This document shows, piece by piece, positions 1 through 64,000 of a stretch of DNA of 64,000 nucleotides. The notes beneath the pieces are model-generated. The model was not told the DNA's origin, ran no database searches, and worked only from the letters and a program-made list of their open reading frames with translations. Positions within the stretch are counted from its first letter, which is position 1. Each line of letters begins with the position of its first letter. The DNA comes from a virus. The DNA lies in the IMG/VR virus record IMGVR_UViG_3300030102_005560, positions 1-64,000 of that record; one strand, given 5' to 3'. The position numbers and the translations under genes are program-made.

Positions 1-7
1 CGCTAGG

Positions 8-1189
8 ATGGACATGAATCCAAACATGCCACCTCAACAACCCAACAGGAAAGAAGTATCTGATGAGCAACGTGAGAGACTCATGAGTCAGATACGCGAT
101 ATGGAGCAGAACATACATCCTACGATGGACAGACCCGGCTCAATCGACATACCACCGGAGGAGCGAGACAAGTACCTGACTATGCAAAGCAACAGAGTTC
201 AAACCGGAGAGCCGATGAAAATCGCATTCCAGATACTCAAGGAAGAGGCTCAAGGCTTCGTGCCGGACAAGGACCCCGAGCCAAAGAAGGACAAGGGTGA
301 CAAAGCCAAGGAGAAAAAGGAGAAGAAGGAGAGAAGCAAAAAATTTCGACCTTCAACCGGGCAGTTCAAGATGCCACCCGGTGGTGTCAACCCGGCATCC
401 GCTACTTCCAGAAGGGCAAAAGCGAGAAGCAGGGGAATAAAGAGCGGTCAGAAGACAGGTCTGGGACGTGCCCATCTCGCAGTTGAGATGTCACATCGTG
501 GTGTGCAGACCAAGCAACCTACATCGAAAAACCCTCAGAAGTACAGGCAGTACATGGGTCAGCAAGAGGGCAGGAAGAGAATGGGCGGTGTCAGAACCAT
601 AGCATCGACCCCAGCGAGATTCGGCACTAGGTCATATGCAGCAGGTGCAACAGGTGGTGGTAGGCTACAGGGTGTTCAAAGACCTAGGAGACCCGCATTG
701 AAACCACACAGGATACCACCCATAATGCCACCCGCCATGCCGCCGAGACCCTCGATGCCGACTCCACCACCTATGCCGGGTGCACCACCTATGCCGATGC
801 CAACAGCAGGTGTCGGTGTACAGCAGATGGCAGCACCGCCCATGATGAGACCCGGTAGGCTACCATCATCATCCGTTCAAGGCGTGATGACCGGTCCCAT
901 AGGTGAGGGTAGCGAGATACAAAAGAAACTCACACGATACGATATCATAGAACTCAGGCAACTCGTCGCTGATGCTAAGAGAGCAATCAGACAGAAGGAG
1001 AGCAAGAAGAAGGGAATGGGCACTAAAGACACAGCAGGCGCTGGCTCAAATCTTCCAAAGCACCCAGAGAATGGCCCGAAGCAGACCACTCGACCAGAGG
1101 GCGCTACCGAAGATGCGAACAACGAGCCACGCACGTTCGGCATGGACCCCATTGGACATTACACCAGTAGGGGAGGACGAACGCCTTGA
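8..1189 (+). CDS. Pro/Lys-rich hypothetical virion-associated protein
   Basis: I do not recognise a family. The 393-residue product looks largely low in complexity. It has an Asn/Pro/Gln-rich start, a highly charged Lys/Glu stretch at about residues 84-113, an Arg/Gln-rich middle, and a Pro/Met-rich stretch at about residues 232-268 with repeated MPP/PMP units. The end is again charged. Such composition suggests a flexible, possibly internal head protein, but that is inference. The ATG lies only 7 bases into the window, so an earlier start cannot be excluded. Its TGA overlaps the TTG start of the next gene, implying coupled translation. It lies upstream of the terminase with two other unrecognised proteins of similar style. 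Confidence 0.7.
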   Translation: MDMNPNMPPQQPNRKEVSDEQRERLMSQIRDMEQNIHPTMDRPGSIDIPPEERDKYLTMQSNRVQTGEPMKIAFQILKEEAQGFVPDKDPEPKKDKGDKAKEKKEKKERSKKFRPSTGQFKMPPGGVNPASATSRRAKARSRGIKSGQKTGLGRAHLAVEMSHRGVQTKQPTSKNPQKYRQYMGQQEGRKRMGGVRTIASTPARFGTRSYAAGATGGGRLQGVQRPRRPALKPHRIPPIMPPAMPPRPSMPTPPPMPGAPPMPMPTAGVGVQQMAAPPMMRPGRLPSSSVQGVMTGPIGEGSEIQKKLTRYDIIELRQLVADAKRAIRQKESKKKGMGTKDTAGAGSNLPKHPENGPKQTTRPEGATEDANNEPRTFGMDPIGHYTSRGGRTP

Positions 1190-3477
1190 GAGTAGGAGTC
1201 ATCCGAAAGTCCTACGTAATCAGGAAGATGGGTGACCTGCTCATCAAGGGAGACGGCAACTTCGCCCTCTTCGGTGGTGGCTACCACATCCAGAGATACC
1301 CACCTGCTGATGCTCACAACGACGACCCGAACCAACCAGACGTGCCAGCATTCGCGCACACGGGTGCGCATGGTGAGCAGGAGACTGGGATACCCGGTGT
1401 CGGAAAGGTGATTCCGGGTAGTTTCGTCAGAGGAAACCATGGTGAGATTGTCTACAAGGACGAGTCGGGCGGTGAGCACCTTCATGGTGTCGATGGTGTC
1501 ATCCGGAGAATCGGAGAGGCGATGGCCAGAAACGGAATGAGAGGTGACCCTAAGCAGATTGTGCAGAGCGCTATAGACAGGTACAACACCGCACATCCGG
1601 ATGAGAAGAACCACCTACCAGACGTCGACAGCATGATGTGGAGGAAACTCGTTGTCGGTCCGTACCAGAGAGACGTCATGAACAGGGGCAACTACGGACC
1701 AGAGGGGAGACTCATCACCACCACGACCAACAGCCACGGTCAGAATCACAGGTACGGCACGTTCCTAGAGTCATACTCCATACCCTTCCACAACCAGTTG
1801 GAAGAGGCGATGAAGGAGGCTGGCTTCGAGAACCCGAGACAGGACTTCACTTTCGTCGGCAAGCCGTACATCAGACCCGAGAACCTGCACTTCATCCTGA
1901 ATCCGCAGGACAACTCCATGATGTCAGGTGCGTATCACATCCCATCCGGTCATCTACAAGGGGGAGACAGACTACCCCAGTCATCCACGCAGAACTTCGA
2001 TGCTATGGGAATCAACGAGAAGGCATACGAGGACTTGTACTCTTGGGACATCATACACCATCTACCGGACACCTACTTCCTACCAAGGACTCGTTCAGCA
2101 GGAAGCGCAGGCATAGTCTCATCGGCCAACGACCACATTAAGCACGTACTCGGTCTCGATACCAGCAAGTTCGGAACTGAAATCAAACAGAGCATGAAAC
2201 TCACCGATTTGAAAGAGCAGTATAGAGGCACACCTCTTGCCTACCTTCTGTCAAATGATAACGAGAGAATGAATCTGTTTGGTGATTTGGCAAAGTACCC
2301 CGCATTTCATGCGTTGTTCGGAAGAACGAATCGCAAAGGGAACATAACCCAACAGATTCATGATGTCTATGCAGACAGATACGGCGAGCAGGCAGACAAG
2401 AAGATAGAGGATTTCCTGCAAAACGTAGGTTATGGGGCACCTGTGTATGGTAGTGTTGATGAGCGTACTGGGCGAAAGAGGACTCTAGGCACACAGAAGC
2501 AAGCGGCTAGAATCAAGGCTAAGATGCTCATGTCCGGAACCAGAGAGGTCGACAAGGAGACGGATGCCAACTCCAACTTCAGGTACGACGCTCTCTCGCC
2601 TGAGGAGATAGAGCAGGCTGGTCTCTCACTCAACACATCAGAAGAAGCGATGGCTGACGTGGATAGTGTTAGGAGAGTCATAGAGTACCTCGCTCACATG
2701 AACTCCATATCCAGAGGACACACACCGAGGAGAGCAAACCCATCACAGGAGGAGATAGACAACCTAGCGCCAGTCGTGTCAAACCAACTCGTCGGCGGCT
2801 TCATGGCGGACCAGAGCCTGATGGGTGTGCCTGACCACATCCGCTCTGTATCGAGAGCAGCCCCTGCTGCCACAGCACAACCGGTCCAGACATCTCCAAC
2901 AGTAGCAGGAGCACCTCAAGGACCCCCACCGGCTGCAACTCCGAGGGGTCCACCACCTGTCGCGCAACCGCCAGTGGCGGTCGCATCACCCACCCCAATG
3001 GACCCGAGGCTCACACCATTCCAACAGAGGAGACAGGCTTTTGCACAGGCCAGCCCTGCGCAGGTCGAGCAGACAATGAGGGACGTCGGTAGCATCAGAC
3101 CCGGAGCACAAGTCACCCCACAGCAGTTGCAGCAGTTCCAGCAGACAGTCTCAGACCCGTACCAGACCTTCCTCACTGACTACATGAAGTCAGCAGACAG
3201 CCCAGAGGTGGCGAAGGACAGGCTGATGAAGGCTGTCGAGCAGATGCAGATAGAGGATGCCAAGAGGGACATGGACGTTCTCAAGTTCCTGCCGAAGAGG
3301 AAGATGAGCGTCGAGTCCAACGCAGACATATCTACCATGGCAAAGAAGATGGACATAGCGCCAATCGACGTTCGCACCATAGTCTTCACGAAAGGAGACT
3401 GGGCCAGAATCACCAAGAAGTACGGATACAGCGACAAGGTCGTCAAGGTCGTCAAGACCGCATTCGGAGGTGAGTAA
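1186..3477 (+). CDS. Hypothetical protein, 763 aa, Pro-rich C-terminal linker
   Basis: No family recognised. The chosen TTG start overlaps the previous stop and has a GGGGAGG ribosome site about 9 bases upstream; the alternative ATG at 1228 has poorer spacing. The N-terminus carries VIRKS, matching a Val-x-Val-Arg-Lys-Ala/Ser signature seen at the start of two other nearby proteins. Residues about 1-520 look globular, with many His, Gly and aromatic residues. A Pro/Ala-rich linker follows at about residues 560-610 with repeated GPPP units. The C-terminal 150 residues are helical and charged. Position beside the packaging genes suggests a structural or packaging accessory, but nothing in the sequence proves it. 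Confidence 0.7.
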   Translation: MRVGVIRKSYVIRKMGDLLIKGDGNFALFGGGYHIQRYPPADAHNDDPNQPDVPAFAHTGAHGEQETGIPGVGKVIPGSFVRGNHGEIVYKDESGGEHLHGVDGVIRRIGEAMARNGMRGDPKQIVQSAIDRYNTAHPDEKNHLPDVDSMMWRKLVVGPYQRDVMNRGNYGPEGRLITTTTNSHGQNHRYGTFLESYSIPFHNQLEEAMKEAGFENPRQDFTFVGKPYIRPENLHFILNPQDNSMMSGAYHIPSGHLQGGDRLPQSSTQNFDAMGINEKAYEDLYSWDIIHHLPDTYFLPRTRSAGSAGIVSSANDHIKHVLGLDTSKFGTEIKQSMKLTDLKEQYRGTPLAYLLSNDNERMNLFGDLAKYPAFHALFGRTNRKGNITQQIHDVYADRYGEQADKKIEDFLQNVGYGAPVYGSVDERTGRKRTLGTQKQAARIKAKMLMSGTREVDKETDANSNFRYDALSPEEIEQAGLSLNTSEEAMADVDSVRRVIEYLAHMNSISRGHTPRRANPSQEEIDNLAPVVSNQLVGGFMADQSLMGVPDHIRSVSRAAPAATAQPVQTSPTVAGAPQGPPPAATPRGPPPVAQPPVAVASPTPMDPRLTPFQQRRQAFAQASPAQVEQTMRDVGSIRPGAQVTPQQLQQFQQTVSDPYQTFLTDYMKSADSPEVAKDRLMKAVEQMQIEDAKRDMDVLKFLPKRKMSVESNADISTMAKKMDIAPIDVRTIVFTKGDWARITKKYGYSDKVVKVVKTAFGGE

Positions 3478-4410
3478 GTGGGTAGGGTTCTAGTCAGGAA
3501 AGCGGAAGGCGTACAATCTTTCGCCCCCATGGTACAAACTAATGTTGGTGGTGGTGGGAGCCCTTTCTTCATTCAACCGAGAGACCCCATAAGCCCAGAA
3601 CGGGCAGGTATGGATGCAGCGATGTCCAGTCTAAGGGGAATGAGAGGCATGAGTCCTGAGCAGCAGCAAACTGTAGCGGACAGTGCAACTAGGGGTGCGC
3701 AGGGAATGACCAACTTAGTTCAGGGCAAATACGGTATGCCCTCACTTGCGATGCTGGGTCTCGCTGGATTGAAGAATACTTACAACGCATCCATACAAGG
3801 TCAAGCGCCTAGTATAACTGGTACTCTTGGTGATGCATATGGTATGGCGCAGTATGCACAACCTTTCGCAGCAACATTTGGAGCAGAAAGAGGCGCACAA
3901 CGCGGTATCAAGGATGCTAGGCAACAAGCGGCAGATGCCAAAGCAGCCGAGAGAACCGGCTCTCCTGCTAGTGCGGACTTCTCCATGCCTGAAGGAGCGA
4001 ACATGGACATGTTCAACGCACCTGCACCTTCGCCACTCGAACAAGCAGGACTCGGCAACATCGACCCGACGATGATGTCAGGTGATGCAAGGGCCTACGG
4101 AAGGAGCGGTGTGCCAAGCATGAGCATGCAGCAGTTCAGACAACAGATGCCGAGTTTCTCCCCGCCACCCAGACAGACAACACTCAACGAGTTCACCCCA
4201 CCTCCTGCTGCGAGCCCCACCCCACCTGCTCCCGAAGGCATGGCTGGGAAACTAGAGAGCGCATTGCCCGACCCGATGCAAGAAAGCATGGACCAGATGA
4301 AGGAACAGCAAGATAAGAGGGAAAAAGAGAAGAAAGAGATGGAAGAAAAGCAGAGAGAGAAACTCGCTGAAGATATAAAAGAGCAACAGTCTCTAGGAAC
4401 TGGAGAGTGA
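3478..4410 (+). CDS. Hypothetical protein, Ala/Met/Gln-rich with C-terminal coiled coil
   Basis: The GTG start follows the previous TAA directly, and the N-terminus carries LVRKA, the same signature as its neighbours. The first 150 residues are rich in Gly, Ala, Met and Gln. The middle is Pro-rich. The last 45 residues form a highly charged Lys/Glu/Gln helix that should be a coiled coil. No enzyme motif is visible. This position before terL often holds a small terminase in tailed viruses, but there is no clear DNA-binding helix-turn-helix, so I do not call it one. Confidence 0.68.
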   Translation: MGRVLVRKAEGVQSFAPMVQTNVGGGGSPFFIQPRDPISPERAGMDAAMSSLRGMRGMSPEQQQTVADSATRGAQGMTNLVQGKYGMPSLAMLGLAGLKNTYNASIQGQAPSITGTLGDAYGMAQYAQPFAATFGAERGAQRGIKDARQQAADAKAAERTGSPASADFSMPEGANMDMFNAPAPSPLEQAGLGNIDPTMMSGDARAYGRSGVPSMSMQQFRQQMPSFSPPPRQTTLNEFTPPPAASPTPPAPEGMAGKLESALPDPMQESMDQMKEQQDKREKEKKEMEEKQREKLAEDIKEQQSLGTGE

Positions 4411-4432
4411 TATCATTTCCGACAAGGAAAAC

Positions 4433-5893
4433 ATGGAGGAGTTCATCCTCAACATGGACATGGAGATGGCGAAAAAATCGTTCGAGTACTTCTTCACCGA
4501 GATGCTCGAGTTCATGTACAACGACCACCACAAATCATGGCACGATGGTCTTGCGAATCACCAGTACTACTGCGTCAAGGCGTCCCGTGACCATGGCAAG
4601 TCCGTCTTCTTCATGTCCTATGCCCTCTGGATTGCGGCCTTCAAGCCCAATACTCACATCATGATATTCTCACACTCCTTAGAGCAGACGCTTGAGCACA
4701 TGCGATTCATCAGGAACCTCGTTGAGGGCACACCCATACTGAGGCATCTCAAGGATGATGGTGACAGATGGGCCAAGTCGTACTTCAACTTCACGAACGG
4801 CTCCCGTCTGATGGCCAAGTCGGTCGGTGGTGCTACCCGTGGTTTCCACCCCGACATCGTCGTGTGTGACGATATCCTCTGGGGAACCACATCCACTGAG
4901 TTGGCCAAGACCGCAGACTGGTTCTACGGTGTCCTGCTCCCGGTTCTCCACCATAGCAGTAAACTGATGATGGTCGGCACACCGTTCTCATACAACGACC
5001 TGTATGCGGAACTGGAGCAGAAGGAGACCTTCAGGGTCGAGACTTATCCCGCGATTAACGAGAAGGGCGAGGCTCTCTGGCCCGGTAGGTGGGATTTGGA
5101 AGCGCTGAACCAGAGGCGACTCTCCATGCCCGCAATCCAATTCAGCCGTGAATATCTCTGTGAGCCGATTCACGATGTTGCGAGTATGTTCCCAATGGAC
5201 ATCTTAGAGAAGGCCAAGGACACTAATCTCGTCTTGCTCGACAGGGCTGAGACCTTCTACAATGAGGAAGGTGAGGCCGATGGCGTCTTCGGACAGCACT
5301 TTATCGGGCATGACCCTGCCATAGCATCTGACAAGAACGCTGACTTCACAGCCATGACCGTCATGAGGATAAAGCCTGATAGCGATATCAAGGAGATAAT
5401 CCACGTAGTTCACGAGAGGGGCATGTCCTCGATGGCGCAAAAGCGTATGATGGTCATGCTCAACAGCAGGTTCAAGCCGGACCTGATAGAACTCGAAGGA
5501 AACAACTTCCAGAGGATGCTGGAGCAGGAGATGAGGGAATTAGCCTCTGACATGCCAATCAGGGTCTTCATGACCACACGCACGAAGAAAGAGTCATTGT
5601 TCATGTCGCTCCTCCTTGCATTCGAACAAGGACAAATCAAACTACCATACGGAGATGAGAGGAGCAGGAAGTACACAGACCAAGTCATGCAGGAACTAAA
5701 CAGGTTCGGCATGCAGAAGAACGGCAAGTTGGAGAGCGTGGGTACCCATGACGACTTGGCCGTCAGCATAGCACTAGCGAATTGGGCGTCAAAGGAGTTC
5801 AAGGGCTCAGTAATGCTCCTCGATGATTATATGCCGGGTTTCGACGACTGGTTCAGAGGGGACCGCAAAGTCCCATCATGGATGGTGCCATAG
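4433..5893 (+). CDS. terL: Terminase large subunit (packaging ATPase-nuclease)
   Basis: This is the DNA-packaging motor. It hydrolyses ATP to drive DNA into the prohead through the portal and cuts the concatemer. The Walker A motif is ASRDHGKS (residues 50-57), and Walker B is DIVVCDDI (141-148). The C-terminal RNase H-fold nuclease shows its acidic residues in GHDPA (D294), LIELEG (about E353/E355) and GTHDD (D440/D441). At 486 residues it has normal length and appears intact. The reading frame extends about 36 bases upstream without a usual start codon, so the ATG is chosen. The order terL, LAGLIDADG protein, portal follows the common terL-portal-capsid arrangement with one insertion. Confidence 0.95.
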   Translation: MEEFILNMDMEMAKKSFEYFFTEMLEFMYNDHHKSWHDGLANHQYYCVKASRDHGKSVFFMSYALWIAAFKPNTHIMIFSHSLEQTLEHMRFIRNLVEGTPILRHLKDDGDRWAKSYFNFTNGSRLMAKSVGGATRGFHPDIVVCDDILWGTTSTELAKTADWFYGVLLPVLHHSSKLMMVGTPFSYNDLYAELEQKETFRVETYPAINEKGEALWPGRWDLEALNQRRLSMPAIQFSREYLCEPIHDVASMFPMDILEKAKDTNLVLLDRAETFYNEEGEADGVFGQHFIGHDPAIASDKNADFTAMTVMRIKPDSDIKEIIHVVHERGMSSMAQKRMMVMLNSRFKPDLIELEGNNFQRMLEQEMRELASDMPIRVFMTTRTKKESLFMSLLLAFEQGQIKLPYGDERSRKYTDQVMQELNRFGMQKNGKLESVGTHDDLAVSIALANWASKEFKGSVMLLDDYMPGFDDWFRGDRKVPSWMVP

Positions 5894-5943
5894 ATGGATA
5901 ATAACACAACTTACGTAGAAGATGAGAATAACAATAGGACGGT

Positions 5944-7086
5944 ATGGAGATGAGCAACTTCTCCAAGAGTGGCGAAGGGTGGTTCGAGGACAACCTCGGC
6001 ATCTCCGCTACTGACGTAGTGCACAGGCTACGCAAAGCGAGGAGACACAACAAGGATGAGAAACAGGACATAGACGCTCTGATTGAGGATGTCCGGACAC
6101 TCAAGTCGATGGAAGTGCAGATGACTCTCAATGAGATAGACTGGGCCAATGACTACATCAAGGAGATAAGGAATTTCGATTTGTCAGACAAGAGTCTCAA
6201 GTCACTGAGGAAGTTCTCCGACTCTAGGAAGGTCAGTCTAATCAAAGCATGCAGGCTTTGGAGAAAGGGAGAGGAGACTCTCAAGATGCTCGCAGAGCAT
6301 GAGGATGTCTGGGGCGAGGATGAGAGGATGGCTTGGGTGGATTCCATGAACATGAAGAAAGACGCTAGAAAGATGTGGAAATCCACGTTGTCCCAGATGA
6401 CAAGACTCACGGAAAAGGAGCAGGAGACGATAGCCAAGTGCTCCAAACTCCTGAAGATGAACGGGCCGATGAGTGCCAGAGCACTCTTCGAATCGGACAA
6501 CATCGAGAAGATGCCCGGTCTCACAGCGAACAAACTATCCAAACTACTGTCACTGTATGGTGAGGAAGTGGATATAGTCAACGGGGCACAGAGAGGCACC
6601 TTCGTCAAGATGGACAAGGACGGATTAGTGCTCAAGGACCCGTATGCATACGCCGCTGGGTTTCTTGATGCTGATGGGTACATCACCATAACGAAGAGGG
6701 GTGAGCCTCGAGCAGGTTTCATCGCTACTGGTACGAGAGGCAGACTACACTGTGAGGAACTCAGGAAGGTTCTCGATTGTGGTGTCCTTCAACTCGACCA
6801 GAAGGTGTACAAGGACAGCCAGAGGAGCCAACATAGGTTGCAATTCTACTCCAAGGGCGACATAAGGAAACTGCTCGACAAGATTATGCCCCATCTACAG
6901 ATGAAGAAAACACAGGCAAAAGCGGTGCTTGCTTTCCTAGAGGAGGATGATTCGATGAGGAAGGAGGAACTCAAGAGAGTGGTGAGGTATTCGAACTGGA
7001 GCGACGACAAGGCAAAGAGTGAGACCCTTCTCGCAGAGTGGGGCGTGAGTGCCGACGACGTTGCTAAGTGGCAGGAGAGATTGTAA
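5944..7086 (+). CDS. Winged-helix plus single LAGLIDADG domain protein
   Basis: The 380-residue product has a helical, charged N-terminal half and a probable winged helix-turn-helix at about residues 168-230. A LAGLIDADG motif follows, AAGFLDADG at 237-245, and about 90 residues fitting the rest of one LAGLIDADG fold. D244 is the position of the metal-binding acid, so cleavage activity is possible. A single motif means it would act as a dimer. The family is known for homing endonucleases and for the HTH-fused regulator WhiA. The gene is embedded in the packaging operon and its TAA overlaps the portal ATG. It could be a free-standing homing nuclease or a domesticated DNA-binding protein that helps packaging. 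The ribosome site is weak. Confidence 0.75.
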   Translation: MEMSNFSKSGEGWFEDNLGISATDVVHRLRKARRHNKDEKQDIDALIEDVRTLKSMEVQMTLNEIDWANDYIKEIRNFDLSDKSLKSLRKFSDSRKVSLIKACRLWRKGEETLKMLAEHEDVWGEDERMAWVDSMNMKKDARKMWKSTLSQMTRLTEKEQETIAKCSKLLKMNGPMSARALFESDNIEKMPGLTANKLSKLLSLYGEEVDIVNGAQRGTFVKMDKDGLVLKDPYAYAAGFLDADGYITITKRGEPRAGFIATGTRGRLHCEELRKVLDCGVLQLDQKVYKDSQRSQHRLQFYSKGDIRKLLDKIMPHLQMKKTQAKAVLAFLEEDDSMRKEELKRVVRYSNWSDDKAKSETLLAEWGVSADDVAKWQERL

Positions 7087-8858
7087 TGGCTGATGAAACA
7101 GAAAGGGGTCCAATAGGCCGATTTATAGATGCAATAAGGGGTCCTTTCAGGGTTCGTTCGACCCCTGAGCCGCAGATGCCGTTGTACACCACGGGCATAC
7201 AAGAGCCTGTTCTGGCTCAGGGTATCACCATACCCGCTCTATATGCGGTGTCACACGAGAACCTGATTCTCAGAACAGTCATCTCCAAACTCCAGCAGGA
7301 GATATTCAGGAGAGGCTATTACTGGGAGAAAAAATTCCAGAAGAAGTGCGTCGAATGCGACGAGGAGTTTCAATTCGACTTGGATGTCTGTGATGTCTGC
7401 GGCGGTGAGGTGAGAGGGCCCGACCCACATCAGACCACATACGCGAAGTGGTTGTTGAAGGGTGAGAACTCGATGGAACAAGGTTTCATGCAAGTCATGT
7501 TCGAGTTGGAGAAGGACCTCAACGTGGTGGACGATGCATTCCTCATCCTAGTCAAAGACTACTACATCGACCCTGATTCGGGTGAGATACAGCACTACAG
7601 AATAAGAGAGGTCATCCGCGGTGACCCCATCTTCATGAGAATCATATCCGACAAGAGGGGAGTCAGAGGTGGTAGGTACAAGGTCTGCCCCATTCACAGG
7701 GACCAAATCGCCTACCCCGGACAGGAAGAGAAGTGCACCGTATGCGGCAATCACATGCAGGATGCGCACTACGCAAACATGGCTGGTAGCGGCAAGACTC
7801 AGTATTACCTAGAGGGTGAGGTCATCCATATCAGCAAGTACTCACCAAGCAAATTGTATGGCAGAAGCCCAGTCAACACCATGTGGCGGCAAGCGATGAC
7901 TCTGACTGCGATGGACAATTACATGTACACGGCATATCAGAAGAGAAGGACACCAAAAGGCATCATATCAGTCACCACTGACAACCTAGAGTCAATGAAG
8001 TCCTTCTGGAAGTCGGTTGACGAGAAGATGGAGAGAGACCCTCATTACATTCCCAAAGTCGGCATTGAGAGTCAGACTGGTAGAGGCGGGGTGAATTGGG
8101 TCAAGTTCATGGATACCCTAGAGGAGATGCAGTACACCGCTGTCAGGGATGAGATTAGAAACAGGATAGCAGCCTACTATGGTGTGAGCAGCATATTCAT
8201 GGTTGATAGCGGGAAGAGCGGTGGACTCGGCAACGAGGGCATGCAGATTCTAGTCACGAACAGAGCAGTCGAGTTCGGTCAGAAGGTGTACACTGACATA
8301 CTATTCCCAAGAATGCTAAGAGAGATGGGCATAACGGACTGGAAGATTACCCTCTACCCCAATGAGGAAGAGGATGAGATAACCAGACTCAGGAGAGACG
8401 AGATGGAAGTCAACCTCGCTCAGAGGATGCAGATGCTCGGATACAAGCCTGAATTACTGGAGGAAGGAGATAGAGACATCAGGTTCTCCTACAGGAAACT
8501 ACCACCCGAGGAAGCCATGCAACAAGGCATGATGCCTCCGGGTGGACCACCCATGGGTGCCATGGGTATGCCACCGGGTCAGATGCCTCCCATGCCACCA
8601 CAAGGAGGCCCAATTGGAGCAACCGGTCTCAATCAGCAATTACCACCCAATATGATGAGGCAGATGATGCCACCATCACAACCCGGAGGAGAGGGTGTGG
8701 GTATCAGAACACCTAGAGGTCCAGCCGCTCCGCAGCGTCGAACGGTAGGTGGCTCCGGCTCACCAATATCATCGGTTCAACAGCGAGGTCCACAACCCTC
8801 GCAACAGGAGCAAAATAGTCGTGCTTTAATGAATGCGAGACGGTTTCGGGGTGCATAA
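7086..8858 (+). CDS. Portal protein with two zinc-binding insertions
   Basis: The portal dodecamer sits at the unique head vertex and is the channel for DNA. The long helical body, the segment around YYGVSS and GNEGMQIL, and its place after terL fit the HK97/SPP1-type portal group. The start is the ATG at 7086, overlapping the previous TAA and preceded by GGAGAG; a GTG at 7068 is less likely. Two putative zinc sites lie in the N-terminal half: C88-C91-C102-C105, and C201-H204-C217-C220. Zinc ribbons are unusual in portals. The C-terminal 110 residues are Pro/Met/Gly/Gln-rich and probably disordered. Length is 590 residues. Confidence 0.88.
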   Translation: MADETERGPIGRFIDAIRGPFRVRSTPEPQMPLYTTGIQEPVLAQGITIPALYAVSHENLILRTVISKLQQEIFRRGYYWEKKFQKKCVECDEEFQFDLDVCDVCGGEVRGPDPHQTTYAKWLLKGENSMEQGFMQVMFELEKDLNVVDDAFLILVKDYYIDPDSGEIQHYRIREVIRGDPIFMRIISDKRGVRGGRYKVCPIHRDQIAYPGQEEKCTVCGNHMQDAHYANMAGSGKTQYYLEGEVIHISKYSPSKLYGRSPVNTMWRQAMTLTAMDNYMYTAYQKRRTPKGIISVTTDNLESMKSFWKSVDEKMERDPHYIPKVGIESQTGRGGVNWVKFMDTLEEMQYTAVRDEIRNRIAAYYGVSSIFMVDSGKSGGLGNEGMQILVTNRAVEFGQKVYTDILFPRMLREMGITDWKITLYPNEEEDEITRLRRDEMEVNLAQRMQMLGYKPELLEEGDRDIRFSYRKLPPEEAMQQGMMPPGGPPMGAMGMPPGQMPPMPPQGGPIGATGLNQQLPPNMMRQMMPPSQPGGEGVGIRTPRGPAAPQRRTVGGSGSPISSVQQRGPQPSQQEQNSRALMNARRFRGA

Positions 8859-8864
8859 TTAAAA
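8855..8864 (+). promoter_or_regulatory. Possible TATA-like element
   Basis: An AT-only stretch (ataattaaaa) overlaps the portal stop codon in an otherwise GC-balanced region and lies about 33 bases before the ATG of the next gene. An archaeal TATA box here would start transcription near 8887, giving a short leader. No BRE element is obvious. This is a weak call. Confidence 0.2.
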
Positions 8865-8896
8865 GTCGTGACGCTTACGAGCAGGGCGAGATTACC

Positions 8897-9262
8897 ATGG
8901 ACTTACTCAAGATGCACCCTATGGCGAGAAAAATGAATGTACATAATGAGGCCTTTGCAAAGGCTCTCGAAGCGAATGAACCCGAGGCTGCTAGAATGCA
9001 CCTGTCGGAGATAAAGAAACTCAGTTCATACCTAGAAGAAGACCTAGTTTTCGCAATCAGGAAAGCAGAGGAAGCGGCATCTGACCCTCTGACTGTATAC
9101 GCGAATGGTGTTCCAACGGCATCCTTCAACGAATCTGGCTCATCCTTCGACCCAGCAAACAGGGATATTCAACTACCCGGAACCATAATGTCAGCACGAA
9201 CCAATTCACGAATGCAGAAAGCAAGAAGCACATTCGGCAGATATGTTGGACCCGGTGAGTGA
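8897..9262 (+). CDS. Small hypothetical head-module protein, 121 aa
   Basis: No family recognised. Residues 15-65 form an Ala/Glu/Leu-rich helical region, followed by a Ser/Pro/Asn-rich segment and a basic C-terminus. Its GTGA end overlaps the GTG of the next gene, so both are probably translated together. It lies between the portal and the protease, where head-assembly cofactors are usual. Confidence 0.72.
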   Translation: MDLLKMHPMARKMNVHNEAFAKALEANEPEAARMHLSEIKKLSSYLEEDLVFAIRKAEEAASDPLTVYANGVPTASFNESGSSFDPANRDIQLPGTIMSARTNSRMQKARSTFGRYVGPGE

Positions 9263-9609
9263 AACTGATGGAAGAAGGCGGCGCTGAAAGACTGATGAAT
9301 ACTCTCATCACCAAGATGGAGAGTATCGACAACGAGGTCCAGATTCTAAAGGCAGAGAATGCCGCACTAAAGAGAATGGTAGATTCCCCTGCTGCTCTAC
9401 TGAAGAAAGCAGGATTCGTCACAGCAAGAACTCCACTCAGTGTCGACGTCGGTTATGACCCGCTACGTGGTGACTTACCAGTCGATGAAGCCAGTGCTGT
9501 CATCAAGTCCGATAACAACGAGTACAGCAATGAGGAGATACACAATCTAAGTTGGTCGGAAATCCACGAGATGGCCGAGCAGACGAGAGAAGTCAAGGAG
9601 TTGTACTGA
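9259..9609 (+). CDS. Coiled-coil protein with SWSEIH C-terminal motif; scaffold-like
   Basis: The 116-residue product has an N-terminal coiled coil (about residues 8-42) and a linker. It ends in a short helix carrying SWSEIH at 98-103, 13 residues from the C-terminus. The prohead protease/scaffold protein ends with a matching SWSEVH motif 10 residues from its own C-terminus. The shared ending suggests that both proteins bind the same partner, perhaps the capsid protein or portal; that is inference. The start is GTG, overlapping the previous stop. It is not a known family to me. Confidence 0.7.
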   Translation: MKLMEEGGAERLMNTLITKMESIDNEVQILKAENAALKRMVDSPAALLKKAGFVTARTPLSVDVGYDPLRGDLPVDEASAVIKSDNNEYSNEEIHNLSWSEIHEMAEQTREVKELY

Positions 9610-9610
9610 A

Positions 9611-10141
9611 ATGAGACCGATACCAAGCCCAGCCTCAGGTGAGGCATATGAATTGTTGAAGAGAGCCAAGAGCCTACTTGAGAAGGCTGATAAATTAGAA
9701 AAAGCCGACATGGGTGAGAAGGACAAGTATTGCATGAAGAATTTCGGCAAGAAATACTCCGAGTGCTCAGAAAAGCAAAAGGCACAATGCGATAGCAGTA
9801 TCAAGAAGGGCATGGGACTCTGCCCCGAGTGCGGCGAGAAGAAGATGGACATGGAGAAGGGAATGTGCATGAAAGCAGGATGTGGTTCGATGAAAGCCGA
9901 CATGAAGAAAGGCGAGCAGCACAAGATACAGACGTTCAACTTCAATCCAGAGACCACTCAATTCATGGTTGAGACTGGTGGAAATACCTACCACCAGCAG
10001 TACAGCACGAACAACAGTCTGCTGGAGTCCGAGGATGTCGCCAACAAGGGCGCATCCTCATCGAGTGTGAACTTGGTGTCCTTGAACAGAAATCAGAATC
10101 CACATGATAACCCTGCCCCCGGTCACCAGACAGAGGGATGA
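9611..10141 (+). CDS. Cys-rich (zinc-binding) hypothetical protein, 176 aa
   Basis: The N-terminal helix is Lys/Leu/Ala-rich. Cysteines follow in the pattern C-x10-C-x7-C, then CPECG and CMKAGC, consistent with one or two zinc sites at about residues 42-97. The C-terminal third is Asn/Ser/Gln-rich and probably flexible. The function is unknown. It lies in the head module directly after the scaffold-like gene, separated by a single base, and its TGA overlaps the ATG of the next small gene. Confidence 0.7.
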   Translation: MRPIPSPASGEAYELLKRAKSLLEKADKLEKADMGEKDKYCMKNFGKKYSECSEKQKAQCDSSIKKGMGLCPECGEKKMDMEKGMCMKAGCGSMKADMKKGEQHKIQTFNFNPETTQFMVETGGNTYHQQYSTNNSLLESEDVANKGASSSSVNLVSLNRNQNPHDNPAPGHQTEG

Positions 10142-10290
10142 ACGTGGGTTATGTGGCAGTAAGAAAGGCACCAGCCGTAATGGGCCCCTGCGCTAGGTGT
10201 GGTGCTAATGCGTACGAGGGTTGCAAAGTACCCGGTCATGAAGGACAGAGTCTGAGTGAATGTGCACAGTACGCACCGGCGATGGGGTGA
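10138..10290 (+). CDS. 50-residue Cys-rich mini-protein
   Basis: This short gene fills the space before the 1728-residue gene. From the ATG overlapping the previous stop it encodes 50 residues; an in-frame GTG at 10144 is an equally good start with better ribosome-site spacing. The N-terminus has VAVRKA, the signature also seen at 1186 and 3478. CARCG, GC and EC cysteines and one His suggest a single zinc site. The coding frame is supported by the conserved start signature, the tight overlap and the cysteine spacing. Function unknown. Confidence 0.6.
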   Translation: MNVGYVAVRKAPAVMGPCARCGANAYEGCKVPGHEGQSLSECAQYAPAMG

Positions 10291-10302
10291 GAAGGTGGTC
10301 AA

Positions 10303-13300
10303 GTGCGAGAGGATGGGCTAGAAGTTCTTGCAAGGAACAGAGCCGATTTACTCAAATCAATCACACAGGGCTACGATTACGAGCAAGAGGCTGGTCATTA
10401 CCTACTCTCCATCGAGAACATAATTCGCTCAGGTATAGACTACGAGGCCACCAATGACGACCTAGTTTGTCTCAAAGCCGCTACAGACATCCTGAAGCAG
10501 ACCCTCTCAGGACAGGAACTGATAGACTACCTAGAGCGCACCGAGCCTGATGTCGAGAGGACCATAAAACCGAGAGGCAGACCCTCTTCTTTTACAAGAA
10601 ACATCTCCAGACTCCTACCCCAGTACATGACTGACCATCATTACCAAGGGAGGATGACAGGTGGCCATGACACAGGCATGGCTCACGGTAAGTGGCCCGG
10701 AGCCAAACCTGACGAAGATGGCCACTATCCAATTCATCATCCCTTCCATGAGGATATACATCCTATGAGGATACAGAACACAGTGACTGGTAGACCCACG
10801 TACGAGTCTATGCTCTTCGAGAAGTACTTCGGCCACGATGACACACCATGGTGGGATGATGACTTCCATGAGAAAATGGCAGAGGCTCCTGAGGAGGAGT
10901 CCTTCGCCAAGCAAGCCATGAGAGTCGAGGATGCCCATGAGAAGCATCACAGAAAACTAGGCTCCCCGATATACCAAGGTGTAGACAGGGGTGGTGGCGA
11001 TATCGCATACTCCTTCCTCGGTGGTCCCAAGTCGAACAACGTCGACAGCCCCTATGACCACATGGAAACGACACGCATGAACGACTATGAGAGATGGAAG
11101 GAAGAGGAGGCCACTGATATGGCTGCTCTCGAGGAAAAATTCTCTGGATTGTCAGAGGAAAGCAAGGAGAGAGCCATGCAGATGCAGCACTTCAAGGACA
11201 GGATGGACAAGATGTCATTAGGTGGCACTACCACTACGAGTGTCGACCCGACTGAGGGAATGACCGACCAAGAGAGAGCAGACTTCGTCACTGAGTTCGG
11301 TCCAGAGGCAGCGGAGCCCTACCCCATGAAACATAGTCATTCCATGGGTTGGGACACTCTGAAGAAAGGCATGTACTTCCTGAAGCCAGAGGACCGAACC
11401 AAGATACTCCAGCATCTCGATGACAATGGGAGTGATGACCCCGAGCATCAGTTGGTCACCTTGTCTGATGGCAAGGAGTTCCCCATGACGAGACTCAAGA
11501 AGAACCTAGAGATGAACGCTGGACCTGAGAAGCACTGGTTCAGCAGGAGTCACGGGGCCTCAGCACCTAACGTGCCGAAGACCATCGAGTCCGAGACAGA
11601 CTCCAAGTTCAAAGGCTCGGAAGGGGGCATAGCATCCGCTCTCAGAAATGTCAGCGTGGATGACAAGACCAATGCCTATGACAATCTGCTCAATGGACTG
11701 ACTTCGCTCCTGAACCAAGGCGCTGACATGGATGACATCCATGAGATACCCAATCTCTTCACCCATGATGACTACGGTCGAAATAGATTGAAGTCATTCT
11801 TGGAGACCAACGAGTCACCAGCAAAGGCATTCAGGGACCATGCGAATAGTTCCAATGAGGCAGCGCTCAGTAGAGAGGGATTCCTCAGCCTCGCAGGGTA
11901 CGACAGCGAGTTGAATACTCTGGACAAGCATTCCACCCTACCTGATGAAATCTATGATGGGCCACTTCTGGGCAAGGATGTGGTCGAGCAGGTCCTATCC
12001 AAATACGACCAGAACGTATCACTGGGCATGCAATCCAAGGATATCAAGAACGCATACGGTTTCATAAGGTCAGGATTCAACGCACCCAGAGCAGCAGACC
12101 TACCAGATGGACACAAGGACCACTACATCACGATGGATGGCAAGATGAGGGGACTCAGCCATCTAGCAACCAAGTACTACGGTGACAGGGGTGGTCTAGG
12201 TAGGGACCCAGCAACCTATGGTGAGTTCATCCACAATCATCACAGATACGGTGAGGGTGAAGAATCCTCATTCATGACCAAGAAAGAAGGGGAACAATCA
12301 GTCACACCAAAACCAAGACCAGCAGAAGTAGGTGGAGCGGAGTTCGGTACCCCGGAAGGAGAGCAGTCGCTCCTCGGGGGCGTGAAGACGAGTATTCTGG
12401 AGCCAAGAACAGATACAGTGGGGCTGTACGGTGGGCTGCACATATCTCCCATCCTGCCCGGACAGAGGTCACCGATGAGCCCTTTGCAGATACTCAGTAG
12501 ATACGGTGTATCTAGGAGGGACATCGAAGGCAGTGACAAGGCGAGAAGCAGCCACAACAACTACACCGACGAACTCACCACACTCTTCCCTTCGGTGATG
12601 GGAAGCGTACACAACCAACTACCGACATCTGACACTCACTTCCAAGACATGAAGTTCGATAGGGAGACCGCTGCTGACTTCCAGCAGTTTCACCCCTATG
12701 CGGGAATAGGCTCAGAATCTAGGGGCGATGCTTCTCTCATGAACAGGACTGGTGCCGCGCATAGACTGGCCTTCGCTCTTGGTAGGTACAATGACCCACT
12801 CAATCCATCGAGCGAGTTTGTTCACACTTACCGAGACCTCTATGACGACCCGCAACTGGGACCAAGACCTACTCTTCACTCCGAGTTCCTACAGCATCTG
12901 GGAGACGCGAGAAAGGTAATCTCAGATACCGATAATCGTAGAGGCATGCTGTCAGAGATGAATGACATCATGGAGAGGATAGAGGACATCGAGTCCGGAA
13001 AGGTCCCTAGTAGTAGAAGGGATGCGGAACTGCAAATCCTGAGAGGTGACTTAGACAAACTAACAGCACAGGATGAGCAATACAGAATGGGACAGTTGGA
13101 TGTCAGAGACGTCCGCGGCAAGCAACTAAGCAGGGATTTCTCCGAGAAGTTGGATGCTGACAAGAGAGCAGTTGCTGAGTACGCCAAGACCAAACTACTG
13201 CCTATGTTGCTCAAGGAGAACCCTGATGCGTTCAACACAGGTGACCCAGTCACAGCCATGGCAAATGCGATGAGACTCGCTCATGACGCTAGTCGAGGAT

Positions 13301-15489
13301 TAATGGTAGATGGTGACCATGACCTCAGTACCTTCGGCTATCACGAGAAGGAGGAGACTAGGGATAGCCTAGAGCAGGCTCTGGAATCCAGAGGACAGAC
13401 ATCCCCTCACAAGAAACTCGCTATGGCTTTGAGGGACAAAGGCACAGAACTAACTCCTGATATGGGAGTAGAGCAAGCAAGACAGGCTCTAGGCCTACCT
13501 GATGATGAGTTCCATAACAAACAAGTCGAAGACACGCTAGGCACCTTGGTCGGTCCTACGAAGGCTGCTACCTTCGGGCAAGTCGCTACAATGGGTGAGG
13601 AACTCCATCCGAGGATAGACAACATGTTCTCGGAGTTCAAGGACATAGACGACTTCAGGGAGCACATCGATGGCTTTGAGGATATTCCTGCTAGAGATGT
13701 GAGAGGGTCTAAGGCCTTCAACACAAGCAACACGGCATATGGCTCCCTTGGTTTCCTTCGTCAATTGGCTAGGATGGGTGACATGACTGCATACGGTCTC
13801 GGCCATCAGGAGCATCCAACGCCTGAAAAGGACATCAACTCGACGACCAAGGAGAGGGAGAGACATAAGGCACTCTCCAGTCATATCTTCACATTCGACG
13901 AGGGACAATCCGGTCCCCTTGAGGAAGCCAGCGCTGGTAGTGTGACAAAACCAGTCCACGGTAGAATGACCGTGCCGATAAGACCAGTTCCCGAGATGGA
14001 GGGTAATGTAATCTCACCAATATACAACTCAGGCAGAATGGACTTCGGATATTCAATGTCACCTAGCATAGGTGTCGAGTATAATTCGAGGGGAAGCCCC
14101 ATGGTCGGTACCAACATGCCTAGTGATACCCTGTTGAACTCGGTCTCCATGCCTTGGATGAACTACGTATTCGGAGACGAGTGGACCCAAGACCTCTATT
14201 CACAACCGGGACTATCCCAGATATCAGGTCTACAAAGCAACCAGATGGCTGTGGACCCGGACACTGGAATGGCACCAATAGACGACTTCAATGCGATTGG
14301 CAAGATGCTCAAGGCGGAGTTGCCCAAGGAGATGCCACTGATAGACCCGCTTCACAGGATATTCGAAATCGATGACATGGAGGAACTACGCGGGTTCACT
14401 GGCGAGTGGGTCGTATCGAAGTATCACGAGGGTCAGAGGGTCAAGGTCAAGAAGAAGGGCAGCAGGATAGAAATCACCGATGAGGATGGCGAAAAAATCG
14501 GAGTAGACGATGACATGAGAGCAGCGCTCAGGAAGGTATGCCAGAGGGATTACGTAATCGACTGCACCATAGTGGATGATGACATTCATGTCAACGACAT
14601 TCTACTATACGATGACACGGACGTCACAGACCTCACTACCAGAGAGAGGGTCAAACTAATCAGAGGACAGTTCGACAGCCACGAGCCTGTGCATGTCCCA
14701 AGCCCTGAATCCATACGTGTCACAGACGAGGTAGGATTCGAGGAAGCGGTCAAGGACCTCGGTGGTGGTGGGCAGAAACTACTCCTGAGAGACGCCAAGT
14801 CTACTTACATGAAAGGCGAGGAGAGACATCCGAAGTGGGTTCTGCTTGCAAAAGCACAGGAGCAAGTCCACATACCATTCGCAATGGAGATGGACAGGGG
14901 GCATTTCATCCTCCATCTACCGGAGGACTTGGTGAAGTACGAGATAGTGGATGAGGAACCCGTCAACCCAATCGCAGCGATAGGCAGCATAACCAAGTCG
15001 GATTACTCATTGAGACTCGCTAACAGCCTAGAACCCTATTGGCGTCAAGGTTTCAAAGAACTCCTGAAAGAGGAGTTGGATAGGGCCGATTGGGATGAGG
15101 ACAAATCAAACGAGGGCATGACTGAGGAACGCGCCAAAAGAATAGAGCATCAGAGCGGTGGACTTCTCAAACCCAAGAAGGACAAGAACATGCTTCTCAA
15201 ACCGAAGGACACGCTGAAGGCTCTATTACTCATAGAGAAGGCTTTGGAGAAACTCGAGAAAGCAGGCAGTGGTCATTACCCCATGAGCGGTGGTAGGGCT
15301 CTTGGTATCGACGTAGGCTCGGATATAGCCAGCCCTCGAGGACCAACTTCGTTAACTTCGGAGCATGCGGTCCCAGATTGGGACATGAAAGAGAGGCCTG
15401 AGCAGGACCCAGAGAAACCCTCAGACTACCCCAAGAAACCCAAAGAAAAGAAGAAGAAGGAAGAGCAGTACGACGATTTAGAGGTATGA
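10303..15489 (+). CDS. Giant head-module protein with C-terminal degenerate DNA-ligase-like domain
   Basis: The product has 1728 residues from a GTG start with a gagaaggtgg ribosome site. Residues 1-1350 are charged, His/Asp/Met-rich and unrecognised, with several helical stretches. Residues about 1365-1520 read like the nucleotidyltransferase domain of ATP-dependent DNA ligases. SKYHEGQRV (1372-1380) is in the place of motif I, YVIDCTIV (1417-1424) of motif III, DILLYDDTDVTDL (1432-1444) of IIIa, and KLLLRD with KWVLLAK (1492-1517) of motifs IV/V. K1373 is one residue out of register with the usual KxDG, and the DGE of motif III is DCT, so the domain is probably catalytically dead. A Lys/Pro/Glu tail ends the protein. 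Position between portal and protease suggests a virion role. Confidence 0.8.
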   Translation: MREDGLEVLARNRADLLKSITQGYDYEQEAGHYLLSIENIIRSGIDYEATNDDLVCLKAATDILKQTLSGQELIDYLERTEPDVERTIKPRGRPSSFTRNISRLLPQYMTDHHYQGRMTGGHDTGMAHGKWPGAKPDEDGHYPIHHPFHEDIHPMRIQNTVTGRPTYESMLFEKYFGHDDTPWWDDDFHEKMAEAPEEESFAKQAMRVEDAHEKHHRKLGSPIYQGVDRGGGDIAYSFLGGPKSNNVDSPYDHMETTRMNDYERWKEEEATDMAALEEKFSGLSEESKERAMQMQHFKDRMDKMSLGGTTTTSVDPTEGMTDQERADFVTEFGPEAAEPYPMKHSHSMGWDTLKKGMYFLKPEDRTKILQHLDDNGSDDPEHQLVTLSDGKEFPMTRLKKNLEMNAGPEKHWFSRSHGASAPNVPKTIESETDSKFKGSEGGIASALRNVSVDDKTNAYDNLLNGLTSLLNQGADMDDIHEIPNLFTHDDYGRNRLKSFLETNESPAKAFRDHANSSNEAALSREGFLSLAGYDSELNTLDKHSTLPDEIYDGPLLGKDVVEQVLSKYDQNVSLGMQSKDIKNAYGFIRSGFNAPRAADLPDGHKDHYITMDGKMRGLSHLATKYYGDRGGLGRDPATYGEFIHNHHRYGEGEESSFMTKKEGEQSVTPKPRPAEVGGAEFGTPEGEQSLLGGVKTSILEPRTDTVGLYGGLHISPILPGQRSPMSPLQILSRYGVSRRDIEGSDKARSSHNNYTDELTTLFPSVMGSVHNQLPTSDTHFQDMKFDRETAADFQQFHPYAGIGSESRGDASLMNRTGAAHRLAFALGRYNDPLNPSSEFVHTYRDLYDDPQLGPRPTLHSEFLQHLGDARKVISDTDNRRGMLSEMNDIMERIEDIESGKVPSSRRDAELQILRGDLDKLTAQDEQYRMGQLDVRDVRGKQLSRDFSEKLDADKRAVAEYAKTKLLPMLLKENPDAFNTGDPVTAMANAMRLAHDASRGLMVDGDHDLSTFGYHEKEETRDSLEQALESRGQTSPHKKLAMALRDKGTELTPDMGVEQARQALGLPDDEFHNKQVEDTLGTLVGPTKAATFGQVATMGEELHPRIDNMFSEFKDIDDFREHIDGFEDIPARDVRGSKAFNTSNTAYGSLGFLRQLARMGDMTAYGLGHQEHPTPEKDINSTTKERERHKALSSHIFTFDEGQSGPLEEASAGSVTKPVHGRMTVPIRPVPEMEGNVISPIYNSGRMDFGYSMSPSIGVEYNSRGSPMVGTNMPSDTLLNSVSMPWMNYVFGDEWTQDLYSQPGLSQISGLQSNQMAVDPDTGMAPIDDFNAIGKMLKAELPKEMPLIDPLHRIFEIDDMEELRGFTGEWVVSKYHEGQRVKVKKKGSRIEITDEDGEKIGVDDDMRAALRKVCQRDYVIDCTIVDDDIHVNDILLYDDTDVTDLTTRERVKLIRGQFDSHEPVHVPSPESIRVTDEVGFEEAVKDLGGGGQKLLLRDAKSTYMKGEERHPKWVLLAKAQEQVHIPFAMEMDRGHFILHLPEDLVKYEIVDEEPVNPIAAIGSITKSDYSLRLANSLEPYWRQGFKELLKEELDRADWDEDKSNEGMTEERAKRIEHQSGGLLKPKKDKNMLLKPKDTLKALLLIEKALEKLEKAGSGHYPMSGGRALGIDVGSDIASPRGPTSLTSEHAVPDWDMKERPEQDPEKPSDYPKKPKEKKKKEEQYDDLEV

Positions 15490-15515
15490 AACCTTGCAGT
15501 TAGTTCTGCGAGCGG

Positions 15516-15523
15516 TATAAGTA
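15516..15523 (+). promoter_or_regulatory. TATA-like box for the protease-capsid genes
   Basis: TATAAGTA lies in the 58-base gap before the prohead protease, centred about 28 bases upstream of its GTG. The archaeal TATA-to-start distance of about 26-27 bases would place transcription initiation at or within two bases of the start codon. The protease has no clear ribosome site, unlike most genes here, so a leaderless mRNA is a consistent explanation. This would give the capsid genes their own promoter. Confidence 0.4.
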
Positions 15524-15547
15524 GTATGACAAACCAACGCAGGGCCA

Positions 15548-16957
15548 GTGGTCCTAAGTGAGCAACTCTACAGAGCAGACGAGTCGATTTCACTCCTCAA
15601 GGGTGGAAACGACCTCATTGTCGCTGGATATGCCAGTGTCGAGTTGGTTGACAAGCAGGGCGATATAATCACAAGGGGGGCATTGAAGGACGCATTTCAG
15701 AAGTTCATGGAAGACCCGAAATACAGAAACGTCCAACTAGCGCACTCAAATATACAGGTAGGAGAAGTAATTCCAAATTATACAGATGCAGAAGGGAGGT
15801 TGTGGAAGAGCGAAGTCGATGATGTCGGAATGTTTGTAGTAGTACAATTACGTAATGACATCGAGAAAGCCAAAGAAGTCTCAGCGGAAATACGCAAAGG
15901 CGGATTAAGGGGTTTCAGTATCGGCGGTCAGGCGTTCAAGAGAATGAGGAAATCGGACCCAAAGAGGGGCGACTACCAAGAAATCAGTAAACTTGAATTG
16001 CATGAGATAACAATTTGCGAAAAAGGAATTAACCCAGAAGCGACATTTAGTATTTTGAAGGAAGACAAAGGTGAAAAAATGACAGACGAAAACGATGACA
16101 TGATGAAACAGATGAGCGATGTGCTATCTCGTCTTGAGGGCAGGCTCGAATCCTTGGAGGGAGACTCCGTGGACAAGGGTGAAATGCCAGCAGGTCTGAA
16201 AGAGCACATGGCTGACAAGAAAGAAAGCAAAGATGACAAGGACGACAAGGAGAAAGCCTACATGAAGGGCGAAGACAAAGATGAGGACAAAGAAGACAAG
16301 AAAAAGTCTGAAGAGTTCTCTGACGTTATCTCCTCTGAGTACCTGAACTGGATGGAAGACACCCTGAAGAGCGGCGGAGTTGACATCGATGGTGCAAGAG
16401 CACACTTCGATGACCTCGAGAAAGCAAACCTAGGTTCTACCCCAGAGTCCATCGGAGACGGCGCTGACTACTTCGGTGGTCAAGTGAAAGGCCGAGCACA
16501 GGAAAACGGTGCTCCTTCCACTAACGCAGTCGCTCGAACAACCGGCAGCGGTGGCAAGAAAGACGTGAAGAAATCGGACTACTTGGACCCAGCACTGGTT
16601 AGTGACGCAGACGTAGAGGCCGCATACGAGGTCTACAAGGCTGCTGCACTAGAGCAGGACTACAGGGCTACCCTTGAGAAGCAATTCGCTTCCCGCTACG
16701 CAAGCGAGCGAGAAGAGGAAATCGCAAAGGCTGAGGCAGCAGCATACGATGCTCGCGGGCCTCTAGCAGAGATACAAAAATCGATTGAAGCGCTATCGGA
16801 GAGAATCGAGAGCGTCACTTCATCTCCAGAGGTTGGCGAGACCATCCAGAAGTCGGCTGAGGCACCATCGGTGACTGTGCCCTCTACTGAAGACCTCGCA
16901 TCAATGTCGTGGAGCGAAGTACACAACTTGGCAACGAGGGCCTTCAATCCGGAGTAA
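15548..16957 (+). CDS. HK97-type prohead protease fused to scaffold domain
   Basis: The N-terminal 170 residues match the HK97-family prohead protease (peptidase U35-type), which cleaves scaffold and capsid proteins during maturation. Visible signatures are GYASVELVDKQGD (residues 27-39), the catalytic His in AHSN (H66), the catalytic Ser in GFSIGG (S124), and LELHEI with E153 as the likely third residue. Residues about 178-469 are a Lys/Asp/Glu-rich linker and helical region typical of scaffolds, ending with SWSEVH (454-459). The start is GTG without a clear ribosome site. An internal ATG at M178 has a GGTG just upstream and could yield a free scaffold. The major capsid gene follows after 14 bases. 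Confidence 0.9.
   Translation: MVLSEQLYRADESISLLKGGNDLIVAGYASVELVDKQGDIITRGALKDAFQKFMEDPKYRNVQLAHSNIQVGEVIPNYTDAEGRLWKSEVDDVGMFVVVQLRNDIEKAKEVSAEIRKGGLRGFSIGGQAFKRMRKSDPKRGDYQEISKLELHEITICEKGINPEATFSILKEDKGEKMTDENDDMMKQMSDVLSRLEGRLESLEGDSVDKGEMPAGLKEHMADKKESKDDKDDKEKAYMKGEDKDEDKEDKKKSEEFSDVISSEYLNWMEDTLKSGGVDIDGARAHFDDLEKANLGSTPESIGDGADYFGGQVKGRAQENGAPSTNAVARTTGSGGKKDVKKSDYLDPALVSDADVEAAYEVYKAAALEQDYRATLEKQFASRYASEREEEIAKAEAAAYDARGPLAEIQKSIEALSERIESVTSSPEVGETIQKSAEAPSVTVPSTEDLASMSWSEVHNLATRAFNPE
16079..16957 (+). other. Possible internal in-frame start: separate scaffold protein
   Basis: The ATG at 16079 (M178 of the protease) follows aaaggtgaaaaa, a good ribosome site of the type used throughout this window. 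It falls exactly at the junction between the protease domain and the scaffold region. Initiation here would make a 292-residue scaffold without protease, as lambda does with C and Nu3. The DNA shows only the site; use of it is inferred. Confidence 0.35.
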
Positions 16958-16971
16958 AGAGGTGATTAAGA

Positions 16972-18108
16972 ATGGCAAGAGATTACGTACGCACAATAAC
17001 TGACATGGAGCGCTATTACTATGGCGCCGGGAACGCAATGGGCTACTCCTACTCTGGTAGCGAGTTGCTCAAGGCTGACAGCCCTATGCTGTCCACGACT
17101 GCTGGTACCTACCAAGCAATCTACGGGCGCAAGGTCTGGTCGCAACTGAACCAAGAGTTCAATGCATTCAGCATACTACCAAAGAGGCCTTGGGACCGCT
17201 CTGGATGGAGAGTCATCACTGACAAACCAAACGCAGGAGTCGTCCACGGTGGAGTCGCAGAGAACGCAACCCTACCTGAGACCGTAAAGCCAACTTTCCA
17301 GCACATCGCTGCAAAGCCAAAGACAATCGCACACACGTTCGATATGTCTGAGACGGCTATCTTCCTAGCAGACAGGGACGACGGATTGGGAGACATCCGA
17401 GCAGTCCTCAAGGAAGAGATGGGCAAGCACCACGCTGAGATGGTCAACAAGATGCTCTTGACTGACTGTGACACAGTAGCAGGAAACAACTTCGAGTCCT
17501 TAGACCGAATCACTGCAAGTGACGCAGCAATGAACACATCAGTTCACGTAAACGCAGCAGCAGACTTGGACATATACAGCATCGACAGAAGTGCTAACAC
17601 TTGGTCCGACGCGGAAGTCAACTGTGACTCAAGCGGAAACGACAGGACACTGTCCCTAGACCAACTGGACACTCTGTTCCAGCAAATCTGGGAGCGCGGT
17701 GGAAACCCCAAGGTTATGCTAACTGGATACGACACTCTGATGAGACTACAGCAACTACTACAGTCCCAGCAGAGATTCATGGAAGAGAAGAGAGTCACAC
17801 CAACCTACAACGGCGTGAAGGGTGTACCCGGTATGGAAGCCGGATTCATCGTAGCGACCTACAACGGTGTGCCAATCATCCCAACCAAGGACATGGATGA
17901 CGATGGAACTCTATCCAAGATTTACTACCTAGACACAGACTACCTTTACTTCAGCACTGCGATACCAACCCAGTACTTCGAGTCTGGTATCGAGACTGGC
18001 GACCCGTTCGCCATCAACAGGCTAGGTCAGGAAGGACTCTACAGAACGATGGGAGAAGTATGGACCACTTTCTTCGGAGCACAAGGGAGTATTCGTGACC
18101 TAAAGTGA
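16972..18108 (+). CDS. Major capsid protein, HK97 fold
   Basis: This 378-residue protein follows the protease, has a GAGGTGA ribosome site, and shows the layout of HK97-like capsid proteins. An N-terminal arm of about 40 residues is followed by a region with KVWSQLNQEFNAFSILPKR, a long spine-helix-like segment (about residues 130-165, with LKEEMGKHHAEMVNKMLL), and an A-domain. It ends with a DPFAINRLGQEG stretch common near the end of such proteins. It should form the icosahedral shell. The protease upstream may trim its N-terminal arm, although no long delta domain is present and the scaffold is instead fused to the protease. Confidence 0.9.
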   Translation: MARDYVRTITDMERYYYGAGNAMGYSYSGSELLKADSPMLSTTAGTYQAIYGRKVWSQLNQEFNAFSILPKRPWDRSGWRVITDKPNAGVVHGGVAENATLPETVKPTFQHIAAKPKTIAHTFDMSETAIFLADRDDGLGDIRAVLKEEMGKHHAEMVNKMLLTDCDTVAGNNFESLDRITASDAAMNTSVHVNAAADLDIYSIDRSANTWSDAEVNCDSSGNDRTLSLDQLDTLFQQIWERGGNPKVMLTGYDTLMRLQQLLQSQQRFMEEKRVTPTYNGVKGVPGMEAGFIVATYNGVPIIPTKDMDDDGTLSKIYYLDTDYLYFSTAIPTQYFESGIETGDPFAINRLGQEGLYRTMGEVWTTFFGAQGSIRDLK

Positions 18109-18143
18109 GGTTGCAAAGGAGAAAATAAAGAGGTGAAAAAGAT

Positions 18144-18539
18144 ATGGCAACAGAACTAACAGCAACAGCAGCAGGAAGCGCATCAGTGACACTATTGGGA
18201 GCATGGGAACTCAGAGCAGGTTCCATGGACACAACAGAATACCTTGACGGAGCAGCAGATGTATCGTACCCCGGTGGGGGTCCCGGTACCTTCAACGCAT
18301 CCAACACAGACGGAGCAAATGGATACGACCCAGCACCAAAGATGGCTCTACTAGAGGTCACCACGGCTAGTGGAACAGCCGCTGTGACACTAGCAGGTGG
18401 AATCTCATCCGTGCTTATGGTAATGTCCTCTCAGAATGACGGAACAGCCGCCGCTAACAAAGTGGCTTTCTCTGGTAAAGTAGTGACTGTCACTGGAGCA
18501 ACCGCCCAGAAGCACAACGTGCTGGTGATGTACAACTGA
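18144..18539 (+). CDS. Small Ala/Thr/Val-rich protein, candidate capsid decoration protein
   Basis: The 131-residue product is rich in Ala, Thr, Gly and Val with no cysteines, and looks all-beta. It follows the capsid gene by 35 bases and has a strong AGAGGTGA ribosome site, suggesting high expression. Decoration or cement proteins are often coded directly after the capsid gene with such composition, but I recognise no family motif. Confidence 0.7.
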   Translation: MATELTATAAGSASVTLLGAWELRAGSMDTTEYLDGAADVSYPGGGPGTFNASNTDGANGYDPAPKMALLEVTTASGTAAVTLAGGISSVLMVMSSQNDGTAAANKVAFSGKVVTVTGATAQKHNVLVMYN

Positions 18540-18550
18540 GGTGACTCTTC

Positions 18551-18964
18551 GTGCCTACTATAACCTACAAAGGACCCTTCTACGAGAGGAAAAGCCCGGA
18601 CCCAACAATACCGGCTTTCATTCGTAAAGTAAGCAGGGAAGTCAGTCAGGAATGGCTGAACGAGCACCGTAGGAAAATCAGTGACGCAGTGTTTCTGATT
18701 GAGGGCGACGAAGGAGTTCACCATGACATGGGCGGAGACGGAATCCCTGATGAGGGTTGGACTAGAGCCAACATCATCAAGTGGCTAGAGGACAATGGAA
18801 GCAGCGTGGGTGGAGGATACAAAACGAAGACCAGACTACTCGGTCTCGTGGACAATGTCCTTAACCCACCTGCTCCCGAACCTGTAGCAGAGCCAGTGGT
18901 CGAAGAACCAGTGGTTGAGGAAGCAGTCGAAGAACCAGTCGAGGAGACAACACAGGAGGAATGA
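18551..18964 (+). CDS. HeH/LEM-like domain protein with acidic tail
   Basis: Residues about 76-110 (WTRANIIKWLEDNG then GYKTKTRLLGLV) resemble the HeH/LEM/SAP-type helix-extended-loop-helix fold found in small phage structural proteins, which can bind DNA or proteins. The last 30 residues are a Pro/Val/Glu repeat tail (PVVEEPVVEE). The GTG start has GAGGTGA upstream. Another protein at 24317 combines a SAP domain with similar acidic repeats. The position in the head-completion region suggests a head-tail or packaging accessory. Confidence 0.7.
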   Translation: MPTITYKGPFYERKSPDPTIPAFIRKVSREVSQEWLNEHRRKISDAVFLIEGDEGVHHDMGGDGIPDEGWTRANIIKWLEDNGSSVGGGYKTKTRLLGLVDNVLNPPAPEPVAEPVVEEPVVEEAVEEPVEETTQEE

Positions 18965-18969
18965 AATAA

Positions 18970-19233
18970 ATGGCAATAACATTTGACCCAAGACCAACGA
19001 TAATAGGAAACCTAATGCTAGTCACAGGTACTTTTGAAGACGGCGATACAAGCATAGACTTCTCAGGACATTTGGCTAGTCTAGTTTACGGCGATGTAAT
19101 AGTAGTAGGTGGCGACAACAACCCGACTGAGGAAGCAAACCCAGTAGCAATTGGTGCAAACGGCACTACCTTGCACTTTAGTGAGAGCGCATCCTTGGGC
19201 GGAAGGTTCATTGGCTTAGGTTTCCGCAATTGA
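18970..19233 (+). CDS. Small beta-rich hypothetical protein, 87 aa
   Basis: No family recognised. The sequence alternates hydrophobic and polar residues with many Gly and Thr, consistent with a small beta barrel. It has an AGGAGGA ribosome site 7 bases before the ATG and lies between the HeH-type protein and another tiny protein. It may be a minor capsid or decoration protein. Confidence 0.65.
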   Translation: MAITFDPRPTIIGNLMLVTGTFEDGDTSIDFSGHLASLVYGDVIVVGGDNNPTEEANPVAIGANGTTLHFSESASLGGRFIGLGFRN

Positions 19234-19246
19234 GGCGGTGACCTAA

Positions 19247-19441
19247 GTGGCTAACCTAACACCGAAATACAAAGTCGTAGGACCCTTCTCACCGAAGGAG
19301 TTCAGTGACACGTCCACGCTGTCAACGACCATAGCGACTGCTGTGGGTACGTTGGGTGATGCATCAAGCACCACCAGCCTGATAGCATCGGACCCCTTTA
19401 CGGTCTTAGGCAACGTCTACATATTGGTGACATACGTTTGA
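19247..19441 (+). CDS. Small hypothetical protein, 64 aa
   Basis: Unrecognised. The product is Thr/Ser/Val-rich with a hydrophobic C-terminal strand (NVYILVTYV). The GTG start is preceded by GGCGGTGA, and the gene is tightly packed between two coding regions. This composition suggests a beta-structured virion protein. Confidence 0.6.
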   Translation: MANLTPKYKVVGPFSPKEFSDTSTLSTTIATAVGTLGDASSTTSLIASDPFTVLGNVYILVTYV

Positions 19442-19456
19442 TGGTGAGGGGTATGA

Positions 19457-19756
19457 ATGGGTTTCGAATTGAGAGAACTTGATATCGAAGACATCTCCCG
19501 AGCACAGAAGAAAAACGTACGTTCAGACATAAAATACGACAGCGGTGTGGTTGGGGACAACCCCAATCCCCTGAAAGGCACTGTGCGCAAGCAGCACAAG
19601 AGAGTCAAGGACGTCGCTGATATACTAAACATAGGCTCTGGCACTAGATGCAAGCATTGTGGTTTCCTTCATTTCATGTGGAGAGAGACATGTGGCTCTT
19701 GTGATAGGCCTATGGAGTACAATCTAGGAAACAGGAATGAGGAGGCAAGGCTCTAA
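19457..19756 (+). CDS. Zinc-ribbon protein, 99 aa
   Basis: The N-terminal two thirds are charged and basic. The C-terminal third has CKHC and CGSC pairs separated by about 11 residues, a classic zinc ribbon. Its stop (TAA) overlaps the ATG of the connector-like gene. The role is unknown. It is one of several Cys-rich small proteins among the structural genes, which is unusual for tailed viruses. Confidence 0.72.
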   Translation: MGFELRELDIEDISRAQKKNVRSDIKYDSGVVGDNPNPLKGTVRKQHKRVKDVADILNIGSGTRCKHCGFLHFMWRETCGSCDRPMEYNLGNRNEEARL

Positions 19757-21438
19757 TGCCACAAGTATTCAGTCCCGGTGAACCTGAGACAAGACCCCTC
19801 GACCCCGATGCACTTGTCTACACGACTCCACAGAAGGTCGCTGACCTACTAGAGATAGGTCCACAAGAACCGGTATTGATGTCTGCTAACGCAGAGGCTA
19901 ACGCCGTATTCGTGACAGGAGCGGACTACAGGAACATCGGATTCTCAGTAGGAGACACTCTACTACTGTACTCAGACGCAGACCCCTTGGGTGTTGACCG
20001 TGATATCACTGCAATAACCACTAGTGCAGGCGGCGTCAAACTCGCATTCTCATCCGCTATCAACCCCGGTCTATACGAGACCACGGACAATGGATACGTT
20101 CAGAACAAGGCATCGTTCACCAACGGTAGAAACAGAGGACTGACCTATGATAAGGTGAAACAACTGATTCTACGTGCGCAAGACAGGATAGACAATACCA
20201 CGCACAACTCATGGAGACCTAACCTAGTCTCCGCCGAGTACATCAACTTCGACACGTACAAACCATACAGGCGAAGGTACTACACGGATTACGTCGGCAC
20301 CACACCGCTCCTATTCCGCAACGTGCAGCAACTGCTGAGGGTCGAACTGTGGCAGGGCGACGATTACAGGGAGATAGGCGCTGCTGAGGCTCGCCTCAAA
20401 TTCGCTAAGAACACAACCAGTCTTTCACGCACTGGTGGTGGCACTATGCAGAACACTGCTACGGTTTACATAGCCAACGGCTCAGGGGTCTACGCTAAAT
20501 TGGAATCGGTATCACTAGGCGCTGTAGGAGCAGTCACCCATGACAATGCCAAGTTCAGACTGGACTTGGACAACATGAGCAACGCACAGACCCTCGCTGA
20601 CCTCATCAACAAGGAGGACAGGGTATCCGCCAGTGCTGTTGAGTTCATTGATAATGGTGGTACGAAGTTTATCATGCCCGGTTCGACATCGAACGTGGCG
20701 GTCCACAACGAGTTCCTCGCAAGCGCCAATGCCGATTACGGCTCGGGAATAGTGAAGATATCCAGCATGAGGGACTCCGTCGGCGGTGAGGATTCAACTA
20801 TCGCAGTGGTGGATAACCCAGACACCAACATAGAGGTCTCCCAGACGCACACCGAGACGACCACGACCGTCTCATCCACAGGCGACATAAGCGCCGGTAC
20901 GATGAATATCACAGTCGCTTCCACAGAGGGCTTCGCGCCATCCGGCCTTCTTATGGGCTCTTCCATAGGTGATGTAGTGTTCTACGAGGGCAAGTCCGGT
21001 AATGTGTTCATCAACTGCAAGCAAATAGGCGGTTTCGGGGGTGGCGGTGGTACTGCGTTGAGCAGTGCAGATGCCACCATGACTCAGCACAGATTCGCCA
21101 TAGACCTGCAAGGAGGCGCCTCCAGCGGCGACAAGGGAAGGCTCAGGGACTTCTGGATGGATTCAGAGATGGGTATCATCTACTTCAACAACTCATACCC
21201 GTTCTTCGAGTGGAATGCCGTCAAGGTCGCGTACATCTACGGTGAGAGATACGTCGAGCAGGCCATCGAGGACGTATGCACCAAGATGGTGGCTATCGAG
21301 TTGCTGATGAGTGACGACAGGAGCGTCCTCATACCAGAGGGAACGCAGAACGTAGACCTCGCATCCAAGATTCAACTATACAGACAGGACATCGACAGGA
21401 CCCTTCCTCGATACATAGAGGTGATTACCTTTGAGTAA
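19756..21438 (+). CDS. Probable head-tail connector (adaptor) protein
   Basis: The 560-residue product is much longer than the usual connectors (about 100-200 residues). Helical segments at about residues 130-145 and 495-560 (including EQAIEDVCTKMVAIELL) resemble the helical part of gp6/gp15-type connectors. About 300 residues of Gly/Thr/Ser-rich beta sequence appear inserted between them. Its position, after the capsid genes and before the completion and tube genes, supports a connector. The assignment is inference from layout and helical pattern. Confidence 0.6.
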   Translation: MPQVFSPGEPETRPLDPDALVYTTPQKVADLLEIGPQEPVLMSANAEANAVFVTGADYRNIGFSVGDTLLLYSDADPLGVDRDITAITTSAGGVKLAFSSAINPGLYETTDNGYVQNKASFTNGRNRGLTYDKVKQLILRAQDRIDNTTHNSWRPNLVSAEYINFDTYKPYRRRYYTDYVGTTPLLFRNVQQLLRVELWQGDDYREIGAAEARLKFAKNTTSLSRTGGGTMQNTATVYIANGSGVYAKLESVSLGAVGAVTHDNAKFRLDLDNMSNAQTLADLINKEDRVSASAVEFIDNGGTKFIMPGSTSNVAVHNEFLASANADYGSGIVKISSMRDSVGGEDSTIAVVDNPDTNIEVSQTHTETTTTVSSTGDISAGTMNITVASTEGFAPSGLLMGSSIGDVVFYEGKSGNVFINCKQIGGFGGGGGTALSSADATMTQHRFAIDLQGGASSGDKGRLRDFWMDSEMGIIYFNNSYPFFEWNAVKVAYIYGERYVEQAIEDVCTKMVAIELLMSDDRSVLIPEGTQNVDLASKIQLYRQDIDRTLPRYIEVITFE

Positions 21439-21805
21439 TAAGGCGTTTGACCGTAATGACCCGACCTATAACGATTACATGAAACTACTCAGCAAGGAGT
21501 TCGCAAAAGGCGAGATGCAAGAGGAACTTAAGATGGTCATAACCCAGACTCCTCCCGAGTTCAGGGAGATTATCGAAAGGCAGGAAGCGGACGTGGCAGG
21601 TCTCAGGAAGACACCCGATGGGTATGAGAGGATGAATGGCACACAGGCGTCAGCGGATGAAATCTTGTCGTTAAACAACAATGTGAATACCCGTATGTTA
21701 AATGAGTCTCCCGCTCTCCGAGAGCACAAGGTGGTGCTGCGCGACGGAAAACTAAGTCCGGACTTTGCATTACATGAGAGGGAAATGGAGGTCAAGAAAT
21801 GGTAG
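21431..21805 (+). CDS. Hypothetical protein, 124 aa, head-tail joining region
   Basis: Unrecognised, highly charged and mainly helical. It starts with TTG inside the end of the preceding gene, with GAGGTGATT as the ribosome site. It ends by overlapping the ATG of the next gene. Its place in the head-tail joining cluster suggests a neck component. Confidence 0.68.
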   Translation: MSNKAFDRNDPTYNDYMKLLSKEFAKGEMQEELKMVITQTPPEFREIIERQEADVAGLRKTPDGYERMNGTQASADEILSLNNNVNTRMLNESPALREHKVVLRDGKLSPDFALHEREMEVKKW

Positions 21806-22248
21806 CCACGTTCAAGGAAGGCATCGATTTAGTGGTTGACACCCTCAGTGACAACTGGAACAGGGGCAACACTGCCAACTTCAAACCCGTCATCATAGAC
21901 ATAGCAGAGGTTGGTGCAGAGAGGGGAAAGAGGCTTGACTTGGACAGGACCGATTACGTCCTCGTATTCGAGACGGCACACAACGAAGAGACACCAGAAC
22001 TGCTCTACGACTTCGTCACAACCAGAATCAACATCACAGTCGACATGAGAACCACAAGGAGCAGGGCTCACTTCAAACTCATGGAGAACGAGATACGCAG
22101 ACTCATTCACTTATTCAGAAAAGGAGATGGCACGAACATGGACAGATTGGTCTACAAGACGAGGACCGATTTGTCAGACAGAAGCAAAAAACTGTTCAGA
22201 ATGACCTATCAGATAGAAGTTGTTATCTTCGCAGAACTAATCCCATGA
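21799..22248 (+). CDS. Probable tail completion/terminator protein
   Basis: The 149-residue alpha/beta protein lies just before the tail tube gene, the usual place of the tail terminator. The pattern of an N-terminal helix, strands around YVLVFETA and RINITVDMRT, a long basic helix, then a final strand (YQIEVVIFAE) fits small completion/terminator proteins. No diagnostic motif is visible. A GGAGGT ribosome site precedes the ATG. Confidence 0.5.
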   Translation: MVATFKEGIDLVVDTLSDNWNRGNTANFKPVIIDIAEVGAERGKRLDLDRTDYVLVFETAHNEETPELLYDFVTTRINITVDMRTTRSRAHFKLMENEIRRLIHLFRKGDGTNMDRLVYKTRTDLSDRSKKLFRMTYQIEVVIFAELIP

Positions 22249-22258
22249 GGTGTAGAAG

Positions 22259-24316
22259 ATGCCGTCGACAGTATACAAGGGTGACCTGAGCGAGATTACA
22301 TTCGGCCATGAGGCTGGTCTGTTCCTAGAGCATGACTATGCAGGGACATTCAGAATCATTTGCAGTTTCGACACTGGTGGCAACGCAGCCAACGCACCAC
22401 ATCACAACTTGGTCAAGGACACGAGCGTCATCACATTCACAGGTGGGGCTTCAAACACTCCCGTCCACAATGGCATCCTACGATACCCGAACGGGATGCT
22501 CGTCGGTAGCAGACTGATATTCAACGCATCTGGGAACTTCTCCGCAGACGACTACAACTCGACAGGCCGCATCTACACAATAGTGAAGCAGGAGGTGGCA
22601 AACGATGCCAACAACGACAATAACAACAAGACCGAGATTACGGTCACACCTGCGCTCAAGTCAGGTGACACCACCCAAGACATCACGTCCGCAAGTGGTG
22701 ACGCAATCACAATCCTACCATTCGGCACACCTGCCATTGACGTCAGCATGGCTCATGATGACGCTGCGAACTTATCAGCGGAGCGCGTCCTCACTGACCA
22801 GTTCGTAGGTCTAGTCAGCACCGTGGCCCTACCGGAGACCAAGGTCGACCTCAAGAGGTACCACGTCGTTGGTCTCGGTCGTGATGTGGCAGTTCAAGTA
22901 CCGGGCAGGTTCACCAACCAAGGTGGCTCCTTCGAGTGCAACATACACAACAGTCGTTGGTTCAAGTACTGTCTCGGACAACACGTGTCCAAGCCATTGA
23001 ACTCAGCAACCGAGAACGCTGCTACAGGCACATACGTACTCGCTACGAATAAACCAGCCAATCCCGGTGACTCGTACATAGAAATCACCGATAACAGTGG
23101 TACGGACGACCCTTCCTTCGATAGCACATCCGTTGGTGTGGGTGACTATGTCATACTCGACACAGCATCGGAGATGGTCGACGTCCAGACGTACAGGGAG
23201 ACAGGAGTCGGTGGTGGGCTTGTCGCTGATGCATGGCCAGCAGTCAACGCCACGCAGATATTCGACAAGGCAATCAAGCAGCAGATAAGGAGGATAGTGT
23301 CATTCTCCGCGAGCAGCGGTGACTGCAAGATATGGCTCGACCAACCTCTTGACTACGGTCACCCAGTCAGCGGCACGGTCGTCACTTTCGCTAGATATGC
23401 AGCAGGTTCAACAGCCGGTAGCCCTCATCGAACGGCAACCACTGGTGACCTCGTTAATGGCATCGAGCACCTCTACTTCTCCAGAACCACGGTCCCGTCC
23501 TTCGCCATGGAAGTCAGCGTCAGGAGGAGGGACTTGGACAGCAACGCCGGTACCACTGACGGGGGAACTGGTGACTCCAAGCAACTCACCCGTGTCTTCC
23601 GTGGATGCAAGGTCAAGGACTTCAGCCTGACAGCGGATACTGATGCGGCCCTCAGGATGACCGTCAACTTCGACTCAGCGCTCTGCTATACCGACACAGG
23701 TAGATTGGAGAGCACAAACAAGGGTGACAGGTACGACACGCACAGGCTCTTCGAGGACACAGGAAACACCGTGCTCAGCAGGAAGGTGTCAGGCATCGAG
23801 AAGGGAACCCAGAAGCCATTCATGTTCTACAACGGCACGATGCGAGTCCTCGGTCAGAGTCTGGGTCAAGTCGTGTCCTTCACACTCAACGGCAAGACCG
23901 GCGTCGAGCAGTTCTACACCATAAGCGGTGCCAATGTCGCTGACTCGGCCACAGACCAAGTCCCATTCGCTGGTACTAGGAATCCCACACTAGCAGTGGA
24001 GGGCAAGACGGAGTACGACCTAGAGATGGAAATCATAGTCGATGACCCAATCTTTTACCACAACATGAGGAGGGCCGTCGCTAACTTCGATGACACTGAC
24101 GAAACCGGGCAGACGGACAATGACATGATACGGCTCACATTCACCAAGTCAGGCTCCGGTAGCACGAGGGAGAATCTGGAGATACTCATCGATGACTACT
24201 TCATCACCGAAGCACCACTACCAATACCAGAGGACAAGGGGCCCATACGAAGCAAACTGAAGATTCTACCAAAGTCAGTCAAGGTGATTGGCAGGGATAC
24301 GATACTGAGTCCGTAG
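22259..24316 (+). CDS. Major tail tube protein (large form)
   Basis: The 685-residue all-beta protein lies between the terminator-like gene and the tail assembly chaperone, the canonical tube position. Sequences such as SFAMEVSVRRRD and FRGCKVKDFSLTAD with LRMTVNFDSA resemble tube-type beta barrels (an immunoglobulin-like or baseplate-ring beta sandwich). At more than twice the usual size, it probably carries extra surface domains. The GAGGTG ribosome site is strong. Stop TAG is directly followed by the next GTG. Confidence 0.72.
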   Translation: MPSTVYKGDLSEITFGHEAGLFLEHDYAGTFRIICSFDTGGNAANAPHHNLVKDTSVITFTGGASNTPVHNGILRYPNGMLVGSRLIFNASGNFSADDYNSTGRIYTIVKQEVANDANNDNNNKTEITVTPALKSGDTTQDITSASGDAITILPFGTPAIDVSMAHDDAANLSAERVLTDQFVGLVSTVALPETKVDLKRYHVVGLGRDVAVQVPGRFTNQGGSFECNIHNSRWFKYCLGQHVSKPLNSATENAATGTYVLATNKPANPGDSYIEITDNSGTDDPSFDSTSVGVGDYVILDTASEMVDVQTYRETGVGGGLVADAWPAVNATQIFDKAIKQQIRRIVSFSASSGDCKIWLDQPLDYGHPVSGTVVTFARYAAGSTAGSPHRTATTGDLVNGIEHLYFSRTTVPSFAMEVSVRRRDLDSNAGTTDGGTGDSKQLTRVFRGCKVKDFSLTADTDAALRMTVNFDSALCYTDTGRLESTNKGDRYDTHRLFEDTGNTVLSRKVSGIEKGTQKPFMFYNGTMRVLGQSLGQVVSFTLNGKTGVEQFYTISGANVADSATDQVPFAGTRNPTLAVEGKTEYDLEMEIIVDDPIFYHNMRRAVANFDDTDETGQTDNDMIRLTFTKSGSGSTRENLEILIDDYFITEAPLPIPEDKGPIRSKLKILPKSVKVIGRDTILSP

Positions 24317-24910
24317 GTGAATGAGATGTGGCCGGGGAATCTAGAGAGAGTGCAGAAGTACAACCGAGTCTCACACGAGCAGTACATCTCTTGGCTTCTT
24401 GCTAGGATAGACCTGCCCATGAGGCCGGTGTTCCTCACTACCAGAACTAGGGAGGACGTGGATGAGATTGTCCTGTCATCGATAGAGAAGAAGCCGACAC
24501 AGACGCCATCATGGGTAGAGGCTGCGCAGAAGAGCCTAGAGGAAGAGGTTGAGGAAGAGGTTGAGGAAGAGGTTGAGGAGCCCTCACAACCTGAGGTGGC
24601 ACCACAAGACAATCCATTTTCCGCTCCTGACTATGATTCATGGACAGTAGTAGAACTAAGAGAAGAGTGCAAGAACAGGGGAATAACCGTTCGAGGCACC
24701 AAAGCAGAGGTCGTTCTGCGTCTCCGAAGAGATGACGAAGGCCTGACACAAGACCCAGTCGAACCAGACGAAGACGAGTCTGAGGCCCCCGTCGAAGAGA
24801 CGGCTGCTGATGACTCGTCGGATGCCCCCTCTGAGGAAGAGGCTGCAACCGAGGAAGTGACACCAGATGCCGATAGCGGAGAAACAAGCAATATTGAAGA
24901 AGAAGAATGA
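24317..24910 (+). CDS. SAP-domain protein with acidic repeats
   Basis: The N-terminal 60 residues are helical (VQKYNRVSHEQYISWLLAR). A Glu-rich repeat follows, then a SAP domain (WTVVELREECKNRG with TKAEVVLRLR, about residues 110-140). A highly acidic, Ser/Glu/Asp-rich tail ends the protein. SAP domains bind DNA. Such a protein between tube and chaperone genes is not part of the standard tail set. The ATG at 24326 with GGTGA 5 bases upstream may be the true start rather than the GTG at 24317. The end overlaps the chaperone gene by 44 bases. Confidence 0.75.
   Translation: MNEMWPGNLERVQKYNRVSHEQYISWLLARIDLPMRPVFLTTRTREDVDEIVLSSIEKKPTQTPSWVEAAQKSLEEEVEEEVEEEVEEPSQPEVAPQDNPFSAPDYDSWTVVELREECKNRGITVRGTKAEVVLRLRRDDEGLTQDPVEPDEDESEAPVEETAADDSSDAPSEEEAATEEVTPDADSGETSNIEEEE
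24541..24576 (+). repeat. Tandem 12-base repeat coding EEVE units
   Basis: Three exact copies of ggaagaggttga lie inside the SAP-protein gene and encode the Glu/Val repeat. The repeat is in frame, so copy-number change would alter only the acidic linker length. Confidence 0.9.
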
Positions 24911-25229
24911 ACAGAAGTACGAGATAAAAGTCGACCCGGATGACCATGAGCAAATCATGGAAATCTGGATTCGGGACATCACGTTCTTCGACGTGCAAAA
25001 AGCAGCACAGAACATGTTCCTGATGAACGGGGATGAAGTATCATTAGACCTAGAGGGATACTGGAGTTATGCTTTCTCGGAATGGGTAGTGAGGACCAAC
25101 CCAGAACTGACAGTGAGCGAACTGAAGGAGATAAACTCCTTTGCGGGCCAACAGATAGCAGCGTTGCTACCCAAGCCAGATGAACTGGCGGAGGCGATGC
25201 AAGGGGGTTTTACGAAGGCGAGCAACTGA
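24867..25229 (+). CDS. Tail assembly chaperone, short form (gpG-like)
   Basis: The 120-residue protein lies directly before the tape measure gene and has the size and charge of gpG-type tail chaperones, which coat the tape measure during tail assembly. Near its end the codons GGG GGT TTT form a slippery sequence, then it stops at 25229. The start ATG overlaps the SAP gene; an in-frame TTG at 24894 is an alternative. The long form is described separately. Confidence 0.75.
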   Translation: MPIAEKQAILKKKNEQKYEIKVDPDDHEQIMEIWIRDITFFDVQKAAQNMFLMNGDEVSLDLEGYWSYAFSEWVVRTNPELTVSELKEINSFAGQQIAALLPKPDELAEAMQGGFTKASN

Positions 25230-25504
25230 AGGTTCAGCGATTCTTACAGAGGAAGACAATCAAATCCACTGAAGACATAGACTTGCAGAATCAGTTGTTC
25301 GCCTACATCGTGGCAAAACATTACGGCATATCATTGAGTGAGGTGTATAACATGGGGCAGGAGATATTCAAACAGTCGCTAATCTGGGCCCTAGCAATCC
25401 AAGAAGAGGAGAGGAAGGAGCAACGCAGACAGCAGGCTGAGAGCGCAACCAGCAACGAGACAGTCACCTTCGACTACGACTTCCTGCATCAGGAGGACTT
25501 CTGA
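24867..25504 (+). CDS. Tail assembly chaperone, -1 frameshift fusion (gpGT-like), about 212 aa
   Basis: A -1 slip at GGGTTTT (25205-25211) joins the short form to a frame open from 25211 to the stop at 25502-25504. That second frame lacks its own convincing early start and ribosome site. The added 97 residues are helical (starting YEGEQLKVQRFLQ) and end in a charged tail with TFDYDFLHQEDF. The second frame ends exactly at the ATG of the tape measure gene (TGATG). This reproduces the G/GT arrangement known in lambda and many tailed viruses. Confidence 0.72.
25205..25211 (+). promoter_or_regulatory. -1 ribosomal frameshift slippery heptamer GGGTTTT
   Basis: In the frame of the short chaperone this reads G GGT TTT, which fits X XXY YYZ. 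After a one-base back-slip both tRNAs re-pair well (GGG and TTT). The -1 frame then stays open for 97 codons to the tape measure start. A small hairpin lies 14 bases downstream. Confidence 0.75.
25226..25237 (+). other. Small inverted repeat downstream of the slippery site
   Basis: CTGAA and TTCAG separated by GG can pair over 4-5 bases and span the stop codon of the short chaperone form. It is weak alone but sits at about the distance where frameshift stimulators occur. Confidence 0.35.
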
Positions 25505-26403
25505 TGGCACTGGGAGCGCTGAGCACATCACTGGGCATGGTGCAGGGACTGCTCTCCTCCATCGGTGGGAGCATGGGTAGCCTCGGTGGCATCGCCAACA
25601 GCATAGGCAACGCGCTGGCTGGTGCCTTCAATGCAGCATCGGTAGCGGCTAGGAAGGCCTACAATGAAATGAACGACTTCTACAAAGAGCATGTGGAGCC
25701 GCAGTTTGAGGCTTTCGCAAAAAAGGCTGGGCCTGTCTTCGAGGACATCAAGAATGGCTTCAAGGAATTAGCGGAGTTCATGAGCGGAATCTGGAATGGG
25801 GTGGTCATCCCGATATTCTCCTTCTTCAAGGATTACGCCTCGATGGTATTCAGCCTGCTCACAGGGGATTTTGAAGAGGCAGCAGCCAAGGCTGAAGGTA
25901 TCTTCGAGGACCATATAATGCCCATTGCTACTTCTTTGAAAACGGCATTCGGCGGCGTGATTGAGAACCTAAAGGAGGTTGTGACTGCGGCCTTTGGCAT
26001 CTTCAGCACCGTATCAGGACAGATAGGCGATGCCTTTAGCACGATATACGATACCGTAGTCCAACCGATTCTAGATGGCATATCTGGTGCCATCGATTTC
26101 ATAGTCGGTGGGATAGGCACGATACTCAAGGGACTAGCCGATATAGGAAGCAGCGTCATCGGAGGCGCTGTGGGAATCGGCAAGAAGTTAGGTGGCGGTG
26201 CTAAGAGCCTAATCGGTGGCGGTGGTGGCTCCGATGCTGGCACGACGGTCGAAGGCGGCGTGAGTCAGACATTCAACATCACGGTGAATGCGGGCGGCAT
26301 TACGGACAGGTCAGACAAGAGGTCCCTAGCGACAGAGATAGGAAGGATGATTCAGGAGGAGACCGCTCGTTCGGTCGGTGGCAGCAGGTATGCGAGTAGG
26401 TGA
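25504..26403 (+). CDS. Tape measure protein (very short)
   Basis: The C-terminus (FNITVNAGGITDRSDKRS then ATEIGRMIQEETARSVGG) is the typical end of tape measure proteins. The N-terminal part is Gly/Ala/Ser-rich, helical and hydrophobic, with possible membrane-active stretches such as WNGVVIPIFSFF and the 200-230 region. It follows the frameshifted chaperone with a TGATG overlap. At 299 residues, using the usual rule of about 0.15 nm per residue, it would set a tail of only some 45 nm. It determines tail length and may enter the host membrane during DNA delivery. Confidence 0.85.
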   Translation: MALGALSTSLGMVQGLLSSIGGSMGSLGGIANSIGNALAGAFNAASVAARKAYNEMNDFYKEHVEPQFEAFAKKAGPVFEDIKNGFKELAEFMSGIWNGVVIPIFSFFKDYASMVFSLLTGDFEEAAAKAEGIFEDHIMPIATSLKTAFGGVIENLKEVVTAAFGIFSTVSGQIGDAFSTIYDTVVQPILDGISGAIDFIVGGIGTILKGLADIGSSVIGGAVGIGKKLGGGAKSLIGGGGGSDAGTTVEGGVSQTFNITVNAGGITDRSDKRSLATEIGRMIQEETARSVGGSRYASR

Positions 26404-27674
26404 GTGAGATGCCAGCAGGAGTCCCGATAAGGCTAGTTCAGGAGAACGGAAAACTCATCGAGTTAGACGCTACCAACATGACCCTCTCTACAGAGCGTAA
26501 GGTCGGCGGCGCACCGATGCCCTTCACAGGCAGCCTGAGGCTAGGCGCTGACTTCAACGTCAATACGGCACTCATCAACATACAGGGTGTCATCGTGGAT
26601 GACCGAGAAGGCTCCTCTAGCGCCAAGGCCTCCAGCCTCATCAACTTCGGCAGGCAGGGCGGCTCCAACATCTCTAGGGCTTGGGCTACGTATGACAACG
26701 TCAATTCGCTTCTGGACAGAGGCATCAAGAAGATAGTATTCGAGAATGCCGCTGGCACTGATAAGGTAGTCACCTTCACCGAGAGCGGCTCCCTCATCAG
26801 CGGCGAGGTCGCTGCATACAGCGCCACTGGTGGTACTAATAACACTCCGACCGTGTTGGTGTACCTCTCACCTGACTTGCAGAGCGCATCAGACACGACA
26901 GTGGAGAACGCACAGAGGCTCCTTGCCAAGAAGGTCGCATCGGCGGTGGCTGCCCTTATCAATGCGCAGCACTCATCCACGCTCACTGCTGCTGTGGAGA
27001 CGGTTGCTGACTATGAGGGTGCAAGGGACACCTACGGTGTGAGAGTAACCCAAGTGTCCTTCGGTGCCACGGGCAACAACGCATCACCGTACTGGACCAT
27101 AGGCGGCTCCAACAACACGTACAACTCGGTGCTGTTCTCACAACCCGACCAGACCACCTTCTCTGGTGGCATCACTGGTGGCAAGAAGTCCGCTGGTGAC
27201 AAGGCCATGGACCTGTATGGCATACTCAACAACAGCGTGACTGACACAGGCAGGAAACTAGCAGGCGTCGGCGCTGTCGTAGGTGGCCTTGCTGGTGCGG
27301 TTTTTGGAGGACCAGCGGGTGTCGTGGGAGGCGGCGCATTGGCGCTTAGTGGCCTCTCTACAGTAGTCCGCTCTACGGAGGATGACAGGAAGGACTACAT
27401 CATCGGCATACAGATACCATACAACTCCACCATAACCTCCACGGACGGCGAACTCTACACGGCAAGGAACTTCTTCATGCCCACTGGTTTCGGCAAGCAT
27501 GGCCTTGACAAGACGTCAGTGAACAACACCAATCCAGCCAGTGTCGAGTTCGATACCGGCGATGCGTTCACTGGAATACAAGGTGCCGTCCAGAAGATGG
27601 ACATAGCATACGATGCTGGTGAGACTGTGTACAACTTCAACATGCTATTCGCTCCGGTAGACGTGCTGATTTGA
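26400..27674 (+). CDS. Putative distal tail protein with glycine-zipper hydrophobic segment
   Basis: The 424-residue protein lies right after the tape measure, the usual place of distal tail proteins. The N- and C-terminal parts are beta-rich (FTGSLRLGADFNV; ETVYNFNMLFAPVDVLI). At about residues 285-320 there is a long Gly/Ala/Val segment with GxxxG-like spacing (VGAVVGGLAGAVFGG, then AGVVGGGALALSG), which could insert in a membrane. The start is GTG at 26400 or, with better GGTGAG spacing, ATG at 26409. The role is inferred. Confidence 0.62.
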   Translation: MSEMPAGVPIRLVQENGKLIELDATNMTLSTERKVGGAPMPFTGSLRLGADFNVNTALINIQGVIVDDREGSSSAKASSLINFGRQGGSNISRAWATYDNVNSLLDRGIKKIVFENAAGTDKVVTFTESGSLISGEVAAYSATGGTNNTPTVLVYLSPDLQSASDTTVENAQRLLAKKVASAVAALINAQHSSTLTAAVETVADYEGARDTYGVRVTQVSFGATGNNASPYWTIGGSNNTYNSVLFSQPDQTTFSGGITGGKKSAGDKAMDLYGILNNSVTDTGRKLAGVGAVVGGLAGAVFGGPAGVVGGGALALSGLSTVVRSTEDDRKDYIIGIQIPYNSTITSTDGELYTARNFFMPTGFGKHGLDKTSVNNTNPASVEFDTGDAFTGIQGAVQKMDIAYDAGETVYNFNMLFAPVDVLI

Positions 27675-27689
27675 TTCGAGGGAAGTGAT

Positions 27690-30600
27690 GTGTCAGTACT
27701 CAGTCGTAGCAACCACGCTTTCTTCTTCGATGGTGTGAGTGACAGCATCATCGTTCCTGATGGTCCCTTCATACTAGGCAAGAGGGACTCCTTGGGTAAC
27801 ACGAGCGTCAAGGAGTTCCTAGACGATGACAATGCGGACCCGCAGTTGTCAATCACCTCAGGCTTGTACAGCAACGAGTTGACCATAGAGGCTTGGCTCA
27901 TGCCTGACTGCGGTGGCACGGTAGTCGAGAAGTCAGGGCAGTTCAAACTCACCGTGGGCAACGTGGACACTCCCGGCCCCGCTACCTTCGGCATATATCT
28001 CAACAACGGCAGCAGTGACGAGTACCATGAGATAAGCACGGGTAACAAGACTGCCACGAGATATGAGGGAACGGTGTACCCCGCTTCCGAGTTCGGTGGT
28101 ATACACGAGTCCTACAACAGGTTTGACACTTCCACCTATGGAACGGCGACCGATTTGAACAGGAATCACAGGCAACTGCTTCACGTCATAGCCACCTTCA
28201 GGGAGAAGGGGCTAGAGTTGTACGTGAATGGTCAGATAATGGCATCCAAGAGCCTGAAGGACGTCCCTCGGACGATAGCGAAGAGCAACTCGAACATATA
28301 CATCGGTGGCAAGGGAGGGCAATTCAGAGGCGTCATGGAGGCCATTCACATCAAGGGTGGCTTCAAGCAAGGCATGACGCACGGCAAGTCTCCCCTCAAG
28401 GATGACACCACCATGCTCCTATACAGATTCGAGGAACCAATATCACCAATAGAGAAAGAGTACGCCTTCACGTCCATAACCAATGACTTCAATGACGCTG
28501 GTCTGAGCACGATATCAATCAGCGCTTCTGATGCCCAAGCCATAGCGACTCTCCTGACTGGTAAGGCTGCTGACCTCTCCAACTTCCCCAACGGCAATCT
28601 GGACTTCACAGTCACGCCCTACAGTTCTGGCAAGTACACAGTCGTGCACCCCACCTCTGGAAACAAGTACATACCTCACGTGCCCTACAACCTCCTAATC
28701 AATCCCAATTCTATAGACAGGAAGACGAGGAAGCCGAACCAGACTCCCCCTGAGAGAGTCAGGCTGCACTCGATAGACTCCATGTTCGGCGCTGCTACCC
28801 TGACGGTATCCAGCGTGCATCTGGACCATGACAGGGGTGTAGCCAACGATGGGCTCATGGGTGTCCTGAACAAGAGCAGGACCACTGACTCTGATGACTA
28901 CTTCGTCATCATCAGCGCTGACCTGCTCATAGACTCGGGCACTGGTAGACCCTACCAACCACCTCACTTCTCCACGCAGATAATTGACAGGACAGGCCAG
29001 ATGGTGATAGACGAGAGCAACTACGAACGACATGGTCTAGTGTACTCGTCGAGAATGGCAACTTCCACAGTCGATACGGACAACCCATTCGCTCCAGTAT
29101 GGTACTCCTCAGTGCCTAGCGAGTTCCAGATAGGACACAGCGGCAGGCACGTTAAGAACCACGTTGACGGTCACCCGTTCCTCAGAATGCTCCCCGATGC
29201 CAATGAGGAGATTGTAGACCTGAAGGGAGACGGGCAGGCTGATTTGATTGACATAATCTACGACCAGATGCAGGATGGCGTGGAGCATCAGATATCGGTC
29301 AATAGCAGGGTCGATGTGTTCAGGGACCTGAACGACCTACCCATCAACAGCATAACCAACACTACCACAGTCACACAGGTAGTCAACACGTACCAAGACA
29401 CTGGGAGCCCACCGACGGGCAAGAGGAAACTCCTAGCGATAGGTGGTCCTCAGATGGACTTCAGACCATTCGCTCTGAAAGGCCCCGTCCCACTCGTGGG
29501 TGAGGAGTACGCCTCCGACATCAGGAAGCATCATCTCAGGCCCTCTTCGCAAAGTCGAGTCGCCCTCCTTCACGTACCCCAACTGTCCACTAGCAACATC
29601 AAGTTCGCTCCCTACGTGGAGATACACTACAATGCCATGGACCTCACTGGTGCGAGCATGTACAAGCCGGTTACCGCTGGCTCATTCGTCTCTGGGCAGA
29701 CGTACATCATAGTCAGCATCGGGGACACTAACTTCACTACGATAGGGGCATCCGCTAACACTGTAGGCTTGATATTCGAGGCGACCGGAACAGGCTCAGG
29801 CACAGGCACAGCGCGACCCTACCACCCGATGCTCATGGTCGAGAAGACAGTGCCTGCATCCGATGTATCGATAGGCGCTGGCTCCTACGTCTATGATGCG
29901 ATAGCCGATTCCATATCATCGGGTAAGACCCTGTATGCCGCTGGTGGTGTCATAGACTTCGATGTCGGGAAACTACAGACGAACAGCAACATGCTTCAAC
30001 CGCACAACCTGATTGGTGACAACAGCGAGGGCTACGCAGCAGACAGCGATGTCGATGAGACCTCCTCCCCTGCCAATTACACTCCTCGTGAGAGTGATTC
30101 TTCTGAGAACAAGACTCCATCTGTCATACTCGACTCCACCAGCAGCGGAAGGAGCCACGAGTCGGTGTTCAACAAAGTCAGACTATCCAAGCCCGGTCAC
30201 AAGCACTCGCTCAATGACATAGGGGACTACTCCAGAGTTGAGCCACAGACAGTGCCCGGCTCACCCTCGACTGGTGAGTTCGACACTGGTATCACAACCT
30301 CGCACTCGCACGTTCACGAGGTGTTCGACATCATCGACAACGTCCCTCTGGTAAACGACAGCATCTCCAACATGAGCCTGATACTGCAACCCTCTGACAG
30401 GAGCAGGACCAATCAACTCAGCAGGGCGAAGTCCCTTCTAGACTCATTCGACACACCCAGCCAATTCAAGATAATGTGCATGATGAGCAGAGCGAGAGTC
30501 AGAAGCATAAAGGAGAACGACGCTGCTGACAAGGGGAACTACACGGTAGTGCATTGCGTCGGGCTATCCGAGTCAGCAGCGTCCAGAAACGTCGACTTCG

Positions 30601-33600
30601 TTGGCACTGGTAGCCCCGACTCCCACATAGTCAAGGAGATTGAGCCCAATGCGCCCGTGGTAACGGTCACACTGGGTGGTCCGGGTCAGGGTGCGATGGA
30701 CACCAAGCCGCTGTACCACAAGAGCAAACTAGCCCATGAGTCGTACTCCACCAGAAGAGCGTATGCCGTAGAGGCAGTGAAACTGGAGATGGACTTCCTC
30801 TCTGGCACTGGCACTCTGCACATCAGACCCCTGAACAACAACTCGGATGACCTCGCCAGTTGGGGCACGTACGGCTTCCCCCGCTATGGTAGCATCTACA
30901 TGCCGGATGGCAGCAGCGCGAAGTACTCATCCAAGACCGGAACCTCATTCTCATTCGTGGCATCATCACTTGGCTCCGGTGACTACCTATCGTCATCCGG
31001 CTCGGAGTACACCACGATAGCCCAACTGCTCAATGCGATTGGGCTGATGGCAGGCTCCACCAGCGGTGTCGTGGAGATATACGGCAACTTCACCATATAC
31101 AGCGAGCCTGACTTCGGTGACGAGTCGAACATAGAGAACGGGACAACCGTGAATGACAAGATGCACCAGAGCCTCAACGACGTCCAACACGACTACCAAC
31201 TAGGTACGCAATACGCAAGCACCAGAGCGCTTGTAGAGATACCGCTCTTCGCCAACCAGTTCTTCAAGAGCACCATCGGCCCTGATAACGGGTTCAAGAT
31301 TCACTTGGATGCCACTCACACAGCACATACCTACAACCCATCTCCTGTCGGTAGGAGGCCGAAGGGCACCAGTCCCGCAGACAGGGAGGCCGAATCAGCA
31401 TACTCCTTCGCCATGGCAAACAGGCAGTACGTCTCATCATCCACAGTGAAGAAGTGGACCGATACGAGAACCGTGAAGAGACTCTACGTCTCCAACATCA
31501 GCATATTCCCTGACTCATCCACATCGACTGACACGTATCAGGGAATCACTAACGCATTCAGGTACAGAAAGATAAACCTCGCCAATGGCGAGTACGCATA
31601 CTACACTAACGTGAATACCTCCAATGGGTATCTGGATATCCTCAATACCGAATATGGCTACAGCCCCGAGTTCTTCGACTCTCTGGAAGCAGGCATCACG
31701 GTCTTCCTGAACGAGTCCAGATTGAACAAGGAACTACCACCCATGTTCTCTGACAGCATCAGCCAGTCCTCCGACTTCGAGAACAGGAGCGAGTACTACC
31801 ATGACTCAGCCAGCGTCAAGACACAGGGAGGGAATGTGGATTACGGTCTCAGGCAGTACGTCACGGCAGTCGAGTTCAAGGCCGGTCCCGAGAGCAACCC
31901 ACACGCACCTAGGGTAGGACCGAGAAGGGCTACAGGCAAGGTGCTCAGCGAGTTGAAGACATCTCTCGGTAACGACGAGTTCGCCTTGACGCTCACACTC
32001 AGTCCGGATGAGTTCTCCACGTTCCCGAATCTCGGGTATGACACTCTGTCAGAGGCACCATTGGAAGCGGGAGAACTAATCTACGAAGTGCAGTACGATG
32101 ACTCTGGTACGATTCACAGGTACCACTACCATGGCAACCTCAAGACTGTAGGCTCACTGACCACACCAGAGAACAGCATCACCCTGACTTACACCACCAC
32201 AGGTGGCTTTACCTCGTACCCAGTCTCGATACTCAACAAGAGGATAACGCTCAGCAGGAAGGCCTCTAGGGTCCTGCGAGAGACCTCGGCGTTCGGTACT
32301 GGCTACACCTACTACGAGGGAGGCACCGTCTACAGGGAACTCTTCAACAACATGAACATAGACACCACCATCGCCATACAGCAGAATGACTCCTCCAGCA
32401 ATCCCGAGTCCCTGATACAACTCACGATGCCAAGCAACAGGACCCTGCATGACCTCCATAACATCAGCGTCAAGAAGGATGACGAGGTGTACTACTACGT
32501 CGATACCACCACTGATGAGTTGAGGAAGATAGGAACGGTAACCAGAGTCGTCAGCGGTGAGGGGTCCAACAACACCACCATACACCTGAGTGCCAATGCC
32601 CCTACAATACCAGCCAGTGCCAAGTTAGCAGTAGCAATGGGTGACTACGAGGACAAGGACGCTATCCTCAATGCCCATTGGCTGAACCCGTACGCTCCGG
32701 GTGGCCTCAGGAACGGTGACACCATCTGGGCCAACATGTCCTACAACAACCCGCATGCCGTAGAGGGGCTGTTCGCCAAGAGCAGAGGAGTGTACAACGA
32801 ATCACAAGTCTGGACGGAGTTCAATGGCGGCACCGGGTCACTCAACAACTCACCGAGGGACAGCATACCGATAGAGAACTTCATGATAGGCAAGACGTGT
32901 CTGGAGACTGCTAGGAACTACGTGCAGCACGTCAATCGGACGATAGAGGAGAACTACCTCGCACTGGGACTCACTGCATCCCAAGCACCCACAGTGGCGT
33001 TCGTCGACCCCTATCTATCCACTCCCACCCATGCTAGAGTGCTGCTGTACGATACGGCGCACGATAGGGAGTTCGTGGCATTTCAAGACATCTTCATGCA
33101 GGTGCAGACGAGCCCAGAGACAACCCAACTGGGATGGCGAAAGGAGGTCGTAGAGGGCAGTGCGAGGAAGCCGTTGCACAAGGTCAATGCCCAATACGCG
33201 GGTAGCGGACCGAGCCCTTGGACCACGCAGATTGACGTCACTAACGGATACCCCTCGCAGAACCCGTTCATCAGGAGCACCCAGCAATCTAAATTCATAG
33301 AGAGCGCGTATGCACATGACCTAGCCAATAGGCAATCCAGCGACCTATTGGGGAGCACTGTCCCCACTGGTTCCTACACCCTACCCACTGATGGTAGGAG
33401 CAGCACCAGCGTCAGGATATACGGAAAGGCCCATGGTCATCACGTGCACACCGAGTACTCCCTCGGTGGCACTCTGTCCAACATCAGGCTCGGTAACAGC
33501 ACCGTTCCCAGAACCAACGACTCCGTGGTGCTCCACAAGGTCGCAGATGAACTGCACTTCCTAGGTAGGAAGCCTGCTGGTACGAACGTAGACGTATTCA

Positions 33601-36600
33601 CCAAAGAACTAATCAAACTGAGAGAGGGCACCACTGGGGCTACCTTCAGAGACCCCTCCACCTTCTTCGATACGCCAGATGGCACTAGAGTGATACCAGC
33701 CTTCCTATGTCTCAGAGGCATAAGGGCAGAGTCGCTGGACCTGACATCACACGAGGAGGGCAGACTGCAACACCTGCCCGAGTGGAAGGACATGGACTTC
33801 GTCAGGAGACTGACTGTGGACATGGGCGTCGTCAAGAACAAGGAAGGAGTGGTGAACATCACAAAGGCTGCCGAGGAGGTAGTGAGGCTAATCAACCAAC
33901 ACGGCGCTCTGACTGCAAGGACAGAGAACGGTTCCGCTCATGACCCCTCACCCTTCTGGCACGTCGATGACAAGAACAAGGGCACGCACATGGGTTACCT
34001 ACGTGCGCACATAGGGAGGGAGGTCAGGGACCTCAACGGTGACATAGGGGTATCAGTGGTCATACACAGCACGGTCCCCGGTGCGACAGGCAGGAACTTC
34101 TGCGTCTGGTTGGACAACAGCACTGGGCAGGATACCTACCAACCAGAGTTCATGATAGGTCACGGTGGTAGATGGAGGAACTTCTGGGCTCTACCCGAGG
34201 AGACCGAGGGCGAACTCATGCATCCAGCACCCATGCCCCTCAACAAGCATGGAAGGCCGTTCGCCCCCATCACCACCTTGCAGCAGTACATCACATCGGA
34301 GGAGAGCGGGGAGGACGTACAGAGCGTCGCTGACTTCGAGGACGACTCAGTGCTGAGAGCAGTCTCCGACTCCATCAGCGGCAAGAGCCACAACTCAATC
34401 AATGCGGAGTCTCTTGACGTCAAGGGTTCATCATCAACATTCGTCAAAGGCCTGCGCACTGGTTCTCGTGCGATGGCCAGAATCAACTTCGGTGGCCTAG
34501 TGGCAAGCGGTGTACCGGGATGGGCACCTAACGCTGGCAAATGGGGCTTCGGCAAGGTGAACGACTCCTCCTTCGATAACAGGTACGGAGAGTCCACGAG
34601 CACCAGTTACGGGTCGTACGTCCCTGCTGCTGACATACTACCGGACAACGTGGGCACGTCCAATATCTACGGCTTCAGATTCAAGGACAACGTGGGTACC
34701 GAGCACGGCGTGAGGTACATCTACAGGAGGGATGGAGATTCCTTCTCCAATGAGAACACAGTGCTACCCACAACCATAGAGGAGGAGGTGTGCGTCTTCT
34801 TCGATGACAGGGACGTCGCGCAAGGCGGCTTCACGATAGGCAACTCGATGCAAGGTGACAATGACGCTACCGGGAGAATGGACTTCACTTTCGTCAGTGA
34901 GACTCTAGGCAACAAGTGGAAGGGTGCTAGATGGAGAGGAGTGAGTGCTCCCAATGCTGCTACGCTAGTCACAGCCAGCGTCAGTAGCACCACCATGACC
35001 ATAGCGTTCCAAGCGCCCTTCGATACTTCCTTCACCGATGACAAACTAGGTTACCTCGGCTTCCCCAGAGAGAATGGTATAATCCAAATCACCGATGAGG
35101 ATGGGGATGGCGATGCGGATGTCGGTCTCACTCTCTCATACGGCAGCAGGAGCGGGACACAGTTCTTCGATGTGCTAGGGCTACCCGGCTCTTGGACGAG
35201 CGGTGACTACCTCATCACCTCGGTCTTGAACTGGACTTGCCTCGTAACGGATGAGTTAATCGCGGCTGCGACTGCTGCTGCAATCAACGCTGGCAATGAG
35301 ATAAACAATCCAGACGGACTCAAGTTCGATTGCAGAGACATGTACGCCACTGATGGTAGGACCTTCGGCGAATGGGGCGTGAGGGAAGATGCGATAACCA
35401 TCAGGGCGTTCAATCCCAGCAAGAACGTCGCACCTCTCAACGAGTCTTTCTCAGCCACCCTCCACAGGGACTTCGGAATACACGCCGCGCACCTAGAGTT
35501 CGGTGAGTTGAAGAAGACAGTCAGACCCACTGGTGCCGCTAGTTGGAACTTCGACACCTCAAGAGCACTGACTGATGCAGTCATAGACGGTAGCAGAAAC
35601 GTGGATTGCGGATACCTGCCCTTCAACATACTCAAAATAGACAGTGTCGCAAGAGGCCCTCACGCCAACACAGCAACTCCCTTGTTCGTTGATTCCAAGA
35701 ACAACAAAGCGAGCACTAAGGAGTGGGCTCGTGGTCTCAAGGGGCTCAGTTTCACCAGAACCTCAGGAGACCACATACTACCAAAGATAGACAACCCGTT
35801 GACGAGATACGAGACCGCTTGGACCGCGATAAGCGAGTTGGTAACCGATGGTGAGTTCTCAGAGGGATTCACTGGTGCCATAGCCGTGGACACTGGCAAT
35901 CCCACAAACGAGATAGTGGTAGGTGACCTAATCGCTGATAACGCTGATAGGGTGCTGGGCCGAGTCACAGCACGAACCTCTACGAGCATCACCTTGGACA
36001 GCCTCAGAGTCAGCATCGCTGACAACCTGATAATCAACAAGAGACAGTCACTCGACAACTCCACCAAGAACTGGCAGAGCAGCGTCACTCTGTCAGCATC
36101 TATGTTCCACTTCGCCATACCAGCGGGACAAGTAACTGGTTCCATCATAAAGTCACTAGGGGAGAGGAAGAGAGTCTACCTATCACCATCAGCATCAGTG
36201 GTGGCTGAGAGCAAGGTCGGTACCAGCAGCGACACAGTGCTCCAATGGGACATAGACAACTCGATAGGGAACATGCCTAGGGAAATCACCTTCAACAGAA
36301 ACCTACTATCCACTCATACGAATCCCGACTTCGATGGGTTGCGTTCCGTGGGTAGCGTGTTCTCGGAGCCCATCGTGATGTTCAGAGGCGGTAGGAGCAG
36401 CAAGGACCACAGCGTCCCTCTGTTCTTCGGTGGTGGCTTCAGTGGCGTCACCCTCGACGTCAACGACGGCACTCAGAACGACTACTCGTCATTCTACACC
36501 CACCCATATGCAAACGGACCAACTGGTGTGGCTGGGATACAGAATGCGAATGAGATATCCACGAGTTTCGCCATGCTGGATGCCAACGCCATGTTCGCAT

Positions 36601-39600
36601 TCTTCCCCGGTGCTGCGCTGTGCAACCAGCATCGTGGTAGCATCACTCCACCTGCGTTCAACAAGGACAACGTGCTTGCACCTGACTTGCATAGCACCAC
36701 AACCCTAGCGAGCGACGTGGTCACAGCGAAGCCAGTGCCTTTAGTGCTCAGGTTCCCACACCCCACAGCGAGGTACGAGGACCATCTCGATGGCACTGAG
36801 AACAAGACCACGTACCTCGTCTTCGGTCCCGGTCAGGCCTTCCCATTCACTAGGGAGGCTGCTGACGGCACTGGTCTAGGACACTCCAGCGCAGACACGG
36901 GCAATAGGTTCGAGCCCAATCCCGGACTCATAGTCACAGCGACCAACAACTCGACATGGGCGTCCGTACCAGACAGCGACGGGCAATCTAACCTGCTGTT
37001 CCCCAACTCCATCGACAACGACAACTACGCATTCGGCCCATTGACCAAGACACGATACAACGACACTGCTGGCTTCCATTGGAGAGCGATGGTCAACTGG
37101 GAGACCCCGGCAGGTTATTGCATGAAGGGGAAGTTCCTGCAAAGACCATCACATGGAAGGCACTATGGACAGCAGTTCAGCGATGCCACACCGTACAACG
37201 TCATCCACCTCCTACCGATACACCCCAAGATGCACACTCCGGTGATAGCATACGGTATAGCGATGGCCGCCGACACGGTATGGCACATGGATGGTGGCTT
37301 CCATCCCGGTGGGCACTGGATGGACAACCAAATCACATTCAACCCGCCGCACCCATCAGCCTCCAGTAGAATCAACGGCACCTCTTGGCCGAGAGCAGAC
37401 CAGATACACCCAGCCGCATTCAGGGTATCAGGAGCCATGCTGAGCAAGACTCTCGATTACATAGGCTCCTCCGATACCGTCACCACCAACGACTCCAAGA
37501 TGGAGTACATCGTTGTGGATGCCACACGCGCACAGAACGGCGAGGAACTGGCAACCGTTCTAGGGGCAGCGATAAACGCATTCCCCGGTGGTGGTGCCTT
37601 GAAGGCACTTGGAGGTACTCACATGCCCTCGATGGGTAACTCCCTGAGGCAGGACAGGTACGGCTGGGTCTCCGTAGGAACGTCCTCGAACGGGGTGCAG
37701 CAGGCAACGTCAGTATCACCCAATCAAATAACCAACTTCATCACAGTCGATACGGGTAACCCGAATCAGGTCACGGCAGAGCAGGTGCCAGCCTCAGGAT
37801 GGCTGAGAGCGCATGTGGGCAATGCAGTGAGTTGGGCTTGCTACCACTCTAGGGAGATAAACGCAAGCGGTGACATTACCTTCCTACTGGCACCCAACAG
37901 GATAGAAGGCAAAAGCGAGTTCGAGGACAAGGAGACTTGGGAGGACCATGCGAATGGTAGCGCTGATGACTTCGCAGCAGTAGCCAGCAACGCCACCATA
38001 TTCGTATGGTCCAAGGCTGGTACGATACGCTTCAACAACGAGAATGACAGCACCCGCGACCACATGACGCAGGTCCACTTCTCCGGCATAGCAGATGCGA
38101 TAGACAGGACGAAACCAATCGGCGCAGTCGGCTGGCACGGAGAGAGGTACTCGCATCTCAACAGCCTCAAGATTTCAGTCTCTACAGTCAAGAACGGTGC
38201 AACGAGCACCACAACTGGATACGCTGCTGGTCTCGGTGCCTATCATCCAAGTCTAGCATTCTCCCCCTACGGCACTGCCGGGACCGTGATGAGCGTGCAT
38301 AGTTCGGTGCCGGTAGTCGCACCCATGAAGCACAGCCCAGAGAGCGTCTCCCCAGTCGATGGCATAGGAACCAATGTGGCTGAGGCTCTCACCAAGAGCA
38401 GGTTCTACGTCAACTTCCCAGATGCCAATGGAGATGGTTGGTCAACAGGCACGCTCACCCCCTACTTCCAAGACAGCGACATCACCACTGGTAGCGTTAC
38501 CCACTGGTCGTCGCCCACCAACTACACCACCACCCTACCTGAGGAACTGACACACCCGCAAGGCGTGTACACCAGTGCGTTCCTAGTGGTCAGTTATGAG
38601 TGCGAGACTGCGCTAAAGAACAAGTACGACCGTGACCTGATACAGTGCAATGGCGACTGGCTCCATCTCAAGACGACGAGCACCAACAAGATACGTTCTG
38701 CTGGTACATCCCAGTTCGACCCTAGGATACACAACCAAGACAGGTTCACCGCACCAGCCAACGCAGGTCCGAATGTGGAGGCACTCATAGTCAGCGGCAC
38801 CTCAGTACCCACTGGTGATGAGAGCGTCGCCAACTGGTCAGACAGCGTGACTTGGTCATTCTTCACAGCGTTCAGCGACAAGACGGACAAGGACAACGAC
38901 CTGTCCATGAAGAACGCGATACCCGGCCTCAACAAGACGGGTGACCTGCTATTCGACCTAGACCAGAGCATAGGCTCAGCGCTTCTCCAAACTGGAGACG
39001 CCAAGAGGAACGTATCATCTGACAAGTACACCGGCACTGCCTACACAGCCAGCACCGGCAACAGCGTATCATATCCCACCGAGTACTGGATGGGTGACGT
39101 CAACGCCTTCCAGATGTACGAGAACTCACCAGTGAAGAACTTCACAGTGGAGAACGTCGTATGGAAGAGAATGGATGGCGGTAACCTATCACTACCAGCG
39201 ATAAACGCCCGTGGTCTCGGTGCAGTTCCTTGGGTCACTAGGGTGGACACAACGGGTTCATCCGACGTATCGTACCTGACTGGAGAGAAGGTGTACGGTA
39301 ACGTGCGCTTCTCCTTCGAGACTACGAACAGTGCCATGATGCCTGTGTTGCAGGCTCAGGAACTAGCCCATCCTGAGTTCATCAAGAAGGTACCGTACTC
39401 AGTGGGTGGCGTGCTAGAGATACCAAACGAGGAGGTGCAGTTCCAGAGCATCAGCGTCATCGATGACAGCGGGCAGGAGCATGTGCTGGAAGGTGGGAGC
39501 CCATTAGGCACGGTCATCAGAGGATTCAGGACACCACCAGACAGAGGCGTCAATGGGAAAGCACCAGCGCTCGCCAATAGCGGTAACACGCCCAACCTGA

Positions 39601-42600
39601 AGGTGATGCTACCTAACCCCGACTCCATACCCGGCAACCTCATCGTACGCTCTGGTTTCGACCCCATACAGGCCTACCAGAACGAGACAATGGGCTCGGG
39701 TGGGATGATACACCCAGACCTCAGTGAGACGCACATAGGCCACCTGTTCGACAACTCAGTAGCAGGTCCTAGGAACTCTCCCACATACGAGGACCACAAC
39801 TGGGAGAGGATAGACCCAGTGACGTTCGATTCCGAAGTGGGCGGTTGGAACAACAACAACCCACTCAAGTCCTCATACGAACTACATGACAGGACGCTCT
39901 TCTTCCACGTCACTAAGATGGGTCACACTCATACCCATAGGTATCCCACTGTGTACGACTACTCCTCCGGCTCATCAGGAGCATGCAGCCTGCAAAACCA
40001 AACGGTCTCGGTAACGGCATGGAACTCCACCAGCAGCCAGTTGACCGTGAGCCAGACTTTGGATTCCAGCGTATTCAGCGGTGGCTTCGGTACGAAGGAG
40101 GTGATGGATGACAGGAGATTCCTGAGAGTCTACAACCCAACCACTGACGAAGGTGCAGTCTGCTCGTACACCACCGCTGGTAGCACCACCATCACTGTCG
40201 TAGGTGATGTGGGTTTCGCTGACTTCATGCTCGCACAGACAGTGACTGACCTCAAGGTGGTACCGTCCTACTACGTGCCTGCTGGTTCGACTAGGTTCTT
40301 CGCTGCTAGGAGAATGAGGGACCATGCTGAGGTGAGTGGCAACTCCCCAGATATGGCACACACCAGATACTTCGCCGGTGACACAGTCGCATACAACGCA
40401 TATAGCAAACCCAAGATGACGCCAATGCCCTACCCGAGGATGGGACATCACTTCGTCACGCCCACGATGCCGATGCTACCCGGCCATTGGGCACATCCCG
40501 CTTACCAGTCATTGTACAGAAGGCATTTGGTCGACTTCAACGCATCAGTGTCATTCAAGGACACTGACCTGCTCAACAAGTACAAGACGCCCACTAACAG
40601 CCTGTCTGACATAGAGACGGCTCAGAGCATAACATTCGTCGATAACATAAACCCACTCGAAGCAGAGGTGAACTTCAGTGGTGTAAACGCAGCCCCCAGC
40701 GGTCCCAGCGACATTCATGGAGGCGCGTTTACGCTCATGTTCGAGACGGGTGTGAAATATGATGGTTACGGAATACTAGCATCCTCTGGAACAGCAGGTA
40801 CCATGAACTCCTTGGGAGGGCACACCATCATCCTAGAGGCAAGTGCCAACTACACATTGGAGAAGCACTTCCCAGACCCCGCTGAGGTTGGTGCCTATCA
40901 GATAGTAATCCAACCCAACGTGTTCTCCAACCAACTCATAGGATATCACAACAACGCCACGGTGGGGCTCACGAGCCAACAGGTCAACACAGTGGTGGGC
41001 ATCAAGAGGGATTCGAGCAGAAGCACCAAGATAGGGGGTCTAGGGCTAATTCTAGCAAAGGAGGTGCAAGCAGACGTCAGAGGCTGCGAGGTGTTCATCA
41101 ACGAGATGATGCTCGATGTGAGTCCAGACTACGGCAGTCAGTTCACCAACATACCACCCCTCATGTCCTACAACCCCCTCGGTGTGCAACTGACAGAGTC
41201 TCCGTCATTCACCAGAAGGGGATTCCCCTATGCTGTCATGTTCTCCGATGCCACACCGGGCTATACTCTGAATATACCTTGGTGGTCAATACTGCACAAG
41301 AACGGTCCCCAAGGCACAGATGCGACCAACTACAGGGGTCTGAGCCAATATGGTCCCGATGACTACTACCTATTCTCAAGAAGCACCTTCGGTAGTGTAG
41401 GTAATCAACTAACAATCAATGGATATACCTCAACGTATATCGATATATATTCAAGTATACGTGAAAATATATCTATAAATCCAAAAAGTACAGTGGTATC
41501 ATTCAGTAGTGCATCTGGTAAAATACAAATTAGCAACTCAAATACATTCCCTATATCTCCATACTACTCACAAGTAGTAGAATACACAGGAAAGAATGGG
41601 AATAGATACACGAAAACCCTGCAAAGCAGGAGTGGTGCTCTATTCGATGTCAATCAAGGCGACTACTTGCAGTTGCAAGCGGGCTCCGATGAGTTCTGGA
41701 CGAATCTCTACGATGGCGCTGTAGTGCGTCTGTCCTACAAATACGACACTCTGCCTGCTGGGGATATATTCACCAACGAGGAGAGAAGCGTATTCGCACA
41801 TATCCTTCCGGACATAGTGGATGGGAACCAAGATACCAACAATGCATTCCTACCTGACGCATATATGTGTATGTGGCATCCTAATTTAGGTAGACCCAAT
41901 ACGTACTTCTCAGATAGTAGAACCACTTTGACGAGCAGTGCAATCGACAAGGACTCGTACAACTCCCTACCAGAGCACTTCGAGACCATTCACTACCACG
42001 ACTTCTCGCATGTAATCAGCACTGGTCCCTTCGACTTCCTCATCAAGACCCCCAAGAGCACTAGGACAGGGGAAGTGACGTCTGGTGATTCCAGCCACGA
42101 CGCCGGTGGAACCAACGTGATGCTAAGTGGCTTCTGGCCCTGTGGCAGCCGTGGTGGTGCCCACGCCAGCAGGCTGGACGTATACTCGTATGCGTCCTCG
42201 ACTTGGAACCTGCATGCCACAACGGACAACTGCAACTTCTCATCGGCATCCAACAAGGAATGGACCGATGCCGATGACGATGGCTCTTACTCGCTCAGCA
42301 ATGGCCTCGCAGTCGGGAGCATGGGTGGCACCAGAAGGAGGCCGTACGGATACCGTAACGCTGTACGTCAAGCCAATAACAAGCCTCGTTACGGTGTCAA
42401 TCCAGTCAGATTCCAACACGAGGAGACGGCGAATACGGAGGGTAACAACACCCTAGACTATGATGCTGGCCCCCTAGTGCAGATTGAGACCTCTGACTGG
42501 GGCTGGTCTGGCAACGGTACGGATGATGACACATTCCCCACCACGTACGTGGGTGTGATGGAGAGGCTGACGAACTTCACAGGCATGCTAGGGCACGACC

Positions 42601-45600
42601 AAGCCAACGTGCAAGTGAGGTACAGCGACGGTCGTAGGATGACTCGTCCGTTCGGCACACCTGTGCGTACTCTGAGAAACCCCAGCGGTGTCGAGAGGGA
42701 CTGGTGGGGAGACAGCGAGGGGAAGGGCGAAACGAGCCTCTCTGTGGCCTCCCAGTACTATCTGGTGGACTGGTGGGGCAACGAGCGCGGAGAGGACGTG
42801 AGACGCGCTCCAGTGCGTGGATTCGGCATCCGCCCAGCATGGGACTGCGGCAATGCCTACGAGGAGGACAGGACCAACACCGCTGGTGCTGACAACCCGT
42901 CCAACACAGTGACGATAACCTCCTTCAACAGCCTCGAGAGAGACACTGCCTCCACTGCGCAAATCACCATCTCGGGTGACATAACCAACTATGTCAGTCC
43001 TGCCAACGCAACTGCCTCGATTGCTATAGCGAACAGCAATGGACTGAACACGGACGTCTTCCCAGTGGGAGAATCAGCCCAGATAAAATTCGGACTTCAA
43101 CCTGCGGATTCCGATAACACAGACGCGAACAACTTCATTCAGTTAGTGAGCGAAGACGGCGCACAGACCACTAAGTGGTTCGCTAGGACCAGTGGTACCA
43201 ACGGTGCTGCCCTGAGCGGTAACAATGGGCAATTCACTTACCCGTCGGGTGCAAGGCAGTACAACATCGGTGCTTCTGTCGTGCTTACTGCGAGGAACTT
43301 CAAAGGAGCAGTGGAGACTTACAGTCAGGGCTTTGCTGGTTCATTGTCCCAACCACAGCAAGTTGTAAGTGATGTACTAGGTGCAGACGACACACAGAAC
43401 ATCACTCTGACTGCTGCTCCCACGGGCTCTGCTCCCAACAGGGTAGGAGCGACCAGTGCGACCCTAACTCTTGGCAGCAGTTTTGCCTCCCACAACACCA
43501 ACAACCCCAATACGATAGCCGTCGTTGACTTTACTGGTGGCATCAACGAACTCATACTGGGTGAGACCACGGGCTCCAATGACAATACAATCAACTACTT
43601 CACAATAACAGACAGTGCTAGTAACGTGAAGAACTACTTCCCATCACATGATTCAACGAATCAGCCTACTGGCTCTACTGGCACTAGAACCTTCGATGAC
43701 GGTAGCACCAAATCCGTTGTGTACTTCAACTTCGCTAGTAATGGAAACAACGGGGCCGCTGGTCTTGCTTTAGTCCAAGCAATCAATGGGTCGTCTGGAC
43801 ACCCAAACACAATATCAGCACAGAACAATGGCAGTGGAAGCGTCGGCCTCACGCATGACTTGGCTGGCACTGCTGGCAACGGCGCCGCACTGGCCAAGAG
43901 CAACATAGCAGACAGCGTTGCGACAATCTCAGGCAGCAACTTCTCAGGAGGCGTGACGGAGGAGAACGCAACCAACACACCCTTCATACAAATCATCGAC
44001 AACGAGTCGAGCCCGACGACGAAGAAGTACGTGCCAGTGAAGAACGGTGACGCTCTAGGCAACGGCAACAATGGCGGGGGCAGCATAGGCGACGTCACTG
44101 GTGGTATAGCCTTCCAAGAGGGAGCATCAGCAGTCGCCACTGCTGACAACCTGAGGATAGCGATAGGTCACAGCAATGGTCACGACGGCACTGTGCTGAC
44201 TGATGCGGCTGGCAGCGCCGCTATCACCCTCACGCAGAAGACGATAGGGGCAAACACAGCGGCCATCACCCTGAACAACCTTGCCTCCAACATCAGCAAG
44301 ACCAACTTCAGCGGTGGCGGGATTCGAGACAACTTCCTCGGACTGACTGATGCGGCAGGGACGCTGAAGAAGTACAAGGCCTCGAACACCGCAGCGAACG
44401 GCAGCACCGATGGTACGTACGTCTTCTACGATGCCGCAGCCCCATCCCAGAACAGCACGGTTGCTGAGAATCTCGAGACTGCCATAAACAGCGTCAACGG
44501 TCACAACGGCACCCTTACCACGACTAGGACCAACAATGCAATAGAAGTCAGGCTCAATCAAGCGACAGTAGGCAGCGCGGCAGTGAGTGACAACGTGACA
44601 GGGTTGACGACCGATGTCTCCTTCACCTCGGTAGTGCACCAGCCCAGAACCCCCTACAGGAGAATCTGGAACGATGCCAAGCCAATCTACAACCTCAAGG
44701 GGATTGCCGACCTTTCCAGCGGGAACATATCCGTCACTGCCGGGAATACCATACCCAGATTCGGCGGTGTGTTGAATGACACCAACAACAATGACACTAG
44801 CAACCTAGTGGATGTCTTCGCACCGACGCATTCCCTCAGAGTCGGGGACATGGGCAACGGCAGGGGAGTCAGATACCCCACTGCGTTCAACGAGGACGTA
44901 GTCACCGAACTTTCATCACCTACCCACACCACAGGCATGGTGCTCAGTCACAACACAGCAGAGCCACCATTCGGCAATGGTCTGATGAGACCTCGAAACG
45001 ACGTCCTAGAATCCGATGAGGTCCCAAGAGGAATAAGCGCTAGACTAGGGATATCCGAGAACGGTCTGCTCAAGCCGGATGCCGTAGTGAGCGACAGGGT
45101 CGAGGAGGTCGTGGGGAGCAGCGTACACAAGGATGCTGTATCCAGAACGAGCCCTAGGATAGGCATAGACGCTGACACGGTGGAGGGCATAGAGCAGCAT
45201 CACGTGGTAATCAACACAGAGGCACATAGCCTACACACGGATAGGGACATAGGCCAGAGGGTCCTGCTCCAAGGAGGGAGCCAAGTCAAGACTAGCAGTG
45301 CAAGCACTCTCACTGATGTGAACTACAACGCTCTCTCCTTCGCTAGACAGTCATCCAGCGGGTCTGTGGTGAGCGCTGCTCACAAGTTCAGCCACACATC
45401 TACATTCAGACCGTATGGTGGTACGTATCTGATTGACAGCAAATCGTACTCGGGTCTCTTCGATGACACTGGCTGGGGAGTCACTAGCCTGACCGGCTCC
45501 ACTGACACCTCCAATCCATATCAGGACCCTGACAACTATTCGAGTGACACAGTGAGGAACAACGAGAAGGACAAATCGGTTGAGTTCCTCCTTCGCCCAA

Positions 45601-46121
45601 TCAGAGTGCTGGACAACAGCCACGTAGAGGTATTCAGGTTCCACAACTCCCTATCCTCAGGCACTCCGCAGTACGATGCCAACTACTACTATTGCACCTC
45701 AGGTGGTAGATACGGTCTGTACACCTACAAGGTAGCCAGTGGTAGGACACCTGCTGCCAACACGCCAGCGTCCAGAGCGACACCAGACGGCAACGGGCCA
45801 TACATCCCAGTGTACGTAATGACACCCGGTAACAGCCTAGATGTTCCCACCAGCCAAGGTCCGAACATACCCGGAGTGGGTGTGACGGGCTTCGACAACA
45901 CTAACCTAGAATCCACCGTATCACGTCTGGTCATTAGCGAGAACACGATACAACACCACCGCTCGGATGCGCCTAGGAGAAAGCAGGAGCAGGAGAGCGA
46001 CGACAAACTGAGAAGGGTGGATTACGAGGTAAAGGCGAGGTTCAGCCAGTCCTTGCATGGCAAGGGTCATGACGGTGACGTCGCCTTCAGCGTTACTGAG
46101 CACAGCGGAGATGGTAGTTGA
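27690..46121 (+). CDS. Giant 6143-residue tail-tip/adhesin protein
   Basis: A single open frame of 18.4 kb follows the distal-tail-like gene, from a GTG with GAGGGAAGTGAT upstream. Residues about 60-225 resemble a LamG/concanavalin-like jelly roll (ELTIEAWLMP; LELYVNGQIMASKSL; IYIGGKGGQFRG). Residues about 656-708 carry a module common in marine viral virion proteins (AGSFVSGQTYIIVSIG). DEDGDGDADVG (from D2469) and DANGDGWSTG look like calcium loops. About residues 5145-5645 hold four related Gly/Asn-rich modules. The remainder is beta-rich, with many Asn, Ser, Thr, Gly and His. It probably forms the tail tip and receptor-binding structure. No protease or glycanase motif was seen. Confidence 0.85.
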   Translation: MSVLSRSNHAFFFDGVSDSIIVPDGPFILGKRDSLGNTSVKEFLDDDNADPQLSITSGLYSNELTIEAWLMPDCGGTVVEKSGQFKLTVGNVDTPGPATFGIYLNNGSSDEYHEISTGNKTATRYEGTVYPASEFGGIHESYNRFDTSTYGTATDLNRNHRQLLHVIATFREKGLELYVNGQIMASKSLKDVPRTIAKSNSNIYIGGKGGQFRGVMEAIHIKGGFKQGMTHGKSPLKDDTTMLLYRFEEPISPIEKEYAFTSITNDFNDAGLSTISISASDAQAIATLLTGKAADLSNFPNGNLDFTVTPYSSGKYTVVHPTSGNKYIPHVPYNLLINPNSIDRKTRKPNQTPPERVRLHSIDSMFGAATLTVSSVHLDHDRGVANDGLMGVLNKSRTTDSDDYFVIISADLLIDSGTGRPYQPPHFSTQIIDRTGQMVIDESNYERHGLVYSSRMATSTVDTDNPFAPVWYSSVPSEFQIGHSGRHVKNHVDGHPFLRMLPDANEEIVDLKGDGQADLIDIIYDQMQDGVEHQISVNSRVDVFRDLNDLPINSITNTTTVTQVVNTYQDTGSPPTGKRKLLAIGGPQMDFRPFALKGPVPLVGEEYASDIRKHHLRPSSQSRVALLHVPQLSTSNIKFAPYVEIHYNAMDLTGASMYKPVTAGSFVSGQTYIIVSIGDTNFTTIGASANTVGLIFEATGTGSGTGTARPYHPMLMVEKTVPASDVSIGAGSYVYDAIADSISSGKTLYAAGGVIDFDVGKLQTNSNMLQPHNLIGDNSEGYAADSDVDETSSPANYTPRESDSSENKTPSVILDSTSSGRSHESVFNKVRLSKPGHKHSLNDIGDYSRVEPQTVPGSPSTGEFDTGITTSHSHVHEVFDIIDNVPLVNDSISNMSLILQPSDRSRTNQLSRAKSLLDSFDTPSQFKIMCMMSRARVRSIKENDAADKGNYTVVHCVGLSESAASRNVDFVGTGSPDSHIVKEIEPNAPVVTVTLGGPGQGAMDTKPLYHKSKLAHESYSTRRAYAVEAVKLEMDFLSGTGTLHIRPLNNNSDDLASWGTYGFPRYGSIYMPDGSSAKYSSKTGTSFSFVASSLGSGDYLSSSGSEYTTIAQLLNAIGLMAGSTSGVVEIYGNFTIYSEPDFGDESNIENGTTVNDKMHQSLNDVQHDYQLGTQYASTRALVEIPLFANQFFKSTIGPDNGFKIHLDATHTAHTYNPSPVGRRPKGTSPADREAESAYSFAMANRQYVSSSTVKKWTDTRTVKRLYVSNISIFPDSSTSTDTYQGITNAFRYRKINLANGEYAYYTNVNTSNGYLDILNTEYGYSPEFFDSLEAGITVFLNESRLNKELPPMFSDSISQSSDFENRSEYYHDSASVKTQGGNVDYGLRQYVTAVEFKAGPESNPHAPRVGPRRATGKVLSELKTSLGNDEFALTLTLSPDEFSTFPNLGYDTLSEAPLEAGELIYEVQYDDSGTIHRYHYHGNLKTVGSLTTPENSITLTYTTTGGFTSYPVSILNKRITLSRKASRVLRETSAFGTGYTYYEGGTVYRELFNNMNIDTTIAIQQNDSSSNPESLIQLTMPSNRTLHDLHNISVKKDDEVYYYVDTTTDELRKIGTVTRVVSGEGSNNTTIHLSANAPTIPASAKLAVAMGDYEDKDAILNAHWLNPYAPGGLRNGDTIWANMSYNNPHAVEGLFAKSRGVYNESQVWTEFNGGTGSLNNSPRDSIPIENFMIGKTCLETARNYVQHVNRTIEENYLALGLTASQAPTVAFVDPYLSTPTHARVLLYDTAHDREFVAFQDIFMQVQTSPETTQLGWRKEVVEGSARKPLHKVNAQYAGSGPSPWTTQIDVTNGYPSQNPFIRSTQQSKFIESAYAHDLANRQSSDLLGSTVPTGSYTLPTDGRSSTSVRIYGKAHGHHVHTEYSLGGTLSNIRLGNSTVPRTNDSVVLHKVADELHFLGRKPAGTNVDVFTKELIKLREGTTGATFRDPSTFFDTPDGTRVIPAFLCLRGIRAESLDLTSHEEGRLQHLPEWKDMDFVRRLTVDMGVVKNKEGVVNITKAAEEVVRLINQHGALTARTENGSAHDPSPFWHVDDKNKGTHMGYLRAHIGREVRDLNGDIGVSVVIHSTVPGATGRNFCVWLDNSTGQDTYQPEFMIGHGGRWRNFWALPEETEGELMHPAPMPLNKHGRPFAPITTLQQYITSEESGEDVQSVADFEDDSVLRAVSDSISGKSHNSINAESLDVKGSSSTFVKGLRTGSRAMARINFGGLVASGVPGWAPNAGKWGFGKVNDSSFDNRYGESTSTSYGSYVPAADILPDNVGTSNIYGFRFKDNVGTEHGVRYIYRRDGDSFSNENTVLPTTIEEEVCVFFDDRDVAQGGFTIGNSMQGDNDATGRMDFTFVSETLGNKWKGARWRGVSAPNAATLVTASVSSTTMTIAFQAPFDTSFTDDKLGYLGFPRENGIIQITDEDGDGDADVGLTLSYGSRSGTQFFDVLGLPGSWTSGDYLITSVLNWTCLVTDELIAAATAAAINAGNEINNPDGLKFDCRDMYATDGRTFGEWGVREDAITIRAFNPSKNVAPLNESFSATLHRDFGIHAAHLEFGELKKTVRPTGAASWNFDTSRALTDAVIDGSRNVDCGYLPFNILKIDSVARGPHANTATPLFVDSKNNKASTKEWARGLKGLSFTRTSGDHILPKIDNPLTRYETAWTAISELVTDGEFSEGFTGAIAVDTGNPTNEIVVGDLIADNADRVLGRVTARTSTSITLDSLRVSIADNLIINKRQSLDNSTKNWQSSVTLSASMFHFAIPAGQVTGSIIKSLGERKRVYLSPSASVVAESKVGTSSDTVLQWDIDNSIGNMPREITFNRNLLSTHTNPDFDGLRSVGSVFSEPIVMFRGGRSSKDHSVPLFFGGGFSGVTLDVNDGTQNDYSSFYTHPYANGPTGVAGIQNANEISTSFAMLDANAMFAFFPGAALCNQHRGSITPPAFNKDNVLAPDLHSTTTLASDVVTAKPVPLVLRFPHPTARYEDHLDGTENKTTYLVFGPGQAFPFTREAADGTGLGHSSADTGNRFEPNPGLIVTATNNSTWASVPDSDGQSNLLFPNSIDNDNYAFGPLTKTRYNDTAGFHWRAMVNWETPAGYCMKGKFLQRPSHGRHYGQQFSDATPYNVIHLLPIHPKMHTPVIAYGIAMAADTVWHMDGGFHPGGHWMDNQITFNPPHPSASSRINGTSWPRADQIHPAAFRVSGAMLSKTLDYIGSSDTVTTNDSKMEYIVVDATRAQNGEELATVLGAAINAFPGGGALKALGGTHMPSMGNSLRQDRYGWVSVGTSSNGVQQATSVSPNQITNFITVDTGNPNQVTAEQVPASGWLRAHVGNAVSWACYHSREINASGDITFLLAPNRIEGKSEFEDKETWEDHANGSADDFAAVASNATIFVWSKAGTIRFNNENDSTRDHMTQVHFSGIADAIDRTKPIGAVGWHGERYSHLNSLKISVSTVKNGATSTTTGYAAGLGAYHPSLAFSPYGTAGTVMSVHSSVPVVAPMKHSPESVSPVDGIGTNVAEALTKSRFYVNFPDANGDGWSTGTLTPYFQDSDITTGSVTHWSSPTNYTTTLPEELTHPQGVYTSAFLVVSYECETALKNKYDRDLIQCNGDWLHLKTTSTNKIRSAGTSQFDPRIHNQDRFTAPANAGPNVEALIVSGTSVPTGDESVANWSDSVTWSFFTAFSDKTDKDNDLSMKNAIPGLNKTGDLLFDLDQSIGSALLQTGDAKRNVSSDKYTGTAYTASTGNSVSYPTEYWMGDVNAFQMYENSPVKNFTVENVVWKRMDGGNLSLPAINARGLGAVPWVTRVDTTGSSDVSYLTGEKVYGNVRFSFETTNSAMMPVLQAQELAHPEFIKKVPYSVGGVLEIPNEEVQFQSISVIDDSGQEHVLEGGSPLGTVIRGFRTPPDRGVNGKAPALANSGNTPNLKVMLPNPDSIPGNLIVRSGFDPIQAYQNETMGSGGMIHPDLSETHIGHLFDNSVAGPRNSPTYEDHNWERIDPVTFDSEVGGWNNNNPLKSSYELHDRTLFFHVTKMGHTHTHRYPTVYDYSSGSSGACSLQNQTVSVTAWNSTSSQLTVSQTLDSSVFSGGFGTKEVMDDRRFLRVYNPTTDEGAVCSYTTAGSTTITVVGDVGFADFMLAQTVTDLKVVPSYYVPAGSTRFFAARRMRDHAEVSGNSPDMAHTRYFAGDTVAYNAYSKPKMTPMPYPRMGHHFVTPTMPMLPGHWAHPAYQSLYRRHLVDFNASVSFKDTDLLNKYKTPTNSLSDIETAQSITFVDNINPLEAEVNFSGVNAAPSGPSDIHGGAFTLMFETGVKYDGYGILASSGTAGTMNSLGGHTIILEASANYTLEKHFPDPAEVGAYQIVIQPNVFSNQLIGYHNNATVGLTSQQVNTVVGIKRDSSRSTKIGGLGLILAKEVQADVRGCEVFINEMMLDVSPDYGSQFTNIPPLMSYNPLGVQLTESPSFTRRGFPYAVMFSDATPGYTLNIPWWSILHKNGPQGTDATNYRGLSQYGPDDYYLFSRSTFGSVGNQLTINGYTSTYIDIYSSIRENISINPKSTVVSFSSASGKIQISNSNTFPISPYYSQVVEYTGKNGNRYTKTLQSRSGALFDVNQGDYLQLQAGSDEFWTNLYDGAVVRLSYKYDTLPAGDIFTNEERSVFAHILPDIVDGNQDTNNAFLPDAYMCMWHPNLGRPNTYFSDSRTTLTSSAIDKDSYNSLPEHFETIHYHDFSHVISTGPFDFLIKTPKSTRTGEVTSGDSSHDAGGTNVMLSGFWPCGSRGGAHASRLDVYSYASSTWNLHATTDNCNFSSASNKEWTDADDDGSYSLSNGLAVGSMGGTRRRPYGYRNAVRQANNKPRYGVNPVRFQHEETANTEGNNTLDYDAGPLVQIETSDWGWSGNGTDDDTFPTTYVGVMERLTNFTGMLGHDQANVQVRYSDGRRMTRPFGTPVRTLRNPSGVERDWWGDSEGKGETSLSVASQYYLVDWWGNERGEDVRRAPVRGFGIRPAWDCGNAYEEDRTNTAGADNPSNTVTITSFNSLERDTASTAQITISGDITNYVSPANATASIAIANSNGLNTDVFPVGESAQIKFGLQPADSDNTDANNFIQLVSEDGAQTTKWFARTSGTNGAALSGNNGQFTYPSGARQYNIGASVVLTARNFKGAVETYSQGFAGSLSQPQQVVSDVLGADDTQNITLTAAPTGSAPNRVGATSATLTLGSSFASHNTNNPNTIAVVDFTGGINELILGETTGSNDNTINYFTITDSASNVKNYFPSHDSTNQPTGSTGTRTFDDGSTKSVVYFNFASNGNNGAAGLALVQAINGSSGHPNTISAQNNGSGSVGLTHDLAGTAGNGAALAKSNIADSVATISGSNFSGGVTEENATNTPFIQIIDNESSPTTKKYVPVKNGDALGNGNNGGGSIGDVTGGIAFQEGASAVATADNLRIAIGHSNGHDGTVLTDAAGSAAITLTQKTIGANTAAITLNNLASNISKTNFSGGGIRDNFLGLTDAAGTLKKYKASNTAANGSTDGTYVFYDAAAPSQNSTVAENLETAINSVNGHNGTLTTTRTNNAIEVRLNQATVGSAAVSDNVTGLTTDVSFTSVVHQPRTPYRRIWNDAKPIYNLKGIADLSSGNISVTAGNTIPRFGGVLNDTNNNDTSNLVDVFAPTHSLRVGDMGNGRGVRYPTAFNEDVVTELSSPTHTTGMVLSHNTAEPPFGNGLMRPRNDVLESDEVPRGISARLGISENGLLKPDAVVSDRVEEVVGSSVHKDAVSRTSPRIGIDADTVEGIEQHHVVINTEAHSLHTDRDIGQRVLLQGGSQVKTSSASTLTDVNYNALSFARQSSSGSVVSAAHKFSHTSTFRPYGGTYLIDSKSYSGLFDDTGWGVTSLTGSTDTSNPYQDPDNYSSDTVRNNEKDKSVEFLLRPIRVLDNSHVEVFRFHNSLSSGTPQYDANYYYCTSGGRYGLYTYKVASGRTPAANTPASRATPDGNGPYIPVYVMTPGNSLDVPTSQGPNIPGVGVTGFDNTNLESTVSRLVISENTIQHHRSDAPRRKQEQESDDKLRRVDYEVKARFSQSLHGKGHDGDVAFSVTEHSGDGS
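35872..36045 (+). repeat. Module shared by the giant protein and the 867-aa fibre (copy 1)
   Basis: This part of the giant gene encodes FTGAIAVDTGNP, then VVGDLIADN and GRVTARTSTSITL. The fibre at 47909 encodes HTGAVVVDTVDA, SVGDVLRRTN and GTVTAVTSTSVTF at 49180-49365. The order and spacing of Gly-Asp, Gly-x-Val-Thr and the Thr/Ser strand match, so this is a shared small beta domain. Confidence 0.6.
41395..41620 (+). other. AT-rich island inside the giant gene
   Basis: About 225 bases have markedly more A and T than the flanks, with runs such as tatcgatatatattc and aaaatatatctataaatcc. The giant reading frame continues without a break. This could be a recently acquired module or an internal regulatory sequence; the sequence alone does not decide. 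Confidence 0.6.
43060..44630 (+). repeat. Four degenerate tandem modules in the giant protein
   Basis: Each module of about 110-150 residues begins with a strand such as FIQLVSEDG, FTITDSASN, FIQIIDNE or FLGLTDAAG. Next come Lys/Tyr/Phe, a Gly/Asn-rich turn, then a helix with Ala-Ile-Asn and Gly-His (AIGHSNGHDGT, AINSVNGHNGT). Modules end in Leu-Thr/Asn strands and, mostly, FSGG. Divergence is high, so the repeats are old. Confidence 0.65.
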
Positions 46122-47563
46122 TGGCGAGGATGAGAAACAGCAACGGAGCGTTTGACACCTCTCTGACTGCAATAGCCACGAAGAGCAGGAGACCAGTTTT
46201 CGTCGACAATGCAGTGCACTTCGCCAAGGTCGAGCCACGCAGCAGCGGCAAGAGCAGAGTGACCATAGAGCAGAAGAACGCGGAGACCTACTACGTGGCC
46301 ACTGAGAAGTCATACTCCATAGCGGAGTCCGAGTCAGCGGTGACGCTGTCACACGAGGAGACTGCTGGTCACACCCTCAAGAGCACGGTCTTCAGCACTC
46401 GTGGGAGGAACACATCAACCCCGCTCCTGTACTCAGCGGATGAGCCATCAAAGAGAATCATAGGAAGCACATCCACCATGACCAACAACGGTCTCAGAGT
46501 GAACCTTCGCAACATGAAAGGCAAGAAACTCTCGGACATAGGCTTCTCTACCGATAGGGTGAGAATGGGCCAGATAGTGGACATCGGTCTGAGGACCACT
46601 GACTTAGCGACTGAGTTGGCTGACTCGCTGTCAGGTACGGTGACAGCCTTCTCTATAGGCAACGCGATGCGAAGCACCAACACCAATCGCCAAAGGAGAA
46701 CCGTCAGCAACGTGTTCCTCGCTGCTGACTTCAAGAACATCAATCTCCTATCAGCACTCCGCTTCGTGTCCAGACACGATAACAGGATACCGATGTACGA
46801 CAGATACGGCGTGTTACAGTACGTTCCTTACAATGCAGCGTCTACCATACGCTCCATAGATGCGAACGTCAGACTGGGAGACAGAGACACCAACCCCGTG
46901 GAGAACTCGGAGAACAGAATCACAGTCCAAGGTAGGCCGATAGCCCTTAATGACAATCTCCTGCTCACAATGGACGACCGAGAAAAGCAACAGGGGAGAT
47001 TCGACAACGACATAGTGGAGGGAGTGTCGCCGGTGTTCGACGCATCCATCACCAATCGTCAACAGGCCAGAAGAGTCGCTAGACAGATACTGAAGACAAA
47101 CTCCCTCTTCACTGGGAGCATCACATCGAATGGCCACCCTGAGTTATGGGACTTGAGACCCGGTGACACTGTGTTCTTCGATGGCAGCAAATACTCTGTT
47201 CTAGAAGTGAGACACAAGATGGCAGACCTCAACAGCGACTTCGTGTTCCTCAATGCTGACATCGGCATAGAGGGAGTGTTCCAAGGCATAATAGAAGGTA
47301 GTGTCTCGGCGTCCAATGACACTGGTGACGAAAAGGTGAACCAAATCGTCGACGAGAACTTCTCCTTCTTCGAGGGCTTTGAAATCAACGTGATGCCCAT
47401 AATCACCGTCACCCACGTTGGGAGCACTGGGCTTCTCATAGGTGGAAACACCAATAGGGGTAAGATAGGTGGAGCAGTAACGATAGGACCGGGCGTGACA
47501 GGTGACATCAGGAGCATTGGGCTAAACAAGTCGACCCCATTAGTAGTAAGAGGTGAGATGTGA
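46121..47563 (+). CDS. Tail hub-like (gp27-like) baseplate protein
   Basis: The 480-residue protein starts with an ATG overlapping the giant gene's stop (TGATG); a TTG three bases earlier is less likely. The stretch with SALRFVSRHDNRIPMYDRYG, then LGDRDTNPVENSENRITVQG and a late LWDLRPGDTVFFDGSKYSV resembles tail hub proteins of the gp27/late-control D type. In these a strand with an Arg-Pro-Gly-Asp turn is common. A hub would connect the tube to the giant tip. Assignment is by pattern and position only. Confidence 0.5.
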   Translation: MARMRNSNGAFDTSLTAIATKSRRPVFVDNAVHFAKVEPRSSGKSRVTIEQKNAETYYVATEKSYSIAESESAVTLSHEETAGHTLKSTVFSTRGRNTSTPLLYSADEPSKRIIGSTSTMTNNGLRVNLRNMKGKKLSDIGFSTDRVRMGQIVDIGLRTTDLATELADSLSGTVTAFSIGNAMRSTNTNRQRRTVSNVFLAADFKNINLLSALRFVSRHDNRIPMYDRYGVLQYVPYNAASTIRSIDANVRLGDRDTNPVENSENRITVQGRPIALNDNLLLTMDDREKQQGRFDNDIVEGVSPVFDASITNRQQARRVARQILKTNSLFTGSITSNGHPELWDLRPGDTVFFDGSKYSVLEVRHKMADLNSDFVFLNADIGIEGVFQGIIEGSVSASNDTGDEKVNQIVDENFSFFEGFEINVMPIITVTHVGSTGLLIGGNTNRGKIGGAVTIGPGVTGDIRSIGLNKSTPLVVRGEM

Positions 47564-47907
47564 TGCCAGCAAACGACCATTTGAAGCGCCTGATGGTGGA
47601 AACCATCGCAAATAACATCAACGAGATGGTTATCGGGTTCGATGGCACACCGGCTACTTCGACCGACGGGGCCGCCGGTCGACCCGCTATCACCATCACT
47701 CCCACAGTCAGGATACTGGACAACTCCACTCTCTTGGTCGAGGGAGTCATACCATCGAGCGAGTCCTTCAGCGAGACTCTCAAGGAGGTCTTTGTGCAAC
47801 TCAGAGGCACCAACGACTTCACTCCCATCACTAGGCATGTTTTCAGACCGATTCAAAAGACCTCGACCAACGAGGTCAATCTACAGTTGATAATAGAGGT
47901 GAAGTGA
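47563..47907 (+). CDS. Small adaptor-like protein preceding the fibres
   Basis: The 114-residue alpha/beta protein has no recognised family. A helix of about 25 residues is followed by alternating strands (ITITPTVRIL; LLVEGVIPSS) and a C-terminal strand (VNLQLIIEVK). AGAGGTGAG is the ribosome site, and the start overlaps the stop of the hub-like gene. A role as a tail-fibre adaptor is plausible from position only. Confidence 0.6.
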   Translation: MPANDHLKRLMVETIANNINEMVIGFDGTPATSTDGAAGRPAITITPTVRILDNSTLLVEGVIPSSESFSETLKEVFVQLRGTNDFTPITRHVFRPIQKTSTNEVNLQLIIEVK

Positions 47908-47908
47908 A

Positions 47909-50512
47909 GTGCCAAGCGGAAAGAAGAACCACACCACCAGACTCACAGATGGCGACTTCATCATGTCCCCCTCGCTCACTAATCTACTAGAGGGAATACA
48001 TGGCAACGGCGTTCTCCTTCTGGAGGACGGTGCCACTAGCACCAGTGGCAATCGCAACACGCCCGCTTCGCTATCAGGGGCGGTTGCAGCGAACGGCACC
48101 AATGGCCTGACAATCAAAGCAGGTTATGCTGTCATTGATGGCATGGTCGTCGACTTCGGGAACTACACCGTAGGAACCAACGCCAACGACTACAACATAA
48201 CGCTGGAAGCAAGCAGAATAGAGGGCACTAACACTGCTCTCACGACTGCTGGAGACACAGTGCTCTTGGTGGTCTACGTCTCGACTTACGGTAACAGCGG
48301 CTATCACAACGTACACGTGGAGATGGGAACCAAGGTCACCAGTGGATTCCCAGTGACCCCAGAGGGCTTCCTCTCCGACACCAGTGGCCTCGAGAGCCTG
48401 AACCTCAACTCCAAGCAGAGCACAGTCCTAGCCGTGGTCAAATGCGTTCACAACTCAAGCGGAGGCGACTTGAAACTAGAAGTAGACACCATCTACGACA
48501 TGAGGACATTCATACGAAACTCCCCGATTTACATGGCTCCCATGACCAAGGACACCGTGGGGACCTACACTAACAGAATCACCTCAGCCAGCGAACTGGA
48601 TGGCATGCATGGGGGTGGAGACGAGACTGGTGCACTGACCAAGAGTGACAACCCCCTTGGTGCGCTTTGGATGAGCGGTAACGAAAATGGGGAGTCGGTG
48701 CTTTACTTCAGCGGTATTCAATCGAGCAGCCGCATCACTTCGAGACTGGGGCCCGATAACGTGGTAGTAGCCGCTGATGGTAACAATCAGACCTTCAAGG
48801 TGGACACAGGCAACGTATTTCATCTCACTCCAACTGGAAACATAGAAGTCAATCCACAAGGGTCCTTCCCCAGAAGCCACATGATTAGCATATTCAACTT
48901 TAGTAGTAGCAACACAATCAGTTACAACGCCACTAATGATGGTAACTCAGGCAATGCAAGTTTCACCATAGGCGTCTCCACCAGTGCCATGATTGCTTAC
49001 GATGGTAACAACTGGAAGCAGGTGTTTGTCTCCACCAACGTATCTGGTGCAGCCGATGGCGTGGTCGGAAGAATGCAGATATCTGATGGCTCGGGCAACC
49101 ACACCTCCGATGCCGACCTCACGTTCAGCAAAGGTGAGGTTACGGGGGTGCTTGTCAACAACGGCAGCGGATACAGCGGCGGTCACACTGGGGCCGTAGT
49201 CGTCGACACCGTAGATGCCACCACTAAGATATCAGTCGGTGACGTGCTGCGCAGAACCAATAACGCTGGTGCCGTGATAGGCACAGTCACAGCGGTCACA
49301 TCAACCTCAGTCACCTTCGCTGCTGGCACGCTCACTGCCCTCAGCAACAACGACCCTCTGTACAGAGAGGGGAAGTTGGCTGTCGATGGCGTAGTCGACA
49401 TCAGCAAGCCCATCTTCGGTCCGACCGGCATTGAGTTCACACCTATCGGCAAGAACCCATACAAGACCACAGCAGCAAACTCGCTCTGGAGGAACAGCGC
49501 TGACAGCAACAGGCTCTACTCAGGCGGGACCAAGATACTGCTCGATGGAGACAGCGTTGGTGCTACCACTATTCTAGGTCTCACCGATACACCAGCCAAC
49601 TTCACTAGCGCGGCGAACAAGTTCCTGCAAGTCAACAGCACGCCTGATGCAATCATATTCGACACGATAGCAAGTGGTGACCTGCCCTCCAATCTGAATA
49701 CAATCACAGCCATAGGTCCCGCTGGTACACTCACCGTCAATCAGGACCTGACTGTGACTGGCAATCTGACCGTGAGCGGCACAACCACGACTCTGGACGT
49801 GGCCACTGTGAACGTCGAGGACATCAACATGGTCCTCGGCAATGGTGTGGGCAATGACGCAGCAGTCGATGGTGGGGGAATCACGCTGGACAGCAGTGAT
49901 GGTGACAAGACCATTCTATTCACTGACTCCACTGATTCTTGGACATTCAATCAGCATCTCTTCCCGAGTGCTGACAGCAGTAAGAATCTCGGTAGCAGCA
50001 GCATCAGATGGGCGACCAGTTTCTCCGATGCTGTCAACACCGGCACGATTACAGGAAGCGGAGACGTAACCATAGACACCAGCGTGCTGAAGGTAGATAC
50101 GGCCAACAACAGGGTCGGTGTCAACCAAGCGACCCCACTAGCGTCCTTCCAGTACGAGAGCGTTGGGCACGGCTACGTGACTGGTACGAGCGGTACAGGT
50201 AGCGACGCGGCAGTCCCCCTCACTCTCTTCGGCAAAGCCGAATTCAGGGGTGCAAAGTTGCTGGTGTCAATAGAGAACTCAACAGACAGCGCGTATGAGA
50301 CCCATGAGGCTGTGATAACGCATGATGGCTCCACTGGTGCCTCCGCTGCCATGATTACCATCTACGGAACAGTCAAATCAGCGTCCCAGACAGTATGCAC
50401 GCTGACGGCACAAGAGGCAAGTGGCAACATACAATTAGTCATCACCCCCGGTGTGGGAAGCAAGGCGTACACGTTCGGAGTGGCTTGGAAGGGGATTGCT
50501 AAACTGACTTGA
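47909..50512 (+). CDS. Tail fibre protein 1 (867 aa)
   Basis: Beta-rich, Gly/Asn/Thr/Ser-rich sequence typical of trimeric fibres. The N-terminal part (about residues 1-220) is distinct. The middle has GDVLRRTN and TAVTSTS modules shared with the giant protein. A later part has TVTGNLTVSGTTTTLDV and LFPSADSSKNLGSSSIRW, both common in phage fibres. The last 100 residues form a compact beta domain, perhaps the tip. GTG start, GAGGTGAAG ribosome site. Confidence 0.82.
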   Translation: MPSGKKNHTTRLTDGDFIMSPSLTNLLEGIHGNGVLLLEDGATSTSGNRNTPASLSGAVAANGTNGLTIKAGYAVIDGMVVDFGNYTVGTNANDYNITLEASRIEGTNTALTTAGDTVLLVVYVSTYGNSGYHNVHVEMGTKVTSGFPVTPEGFLSDTSGLESLNLNSKQSTVLAVVKCVHNSSGGDLKLEVDTIYDMRTFIRNSPIYMAPMTKDTVGTYTNRITSASELDGMHGGGDETGALTKSDNPLGALWMSGNENGESVLYFSGIQSSSRITSRLGPDNVVVAADGNNQTFKVDTGNVFHLTPTGNIEVNPQGSFPRSHMISIFNFSSSNTISYNATNDGNSGNASFTIGVSTSAMIAYDGNNWKQVFVSTNVSGAADGVVGRMQISDGSGNHTSDADLTFSKGEVTGVLVNNGSGYSGGHTGAVVVDTVDATTKISVGDVLRRTNNAGAVIGTVTAVTSTSVTFAAGTLTALSNNDPLYREGKLAVDGVVDISKPIFGPTGIEFTPIGKNPYKTTAANSLWRNSADSNRLYSGGTKILLDGDSVGATTILGLTDTPANFTSAANKFLQVNSTPDAIIFDTIASGDLPSNLNTITAIGPAGTLTVNQDLTVTGNLTVSGTTTTLDVATVNVEDINMVLGNGVGNDAAVDGGGITLDSSDGDKTILFTDSTDSWTFNQHLFPSADSSKNLGSSSIRWATSFSDAVNTGTITGSGDVTIDTSVLKVDTANNRVGVNQATPLASFQYESVGHGYVTGTSGTGSDAAVPLTLFGKAEFRGAKLLVSIENSTDSAYETHEAVITHDGSTGASAAMITIYGTVKSASQTVCTLTAQEASGNIQLVITPGVGSKAYTFGVAWKGIAKLT

Positions 50513-50522
50513 GGTGAGATGA

Positions 50523-53003
50523 ATGACTGAAACAGACTTCCGTGTGCAGAAGGGAATAGTGGTGGGTGACGGTGACGTCACCGTGCCATCCGCACACAGC
50601 GTATTCGCAGGCACATTCGACACCAACGTCACTGCTGCTGGTGTCACTCTATCAGGCATCACGTTAGCGGCTGACGGCACTGATACCAACATCGACATCA
50701 ACATCACGCCAAAGGGAACGGGCGAGGTGAACATCACCAAGGTGGACATAAACGGCGGGACGATAGATGGGATTTCGTCATTGACGTCCTCTGGTGACTT
50801 GGATATAGGCGCCCATGACCTCAGAGCAGCCACCCTGACGGCTGATGGCCTGACTGCTGGGCGTGTTGTGTTCGCTGGCACTAACGGAGTCCTGAGTGAT
50901 GACAGCGATTTGAGTTTCTCCGGTGACACTCTGACTGCGACTAAGATTGGAGCATTCACCGCCGCTGGTGCAATCGACTTCAACAACGAGGACATGACCA
51001 ACGTCGACATCGACAGTGGTGCCATCGACGGTACAACCATCGGTGGGGCCAGCGCAGCAGCAGGTACCTTCACCGACATGACGGCAACTAATGCATTGGC
51101 AGGCACCTTCGACACGAACGTGGCTGCTGCTGGCGTTACCCTATCAGGCACCACGCTGGCTGCTGACGGCACTGATACCAACATCGACATTAATGTCAAT
51201 GCCAAGGGCACCGGCTCGTTAGTAGTTGGTAAGGTCTCTATCGGAGGTGGTGCCATTGACAGCACCATCATCGGCGGAAGCACCCCAGCAGCAGGTACAT
51301 TCACTGGCCTGACAGCGACCAGTCTCAACCTATCGGAGGGCAACCTCACCAATGCCGGTGAAATCAGCGCTGACAAAATAAAACCAGACGGTGCAACCCT
51401 CGGTCTTGAGATAGACTTCTCCACTGCTAACAGTGCTAGGTCCAAGATAATAATGCCAGACAATGTAGCCAACGGGCTCGAGATAAGAGAGGGGTTCACT
51501 CCCTACCTCAGGTTCAAGACCACGGATAGCGAGGAGGAGATAGCAGCCATGCGAAATTTCGTGATTGGTCTGAATGGCAATGGTAGCAGCGGCCACACCC
51601 TCGCTTTCAGAGGCAAGACGAGCGGTGGAGATGTGAGGGACATAGCATTCCAAGCATCGATAAACGCCATCTCCAGCAACAACACCGGCACACAGACGTA
51701 CACCCTACCCACTGACTTTCCCGCTGCCTCAGGCTATGTTCTCTCGAGCACCGATGCTGGTGTCATGTCATGGGCTGCACAATCCAGTGGGACAATCACT
51801 GCACTGAACAACCAAGGTGCAAACAGGTTGGTCACGATAGGCAGCACGACCACCGAGTTGGATGGGGAGGCTACCGCTACGTACGATGGGCAGACGCTTC
51901 ACATCAACACCACTACTGACAACGCGCCTGCTCAGTTGCTGCTAGAACATAGTTTCAATGACACTAGCGGGCCTAATATCTCATTAAGGCTTGACAAGGG
52001 CGCTGCGGGAGCGGCAAGTGACATAGTAGGTACAATAAAATTTCAGGGTGACGACGCTGGCCAAAACACCACTACTTACGCTGGTTTGAAAGCAGACGTA
52101 GTTGCTGCTACTTCTGGCTCTGAAGAGGGTAGACTCTCATTGCAAGTAGCACAAACAAGCAACGGTGATGTCGCGGACGTGTTGGTGCTGACTGGTGGTG
52201 ACAACGCCGACGGCTCCACGTCTAAGGTGGTCGTCAAAGGCGACTTACAGGTGGATGGTAGCACCACCACGATAAACAGCACGACGCTGGACGTAGATGA
52301 CCTCAACATCACCGTAGCGAAAGGCGCGGCTGACTCCGCTGCGGCTGATGGTGCTGGTCTCACCGTCGATGGCGCCGGTGCCACATTCACCTATACCGAT
52401 TTAGGCACGAGGTGGAACATGAACAAATCATTGAGTGTGACAGGAAGAGTCGCTGCTACCACATCATTCGTCATCGGTAGCGCCGACCTCAATGAGACTG
52501 ACCTAGAGAAACTCGATGGAATCACCGATGGTACTATTGCTGCAAACAAAGCAGTCGTAGTTGATGCTAACAAAGATGCATCTGCCTTCAGAAATCTCTC
52601 TGCTGCGTCGATGTCAACAGGCGAGTTAAGAATTGATTCAGGGGCAGTACTCCTCGATAGTTCTTCAGCAGCCAGCCAGTCTTGGACAGGGGGCTCGGCG
52701 TATGTCATTGCTGACTTCGATTATAGCAATTTCAGAACAGTCAAGTTCGTGGGTCAAGTCAGCGATGGTACAGATATAGATGCCTTCGAGGTGCTAGTGA
52801 CGTGGAAGGGTGCCAGCGCACCAGCAGACGATGCTGCGATATTCATGACCACATACGCCTACATGGCGTCCAGCGGCACACCACTGGGCTCAGTGACCGC
52901 TGTCAAGGATGGCACTGGTGGGACGGTGGACGTGAAGTTCACACCCGGTAGCAACGGCACGTATAAGTACGCAGTGTCGGCAACGCAAATTACAGCACAA
53001 TGA
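50523..53003 (+). CDS. Tail fibre protein 2 (826 aa)
   Basis: A beta-rich fibre whose N-terminus (TDFRVQKGIVV) matches fibre 3 (ENFRVRKGITV), so both probably attach by the same domain. An internal duplication of about 42 residues (AGVTLSGITLAADGTDTNID and AGVTLSGTTLAADGTDTNID) gives a repeated shaft. TTINSTTLDVDDLNITVAKG is a widespread phage fibre motif. A compact C-terminal beta domain ends in KYAVSATQITAQ. Confidence 0.82.
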   Translation: MTETDFRVQKGIVVGDGDVTVPSAHSVFAGTFDTNVTAAGVTLSGITLAADGTDTNIDINITPKGTGEVNITKVDINGGTIDGISSLTSSGDLDIGAHDLRAATLTADGLTAGRVVFAGTNGVLSDDSDLSFSGDTLTATKIGAFTAAGAIDFNNEDMTNVDIDSGAIDGTTIGGASAAAGTFTDMTATNALAGTFDTNVAAAGVTLSGTTLAADGTDTNIDINVNAKGTGSLVVGKVSIGGGAIDSTIIGGSTPAAGTFTGLTATSLNLSEGNLTNAGEISADKIKPDGATLGLEIDFSTANSARSKIIMPDNVANGLEIREGFTPYLRFKTTDSEEEIAAMRNFVIGLNGNGSSGHTLAFRGKTSGGDVRDIAFQASINAISSNNTGTQTYTLPTDFPAASGYVLSSTDAGVMSWAAQSSGTITALNNQGANRLVTIGSTTTELDGEATATYDGQTLHINTTTDNAPAQLLLEHSFNDTSGPNISLRLDKGAAGAASDIVGTIKFQGDDAGQNTTTYAGLKADVVAATSGSEEGRLSLQVAQTSNGDVADVLVLTGGDNADGSTSKVVVKGDLQVDGSTTTINSTTLDVDDLNITVAKGAADSAAADGAGLTVDGAGATFTYTDLGTRWNMNKSLSVTGRVAATTSFVIGSADLNETDLEKLDGITDGTIAANKAVVVDANKDASAFRNLSAASMSTGELRIDSGAVLLDSSSAASQSWTGGSAYVIADFDYSNFRTVKFVGQVSDGTDIDAFEVLVTWKGASAPADDAAIFMTTYAYMASSGTPLGSVTAVKDGTGGTVDVKFTPGSNGTYKYAVSATQITAQ
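50606..51232 (+). repeat. Duplicated shaft segment in fibre 2
   Basis: About 125 bases at 50608-50735 and at 51101-51228 are closely similar in DNA and protein, for example a shared gctgacggcactgatacc. Copies are separated by about 370 bases. This is an in-frame duplication that could recombine. Confidence 0.75.
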
Positions 53004-53028
53004 TGGACAGTGAAATCATGGTGAAACA

Positions 53029-56000
53029 ATGGCAGAGGAGAATTTCAGAGTAAGAAAGGGGATAACCGTAGATGGCTCTGGCTACTCGGCCATCAGGGAC
53101 TCCTTGAAGATAGGATACATCTCCACGCTGACCAGCAACAACACGAATGTGGGTGGCCAAGATGCCCAACTGAGGGTCTCAGGTAGGAACGATGACGAGC
53201 CCGGCATAATACAACTCTCACACTTCGACAATAACAACTTCTACGGTGGCACTGGTGTCTTCACACTGGGGCAGATACAATTCGCCATGAACGAGAATAG
53301 CAACGATGTCACCACTGTCGCTGAGATTCGTGGTATCACCAGCGACCCGAATACCCCCGGAGACTTCGATGGTGCGCTCAAGTTCTTCACTTCGCAAGGA
53401 GATGGTTCCGGGGCTAACCTCACTGAGAAGATGATACTTACTGCTGATGGTAGGGTCGGAATAGGCACTACGGGTCCCGGTATTTCGCTCGATGTGCGAA
53501 CTGGCTCGCAATACACCAACACCTACAAAGCGCACCTGAGCCTCATTGACACTCAAACTGCATACGATGGCTCAAACCCCGGCGGGGCAGTTATCTTCGG
53601 TGGCATTGATGATTCCAGTGGTGGTACTTCTTGGTGGGCGAAGATAGCCGGAGAGAAGGCTAATGCGACAGATGACAATAGAAGCGGTATTCTAAATTTC
53701 TACACCCGTGAAGAGGGAGGGAACCCAACTCAAAGAATGAGGATAAAAGAGGATGGGCAAGTTCTAATCGGGAAGACAGCATCAGTAGCAAGCATCGACA
53801 GAAAACTAGAGGTGGAGGGAACCATTGCCGCCGCAAGTGGTAGTTCGGGTGGAGTAGGATTCCACATGCAGAACTCCGAAGGGGAGTTTCTCGTTTACAC
53901 TGATGGTGGTGCGCTGATTGTCAAGGACTACGCAGGTTCAGACACATACCCATTCAAGATAGAAGGTACGGCACAGAACGACACTCTCGTTGTAAATACT
54001 GGCGGGGATGTCACCATCAAAGACCAACTTATATTGGGTTCTGAGATTATTCATTCTGGTGATACCAACAACAAGATTGCATTCGGTACTGATACTCAGA
54101 CTTTCACTACTGCTGGTTCTGCTAGGATGACCATTGAAGCAGATGGTGACATTGCTATGACGGAAGACCTTGATGTAGCAAAGCACTTCTCCTTCAACAC
54201 ACAGCATGTTGGTGGCTCTGCGGGCGGAAGCACAGGAACGGAGAATGGTGCTAATACATGGTGCAAGATTCTGGAATGGGACCCCGGTACAAATCAATAC
54301 AGGGACTTGAGCCTGACTCTAGGTATTACTGCGGTGGATGTAGGGAGTCAGAACCAAGCGATAATCAACGTCTATGGTAGGTCCAATGGAACTAACAGCG
54401 CACATACTATGGGTGTCAAAGTCATATCCCTGATAAGCACGGTTCATCTACAAGACGACTCCTTCAAGATGATTACCGAGGGATGGGGGCAACCGATAGA
54501 ACTCTGGATGAAGAAGTACGGTAATTATGGTACTTACAATTGGAACGAGATAGCGAAGAAATTGGGCGGTAGCACCACTCTGACTTATTCCTCCAACTCG
54601 GCATGGCAATCAACAGAGCCGGTGAAGACCAACGGGTCGCCACAAGCAACTCGCTCTTACGGCACGGTGATTGAGGGTAGGAATCCTGTATTGAATCTGT
54701 ATCACAACCAGAACGTAAGTCAGTTGAGCGCAGGTGATGTCCTCTCCACGATTAGTTTCAGGAAGCATACGACTACGAGTGGTAATGAGACAATCAGAAT
54801 CTACAACGTGCAGGGCGACTCCGGTTCTAGCGGTGCATCTGATGACTACCACACTAGCGACCTGAGAATATCAACTAGGAAGATAGGAACGAATTCCTAC
54901 TTCGACCGATTCACCATTCTAGGTCAGGAGGGCTATGTAGGAATAGGGACTATGAGTCCCGCAGTTCCCCTTCATGTTGCAGGTGCAAACAACGAAGCGG
55001 CGAGATTTGAGGGTAGTGGTAATGATGCCTTCATCAAAATCCTAGAGCCAACGGGTAGTGAGAACGTAGTCCTCGGCTCAACGGGTGGAACGGGATTCGT
55101 TGGTTCTGCAAGCAATAACAACTTCGCCATCAGAGCGAACAACTCCAACAAGATGACCATAACTCCGGCGGGTTTGGTCGGAATAGGCACTACATCCCCA
55201 ACCGATACATTACACGTTGAAGGAAACACAAGAACTGATGGAACATTCCTAGTGGAAGACCAAAACACGGACTTCCACATGATTAAATTGACAAGTGCTG
55301 ATGGTAGCACTGACTACGATGTAGGTCTTCATTTCCAAGGCTCGCCAAACATACTGGATGTGACTAACGCACACGGCGATGTGAACTTAAGACCCGGTTC
55401 AGCAGGAACTCTATCCACATCGTATCTCACTGTCAAGGGTGATGGTGATGTCGGAATAGGCACTACGAGTCCACAGTCCAAACTGCACATCTCAAGCGGA
55501 ACATCGGGTGATGCTGTCCTCATCCTTGAGGCAGACACGGACAACAACGATGAGACAGACCAACCATTCATCGTCTTTGAGCAAGATGGTGGGACACAAC
55601 ACTCAGCGATTGGCAGTCATTCGGGGAGCAGTACCGACAACAACGCTTTGATTCTCTCTAACTCAGTTGGTTCAAGCGGCATTGAAGCCGGAATGATATT
55701 CAAGACAGGCACAACAAGTGGTTATGCCAATGCCGTTGAAAGAATGAGAATCACACCTGCTGGTAATGTCGGAATAGGCACTACGAGTCCCAGCACTTCA
55801 CTTCATGTTTCAGATGCCGCAGAAGTGTCATTGAGCGTTGATTCATCCCATGCGACAGGCTCGCAGATTAGCCTCGATGCGACAGGAACAGGCGGAGATG
55901 AGTGGAGAATAGTATCCGGTGCTGACAATGCAGGTATCGGCGGTGGCGCATTCGGGTTATACAATGTGGATACAACTTCATACAGATGGATGGTCACATC

Positions 56001-57834
56001 TGCTGGCAATGTCGGCATAGGCACTACGAGTCCTGATGCCAAACTCCATGTCGAGGGTAGTGTGTTGATTGACGCATATGAGCAAGGAGCAGGTGCAGGT
56101 TTATTCTTCCGCGAGGGATTCCTCAATACCAACCAACCCTCAATCACAGTAATAGACCATAGCGGTGCTAACCCTGACGGGCTTTGCATAGCCGCTCATG
56201 ATGGCATATCATTCAAAGTGAATGGTGGCACTGAGAGAGTAAGATTCGCCTCTGATGGTAATGTCGGGATAGGCACAACGAGTCCTTCTTCAAAGTTAGA
56301 TGTGGCAGGAACGATAGAATGCACCGGACTGAACCTACAAAACGGCAGTTTGGACTATGGTAATGGTAAGCAGCAAACAGTCGATTTGGCTGTTGGTTGG
56401 TACACGTTTGCGGTCTGCAAGGGCCGAGATGCAACCACATCGGCGCAAAGGGCGTTCGGTGAGTTCCTAATCAACGATGTAGATAGCGGTAGGCACGGCT
56501 CTTGTAGGTTGAATGCCACGCACTTCTTCGGTGCTGGAAACAGCATACAGGTCTTCGCATACAACTTCTACTCTACTGTTGTATTCACTGAATTAAGAAT
56601 AAAAGAAAGTGGCACATATGCTGGTGCGGCTTTGCAGGTCTATGTGTCGAATGCGAATAACAACCTAGAGTCTTACATGACCATGAGTGAGCAGAATCGG
56701 TCTTGGGATTTGTTAGATACGTGGCTCCCTGACAGCGATATAGTGGGCCACGATGCCATACTAGGTTATGCATCCCATAGCCAAGATTGGTCAGGATTTT
56801 CCGTAGCAGAAACGGTAGACTTGAGCGTATTTAGCGCCACCAACCAAGGTGGTATCTACACAAGTGGTGGCGTAAAGGCAGAAACTCTATTTCTCGGTAA
56901 GACTGGAACTTCAAGTGAATACAGACTTCACCCTGATTCTGCTAATTCAGTTCTTTCTACCAACTCTGACGGGTCTGATGTCACGCTTCGTGCTGACGAT
57001 GACTTGGTTCTCATTGCCGATGATGATATGATTTTCAAGAATGGAAGCGCAACCAATATGGTTCTTACTTCTGACGTTCGTTTAGGAGTAGGCACTAATG
57101 TTCCTGACCGATTGCTCGAGATAAAGGAAAGCGGAACTGGTGCCGCTATCATGCGTTTCAGAAACAGCAACACATCATACCCAGATGACACCGCCTTCGG
57201 TACCATAGAGTTCTACAACGCAGATGCTTCTGGTGAGGGCATAACTGCGAAGATAAACGCAATCTCAGATGCCTCTGGTCGAGGCGGGCAACTGCAATTC
57301 CAAACTGACGATACCGGAACAAGCCCACAGACGGCTCTCTTATTGCAAGGTGATTTGAACGCGGTGTTCGCAGGAAACGTCGCTTCTACAAGCGCCAACA
57401 ATTACAATCTCTACTGGCCTTTGTATTTCCAAAGAGACAATATGGGAACAAGCAATATAGACATGAGAATGCCTGTCGGTGGTGCTGGAACTAGCAGTCC
57501 AAACGCTATGGCTATGCCAAGAGCAGGTAAGATAATGGCTTTGACTTTACATTACTACGGAGGCACATTAAGCACTAGCAGTTCTAAGAGCGATACATGG
57601 AGAATCAGACATCACAGCGGTGGAACTGCTGATGTGACTACTGAGGATATTGTGGTAACTATGGACACTCTAGTAGCAACTTCCAATGCTAATCAGAGAG
57701 TAAAAACCATTGAGTTATCTACTCCTTTGGTGTTTGCTGCGGATGACTCAATAGGATTTAGGAGAAATGCCAATGCCGGGTCAAATTCAATACATGAAGT
57801 GGCTGCCGTAATATGGTGTCACTTTGACGTATAG
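53029..57834 (+). CDS. Tail fibre protein 3 (1601 aa) with VGIGTTSP repeats
   Basis: The N-terminal motif matches fibre 2. The shaft contains seven VGIGT-type motifs, mostly VGIGTTSPxxxLHV, plus two diverged ones. These are the usual beta-helix spacer motif of phage fibres and intramolecular-chaperone adhesins. Two or three larger beta domains interrupt it (about residues 400-540, 1105-1230), and a final 140-residue domain (MPRAGKIMALTLHYYGG) is probably the tip. From about 53.6 kb codon use moves to more T- and A-ending codons than the upstream genes, hinting at separate origin. No endosialidase-type self-cleaving chaperone was recognised. Confidence 0.85.
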   Translation: MAEENFRVRKGITVDGSGYSAIRDSLKIGYISTLTSNNTNVGGQDAQLRVSGRNDDEPGIIQLSHFDNNNFYGGTGVFTLGQIQFAMNENSNDVTTVAEIRGITSDPNTPGDFDGALKFFTSQGDGSGANLTEKMILTADGRVGIGTTGPGISLDVRTGSQYTNTYKAHLSLIDTQTAYDGSNPGGAVIFGGIDDSSGGTSWWAKIAGEKANATDDNRSGILNFYTREEGGNPTQRMRIKEDGQVLIGKTASVASIDRKLEVEGTIAAASGSSGGVGFHMQNSEGEFLVYTDGGALIVKDYAGSDTYPFKIEGTAQNDTLVVNTGGDVTIKDQLILGSEIIHSGDTNNKIAFGTDTQTFTTAGSARMTIEADGDIAMTEDLDVAKHFSFNTQHVGGSAGGSTGTENGANTWCKILEWDPGTNQYRDLSLTLGITAVDVGSQNQAIINVYGRSNGTNSAHTMGVKVISLISTVHLQDDSFKMITEGWGQPIELWMKKYGNYGTYNWNEIAKKLGGSTTLTYSSNSAWQSTEPVKTNGSPQATRSYGTVIEGRNPVLNLYHNQNVSQLSAGDVLSTISFRKHTTTSGNETIRIYNVQGDSGSSGASDDYHTSDLRISTRKIGTNSYFDRFTILGQEGYVGIGTMSPAVPLHVAGANNEAARFEGSGNDAFIKILEPTGSENVVLGSTGGTGFVGSASNNNFAIRANNSNKMTITPAGLVGIGTTSPTDTLHVEGNTRTDGTFLVEDQNTDFHMIKLTSADGSTDYDVGLHFQGSPNILDVTNAHGDVNLRPGSAGTLSTSYLTVKGDGDVGIGTTSPQSKLHISSGTSGDAVLILEADTDNNDETDQPFIVFEQDGGTQHSAIGSHSGSSTDNNALILSNSVGSSGIEAGMIFKTGTTSGYANAVERMRITPAGNVGIGTTSPSTSLHVSDAAEVSLSVDSSHATGSQISLDATGTGGDEWRIVSGADNAGIGGGAFGLYNVDTTSYRWMVTSAGNVGIGTTSPDAKLHVEGSVLIDAYEQGAGAGLFFREGFLNTNQPSITVIDHSGANPDGLCIAAHDGISFKVNGGTERVRFASDGNVGIGTTSPSSKLDVAGTIECTGLNLQNGSLDYGNGKQQTVDLAVGWYTFAVCKGRDATTSAQRAFGEFLINDVDSGRHGSCRLNATHFFGAGNSIQVFAYNFYSTVVFTELRIKESGTYAGAALQVYVSNANNNLESYMTMSEQNRSWDLLDTWLPDSDIVGHDAILGYASHSQDWSGFSVAETVDLSVFSATNQGGIYTSGGVKAETLFLGKTGTSSEYRLHPDSANSVLSTNSDGSDVTLRADDDLVLIADDDMIFKNGSATNMVLTSDVRLGVGTNVPDRLLEIKESGTGAAIMRFRNSNTSYPDDTAFGTIEFYNADASGEGITAKINAISDASGRGGQLQFQTDDTGTSPQTALLLQGDLNAVFAGNVASTSANNYNLYWPLYFQRDNMGTSNIDMRMPVGGAGTSSPNAMAMPRAGKIMALTLHYYGGTLSTSSSKSDTWRIRHHSGGTADVTTEDIVVTMDTLVATSNANQRVKTIELSTPLVFAADDSIGFRRNANAGSNSIHEVAAVIWCHFDV
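53455..56286 (+). repeat. Dispersed direct repeats coding VGIGTTSP
   Basis: Seven copies of a 20-24-base element (gtcggaataggcactac then gagtcc or a variant) start at about 53455, 54937, 55177, 55450, 55768, 56011 and 56263. Copies are near-identical in DNA, more so than the protein motif requires. Confidence 0.85.
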
Positions 57835-57842
57835 GTGATGTT

Positions 57843-58052
57843 ATGGATTGGGAAGAAGTAAGAGGAAAGAGAGACAGTGAACTATTGAACATGGATAAGT
57901 ATCAACTAGCGATACCATATTCACTATTGACAGATGCACAGAAGGAAGAGTTGGCTACATACAGACAGGCGCTTCTCGACCTGCCCAATGATTACGATAC
58001 TCCCGAAGAGGCAGAGGAGAACTTCCCGGAGCAACCAGACTGGATGGCTTAG
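57843..58052 (+). CDS. Fibre-associated tail assembly chaperone-like protein
   Basis: The 69-residue protein contains RDSELL, then PYSLLTDAQKEELATYRQAL and LPNDYDTPEEA with a FPEQPDW end. This is the pattern of the phage tail assembly chaperone family found directly after fibre genes (Phage_tail_APC type). It probably helps fold or attach fibres. The GGTGATGTT upstream of the ATG is the ribosome site. It is the last gene of the plus-strand block. Confidence 0.78.
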   Translation: MDWEEVRGKRDSELLNMDKYQLAIPYSLLTDAQKEELATYRQALLDLPNDYDTPEEAEENFPEQPDWMA

Positions 58053-58065
58053 AGACCTACGGTCT
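58053..58065. terminator. Small hairpin between converging genes
   Basis: AGACC and GGTCT pair perfectly around TAC, directly after the plus-strand stop and over the minus-strand stop. There is no T tract in either direction, so terminator function is uncertain. Confidence 0.3.
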
Positions 58066-58197
58066 GAATCCTGACCATGGCCTCAGTTGATAGGTGAGGA
58101 AAGACAGAGCCAATACTAGGAACGCAGTTGCCACTGTGACGGTAGGAGGGACATCAACCGTCAAATCATCTAGGAATCGAAGGTCCATCTCTATCAT
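58057..58197 (-). CDS. 46-residue single-span membrane peptide
   Basis: The minus-strand frame from ATG at 58197 encodes a short charged N-terminus, then a hydrophobic helix (TVTVATAFLVLALSFLTYQL) of about 20 residues and a polar tail ending RP. The start lies two bases after the stop of the 97-residue gene, suggesting coupling. A lone membrane peptide near the end of a module is where a lysis factor (holin-like) might be, but that is speculation. Coding potential is supported by the tight coupling and clear membrane span. Confidence 0.5.
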   Translation of the reverse strand: MIEMDLRFLDDLTVDVPPTVTVATAFLVLALSFLTYQLRPWSGFRP

Positions 58198-58199
58198 GC

Positions 58200-58493
58200 T
58201 CAATACCCCATATCGAATTTGCTAGGCTTCTTCAACTCACGAATCTGTTGAGTGGCGAATCTAATTTTCTGTGTGCTATGGAGATGCCAAAAGGTGTCTT
58301 TCGGGACTTTGAACTCCTTCTCCACTATGCGGCATAATTCGTATCTCGATGATGTCTGTAGGTCTTCGTCTATCTTGAGACCGAGTACCTCAGAGACCTC
58401 CTCATCCGTGTACTTGACCCTCTTGTCCAACCAGACATATGCATAGCCCATCACGGTCATGAGTTTGCGAGCCATCCATCGGAACAACGCCAT
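58200..58493 (-). CDS. Hypothetical protein, 97 aa
   Basis: Unrecognised. The N-terminal 22 residues are hydrophobic/basic and might contact a membrane (LFRWMARKLMTVMGYAYVWL). The remainder is charged and helical (DEEVSEVLGLKIDEDL; STQKIRFATQQIRELK). It is between a Zn-ribbon gene and the membrane peptide on the minus strand. Confidence 0.65.
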   Translation of the reverse strand: MALFRWMARKLMTVMGYAYVWLDKRVKYTDEEVSEVLGLKIDEDLQTSSRYELCRIVEKEFKVPKDTFWHLHSTQKIRFATQQIRELKKPSKFDMGY

Positions 58494-58520
58494 GGTGCAG
58501 AATCTACACCGCCTAGTTAT

Positions 58521-58742
58521 TCAACTTTCTCCGCCGCTGGTCATTCTAGGCAACAAGTTTCTCTTCTTTTTGAATACGGAGTCCTGCCAGAAGTGCCCGC
58601 ATTTCTTGCACTGCCACAGTTGTATTCTCTTCTTTATCGCAGTGGTATCCCCGTTGTGGTATCTAGCAGTGAGACGATGTGGGACGTGAGTGTGATTGCA
58701 GTTTCTACACTTCACTTCCAACCGCTTCATCAGTCGTCCCAT
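58521..58742 (-). CDS. Zinc-ribbon protein, 73 aa
   Basis: CRNC and CKKC pairs separated by about 30 residues form a zinc ribbon. The protein is very basic, as for nucleic-acid binding. The ATG at 58742 overlaps the chaperonin stop (TGATG) and has GAGGAG upstream. Function unknown; a transcription-related role is possible. Confidence 0.7.
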   Translation of the reverse strand: MGRLMKRLEVKCRNCNHTHVPHRLTARYHNGDTTAIKKRIQLWQCKKCGHFWQDSVFKKKRNLLPRMTSGGES

Positions 58743-60238
58743 CACGCTCCTCTCTTTGCTATGACATCATCAATCTTGAGTATGGCCGTGGTGACTTCAG
58801 TGGCGCTCAGCACAGCCTGCCTGATGAGGGAGGATGGCTCTACGACGCCCGATTCATTCATTGACACTATGCCTTCGTTCTCCAAGTCCGGACCCATGTC
58901 TAGCGAGCCATCCTGAATAGCGTGTCTCAGGCTCAGTATGCAATCCAATGGGTCTTGTCCACCGTTCTCCGCTATAGTCGCAGGAATAATCTCCAGAGCC
59001 TCAGCGAATGCCTCTATCGCCATCTGTGCCCTTCCCTCTACGGTCGCTGCTTGGGAGCGCAGGTATGAGGCCATGGATGCGTATGCACTACCACCACCAG
59101 CGACTACGCCATCGCCGTTCATCACGAGTGAGACGACCCCCAATGCGTCATCGAAGCCACGCTCAATCTCATCTAGCGTCGTCGTTGTGGCACCGCGTAG
59201 CACGAGCGTGGATTGGTCTGAGTCCACCATGCCCTCTACGAATATGTAATCGACGTCGTAGTGCCTTTGCTTGTGCACCTTGCCTCTAGCAGCGCACTCG
59301 ACGTCCGAGGGCATCTGCGCTATCGGCAGACCCAGCGTGGACGAGAGGGCTTTCATGGTGCTCTCCGGTAGTCTCCTGACCACTGCGATGTCGTGCTTCT
59401 TGAGATAGGCACAGACGTGGTCAGAGGCACCATCCCTGACAAACACCACACCACCCTTGGGCAAGTGATTGGTGAGATTCTTAGCCTGTTCTAGCATGCT
59501 TTCCCTATCCGAGGACTTGAATGCGTTGTAGCCCTTCATATCCTGTAATTGGACCTGTACGTTCTGCTCTGTCTTCTCTGGCTCCAGTCCCATGTTGACC
59601 AGCAGTATGTCACACTCCATGTCCACCTCGTGCTCTATGACGTAGTCCTTGTTGACTATGGCACCGTTGAACAGATAGGAGTCCCTGAGCGAACCGCCCG
59701 GTAGACTGAGCACCCTCACCTTCTCTGCGTCTCCTGCCTTCTTGACTGCCTCCACGCAAAGTTGGGATACCGTCTCGGTCGCAGAGTCCAATGTCTTACC
59801 TGTAATAGCAGTCTTCGCTACTGACGTCAAGGTTTCATCCGAGGCGTCTCTGGACAATGAGTCCTTGAGATAATCAGTAGCCATGTGAGCGGCCTCGTTG
59901 TAACCCTTGCAGACGAGATTGGGATGCAAACCCCGATTCATCAGGTTCTCACTGTTGGTCAGTAGTTGTCCCGCTAATACCACCGTCGACGTGGTGCCAT
60001 CGTAGCACAGGCTCTCCTGCGTATGCGCACACTCGATTATCATCTTGGCGCCGGGGTGAGCAACGTCCAATTCCCTCAGTATGGTTGCTCCATCGTTGGT
60101 CACGATAGCGTTGCCGCCACCGTCTACCATCATCTTGTCCCTGCCGTTGGGCCCAAGCGTGCTCTTCACAGTGTGCACTATCGTCTTCACTGCGTTTATG
60201 TTCGTTCTCAATGCGTTTTCGTTTTCGTTTTCCGTCAT
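58742..60238 (-). CDS. Group II chaperonin (thermosome-like)
   Basis: The 498-residue product is an almost full-length archaeal-type chaperonin. It would form a two-ring folding chamber driven by ATP. ATP-site motifs are TLGPNGRDKM (27-36), NDGATIL (48-54, D49), YDGTTST (79-85, D80) and the late GGGSAYASMA. The C-terminal part has ENGGQDPLD and LKIDDVIAKRGA, typical of the family. It is about 45 residues shorter than cellular thermosomes, mainly at the N-terminus. It probably folds virion proteins, such as the giant tip or capsid. It lies one base after the exonuclease stop. Viral group II chaperonins are known from magroviruses. Confidence 0.93.
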   Translation of the reverse strand: MTENENENALRTNINAVKTIVHTVKSTLGPNGRDKMMVDGGGNAIVTNDGATILRELDVAHPGAKMIIECAHTQESLCYDGTTSTVVLAGQLLTNSENLMNRGLHPNLVCKGYNEAAHMATDYLKDSLSRDASDETLTSVAKTAITGKTLDSATETVSQLCVEAVKKAGDAEKVRVLSLPGGSLRDSYLFNGAIVNKDYVIEHEVDMECDILLVNMGLEPEKTEQNVQVQLQDMKGYNAFKSSDRESMLEQAKNLTNHLPKGGVVFVRDGASDHVCAYLKKHDIAVVRRLPESTMKALSSTLGLPIAQMPSDVECAARGKVHKQRHYDVDYIFVEGMVDSDQSTLVLRGATTTTLDEIERGFDDALGVVSLVMNGDGVVAGGGSAYASMASYLRSQAATVEGRAQMAIEAFAEALEIIPATIAENGGQDPLDCILSLRHAIQDGSLDMGPDLENEGIVSMNESGVVEPSSLIRQAVLSATEVTTAILKIDDVIAKRGA

Positions 60239-60239
60239 G

Positions 60240-60848
60240 CTACCATTCCACCTGTACTTCTACTATCTCCCCGGTTTCCAAGGAGCGTGATTTTATGATG
60301 CCGTTGTCTCTTCCCAACATGAAAAGGTCATAGGTCAATTGAGCGTCACTCAAGCAGTACTTGATGACCTCTTCGTACTTTCCCTCTGCCCAAGCCTTCG
60401 GTGCCTCTACGCTCTCCATGAGTTTGCTCTCATTGAGATTGTGCTTGGATAGGATGTTCAGGCTCGATTCCAGAGTGCCATGTGAGAGGGAGGCCTTCTG
60501 GAACATGGCCTTGGTGTCGAATACGGATTCGGTCTTCTGCATGACGTCTCCTATTGCCCAGCAATCCAGAGAGTCTCTCAGCACTGGGAAGTCGAAGTTG
60601 ATTATGTTGTGTCCCACTATCTTACCACCCTTCTCGACGAAATCGGATATGTGGTCTCCCAATGCTCTGGGGTGTAGGGGGTGGACCTCGATTCCCTCTA
60701 CTTCCACCTCTTGCTTAGAGAAGACAGTTGCCTTCTCACCATCCCACGTGGCAACCACTGATGGGTCGAAGAGGGCTTTGTTCTGCCACCCTCCTATCTC
60801 CCATGAGTAGTTGCTGGTTTCTATGTCCAGCGAGAGTATGTCGGTCAT
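60240..60848 (-). CDS. DEDD-family 3'-5' exonuclease
   Basis: The 202-residue protein has the three Exo motifs of the RNase H-fold DEDDy group: LSLDIET (D8, E10), GHNIINFD (N81, D86) and YCLSDAQ (Y164, D168). It should trim 3' ends, for proofreading or repair during viral replication. It resembles the exonuclease part of B-family polymerases, but no polymerase domain is attached. The ATG at 60848 is chosen over a TTG at 60857 because the GGAG ribosome site fits it. It lies between the ATPase and chaperonin genes. Confidence 0.82.
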   Translation of the reverse strand: MTDILSLDIETSNYSWEIGGWQNKALFDPSVVATWDGEKATVFSKQEVEVEGIEVHPLHPRALGDHISDFVEKGGKIVGHNIINFDFPVLRDSLDCWAIGDVMQKTESVFDTKAMFQKASLSHGTLESSLNILSKHNLNESKLMESVEAPKAWAEGKYEEVIKYCLSDAQLTYDLFMLGRDNGIIKSRSLETGEIVEVQVEW

Positions 60849-60864
60849 CTTACTCAACTCCGAA

Positions 60865-62256
60865 TCATGCGTCGTCTCTCAGCCTCAGGAACACAACCTT
60901 GCCGTCCTTGCCTTGGTCGAACATGCTGCTTGCCCACTTGTTGAAGTGGTTATAGGCTGTTCCCCTAGTAACCTGATTCTGATTCATGTATGTGGACATT
61001 ATGTCAGAACGCTTTCTCCAATTGTCACCTCGACCACCTAGGTCGAATGGGTTGCAAGCATCGTGAGCGGCCAGCCACCTTGCTTTCTGGTTTGCCTTCT
61101 CTGCAATCTTTGCACCAATCTCAACCTCTCCTTCAAGCCACTCTATGAGGTTGTTGAACAGGTCATACAGAATCTCCTTTGCCATGTCCACGTGTTCGTC
61201 GGTCACGACCCAAGTGTCCTCCATCAGAGCGATGTGTGTGGATAGGATGACTGTGTAGTTCTCCATTGCCGGTATGAATGATGCTACGACCTCACCTATG
61301 CCCGGTCCTAGACCAGTGAGCAAGTCGTAGTAGTCCTCTATGGCAGTGTACATAGCGGGGTAGAACGAATCATTCGCGCTTAGCATGTCACCCATGGCAT
61401 CTTGGAGCAACTCCTCCTGTTCTGGTCTGGACATGTTGTCCCACTCGACGAACTTCGTCTCAGTGACTTCCAGTACCCTGTTCCTCATTCTCTTCTCTAG
61501 GTCTTTGAAATAGTCGGTGATTTCTTCGTAACTGACTTCCATCTTTGGTATCTTCTTGAAAGCAGATTCGGACCTCTTCATACTGACATTCATCCTCCTA
61601 CCCATGCTCCAATTGGACCAGTACAGTAGAACCCTCTGGAAGATACCCTTGGTGAGCACGTATTCCTTGACGCCTGATGGAGGGTATGTGGTAATCCACA
61701 GTGATACTAGAGATTCAGTCTCTATCCTACCTGCTTTGGTGTGCTTGACGAGGATGTTGTTGTTGCTTCCGACCGGGTTGCATGCTGATTGTAAGTAGAG
61801 CACTGTCTCCTGACTGTGCTTGTTGGGGTTGAGTATGATTGAGCCTTCATCGAAGTTGAGAGCCTTGCGTCCGTTCAGGAACCCCTCCTTCTCAACGACC
61901 TCTACGTTGCCATCAGCGTCCTTGGTCTCCTCGAAGCCACCAATCAAACCTGCATCGGTCCCTGTGGTGTACAGGTCAGTTGGTATATCTATGTCCTTCA
62001 GTATGTCACCAATGAACTCCCAAGCGATTGACTTGCCAGTCCTGCTCGATTGAATCCAGAAGGCATGAACCCTAGGGTCAAGGTGAGATGCGCCCCAAGG
62101 TATTCTGACATATGGTACCGCTAGTTGTCCTTGTATGAAAAAGAAGGATAACATACCGGGTATGTCGTTGTCTATCGATGTATTACCGAAGTGTTCTAGG
62201 TACCCTCTGAAAATAGGGTTCTTCTTTACTATTGCATATTGCTCTACTTGCTTCAT
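60865..62256 (-). CDS. P-loop ATPase, putative replicative helicase
   Basis: A 463-residue ATPase with Walker A QSSRTGKS (69-76) and Walker B ALNFDEGS (132-139, D136/E137). Downstream, SLWITTYPPSG and QRVLLYW are in the place of sensor motifs. The C-terminal 60 residues (KRSDIMSTYMNQ; TAYNHFNKWASS) look like a winged helix, as at the end of MCM helicases. A replicative helicase or helicase loader is the best guess from its place among replication genes; family membership (MCM-like or DUF3987-like) is unsettled. The start follows an AT-rich promoter with an inverted repeat. Confidence 0.68.
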   Translation of the reverse strand: MKQVEQYAIVKKNPIFRGYLEHFGNTSIDNDIPGMLSFFFIQGQLAVPYVRIPWGASHLDPRVHAFWIQSSRTGKSIAWEFIGDILKDIDIPTDLYTTGTDAGLIGGFEETKDADGNVEVVEKEGFLNGRKALNFDEGSIILNPNKHSQETVLYLQSACNPVGSNNNILVKHTKAGRIETESLVSLWITTYPPSGVKEYVLTKGIFQRVLLYWSNWSMGRRMNVSMKRSESAFKKIPKMEVSYEEITDYFKDLEKRMRNRVLEVTETKFVEWDNMSRPEQEELLQDAMGDMLSANDSFYPAMYTAIEDYYDLLTGLGPGIGEVVASFIPAMENYTVILSTHIALMEDTWVVTDEHVDMAKEILYDLFNNLIEWLEGEVEIGAKIAEKANQKARWLAAHDACNPFDLGGRGDNWRKRSDIMSTYMNQNQVTRGTAYNHFNKWASSMFDQGKDGKVVFLRLRDDA

Positions 62257-62258
62257 AC

Positions 62259-62290
62259 CTGACCTGATTACTGGTCAGTATATTATAATT
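62259..62290 (-). promoter_or_regulatory. Promoter with operator-like inverted repeat for the ATPase operon
   Basis: On the minus strand, AATTATAATATA (62290-62279) is a good archaeal TATA box. Right after it lie CTGACC and GGTCAG arms (62278-62273 and 62264-62259) with an 8-base spacer. The arms cover the expected transcription start, and the ATPase ATG follows 2 bases later. This is the geometry of a repressor site that blocks initiation. The ATPase, exonuclease, chaperonin and later genes may be controlled from here. Confidence 0.5.
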
Positions 62291-62306
62291 CCTGTTATTC
62301 TAATAT

Positions 62307-63008
62307 CTATTCTATACGTTTGAACCTGCTTGCCTCTACGTGAACTGGGTTCTCGCTGGTCAAGACCTCGATGACCTTCTTCCTGCCCTTCTCGCCTAGT
62401 CCCTTCACCATCTTCAACGACTCGGGGTAGCACATCTCCTCTATTGACCCGCATTCCTTGAGAAGCCTGTCTGCCATTTGACTACCGATACCCGGCACGG
62501 TCAGTAGCATGTCCTTCCTGACGTCATTGGTGCTGACTCTCCTGATTGCCTTGGCACCGTGCGCGGATGCGGGCTTGTGCAGTTTGTTGTGCAGTTTGAC
62601 TATGAAGAGCGCTGCCTCGCTCAGGTTGGGCGTGAAGAACACCTGACAGTCGAAGTCGGACATTATCCTCGCAATCGTGCCTATCAGTTCGTTCTGCACT
62701 CTCGTGTAAGTGAGTTTCTTGCCGTTGTTCTTGCTCATGGCGATGTACTTGTCTATGCCGCCATGTATCAGGAGGAAGAAGCGCTCGTAGTTAGCGTCCA
62801 TGTTGTCCAGTTGCCTCCAGAGGTGACCGCTGTGACTGGACTGGAACAAGTCGCTGATGGACTTGGCCTCGATGCAAGCATTACCCAGCAAGTAGTCACC
62901 AACGACTAGGGTCCTCTTGCCCACTCTGAGACCGACTGACTCTGCCTTCCTTATCACCGAGTCATGCAGTGGTCCTCTCTCGTTGCTATCTATCACTAAA
63001 TCAGCCAT
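62307..63008 (-). CDS. ERCC4/XPF-type structure-specific nuclease with HhH domain
   Basis: The 233-residue product has the ERCC4 nuclease core: VIDSNERG (D7, E10), GDY (37-39) and IEAKSISD (E47, K49, D53), matching the V-D-x-E / GDY / ERK pattern. The C-terminal part holds two helix-hairpin-helix motifs (VPGIGSQMADRLL and VKGLGEKGRKKV), which bind branched DNA. It would process forks or recombination intermediates. The ATG at 63008 is chosen; an upstream GTG at 63017 is less well placed. Its start overlaps the end of the Zn-finger gene. Confidence 0.9.
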   Translation of the reverse strand: MADLVIDSNERGPLHDSVIRKAESVGLRVGKRTLVVGDYLLGNACIEAKSISDLFQSSHSGHLWRQLDNMDANYERFFLLIHGGIDKYIAMSKNNGKKLTYTRVQNELIGTIARIMSDFDCQVFFTPNLSEAALFIVKLHNKLHKPASAHGAKAIRRVSTNDVRKDMLLTVPGIGSQMADRLLKECGSIEEMCYPESLKMVKGLGEKGRKKVIEVLTSENPVHVEASRFKRIE

Positions 63009-63234
63009 TACGTTCACGCTCCGCTATTCTTTTGTGGATACCACAGTACTTGTCACAACTGTAGTTCTTTCTCAGTTTGCATCTGCTACCGTCCCTCTTG
63101 GTGTAGATGCATCTGTCCTCGTGAGAGGGGTGCTTGTAGCACTTACCACATAGTTGGCTGAACACCGCCTTTTTCCTATTCCCATTTCGGGAGGACAGTT
63201 TAGCGTTGCACTCCTTACATCTGTTGGTGAACAT
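63001..63234 (-). CDS. Small Zn-finger protein, 77 aa
   Basis: It has two putative zinc sites: CKEC with CGKC (about residues 6-32), and a later group in the order C...GSRCK...C...YCGIH. The latter pattern is common in small viral proteins. The protein is very basic. The ATG overlaps the primase stop (TGATG) and GGAGGG is the ribosome site. It is probably a nucleic-acid-binding accessory of the replication module. Confidence 0.72.
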   Translation of the reverse strand: MFTNRCKECNAKLSSRNGNRKKAVFSQLCGKCYKHPSHEDRCIYTKRDGSRCKLRKNYSCDKYCGIHKRIAERERNG

Positions 63235-64000
63235 CAAATTCCCTCCGCTGTGCCATCATAGAATTCGCACTTACCCACGCACAGTCCTTCCTGCATGAGC
63301 GTCAGACAGTTAGCATGTTTATATCCACTGTGGCCATTGCTCCCCATCACTATGCTGGAGACCTGAGTGGTGGTTACATCTCTGTCCCAATCGACCCATC
63401 CCTGCTCCGAGAGTATGTCCACTATCTGCTTGACGTGCTCCTCTTTCTTCTCCATGGGTACGCTTTCCGGAGGGAAGAACCAGCGTAGCCTGTCCCCTAG
63501 ATATGAGGCGAGGTGGAATCTGGCTCTGTGAATCGGGTTGCCCTCCCCTAGTGCCGCTTGTGCTAGACACGGTAGAACCTTGATTTTATTCAGCGATATG
63601 GTTGGTAGGTCCTTCATCTTCTTCGTCCTCTTGAATCTGGAGGGCCTCTTCTCTGGGAGGACCAGATGAACATCCTTCTCCCCTATCTGGATGTAGCCAT
63701 TACGAGGCTCCTGCGCTAGGTCCAGAAGGTCATCATGGGAGAGCGTGAGTATCTCCTCGCTAGACAGGGGTATGCTCCAGCAGCCTCTTCTCATGTTGTA
63801 TGAGTTAGGCAGACGTATCATGCCCGCTAAGTCGAACGCGACTGTAGGGTCGTTACATGACAAGTCCAGATTCTTGTCCCAGTTCCGGATGAGGTTTCTA
63901 CCGCCTTGCTTTATCCTAGTTACCTCCAGACCATCAACGGGTGTGAAGGTCTCTGACAACGGCACGTAGATGTGATAGCCACCACCGCTGAACCAGACGT
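63234..64000 (-). CDS. Archaeo-eukaryotic primase, PriS-PriL-like fusion (5' partial)
   Basis: The frame is open through the window end, so the N-terminus is missing. At the edge it reads WFSGGGYHIYV, the AEP motif II of small primase subunits (SGxxGxHxxV). MIRLPNSYNMRRG follows in the place of motif III. The C-terminal part has VLPCLAQAALGEGN, then HRARFHLASYLGD and ANCLTLMQEGLCVGKC. This resembles the Fe-S domain of the large subunit PriL (PCI, ARF-LASFL, GLC). A fused PriS-PriL enzyme would make primers for replication. The GTG at 63965 could mislead as a start, but the upstream motif shows the gene continues. Confidence 0.8.
   Translation of the reverse strand, partial: VWFSGGGYHIYVPLSETFTPVDGLEVTRIKQGGRNLIRNWDKNLDLSCNDPTVAFDLAGMIRLPNSYNMRRGCWSIPLSSEEILTLSHDDLLDLAQEPRNGYIQIGEKDVHLVLPEKRPSRFKRTKKMKDLPTISLNKIKVLPCLAQAALGEGNPIHRARFHLASYLGDRLRWFFPPESVPMEKKEEHVKQIVDILSEQGWVDWDRDVTTTQVSSIVMGSNGHSGYKHANCLTLMQEGLCVGKCEFYDGTAEGI

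Follow-up and report, generated by a model that had tools for sequence, protein, structure and literature searches.

Phage T4 packs internal proteins into its head, and they enter the host cell along with the genome, as the Dar proteins of phage P1 also do. The DarA and Hdf proteins of phage P1 are also packaged in the head, and DarA is trimmed by the head protease (PMC12810830). In the Druskaviridae, HVTV-1 gp115 and HCTV-1 gp109 ('zeta toxin', 1313 and 1210 aa) are likewise long head-module proteins with an enzyme-like annotation, encoded upstream of the protease and major capsid protein (MCP). For the magroviruses (Magrovirales; Aoguangviridae, Apasviridae), those parts of the published descriptions available to us (PMC10160649, PMC10768690, PMC12999244) count an ATP-dependent DNA ligase among the genes of replication, and mention neither a dead ligase nor a second one encoded with the head genes. 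The literature that we covered, which included few subscription papers, held no precedent for ligases in virions or dead ligases in capsids, and no earlier description of a second head-module ligase and its dead form was found there. Here we analyse a stretch of 64,000 nucleotides from IMG/VR record IMGVR_UViG_3300030102_005560 (hereafter the window) encoding a 1728-aa protein with a ligase-like domain near its C end.

A ligase-like domain in the head module

The features discussed are collected in Table 1. The genes around the 1728-aa protein were identified with Pfam and PHROGs as those of the terminase large subunit (TerL), portal, protease and MCP, and 'head-module protein' is therefore a fair label by position. 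Presence of the protein in the virion is suggested by gene order only, and the T4 and P1 proteins are no more than a possible analogy. In the likewise long HVTV-1 and HCTV-1 zeta-toxin proteins the annotated domain is a different one, and the 1728-aa protein showed no detectable sequence relation to them. At L169 (4539-8480) and L170 (5744-9376) the long Druskaviridae 'zeta toxin' protein lies among the head genes. Elsewhere in the window, the portal contains two Cys-rich, zinc-ribbon-like stretches (weak DZR matches), and positions 27690-46121 form a single ORF of 6143 aa.

Table 1. Positions of the features discussed, in window coordinates
Feature	Position	Strand	Evidence or remark
Terminase large subunit (TerL)	4433..5893	+	Terminase_6C 2.7e-12; phrog_38 1.8e-64
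Portal protein	7068..8858	+	Phage_portal 1.1e-10; phrog_18178 1.6e-65
1728-aa head-module protein, dead ligase domain near C end	10303..15489	+	ORF, GTG start
LLKS, residues 16-19 of the 1728-aa protein	10348..10359	+	Similar to LLK[SAG] near MCP N terminus
Degenerate nucleotidyltransferase domain of the ATP-dependent DNA ligase type (residues ~1337-1520)	14311..14862	+	PF01068; AlphaFold2 + VIA-align
Motif I region GEWVVSKYHEGQR; catalytic column Tyr1374 (codon 14422-14424); Gly1377, Arg1379 kept	14401..14439	+	
Motif III, DGE to DCT, residues 1420-1422; Asp1420 kept, Glu to Thr1422	14560..14568	+	
Motif IIIa, VFDI to VNDI; Asp1432 kept	14590..14601	+	
Motif IV, EGVVIKD to QKLLLRD; catalytic Glu to Gln, Lys to Arg	14773..14793	+	
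IV-V loop (conserved) with motif V (degenerate), AKSTYMKGEERHPKWVLLAK	14794..14853	+	
Beta-rich segment after motif V, residues ~1525-1579	14875..15039	+	Strands in AlphaFold2 model
Head maturation (prohead) protease	15548..16957	+	phrog_23555 3.6e-15
Major capsid protein (MCP)	16972..18108	+	phrog_24667 9.8e-61; 33-35% identity to HVTV-1, HCTV-1 MCP
Chaperonin Cpn60_TCP1	58742-60238	-	1.2e-125
ERCC4 nuclease	62307-63017	-	6.7e-18

IMG/VR was scanned with the domain, giving 141 relatives (80 loci retained) whose identities ranged from 24% to 98%. Three groups were distinguished. Group A comprises window-like proteins of 1701-2147 aa (the size range of the full-length relatives of the 1728-aa protein in IMG/VR) with a domain identity of 48-98% to the window. 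Group B (L061-L066) comprises proteins of ~1,800-1,860 aa that are related to the 1728-aa protein along most of its length, with a domain identity of 36%, or 41-42% when measured by tblastn. In group C (from L067 on, L069 excepted) the proteins are of 840-940 aa, with 24-32% identity (tblastn E 5e-24 to 1e-17) and all ligase motifs intact. Representative loci of all three groups have one gene order: portal, ligase-like protein, protease, MCP; the gap from portal to ligase holds several ORFs (~4 kb) in group C and three small ORFs in groups A and B. Among genome contigs, no relatives were found in a first scan and five group C loci in a second. The latter (L173-L177) lie on MAG contigs labelled Maricaulis and Altibacter; these are most likely mis-binned virus contigs and therefore give no host. 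Searches of named phages by tblastn returned no match for the whole 1728-aa protein or a group C ligase, and matches at E>1 only for the domain.

On its own, the isolated region of the window aligned with positions 117-200 (of 204) of the Pfam profile DNA_ligase_A_M (PF01068), with a score of 21.3 bits (E=2.4e-4) that falls slightly short of the curated cut-off. Group C proteins matched the same profile above the cut-off (3e-32 to 8e-28) and, when one was compared by sequence with solved archaeal ligases, the best match was 3gde (5.5e-17). The chain from the window through groups A, B and C to PF01068 excludes a chance resemblance of motifs, as does the fold, and the domain is a member of the PF01068 superfamily by descent; it lacks the catalytic residues of an active ATP-dependent ligase. 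A frameshift artefact was also ruled out, the long open frame being maintained in all complete relatives.

An AlphaFold2 model of the domain, built from 47 rows of groups A, B and C, had a mean pLDDT of 83.5, and exceeded 90 over most of the nucleotidyltransferase region; it is not independent of the homology claim because group C rows are in the alignment. In Foldseek searches DNA ligases occupied the best 50 matches throughout, and predicted viral structures matching the model were mostly DNA ligases and related capping enzymes. By VIA-align human ligase I was best (Z 18.5, rmsd 2.4-2.8 over 173-176 residues), the aligned part being model residues 18-201, or protein residues 1337-1520. Across the best rows for Lig1-type archaeal and eukaryotic ligases, Z was about 17-18.5 with rmsd mostly 2.4-3.1 over ~175 residues. 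The earlier note, made from the sequence alone, had proposed a ligase-like domain at 14380-14860 (residues 1360-1520; about 1365-1520 as the note counted them) and had named an unrelated predicted fold as evidence against it; the fold obtained is that of a ligase adenylation domain. Few structural alignments reach the strands after motif V (e.g. 6wbo, 203 residues aligned); on this weak evidence the segment, which has no Pfam match, is a possible remnant of the ligase OB domain.

Short motifs recur in proteins of the head module. In 95% of group A proteins, residues 16-18 are hydrophobic-hydrophobic-K, usually with A or S as the next residue; most group A proteins also have K[AS] ahead of the domain. 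As a sequence pattern, LLKS at residues 16-19 may mark a site for the protease or direct the protein to the head. Nearly all MCPs of all groups (16972-17080 in the window) carry hydrophobic-[LM]-K-[SAG] near residues 20-34, followed by a variable linker. In loci L067-L168, small and otherwise different ORFs between the portal and the head ligase begin with M-x-W-x-x-[ILV]-[ILM]-K (e.g. MSWQDILK, MNWFSIMK, MDWFELVK), a candidate head-targeting or processing tag found in 180/465 ORFs there against 3/543 downstream of the MCP and 0/1822 on the minus strand, counts that are not independent as the loci overlap. Lastly, a C-terminal [ML]SWSE[IV]H motif occurs in the protease (15548-16957) and in a small head-module ORF (9259-9609), in the forms MSWSEVHNLA and LSWSEIHEMA, and also in related loci.

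Loss of the catalytic residues

The motif order I, III, IIIa, IV, V reported in the earlier note was correct, as were its readings of DCT for DGE and of a catalytic Lys out of register, the nearby Lys being residue 1373. With ATP-dependent ligases the domain shares, besides fold and motif order, the motif I Gly and Arg, the motif III and IIIa Asp, S-x-Y and a Trp near motif V. It differs from them in lacking the catalytic Lys, the motif III and IV Glu and two motif V Lys, and in its setting, close to the C end of a head-module protein of 1728 aa. The changes in motif IV and those in motif V, where two Lys are replaced by Leu and Ala and the last Lys is kept, go beyond the losses noted earlier.

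The motif I region reads GEWVVQEKYDGMR in group C and GEWVVSKYHEGQR in the window, with identical spacing. As the GE...GxR spacing is that of intact relatives, there is no gap that could shift Lys1373 into the catalytic column. The catalytic Lys was absent from 67/67 group A and B sequences, where the column holds H, Y, Q, L, F, M or W. Relatives with an intact KxDG, which the note had suggested looking for, were found in group C (101/101 sequences), although some loci are one contig sampled twice and the 67 and 101 sequences are not 168 independent observations. In a residue table of 47 representatives, the motif III Glu, the motif IV Glu and Lys, and two motif V Lys were lost in all 24 from groups A and B. 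Twelve other positions were invariant across these 24; invariant residues include Gly1377, Arg1379, Asp1420, Asp1432, Asp1497, Ser1500, Tyr1502, Gly1505, Lys1511, Trp1512 and Lys1517, and Arg1496 stands throughout in place of the motif IV Lys. With catalytic residues lost across both groups, ligase activity of the window domain is, judged from its residues, very unlikely. The suggestion of a dead nucleotidyltransferase in a capsid-region protein thus stands, with the gene lying between portal and protease/MCP.

A second ligase in group C

All 15 group C records searched contained two PF01068 genes, one of 838-938 aa in the head module and a stand-alone gene of ~505-526 aa (E 9e-33 for one, the others 6e-33 or better, down to 3e-41). 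Given a separate ordinary ligase in every one of these records, the head-module copy probably does not serve replication. In 14/15 records of groups A and B, the dead head domain was the only PF01068 match. The exception, G004 of group A (L193, G004:C1:11400-15000), encodes an extra 379-aa ligase that is very divergent on the tree. Nine group A records, including that of the window, contain a family B polymerase, and the replication region is therefore at least partly present; most records may be fragments, so that the missing second ligase is not proof of its absence from these viruses. NAD-dependent ligase was not found in the 17 records searched, and the RNA-ligase family gave no match in group A and B records and, in group C, only cross-hits to its two DNA ligases.

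In a tree of 51 domains, stand-alone and head ligases were separated with 100/100 support, and groups A and B formed one clade (100/100). This clade adjoins L070, L078 and L084 of group C (88/86), a branching from inside group C that is uncertain because the branches are long. The ligase domain is the only part common to group C proteins and the 1728-aa protein; the domain may thus have been transferred, as an alternative to fusion in place.

The gene content of group C resembles that of magroviruses. A split family B polymerase was present in 3/4 records checked, and the head genes are related to those of Druskaviridae. The Druskaviridae-like MCP, chaperonin and ERCC4 nuclease of the window and the split family B polymerase of group C fit the magroviruses as described in the available parts of PMC10160649 and PMC10768690. 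From gene content we infer that group C are magroviruses; the magrovirus assignment carries with it a presumed Poseidoniales host.

Possible roles of the dead domain

We favour, as probable, the explanation that magrovirus-like archaeal viruses took a second ligase into their head module, and that in the lineage of the window the fold of this ligase was kept while catalysis was lost. The ligase is encoded in the head module of related archaeal tailed viruses, apart from the replication genes; in the window's lineage it would have become part of a head-module protein of ~1,700-2,150 aa, near whose C end the domain lies. The 1728-aa protein may enter the prohead together with the portal, protease and capsid protein, where its pseudo-ligase domain might work without catalysis as a structural docking module in which the ancestral surface for binding nucleic acid or a partner is partly retained (Arg1379, the RDAKSTYMKGEERHPKW loop and Lys1517). 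The original active head ligase would most likely have sealed nicks in viral DNA during packaging or just after entry; the dead form would have kept its place in the head and lost its chemistry. More tentatively, and with rather less than even confidence, we propose that magrovirus-like viruses carry a dedicated second ligase in the virion head, packaged or sealing nicks at the portal, which in one lineage lost catalysis and became a component, structural or DNA-gripping, of a giant head protein.

The earlier note had suggested reuse as a DNA- or nick-binding module, possibly in packaging. The dead domain could indeed be a sensor of DNA ends or nicks in the packaging machine, given that the ligase fold holds nicked DNA, that the motif I Arg, the IV-V loop and one motif V Lys are invariant, and that the gene lies near those of portal and protease. 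However, two motif V lysines are gone, neither the window protein nor the group C head ligases have a Pfam match to the canonical N-terminal DNA-binding domain of Lig1-type ligases, and the domain has turned acidic, with a net charge of -10 in the window and a mean of -4.7 in group A, compared with -0.7 in intact head ligases and +2.6 in stand-alone ligases. The charge is a weak argument against plain DNA binding. Nick binding is thus a possible role that we consider rather unlikely, and a role in structure or in protein binding is no less likely than binding of DNA or nicks.

It is also conceivable, if improbable, that the neighbouring protease trims the 1728-aa protein and that the pseudo-ligase fragment is ejected with the genome into the host, there to act, for example, as a decoy or as a protector of DNA ends. 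The hydrophobic-hydrophobic-K-[AS] around residue 18 and the K[AS] just before the domain, both like the LLK[SAG] of MCPs, would fit such processing, but the motif is short and may instead be an assembly signal, and the protease site is a candidate only.

Two further readings have very little in their favour. That Lys1373, although out of register, still forms the adenylate and leaves an enzyme active in an unusual way is highly improbable: within the subclade of the window the Lys does occur (SKY[HY][DE]G), but its column is V, I, T, H, A, C or S in other group A and B members, and the Glu and Lys losses in motifs III, IV and V described above count against it too. A decaying relic without function would account for the loss of all catalytic positions, but is scarcely credible for a domain that is retained across group A and, at 36% identity, in group B, and is among the best conserved parts of the 1728-aa protein, with omega values among the five closest relatives of 0.020-0.053 against 0.081-0.130 for residues 1-1339 (approximate, as dS is near saturation in most pairs). 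The dead domain is under strong purifying selection.

The conversion of enzymes into structural parts of viruses is mostly inferred after the fact. Here, in what is apparently one of the few cases where the change from enzyme to head part is open to view, related viruses of one gene order offer the intact form, the dead form and a stand-alone ligase for comparison. The 'DNA ligase' of magrovirus gene lists may cover two different proteins. Moreover, marine archaeal viruses may use DNA ligation when the head is assembled, or the genome packaged or delivered, a proposal that is testable.

Follow-up and report, generated by a model that had tools for sequence, protein, structure and literature searches.

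With a probability of roughly 92%, ribosomes translating the tail assembly chaperone gene of this virus slip into the -1 frame at the heptamer G_GGU_UUU, aided by a downstream RNA stem, and thereby yield a 212-aa long chaperone beside the 120-aa short one. The following features of the sequence carry this reading: (i) the slippery site; (ii) the relation between the two frames; (iii) constraint in both frames; (iv) the absence of a start for the second frame; and (v) a covarying stem. The window is the whole 64 kb stretch of DNA that was analysed, taken from an IMG/VR virus record that spans 81 kb.

The virus and its tail module

The capsid protein of the virus is related to that of the Druskaviridae, with 33-35% identity to the proteins of HVTV-1, HCTV-1 and HCTV-5 (35% for HVTV-1), and the morphogenesis and replication modules oppose each other. 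The gene content includes a thermosome, a family B polymerase, a clamp-loader-like ATPase, and PD-(D/E)XK and ERCC4 nucleases; the thermosome-like group II chaperonin lies at 58742-60238 on the - strand (E 1e-125). Magrovirales, viruses of Poseidoniales, have been described with such a gene set (PMC10768690) and, read against the published description of that order, the gene content would place the virus among the archaeal Magrovirales. It is a marine tailed virus, probably with an archaeal host; scans of host genomes for the chaperone and the thermosome found nothing and gave no host link.

The two overlapping frames of the chaperone sit directly upstream of a tape-measure-like gene, as in the lambda G/GT-type arrangement (Table 1). 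The product of the latter gene matches mainly tape measure families in PHROG (the best at about 5e-9), together with one stronger match to an endolysin family (3e-12). The candidate tail tube protein is placed by its position, its only Pfam match being to Phage_tube_2 at E 0.44. Between the putative tail tube gene and the chaperone gene, the gene at 24317-24910 has features that one would not expect in a tail module: its product contains a SAP domain (PF02037, E 1e-10) as well as an EEVEEEVEEEV repeat. Elsewhere in the tail module, a single open frame at 27690-46121 encodes 6143 aa, an unusually large predicted virion protein.

Table 1. Positions in the window of the chaperone frames, the predicted frameshift signals and the neighbouring genes.
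Feature	Position	Strand	Basis or remark
Candidate major tail (tube) protein, 685 aa	22259..24316	+	Two genes upstream of the chaperone; position as in HVTV-1/HCTV-5
Frame-0 ORF, tail assembly chaperone (G-like), 120 aa	24867..25229	+	ORF translation, AlphaFold, BFVD fold matches
SD-like GGAGG, possible stimulator	25190..25194	+	10 nt 5' of the heptamer
Slippery heptamer G_GGT_TTT	25205..25211	+	Sequence; position common to 114/114 relatives, with variants
-1 frame continuation (T-like domain), 98 codons and stop, from TTT TAC	25208..25504	+	ORF; kept in 114 relatives
Conserved RNA stem, 5' arm core	25218..25227	+	Extended arm 25216-25229; 6 nt 3' of the heptamer
Conserved RNA stem, 3' arm core	25293..25302	+	Extended arm 25291-25304
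Tape-measure-like gene, 299 aa	25504..26403	+	PHROG tape measure matches; ATG overlaps the -1 stop (TGATG)

The slippery site and the relation between the frames

Around the site, the frame-0 codons are CAA GGG GGT TTT ACG AAG GCG AGC AAC TGA. The heptamer is thus in the correct phase, as the preliminary description had it; contrary to what was also stated there, the frame does not end at TTT, since five further sense codons precede the stop. Two other points of that description hold in the window: (i) the -1 frame, open from 25184, runs up to the tape measure start, its TGA stop at 25502-25504 overlapping the ATG of the next gene; and (ii) it lacks a good start of its own, the first ATG, GTG or TTG past the site being a TTG at 25283, 24 codons on, and the first ATG lying at 25352. 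The predicted fusion of frame 0 and the -1 frame is the 212-aa protein.

The + strand of the window has a single GGGTTTT, which is also the only in-phase one among about 18,800 scanned codons. In any case, a heptamer followed by an open frame is not decisive, because the window has 22 other in-phase X_XXY_YYZ strings and because, of 2094 open runs in alternative frames, 8 are at least 98 codons long; the case was therefore made with relatives.

Relatives and variants of the heptamer

Viral contigs were scanned for relatives, which yielded 393 loci and, among them, 114 distinct chaperone regions; these form 72 clusters at 95% and 36 clusters at 80% fusion-protein identity; the most distant relatives share 39% identity with the window. 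Some of the search peptides lie at the slip site, with a possible bias towards conserved sites, and others (LFAY, DxQxAAQxM, FxQSxxWA, NETVxLDY) lie well away from it. The two most divergent relatives, L293 (with 4 kb flanks) and L308, each combine a site and a hairpin in a way of their own and, as single sequences, are of use as outgroups.

In all 114 distinct relatives the second domain lies in the -1 frame and joins at the same codon. An arrangement that the preliminary description had named as incompatible with frameshifting, i.e., relatives without a slippery site and with a separate, well-started second gene, was looked for in the 114 relatives, and none is split into two independently started genes. 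Of the two features that it proposed to follow in alignments, GGGTTTT and the frame relation, the latter is kept and the heptamer itself varies: G_GGG_TTT is found in 63 relatives, G_GGT_TTT in 37, G_GAT_TTT in seven, A_GAT_TTT in six and T_GGT_TTT in one (G_GGT_TTT or G_GGG_TTT in 100/114; R_GAT_TTT in 13/114), and the type switches about a dozen times on the tree of relatives. The A-site codon is TTT in every relative, a codon that accounts for 8% of the Phe codons of the window, and this conservation is partly forced because the -1 Tyr codon starts with its final T.

That the two frames overlap by chance, or through a sequencing error or a pseudogene, is scarcely credible. The 8 of 2094 alternative-frame runs mentioned above speak for such an overlap, but it would have to recur across 114 distinct sequences drawn from numerous separate assemblies, and the -1 frame is under purifying constraint. 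Frameshifting in the +1 direction was rejected, as the +1 frame is open for at least 60 codons in just five of the 72 clusters.

Frame of constraint and absence of a second start

Silent changes were tallied as parsimony counts on the tree of relatives, with changes on branches treated as independent. Over the 29 nt that lead up to the heptamer, 130 changes are silent in frame 0 and not in the -1 frame versus 21 of the reverse kind; from the heptamer to the frame-0 stop, the corresponding counts are 26 and 38. The constraint hence lies on frame 0 up to the site and on the -1 frame beyond it (Fisher p = 5e-11), so that selection acts on the -1 reading from the heptamer on, ahead of the NTG codon overlapping the stop. 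Across the -1 frame, substitutions by codon position number 852/604/1433, with the excess in the third position.

These counts also bear on a second domain made separately by termination and reinitiation at that NTG codon (NTGA). Overlaps of the NTGA type support coupling in prokaryotes, and many relatives carry TTGA, GTGA or ATGA at the stop. Nevertheless, a TGA in the given phase creates an NTG in the -1 frame automatically, so that the codon is a by-product of the stop: it is CTG in the window, CTA is found elsewhere, and no NTG is present in relatives with a TAA or TAG stop. Furthermore, 39 of the 114 relatives, the window included, have no ATG, GTG or TTG in the -1 frame up to codon 20, and the -1 constraint is already seen in the stretch from the site to the stop, which precedes the NTG. 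Reinitiation is, in consequence, very improbable.

The downstream RNA stem

Frameshifting at the heptamer is further supported by a stem. The 100 nt past the heptamer fold at -35.1 kcal/mol in the window, with a z of about -5 to -6.4, while the lowest z among 580 tiles across the window is -3.89. The core helix, beginning 6 nt 3' of the heptamer and so within the 5-9 nt expected of a conserved stem or pseudoknot, covaries in the window's clade: it is present in 37 of 37 clusters of that clade, with compensatory changes. In the alignment of these clusters, 89% of cells are paired, and five pairs have changed on both sides (29 such cells); the pairing and covariation were matched by none of 500 shuffles, sliding the stem arm lowers pairing to about 35%, and RNAalifold returns exactly the core helix and nothing else. 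Although the 37 clusters were grouped by predicted helix, the group is not hand-picked, since its members make up one entire clade of the protein tree. Over all 72 clusters, the fold energy beats that of synonymous-codon shuffles with a mean z of -2.8. At the level of sequence, a conserved stem just 3' of the site is unusually strong evidence for frameshifting.

The picture differs by clade: (i) in the sister clade, the 5' arm stands at the same distance and the 3' arm lies 43-52 or 56-61 nt downstream, with limited or no covariation; (ii) in the L063/L374 clade, a far 3' arm (129-157 nt) is paired, without covariation; and (iii) in further clades, no supported helix was found. A scan of the window against Rfam gave no match. 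Near the start of the chaperone gene, 24921-25020 holds a second strong fold (z about -4.9), which is probably no conserved element because at the same offset the mean z of the relatives is only -1.2 versus synonymous shuffles.

The frameshift may be real and the stem incidental, either as a by-product of codon choice or with another role, e.g., in mRNA stability. The positions that covary are synonymous or wobble ones, the 3' arms of related clades are different or unproven, and neither HVTV-1 nor HCTV-1 has a strong structure past its site. Against this stand the compensatory changes in the arms, the margin of the fold energy over synonymous shuffles in the 72 clusters, and a spacing of 6 nt that is standard for stimulators; an incidental stem is unlikely, albeit the likeliest of the alternatives considered here.

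The placement of the mRNA stem 6 nt downstream of the site likewise fits ribosomal slippage better than transcriptional slippage on the G/T run. Runs of five to seven G followed by T runs do occur at the site, but they are short and variable, and the frame relation is kept in relatives without a long run, such as L128 (TCGGGTTTT), L114 (GTGGTTTT) and L247 (GGAGATTTT). Transcriptional slippage is thus still less probable than reinitiation at NTGA, and both were discarded on the sites, starts and constraint of the relatives.

The upstream SD-like element

An SD-like duplex of -6 kcal/mol or lower is formed in 72% of the 72 clusters, compared with 32.5% after synonymous resampling, as judged with a generic archaeal anti-SD assumed for the host. 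Because the element is missing in several whole clades, its role is suggestive only. Neither this element nor the stem figures in the preliminary description.

The chaperone domains

The first-frame protein is predicted by AlphaFold with a pLDDT of 81, the residues past the slip site being disordered. Its BFVD matches include tail assembly chaperones of HHTV-2 (E 2.5e-5) and of a Bacillus phage (4.5e-4), with a weaker match to phage Mu FS-gp41; the predicted fold hence resembles that of annotated tail assembly chaperones. The -1 domain is predicted to be helical (pLDDT 81). Its best structure match is a 92-aa viral protein, 62% identical, and the next annotated match is, with a weak E-value, the same Bacillus phage chaperone. 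The first-frame protein had no match in Pfam or NCBIfam and insignificant ones only in PHROG; a profile search of PDB sequences and a fold search of the PDB found no match, nor did searches of phage records by sequence with either half of the chaperone.

Proposed mechanism

From these features we infer slippage itself, its efficiency, the parts of the stem and the SD-like element, and the function of the two forms. Most ribosomes would end at the 120-aa form, and a fraction would slip by -1 on G_GGU_UUU and, reading on in the new frame, would give the 212-aa form. The stem may make the ribosome pause on the site or hold it there under tension; a further aid, within the window's clade, may be the GGAGG lying 10 nt 5' of the heptamer, through pairing with 16S rRNA. 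As in lambda, the domain common to both forms would coat the tape measure protein, the -1 domain would recruit tail tube subunits, and the slip frequency would set the ratio of the forms.

For E. coli, what counts most is whether the A-site codon can re-pair in cognate fashion, and U_UUU ranks with the better tetramers (PMC4066793); in mammalian systems, G_GGU_UUU is among the shiftiest heptamers (PMC5009743). Two points count against the mechanism: (i) the G_GGG_TTT sites of 63 of the 114 relatives bar the usual cognate A-site re-pairing; and (ii) the stem is not universal across clades. R_GAT_TTT sites retain U_UUU, and G_GGG_TTT sites retain G_GGG and may slip via the P-site tRNA.

The evidence leans, by a little, towards an order-level group of marine archaeal viruses with a structure-stimulated -1 frameshift built from exchangeable parts, in which the site is G_GGU_UUU, G_GGG_UUU or R_GAU_UUU, the distance of the 5' arm is fixed and the 3' arms differ by clade. 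If so, this would be the first broadly conserved, structurally supported -1 signal for archaeal ribosomes. Given the constraint switch, the exclusion of starts and the stem, a short cassette would suffice to test directly whether archaeal ribosomes respond to mRNA stems and internal SD-like elements. The annotation is also corrected, as ordinary gene callers miss or split the long chaperone in these abundant marine viruses.

Comparison with known systems

Lambda makes short and long chaperone forms, gpG and gpGT, by -1 slippage directly upstream of the tape measure gene. The layout of the window is alike, and a frameshift of the lambda G/GT type, as first proposed for it, is supported at the sequence level by the frame relation in 114/114 relatives and by the chaperone-like fold. 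The window differs in its U-rich heptamer, its covarying downstream stem and its likely archaeal ribosome, and no sequence match to the lambda chaperone was found. In E. coli dnaX, the heptamer A_AAA_AAG is flanked by an SD-like element about 10 nt upstream and by a downstream stem; the window shares both elements around a -1 heptamer, in an unrelated gene.

Among the Druskaviridae, HVTV-1 and HCTV-5 (genes 128-130) have an annotated joined chaperone CDS in the -1 relation, between the tail tube and the tape measure, like the window. But while their site, G_GGA_AAG, has an A-rich A-site codon, that of the window is U-rich, and HVTV-1 and HCTV-1 lack the strong structure past the site that is found here. 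In a profile comparison, the HVTV-1 chaperone halves ranked top of 33 HVTV-1/HCTV-1 proteins (E 0.00095 and 0.0079), with weak sequence similarity to those of the window (HHalign probability 22% and 5%), and in both viruses the aligned part of the first half stops at the slip site. This suggests that the frameshift predates the split of the virus groups and that the heptamer was replaced.

The preliminary description called archaeal frameshifting little studied, which understates the precedent: besides the joined CDS of HVTV-1, -1 frameshifts of the tail chaperone gene have been predicted in haloarchaeal viruses since 2013. Predicted -1 sites are G_GGA_AAT in Hardycor1, G_GGA_AAC in HCTV-1 and A_AAA_AAC in HCTV-2, and a +1 frameshift is predicted in HSTV-2 and HF1-like viruses; these cases differ from the window in heptamer or direction, and the parts of the sources consulted describe no conserved downstream stem in archaeal virus chaperones (PMC7911831, PMC5009743, PMC7230728). 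The sole archaeal -1 frameshift with experimental support is that of S. solfataricus fucA1 (A_AAA_AAT) (PMC8211752) which, unlike the window's, concerns a cellular gene of one lineage, is not kept among relatives and has low expression. The kind of frameshift is hence already known and the candidate stimulator stem is new, with an earlier mention of frameshifting possible in the 2013 halovirus papers or the first magrovirus genome reports (PMC5434244, PMC11706807, 10.1111/1462-2920.16287). While the haloarchaeal virus cases rest mainly on the finding of a heptamer, the present one adds the constraint switch, the exclusion of starts and a covarying stem.
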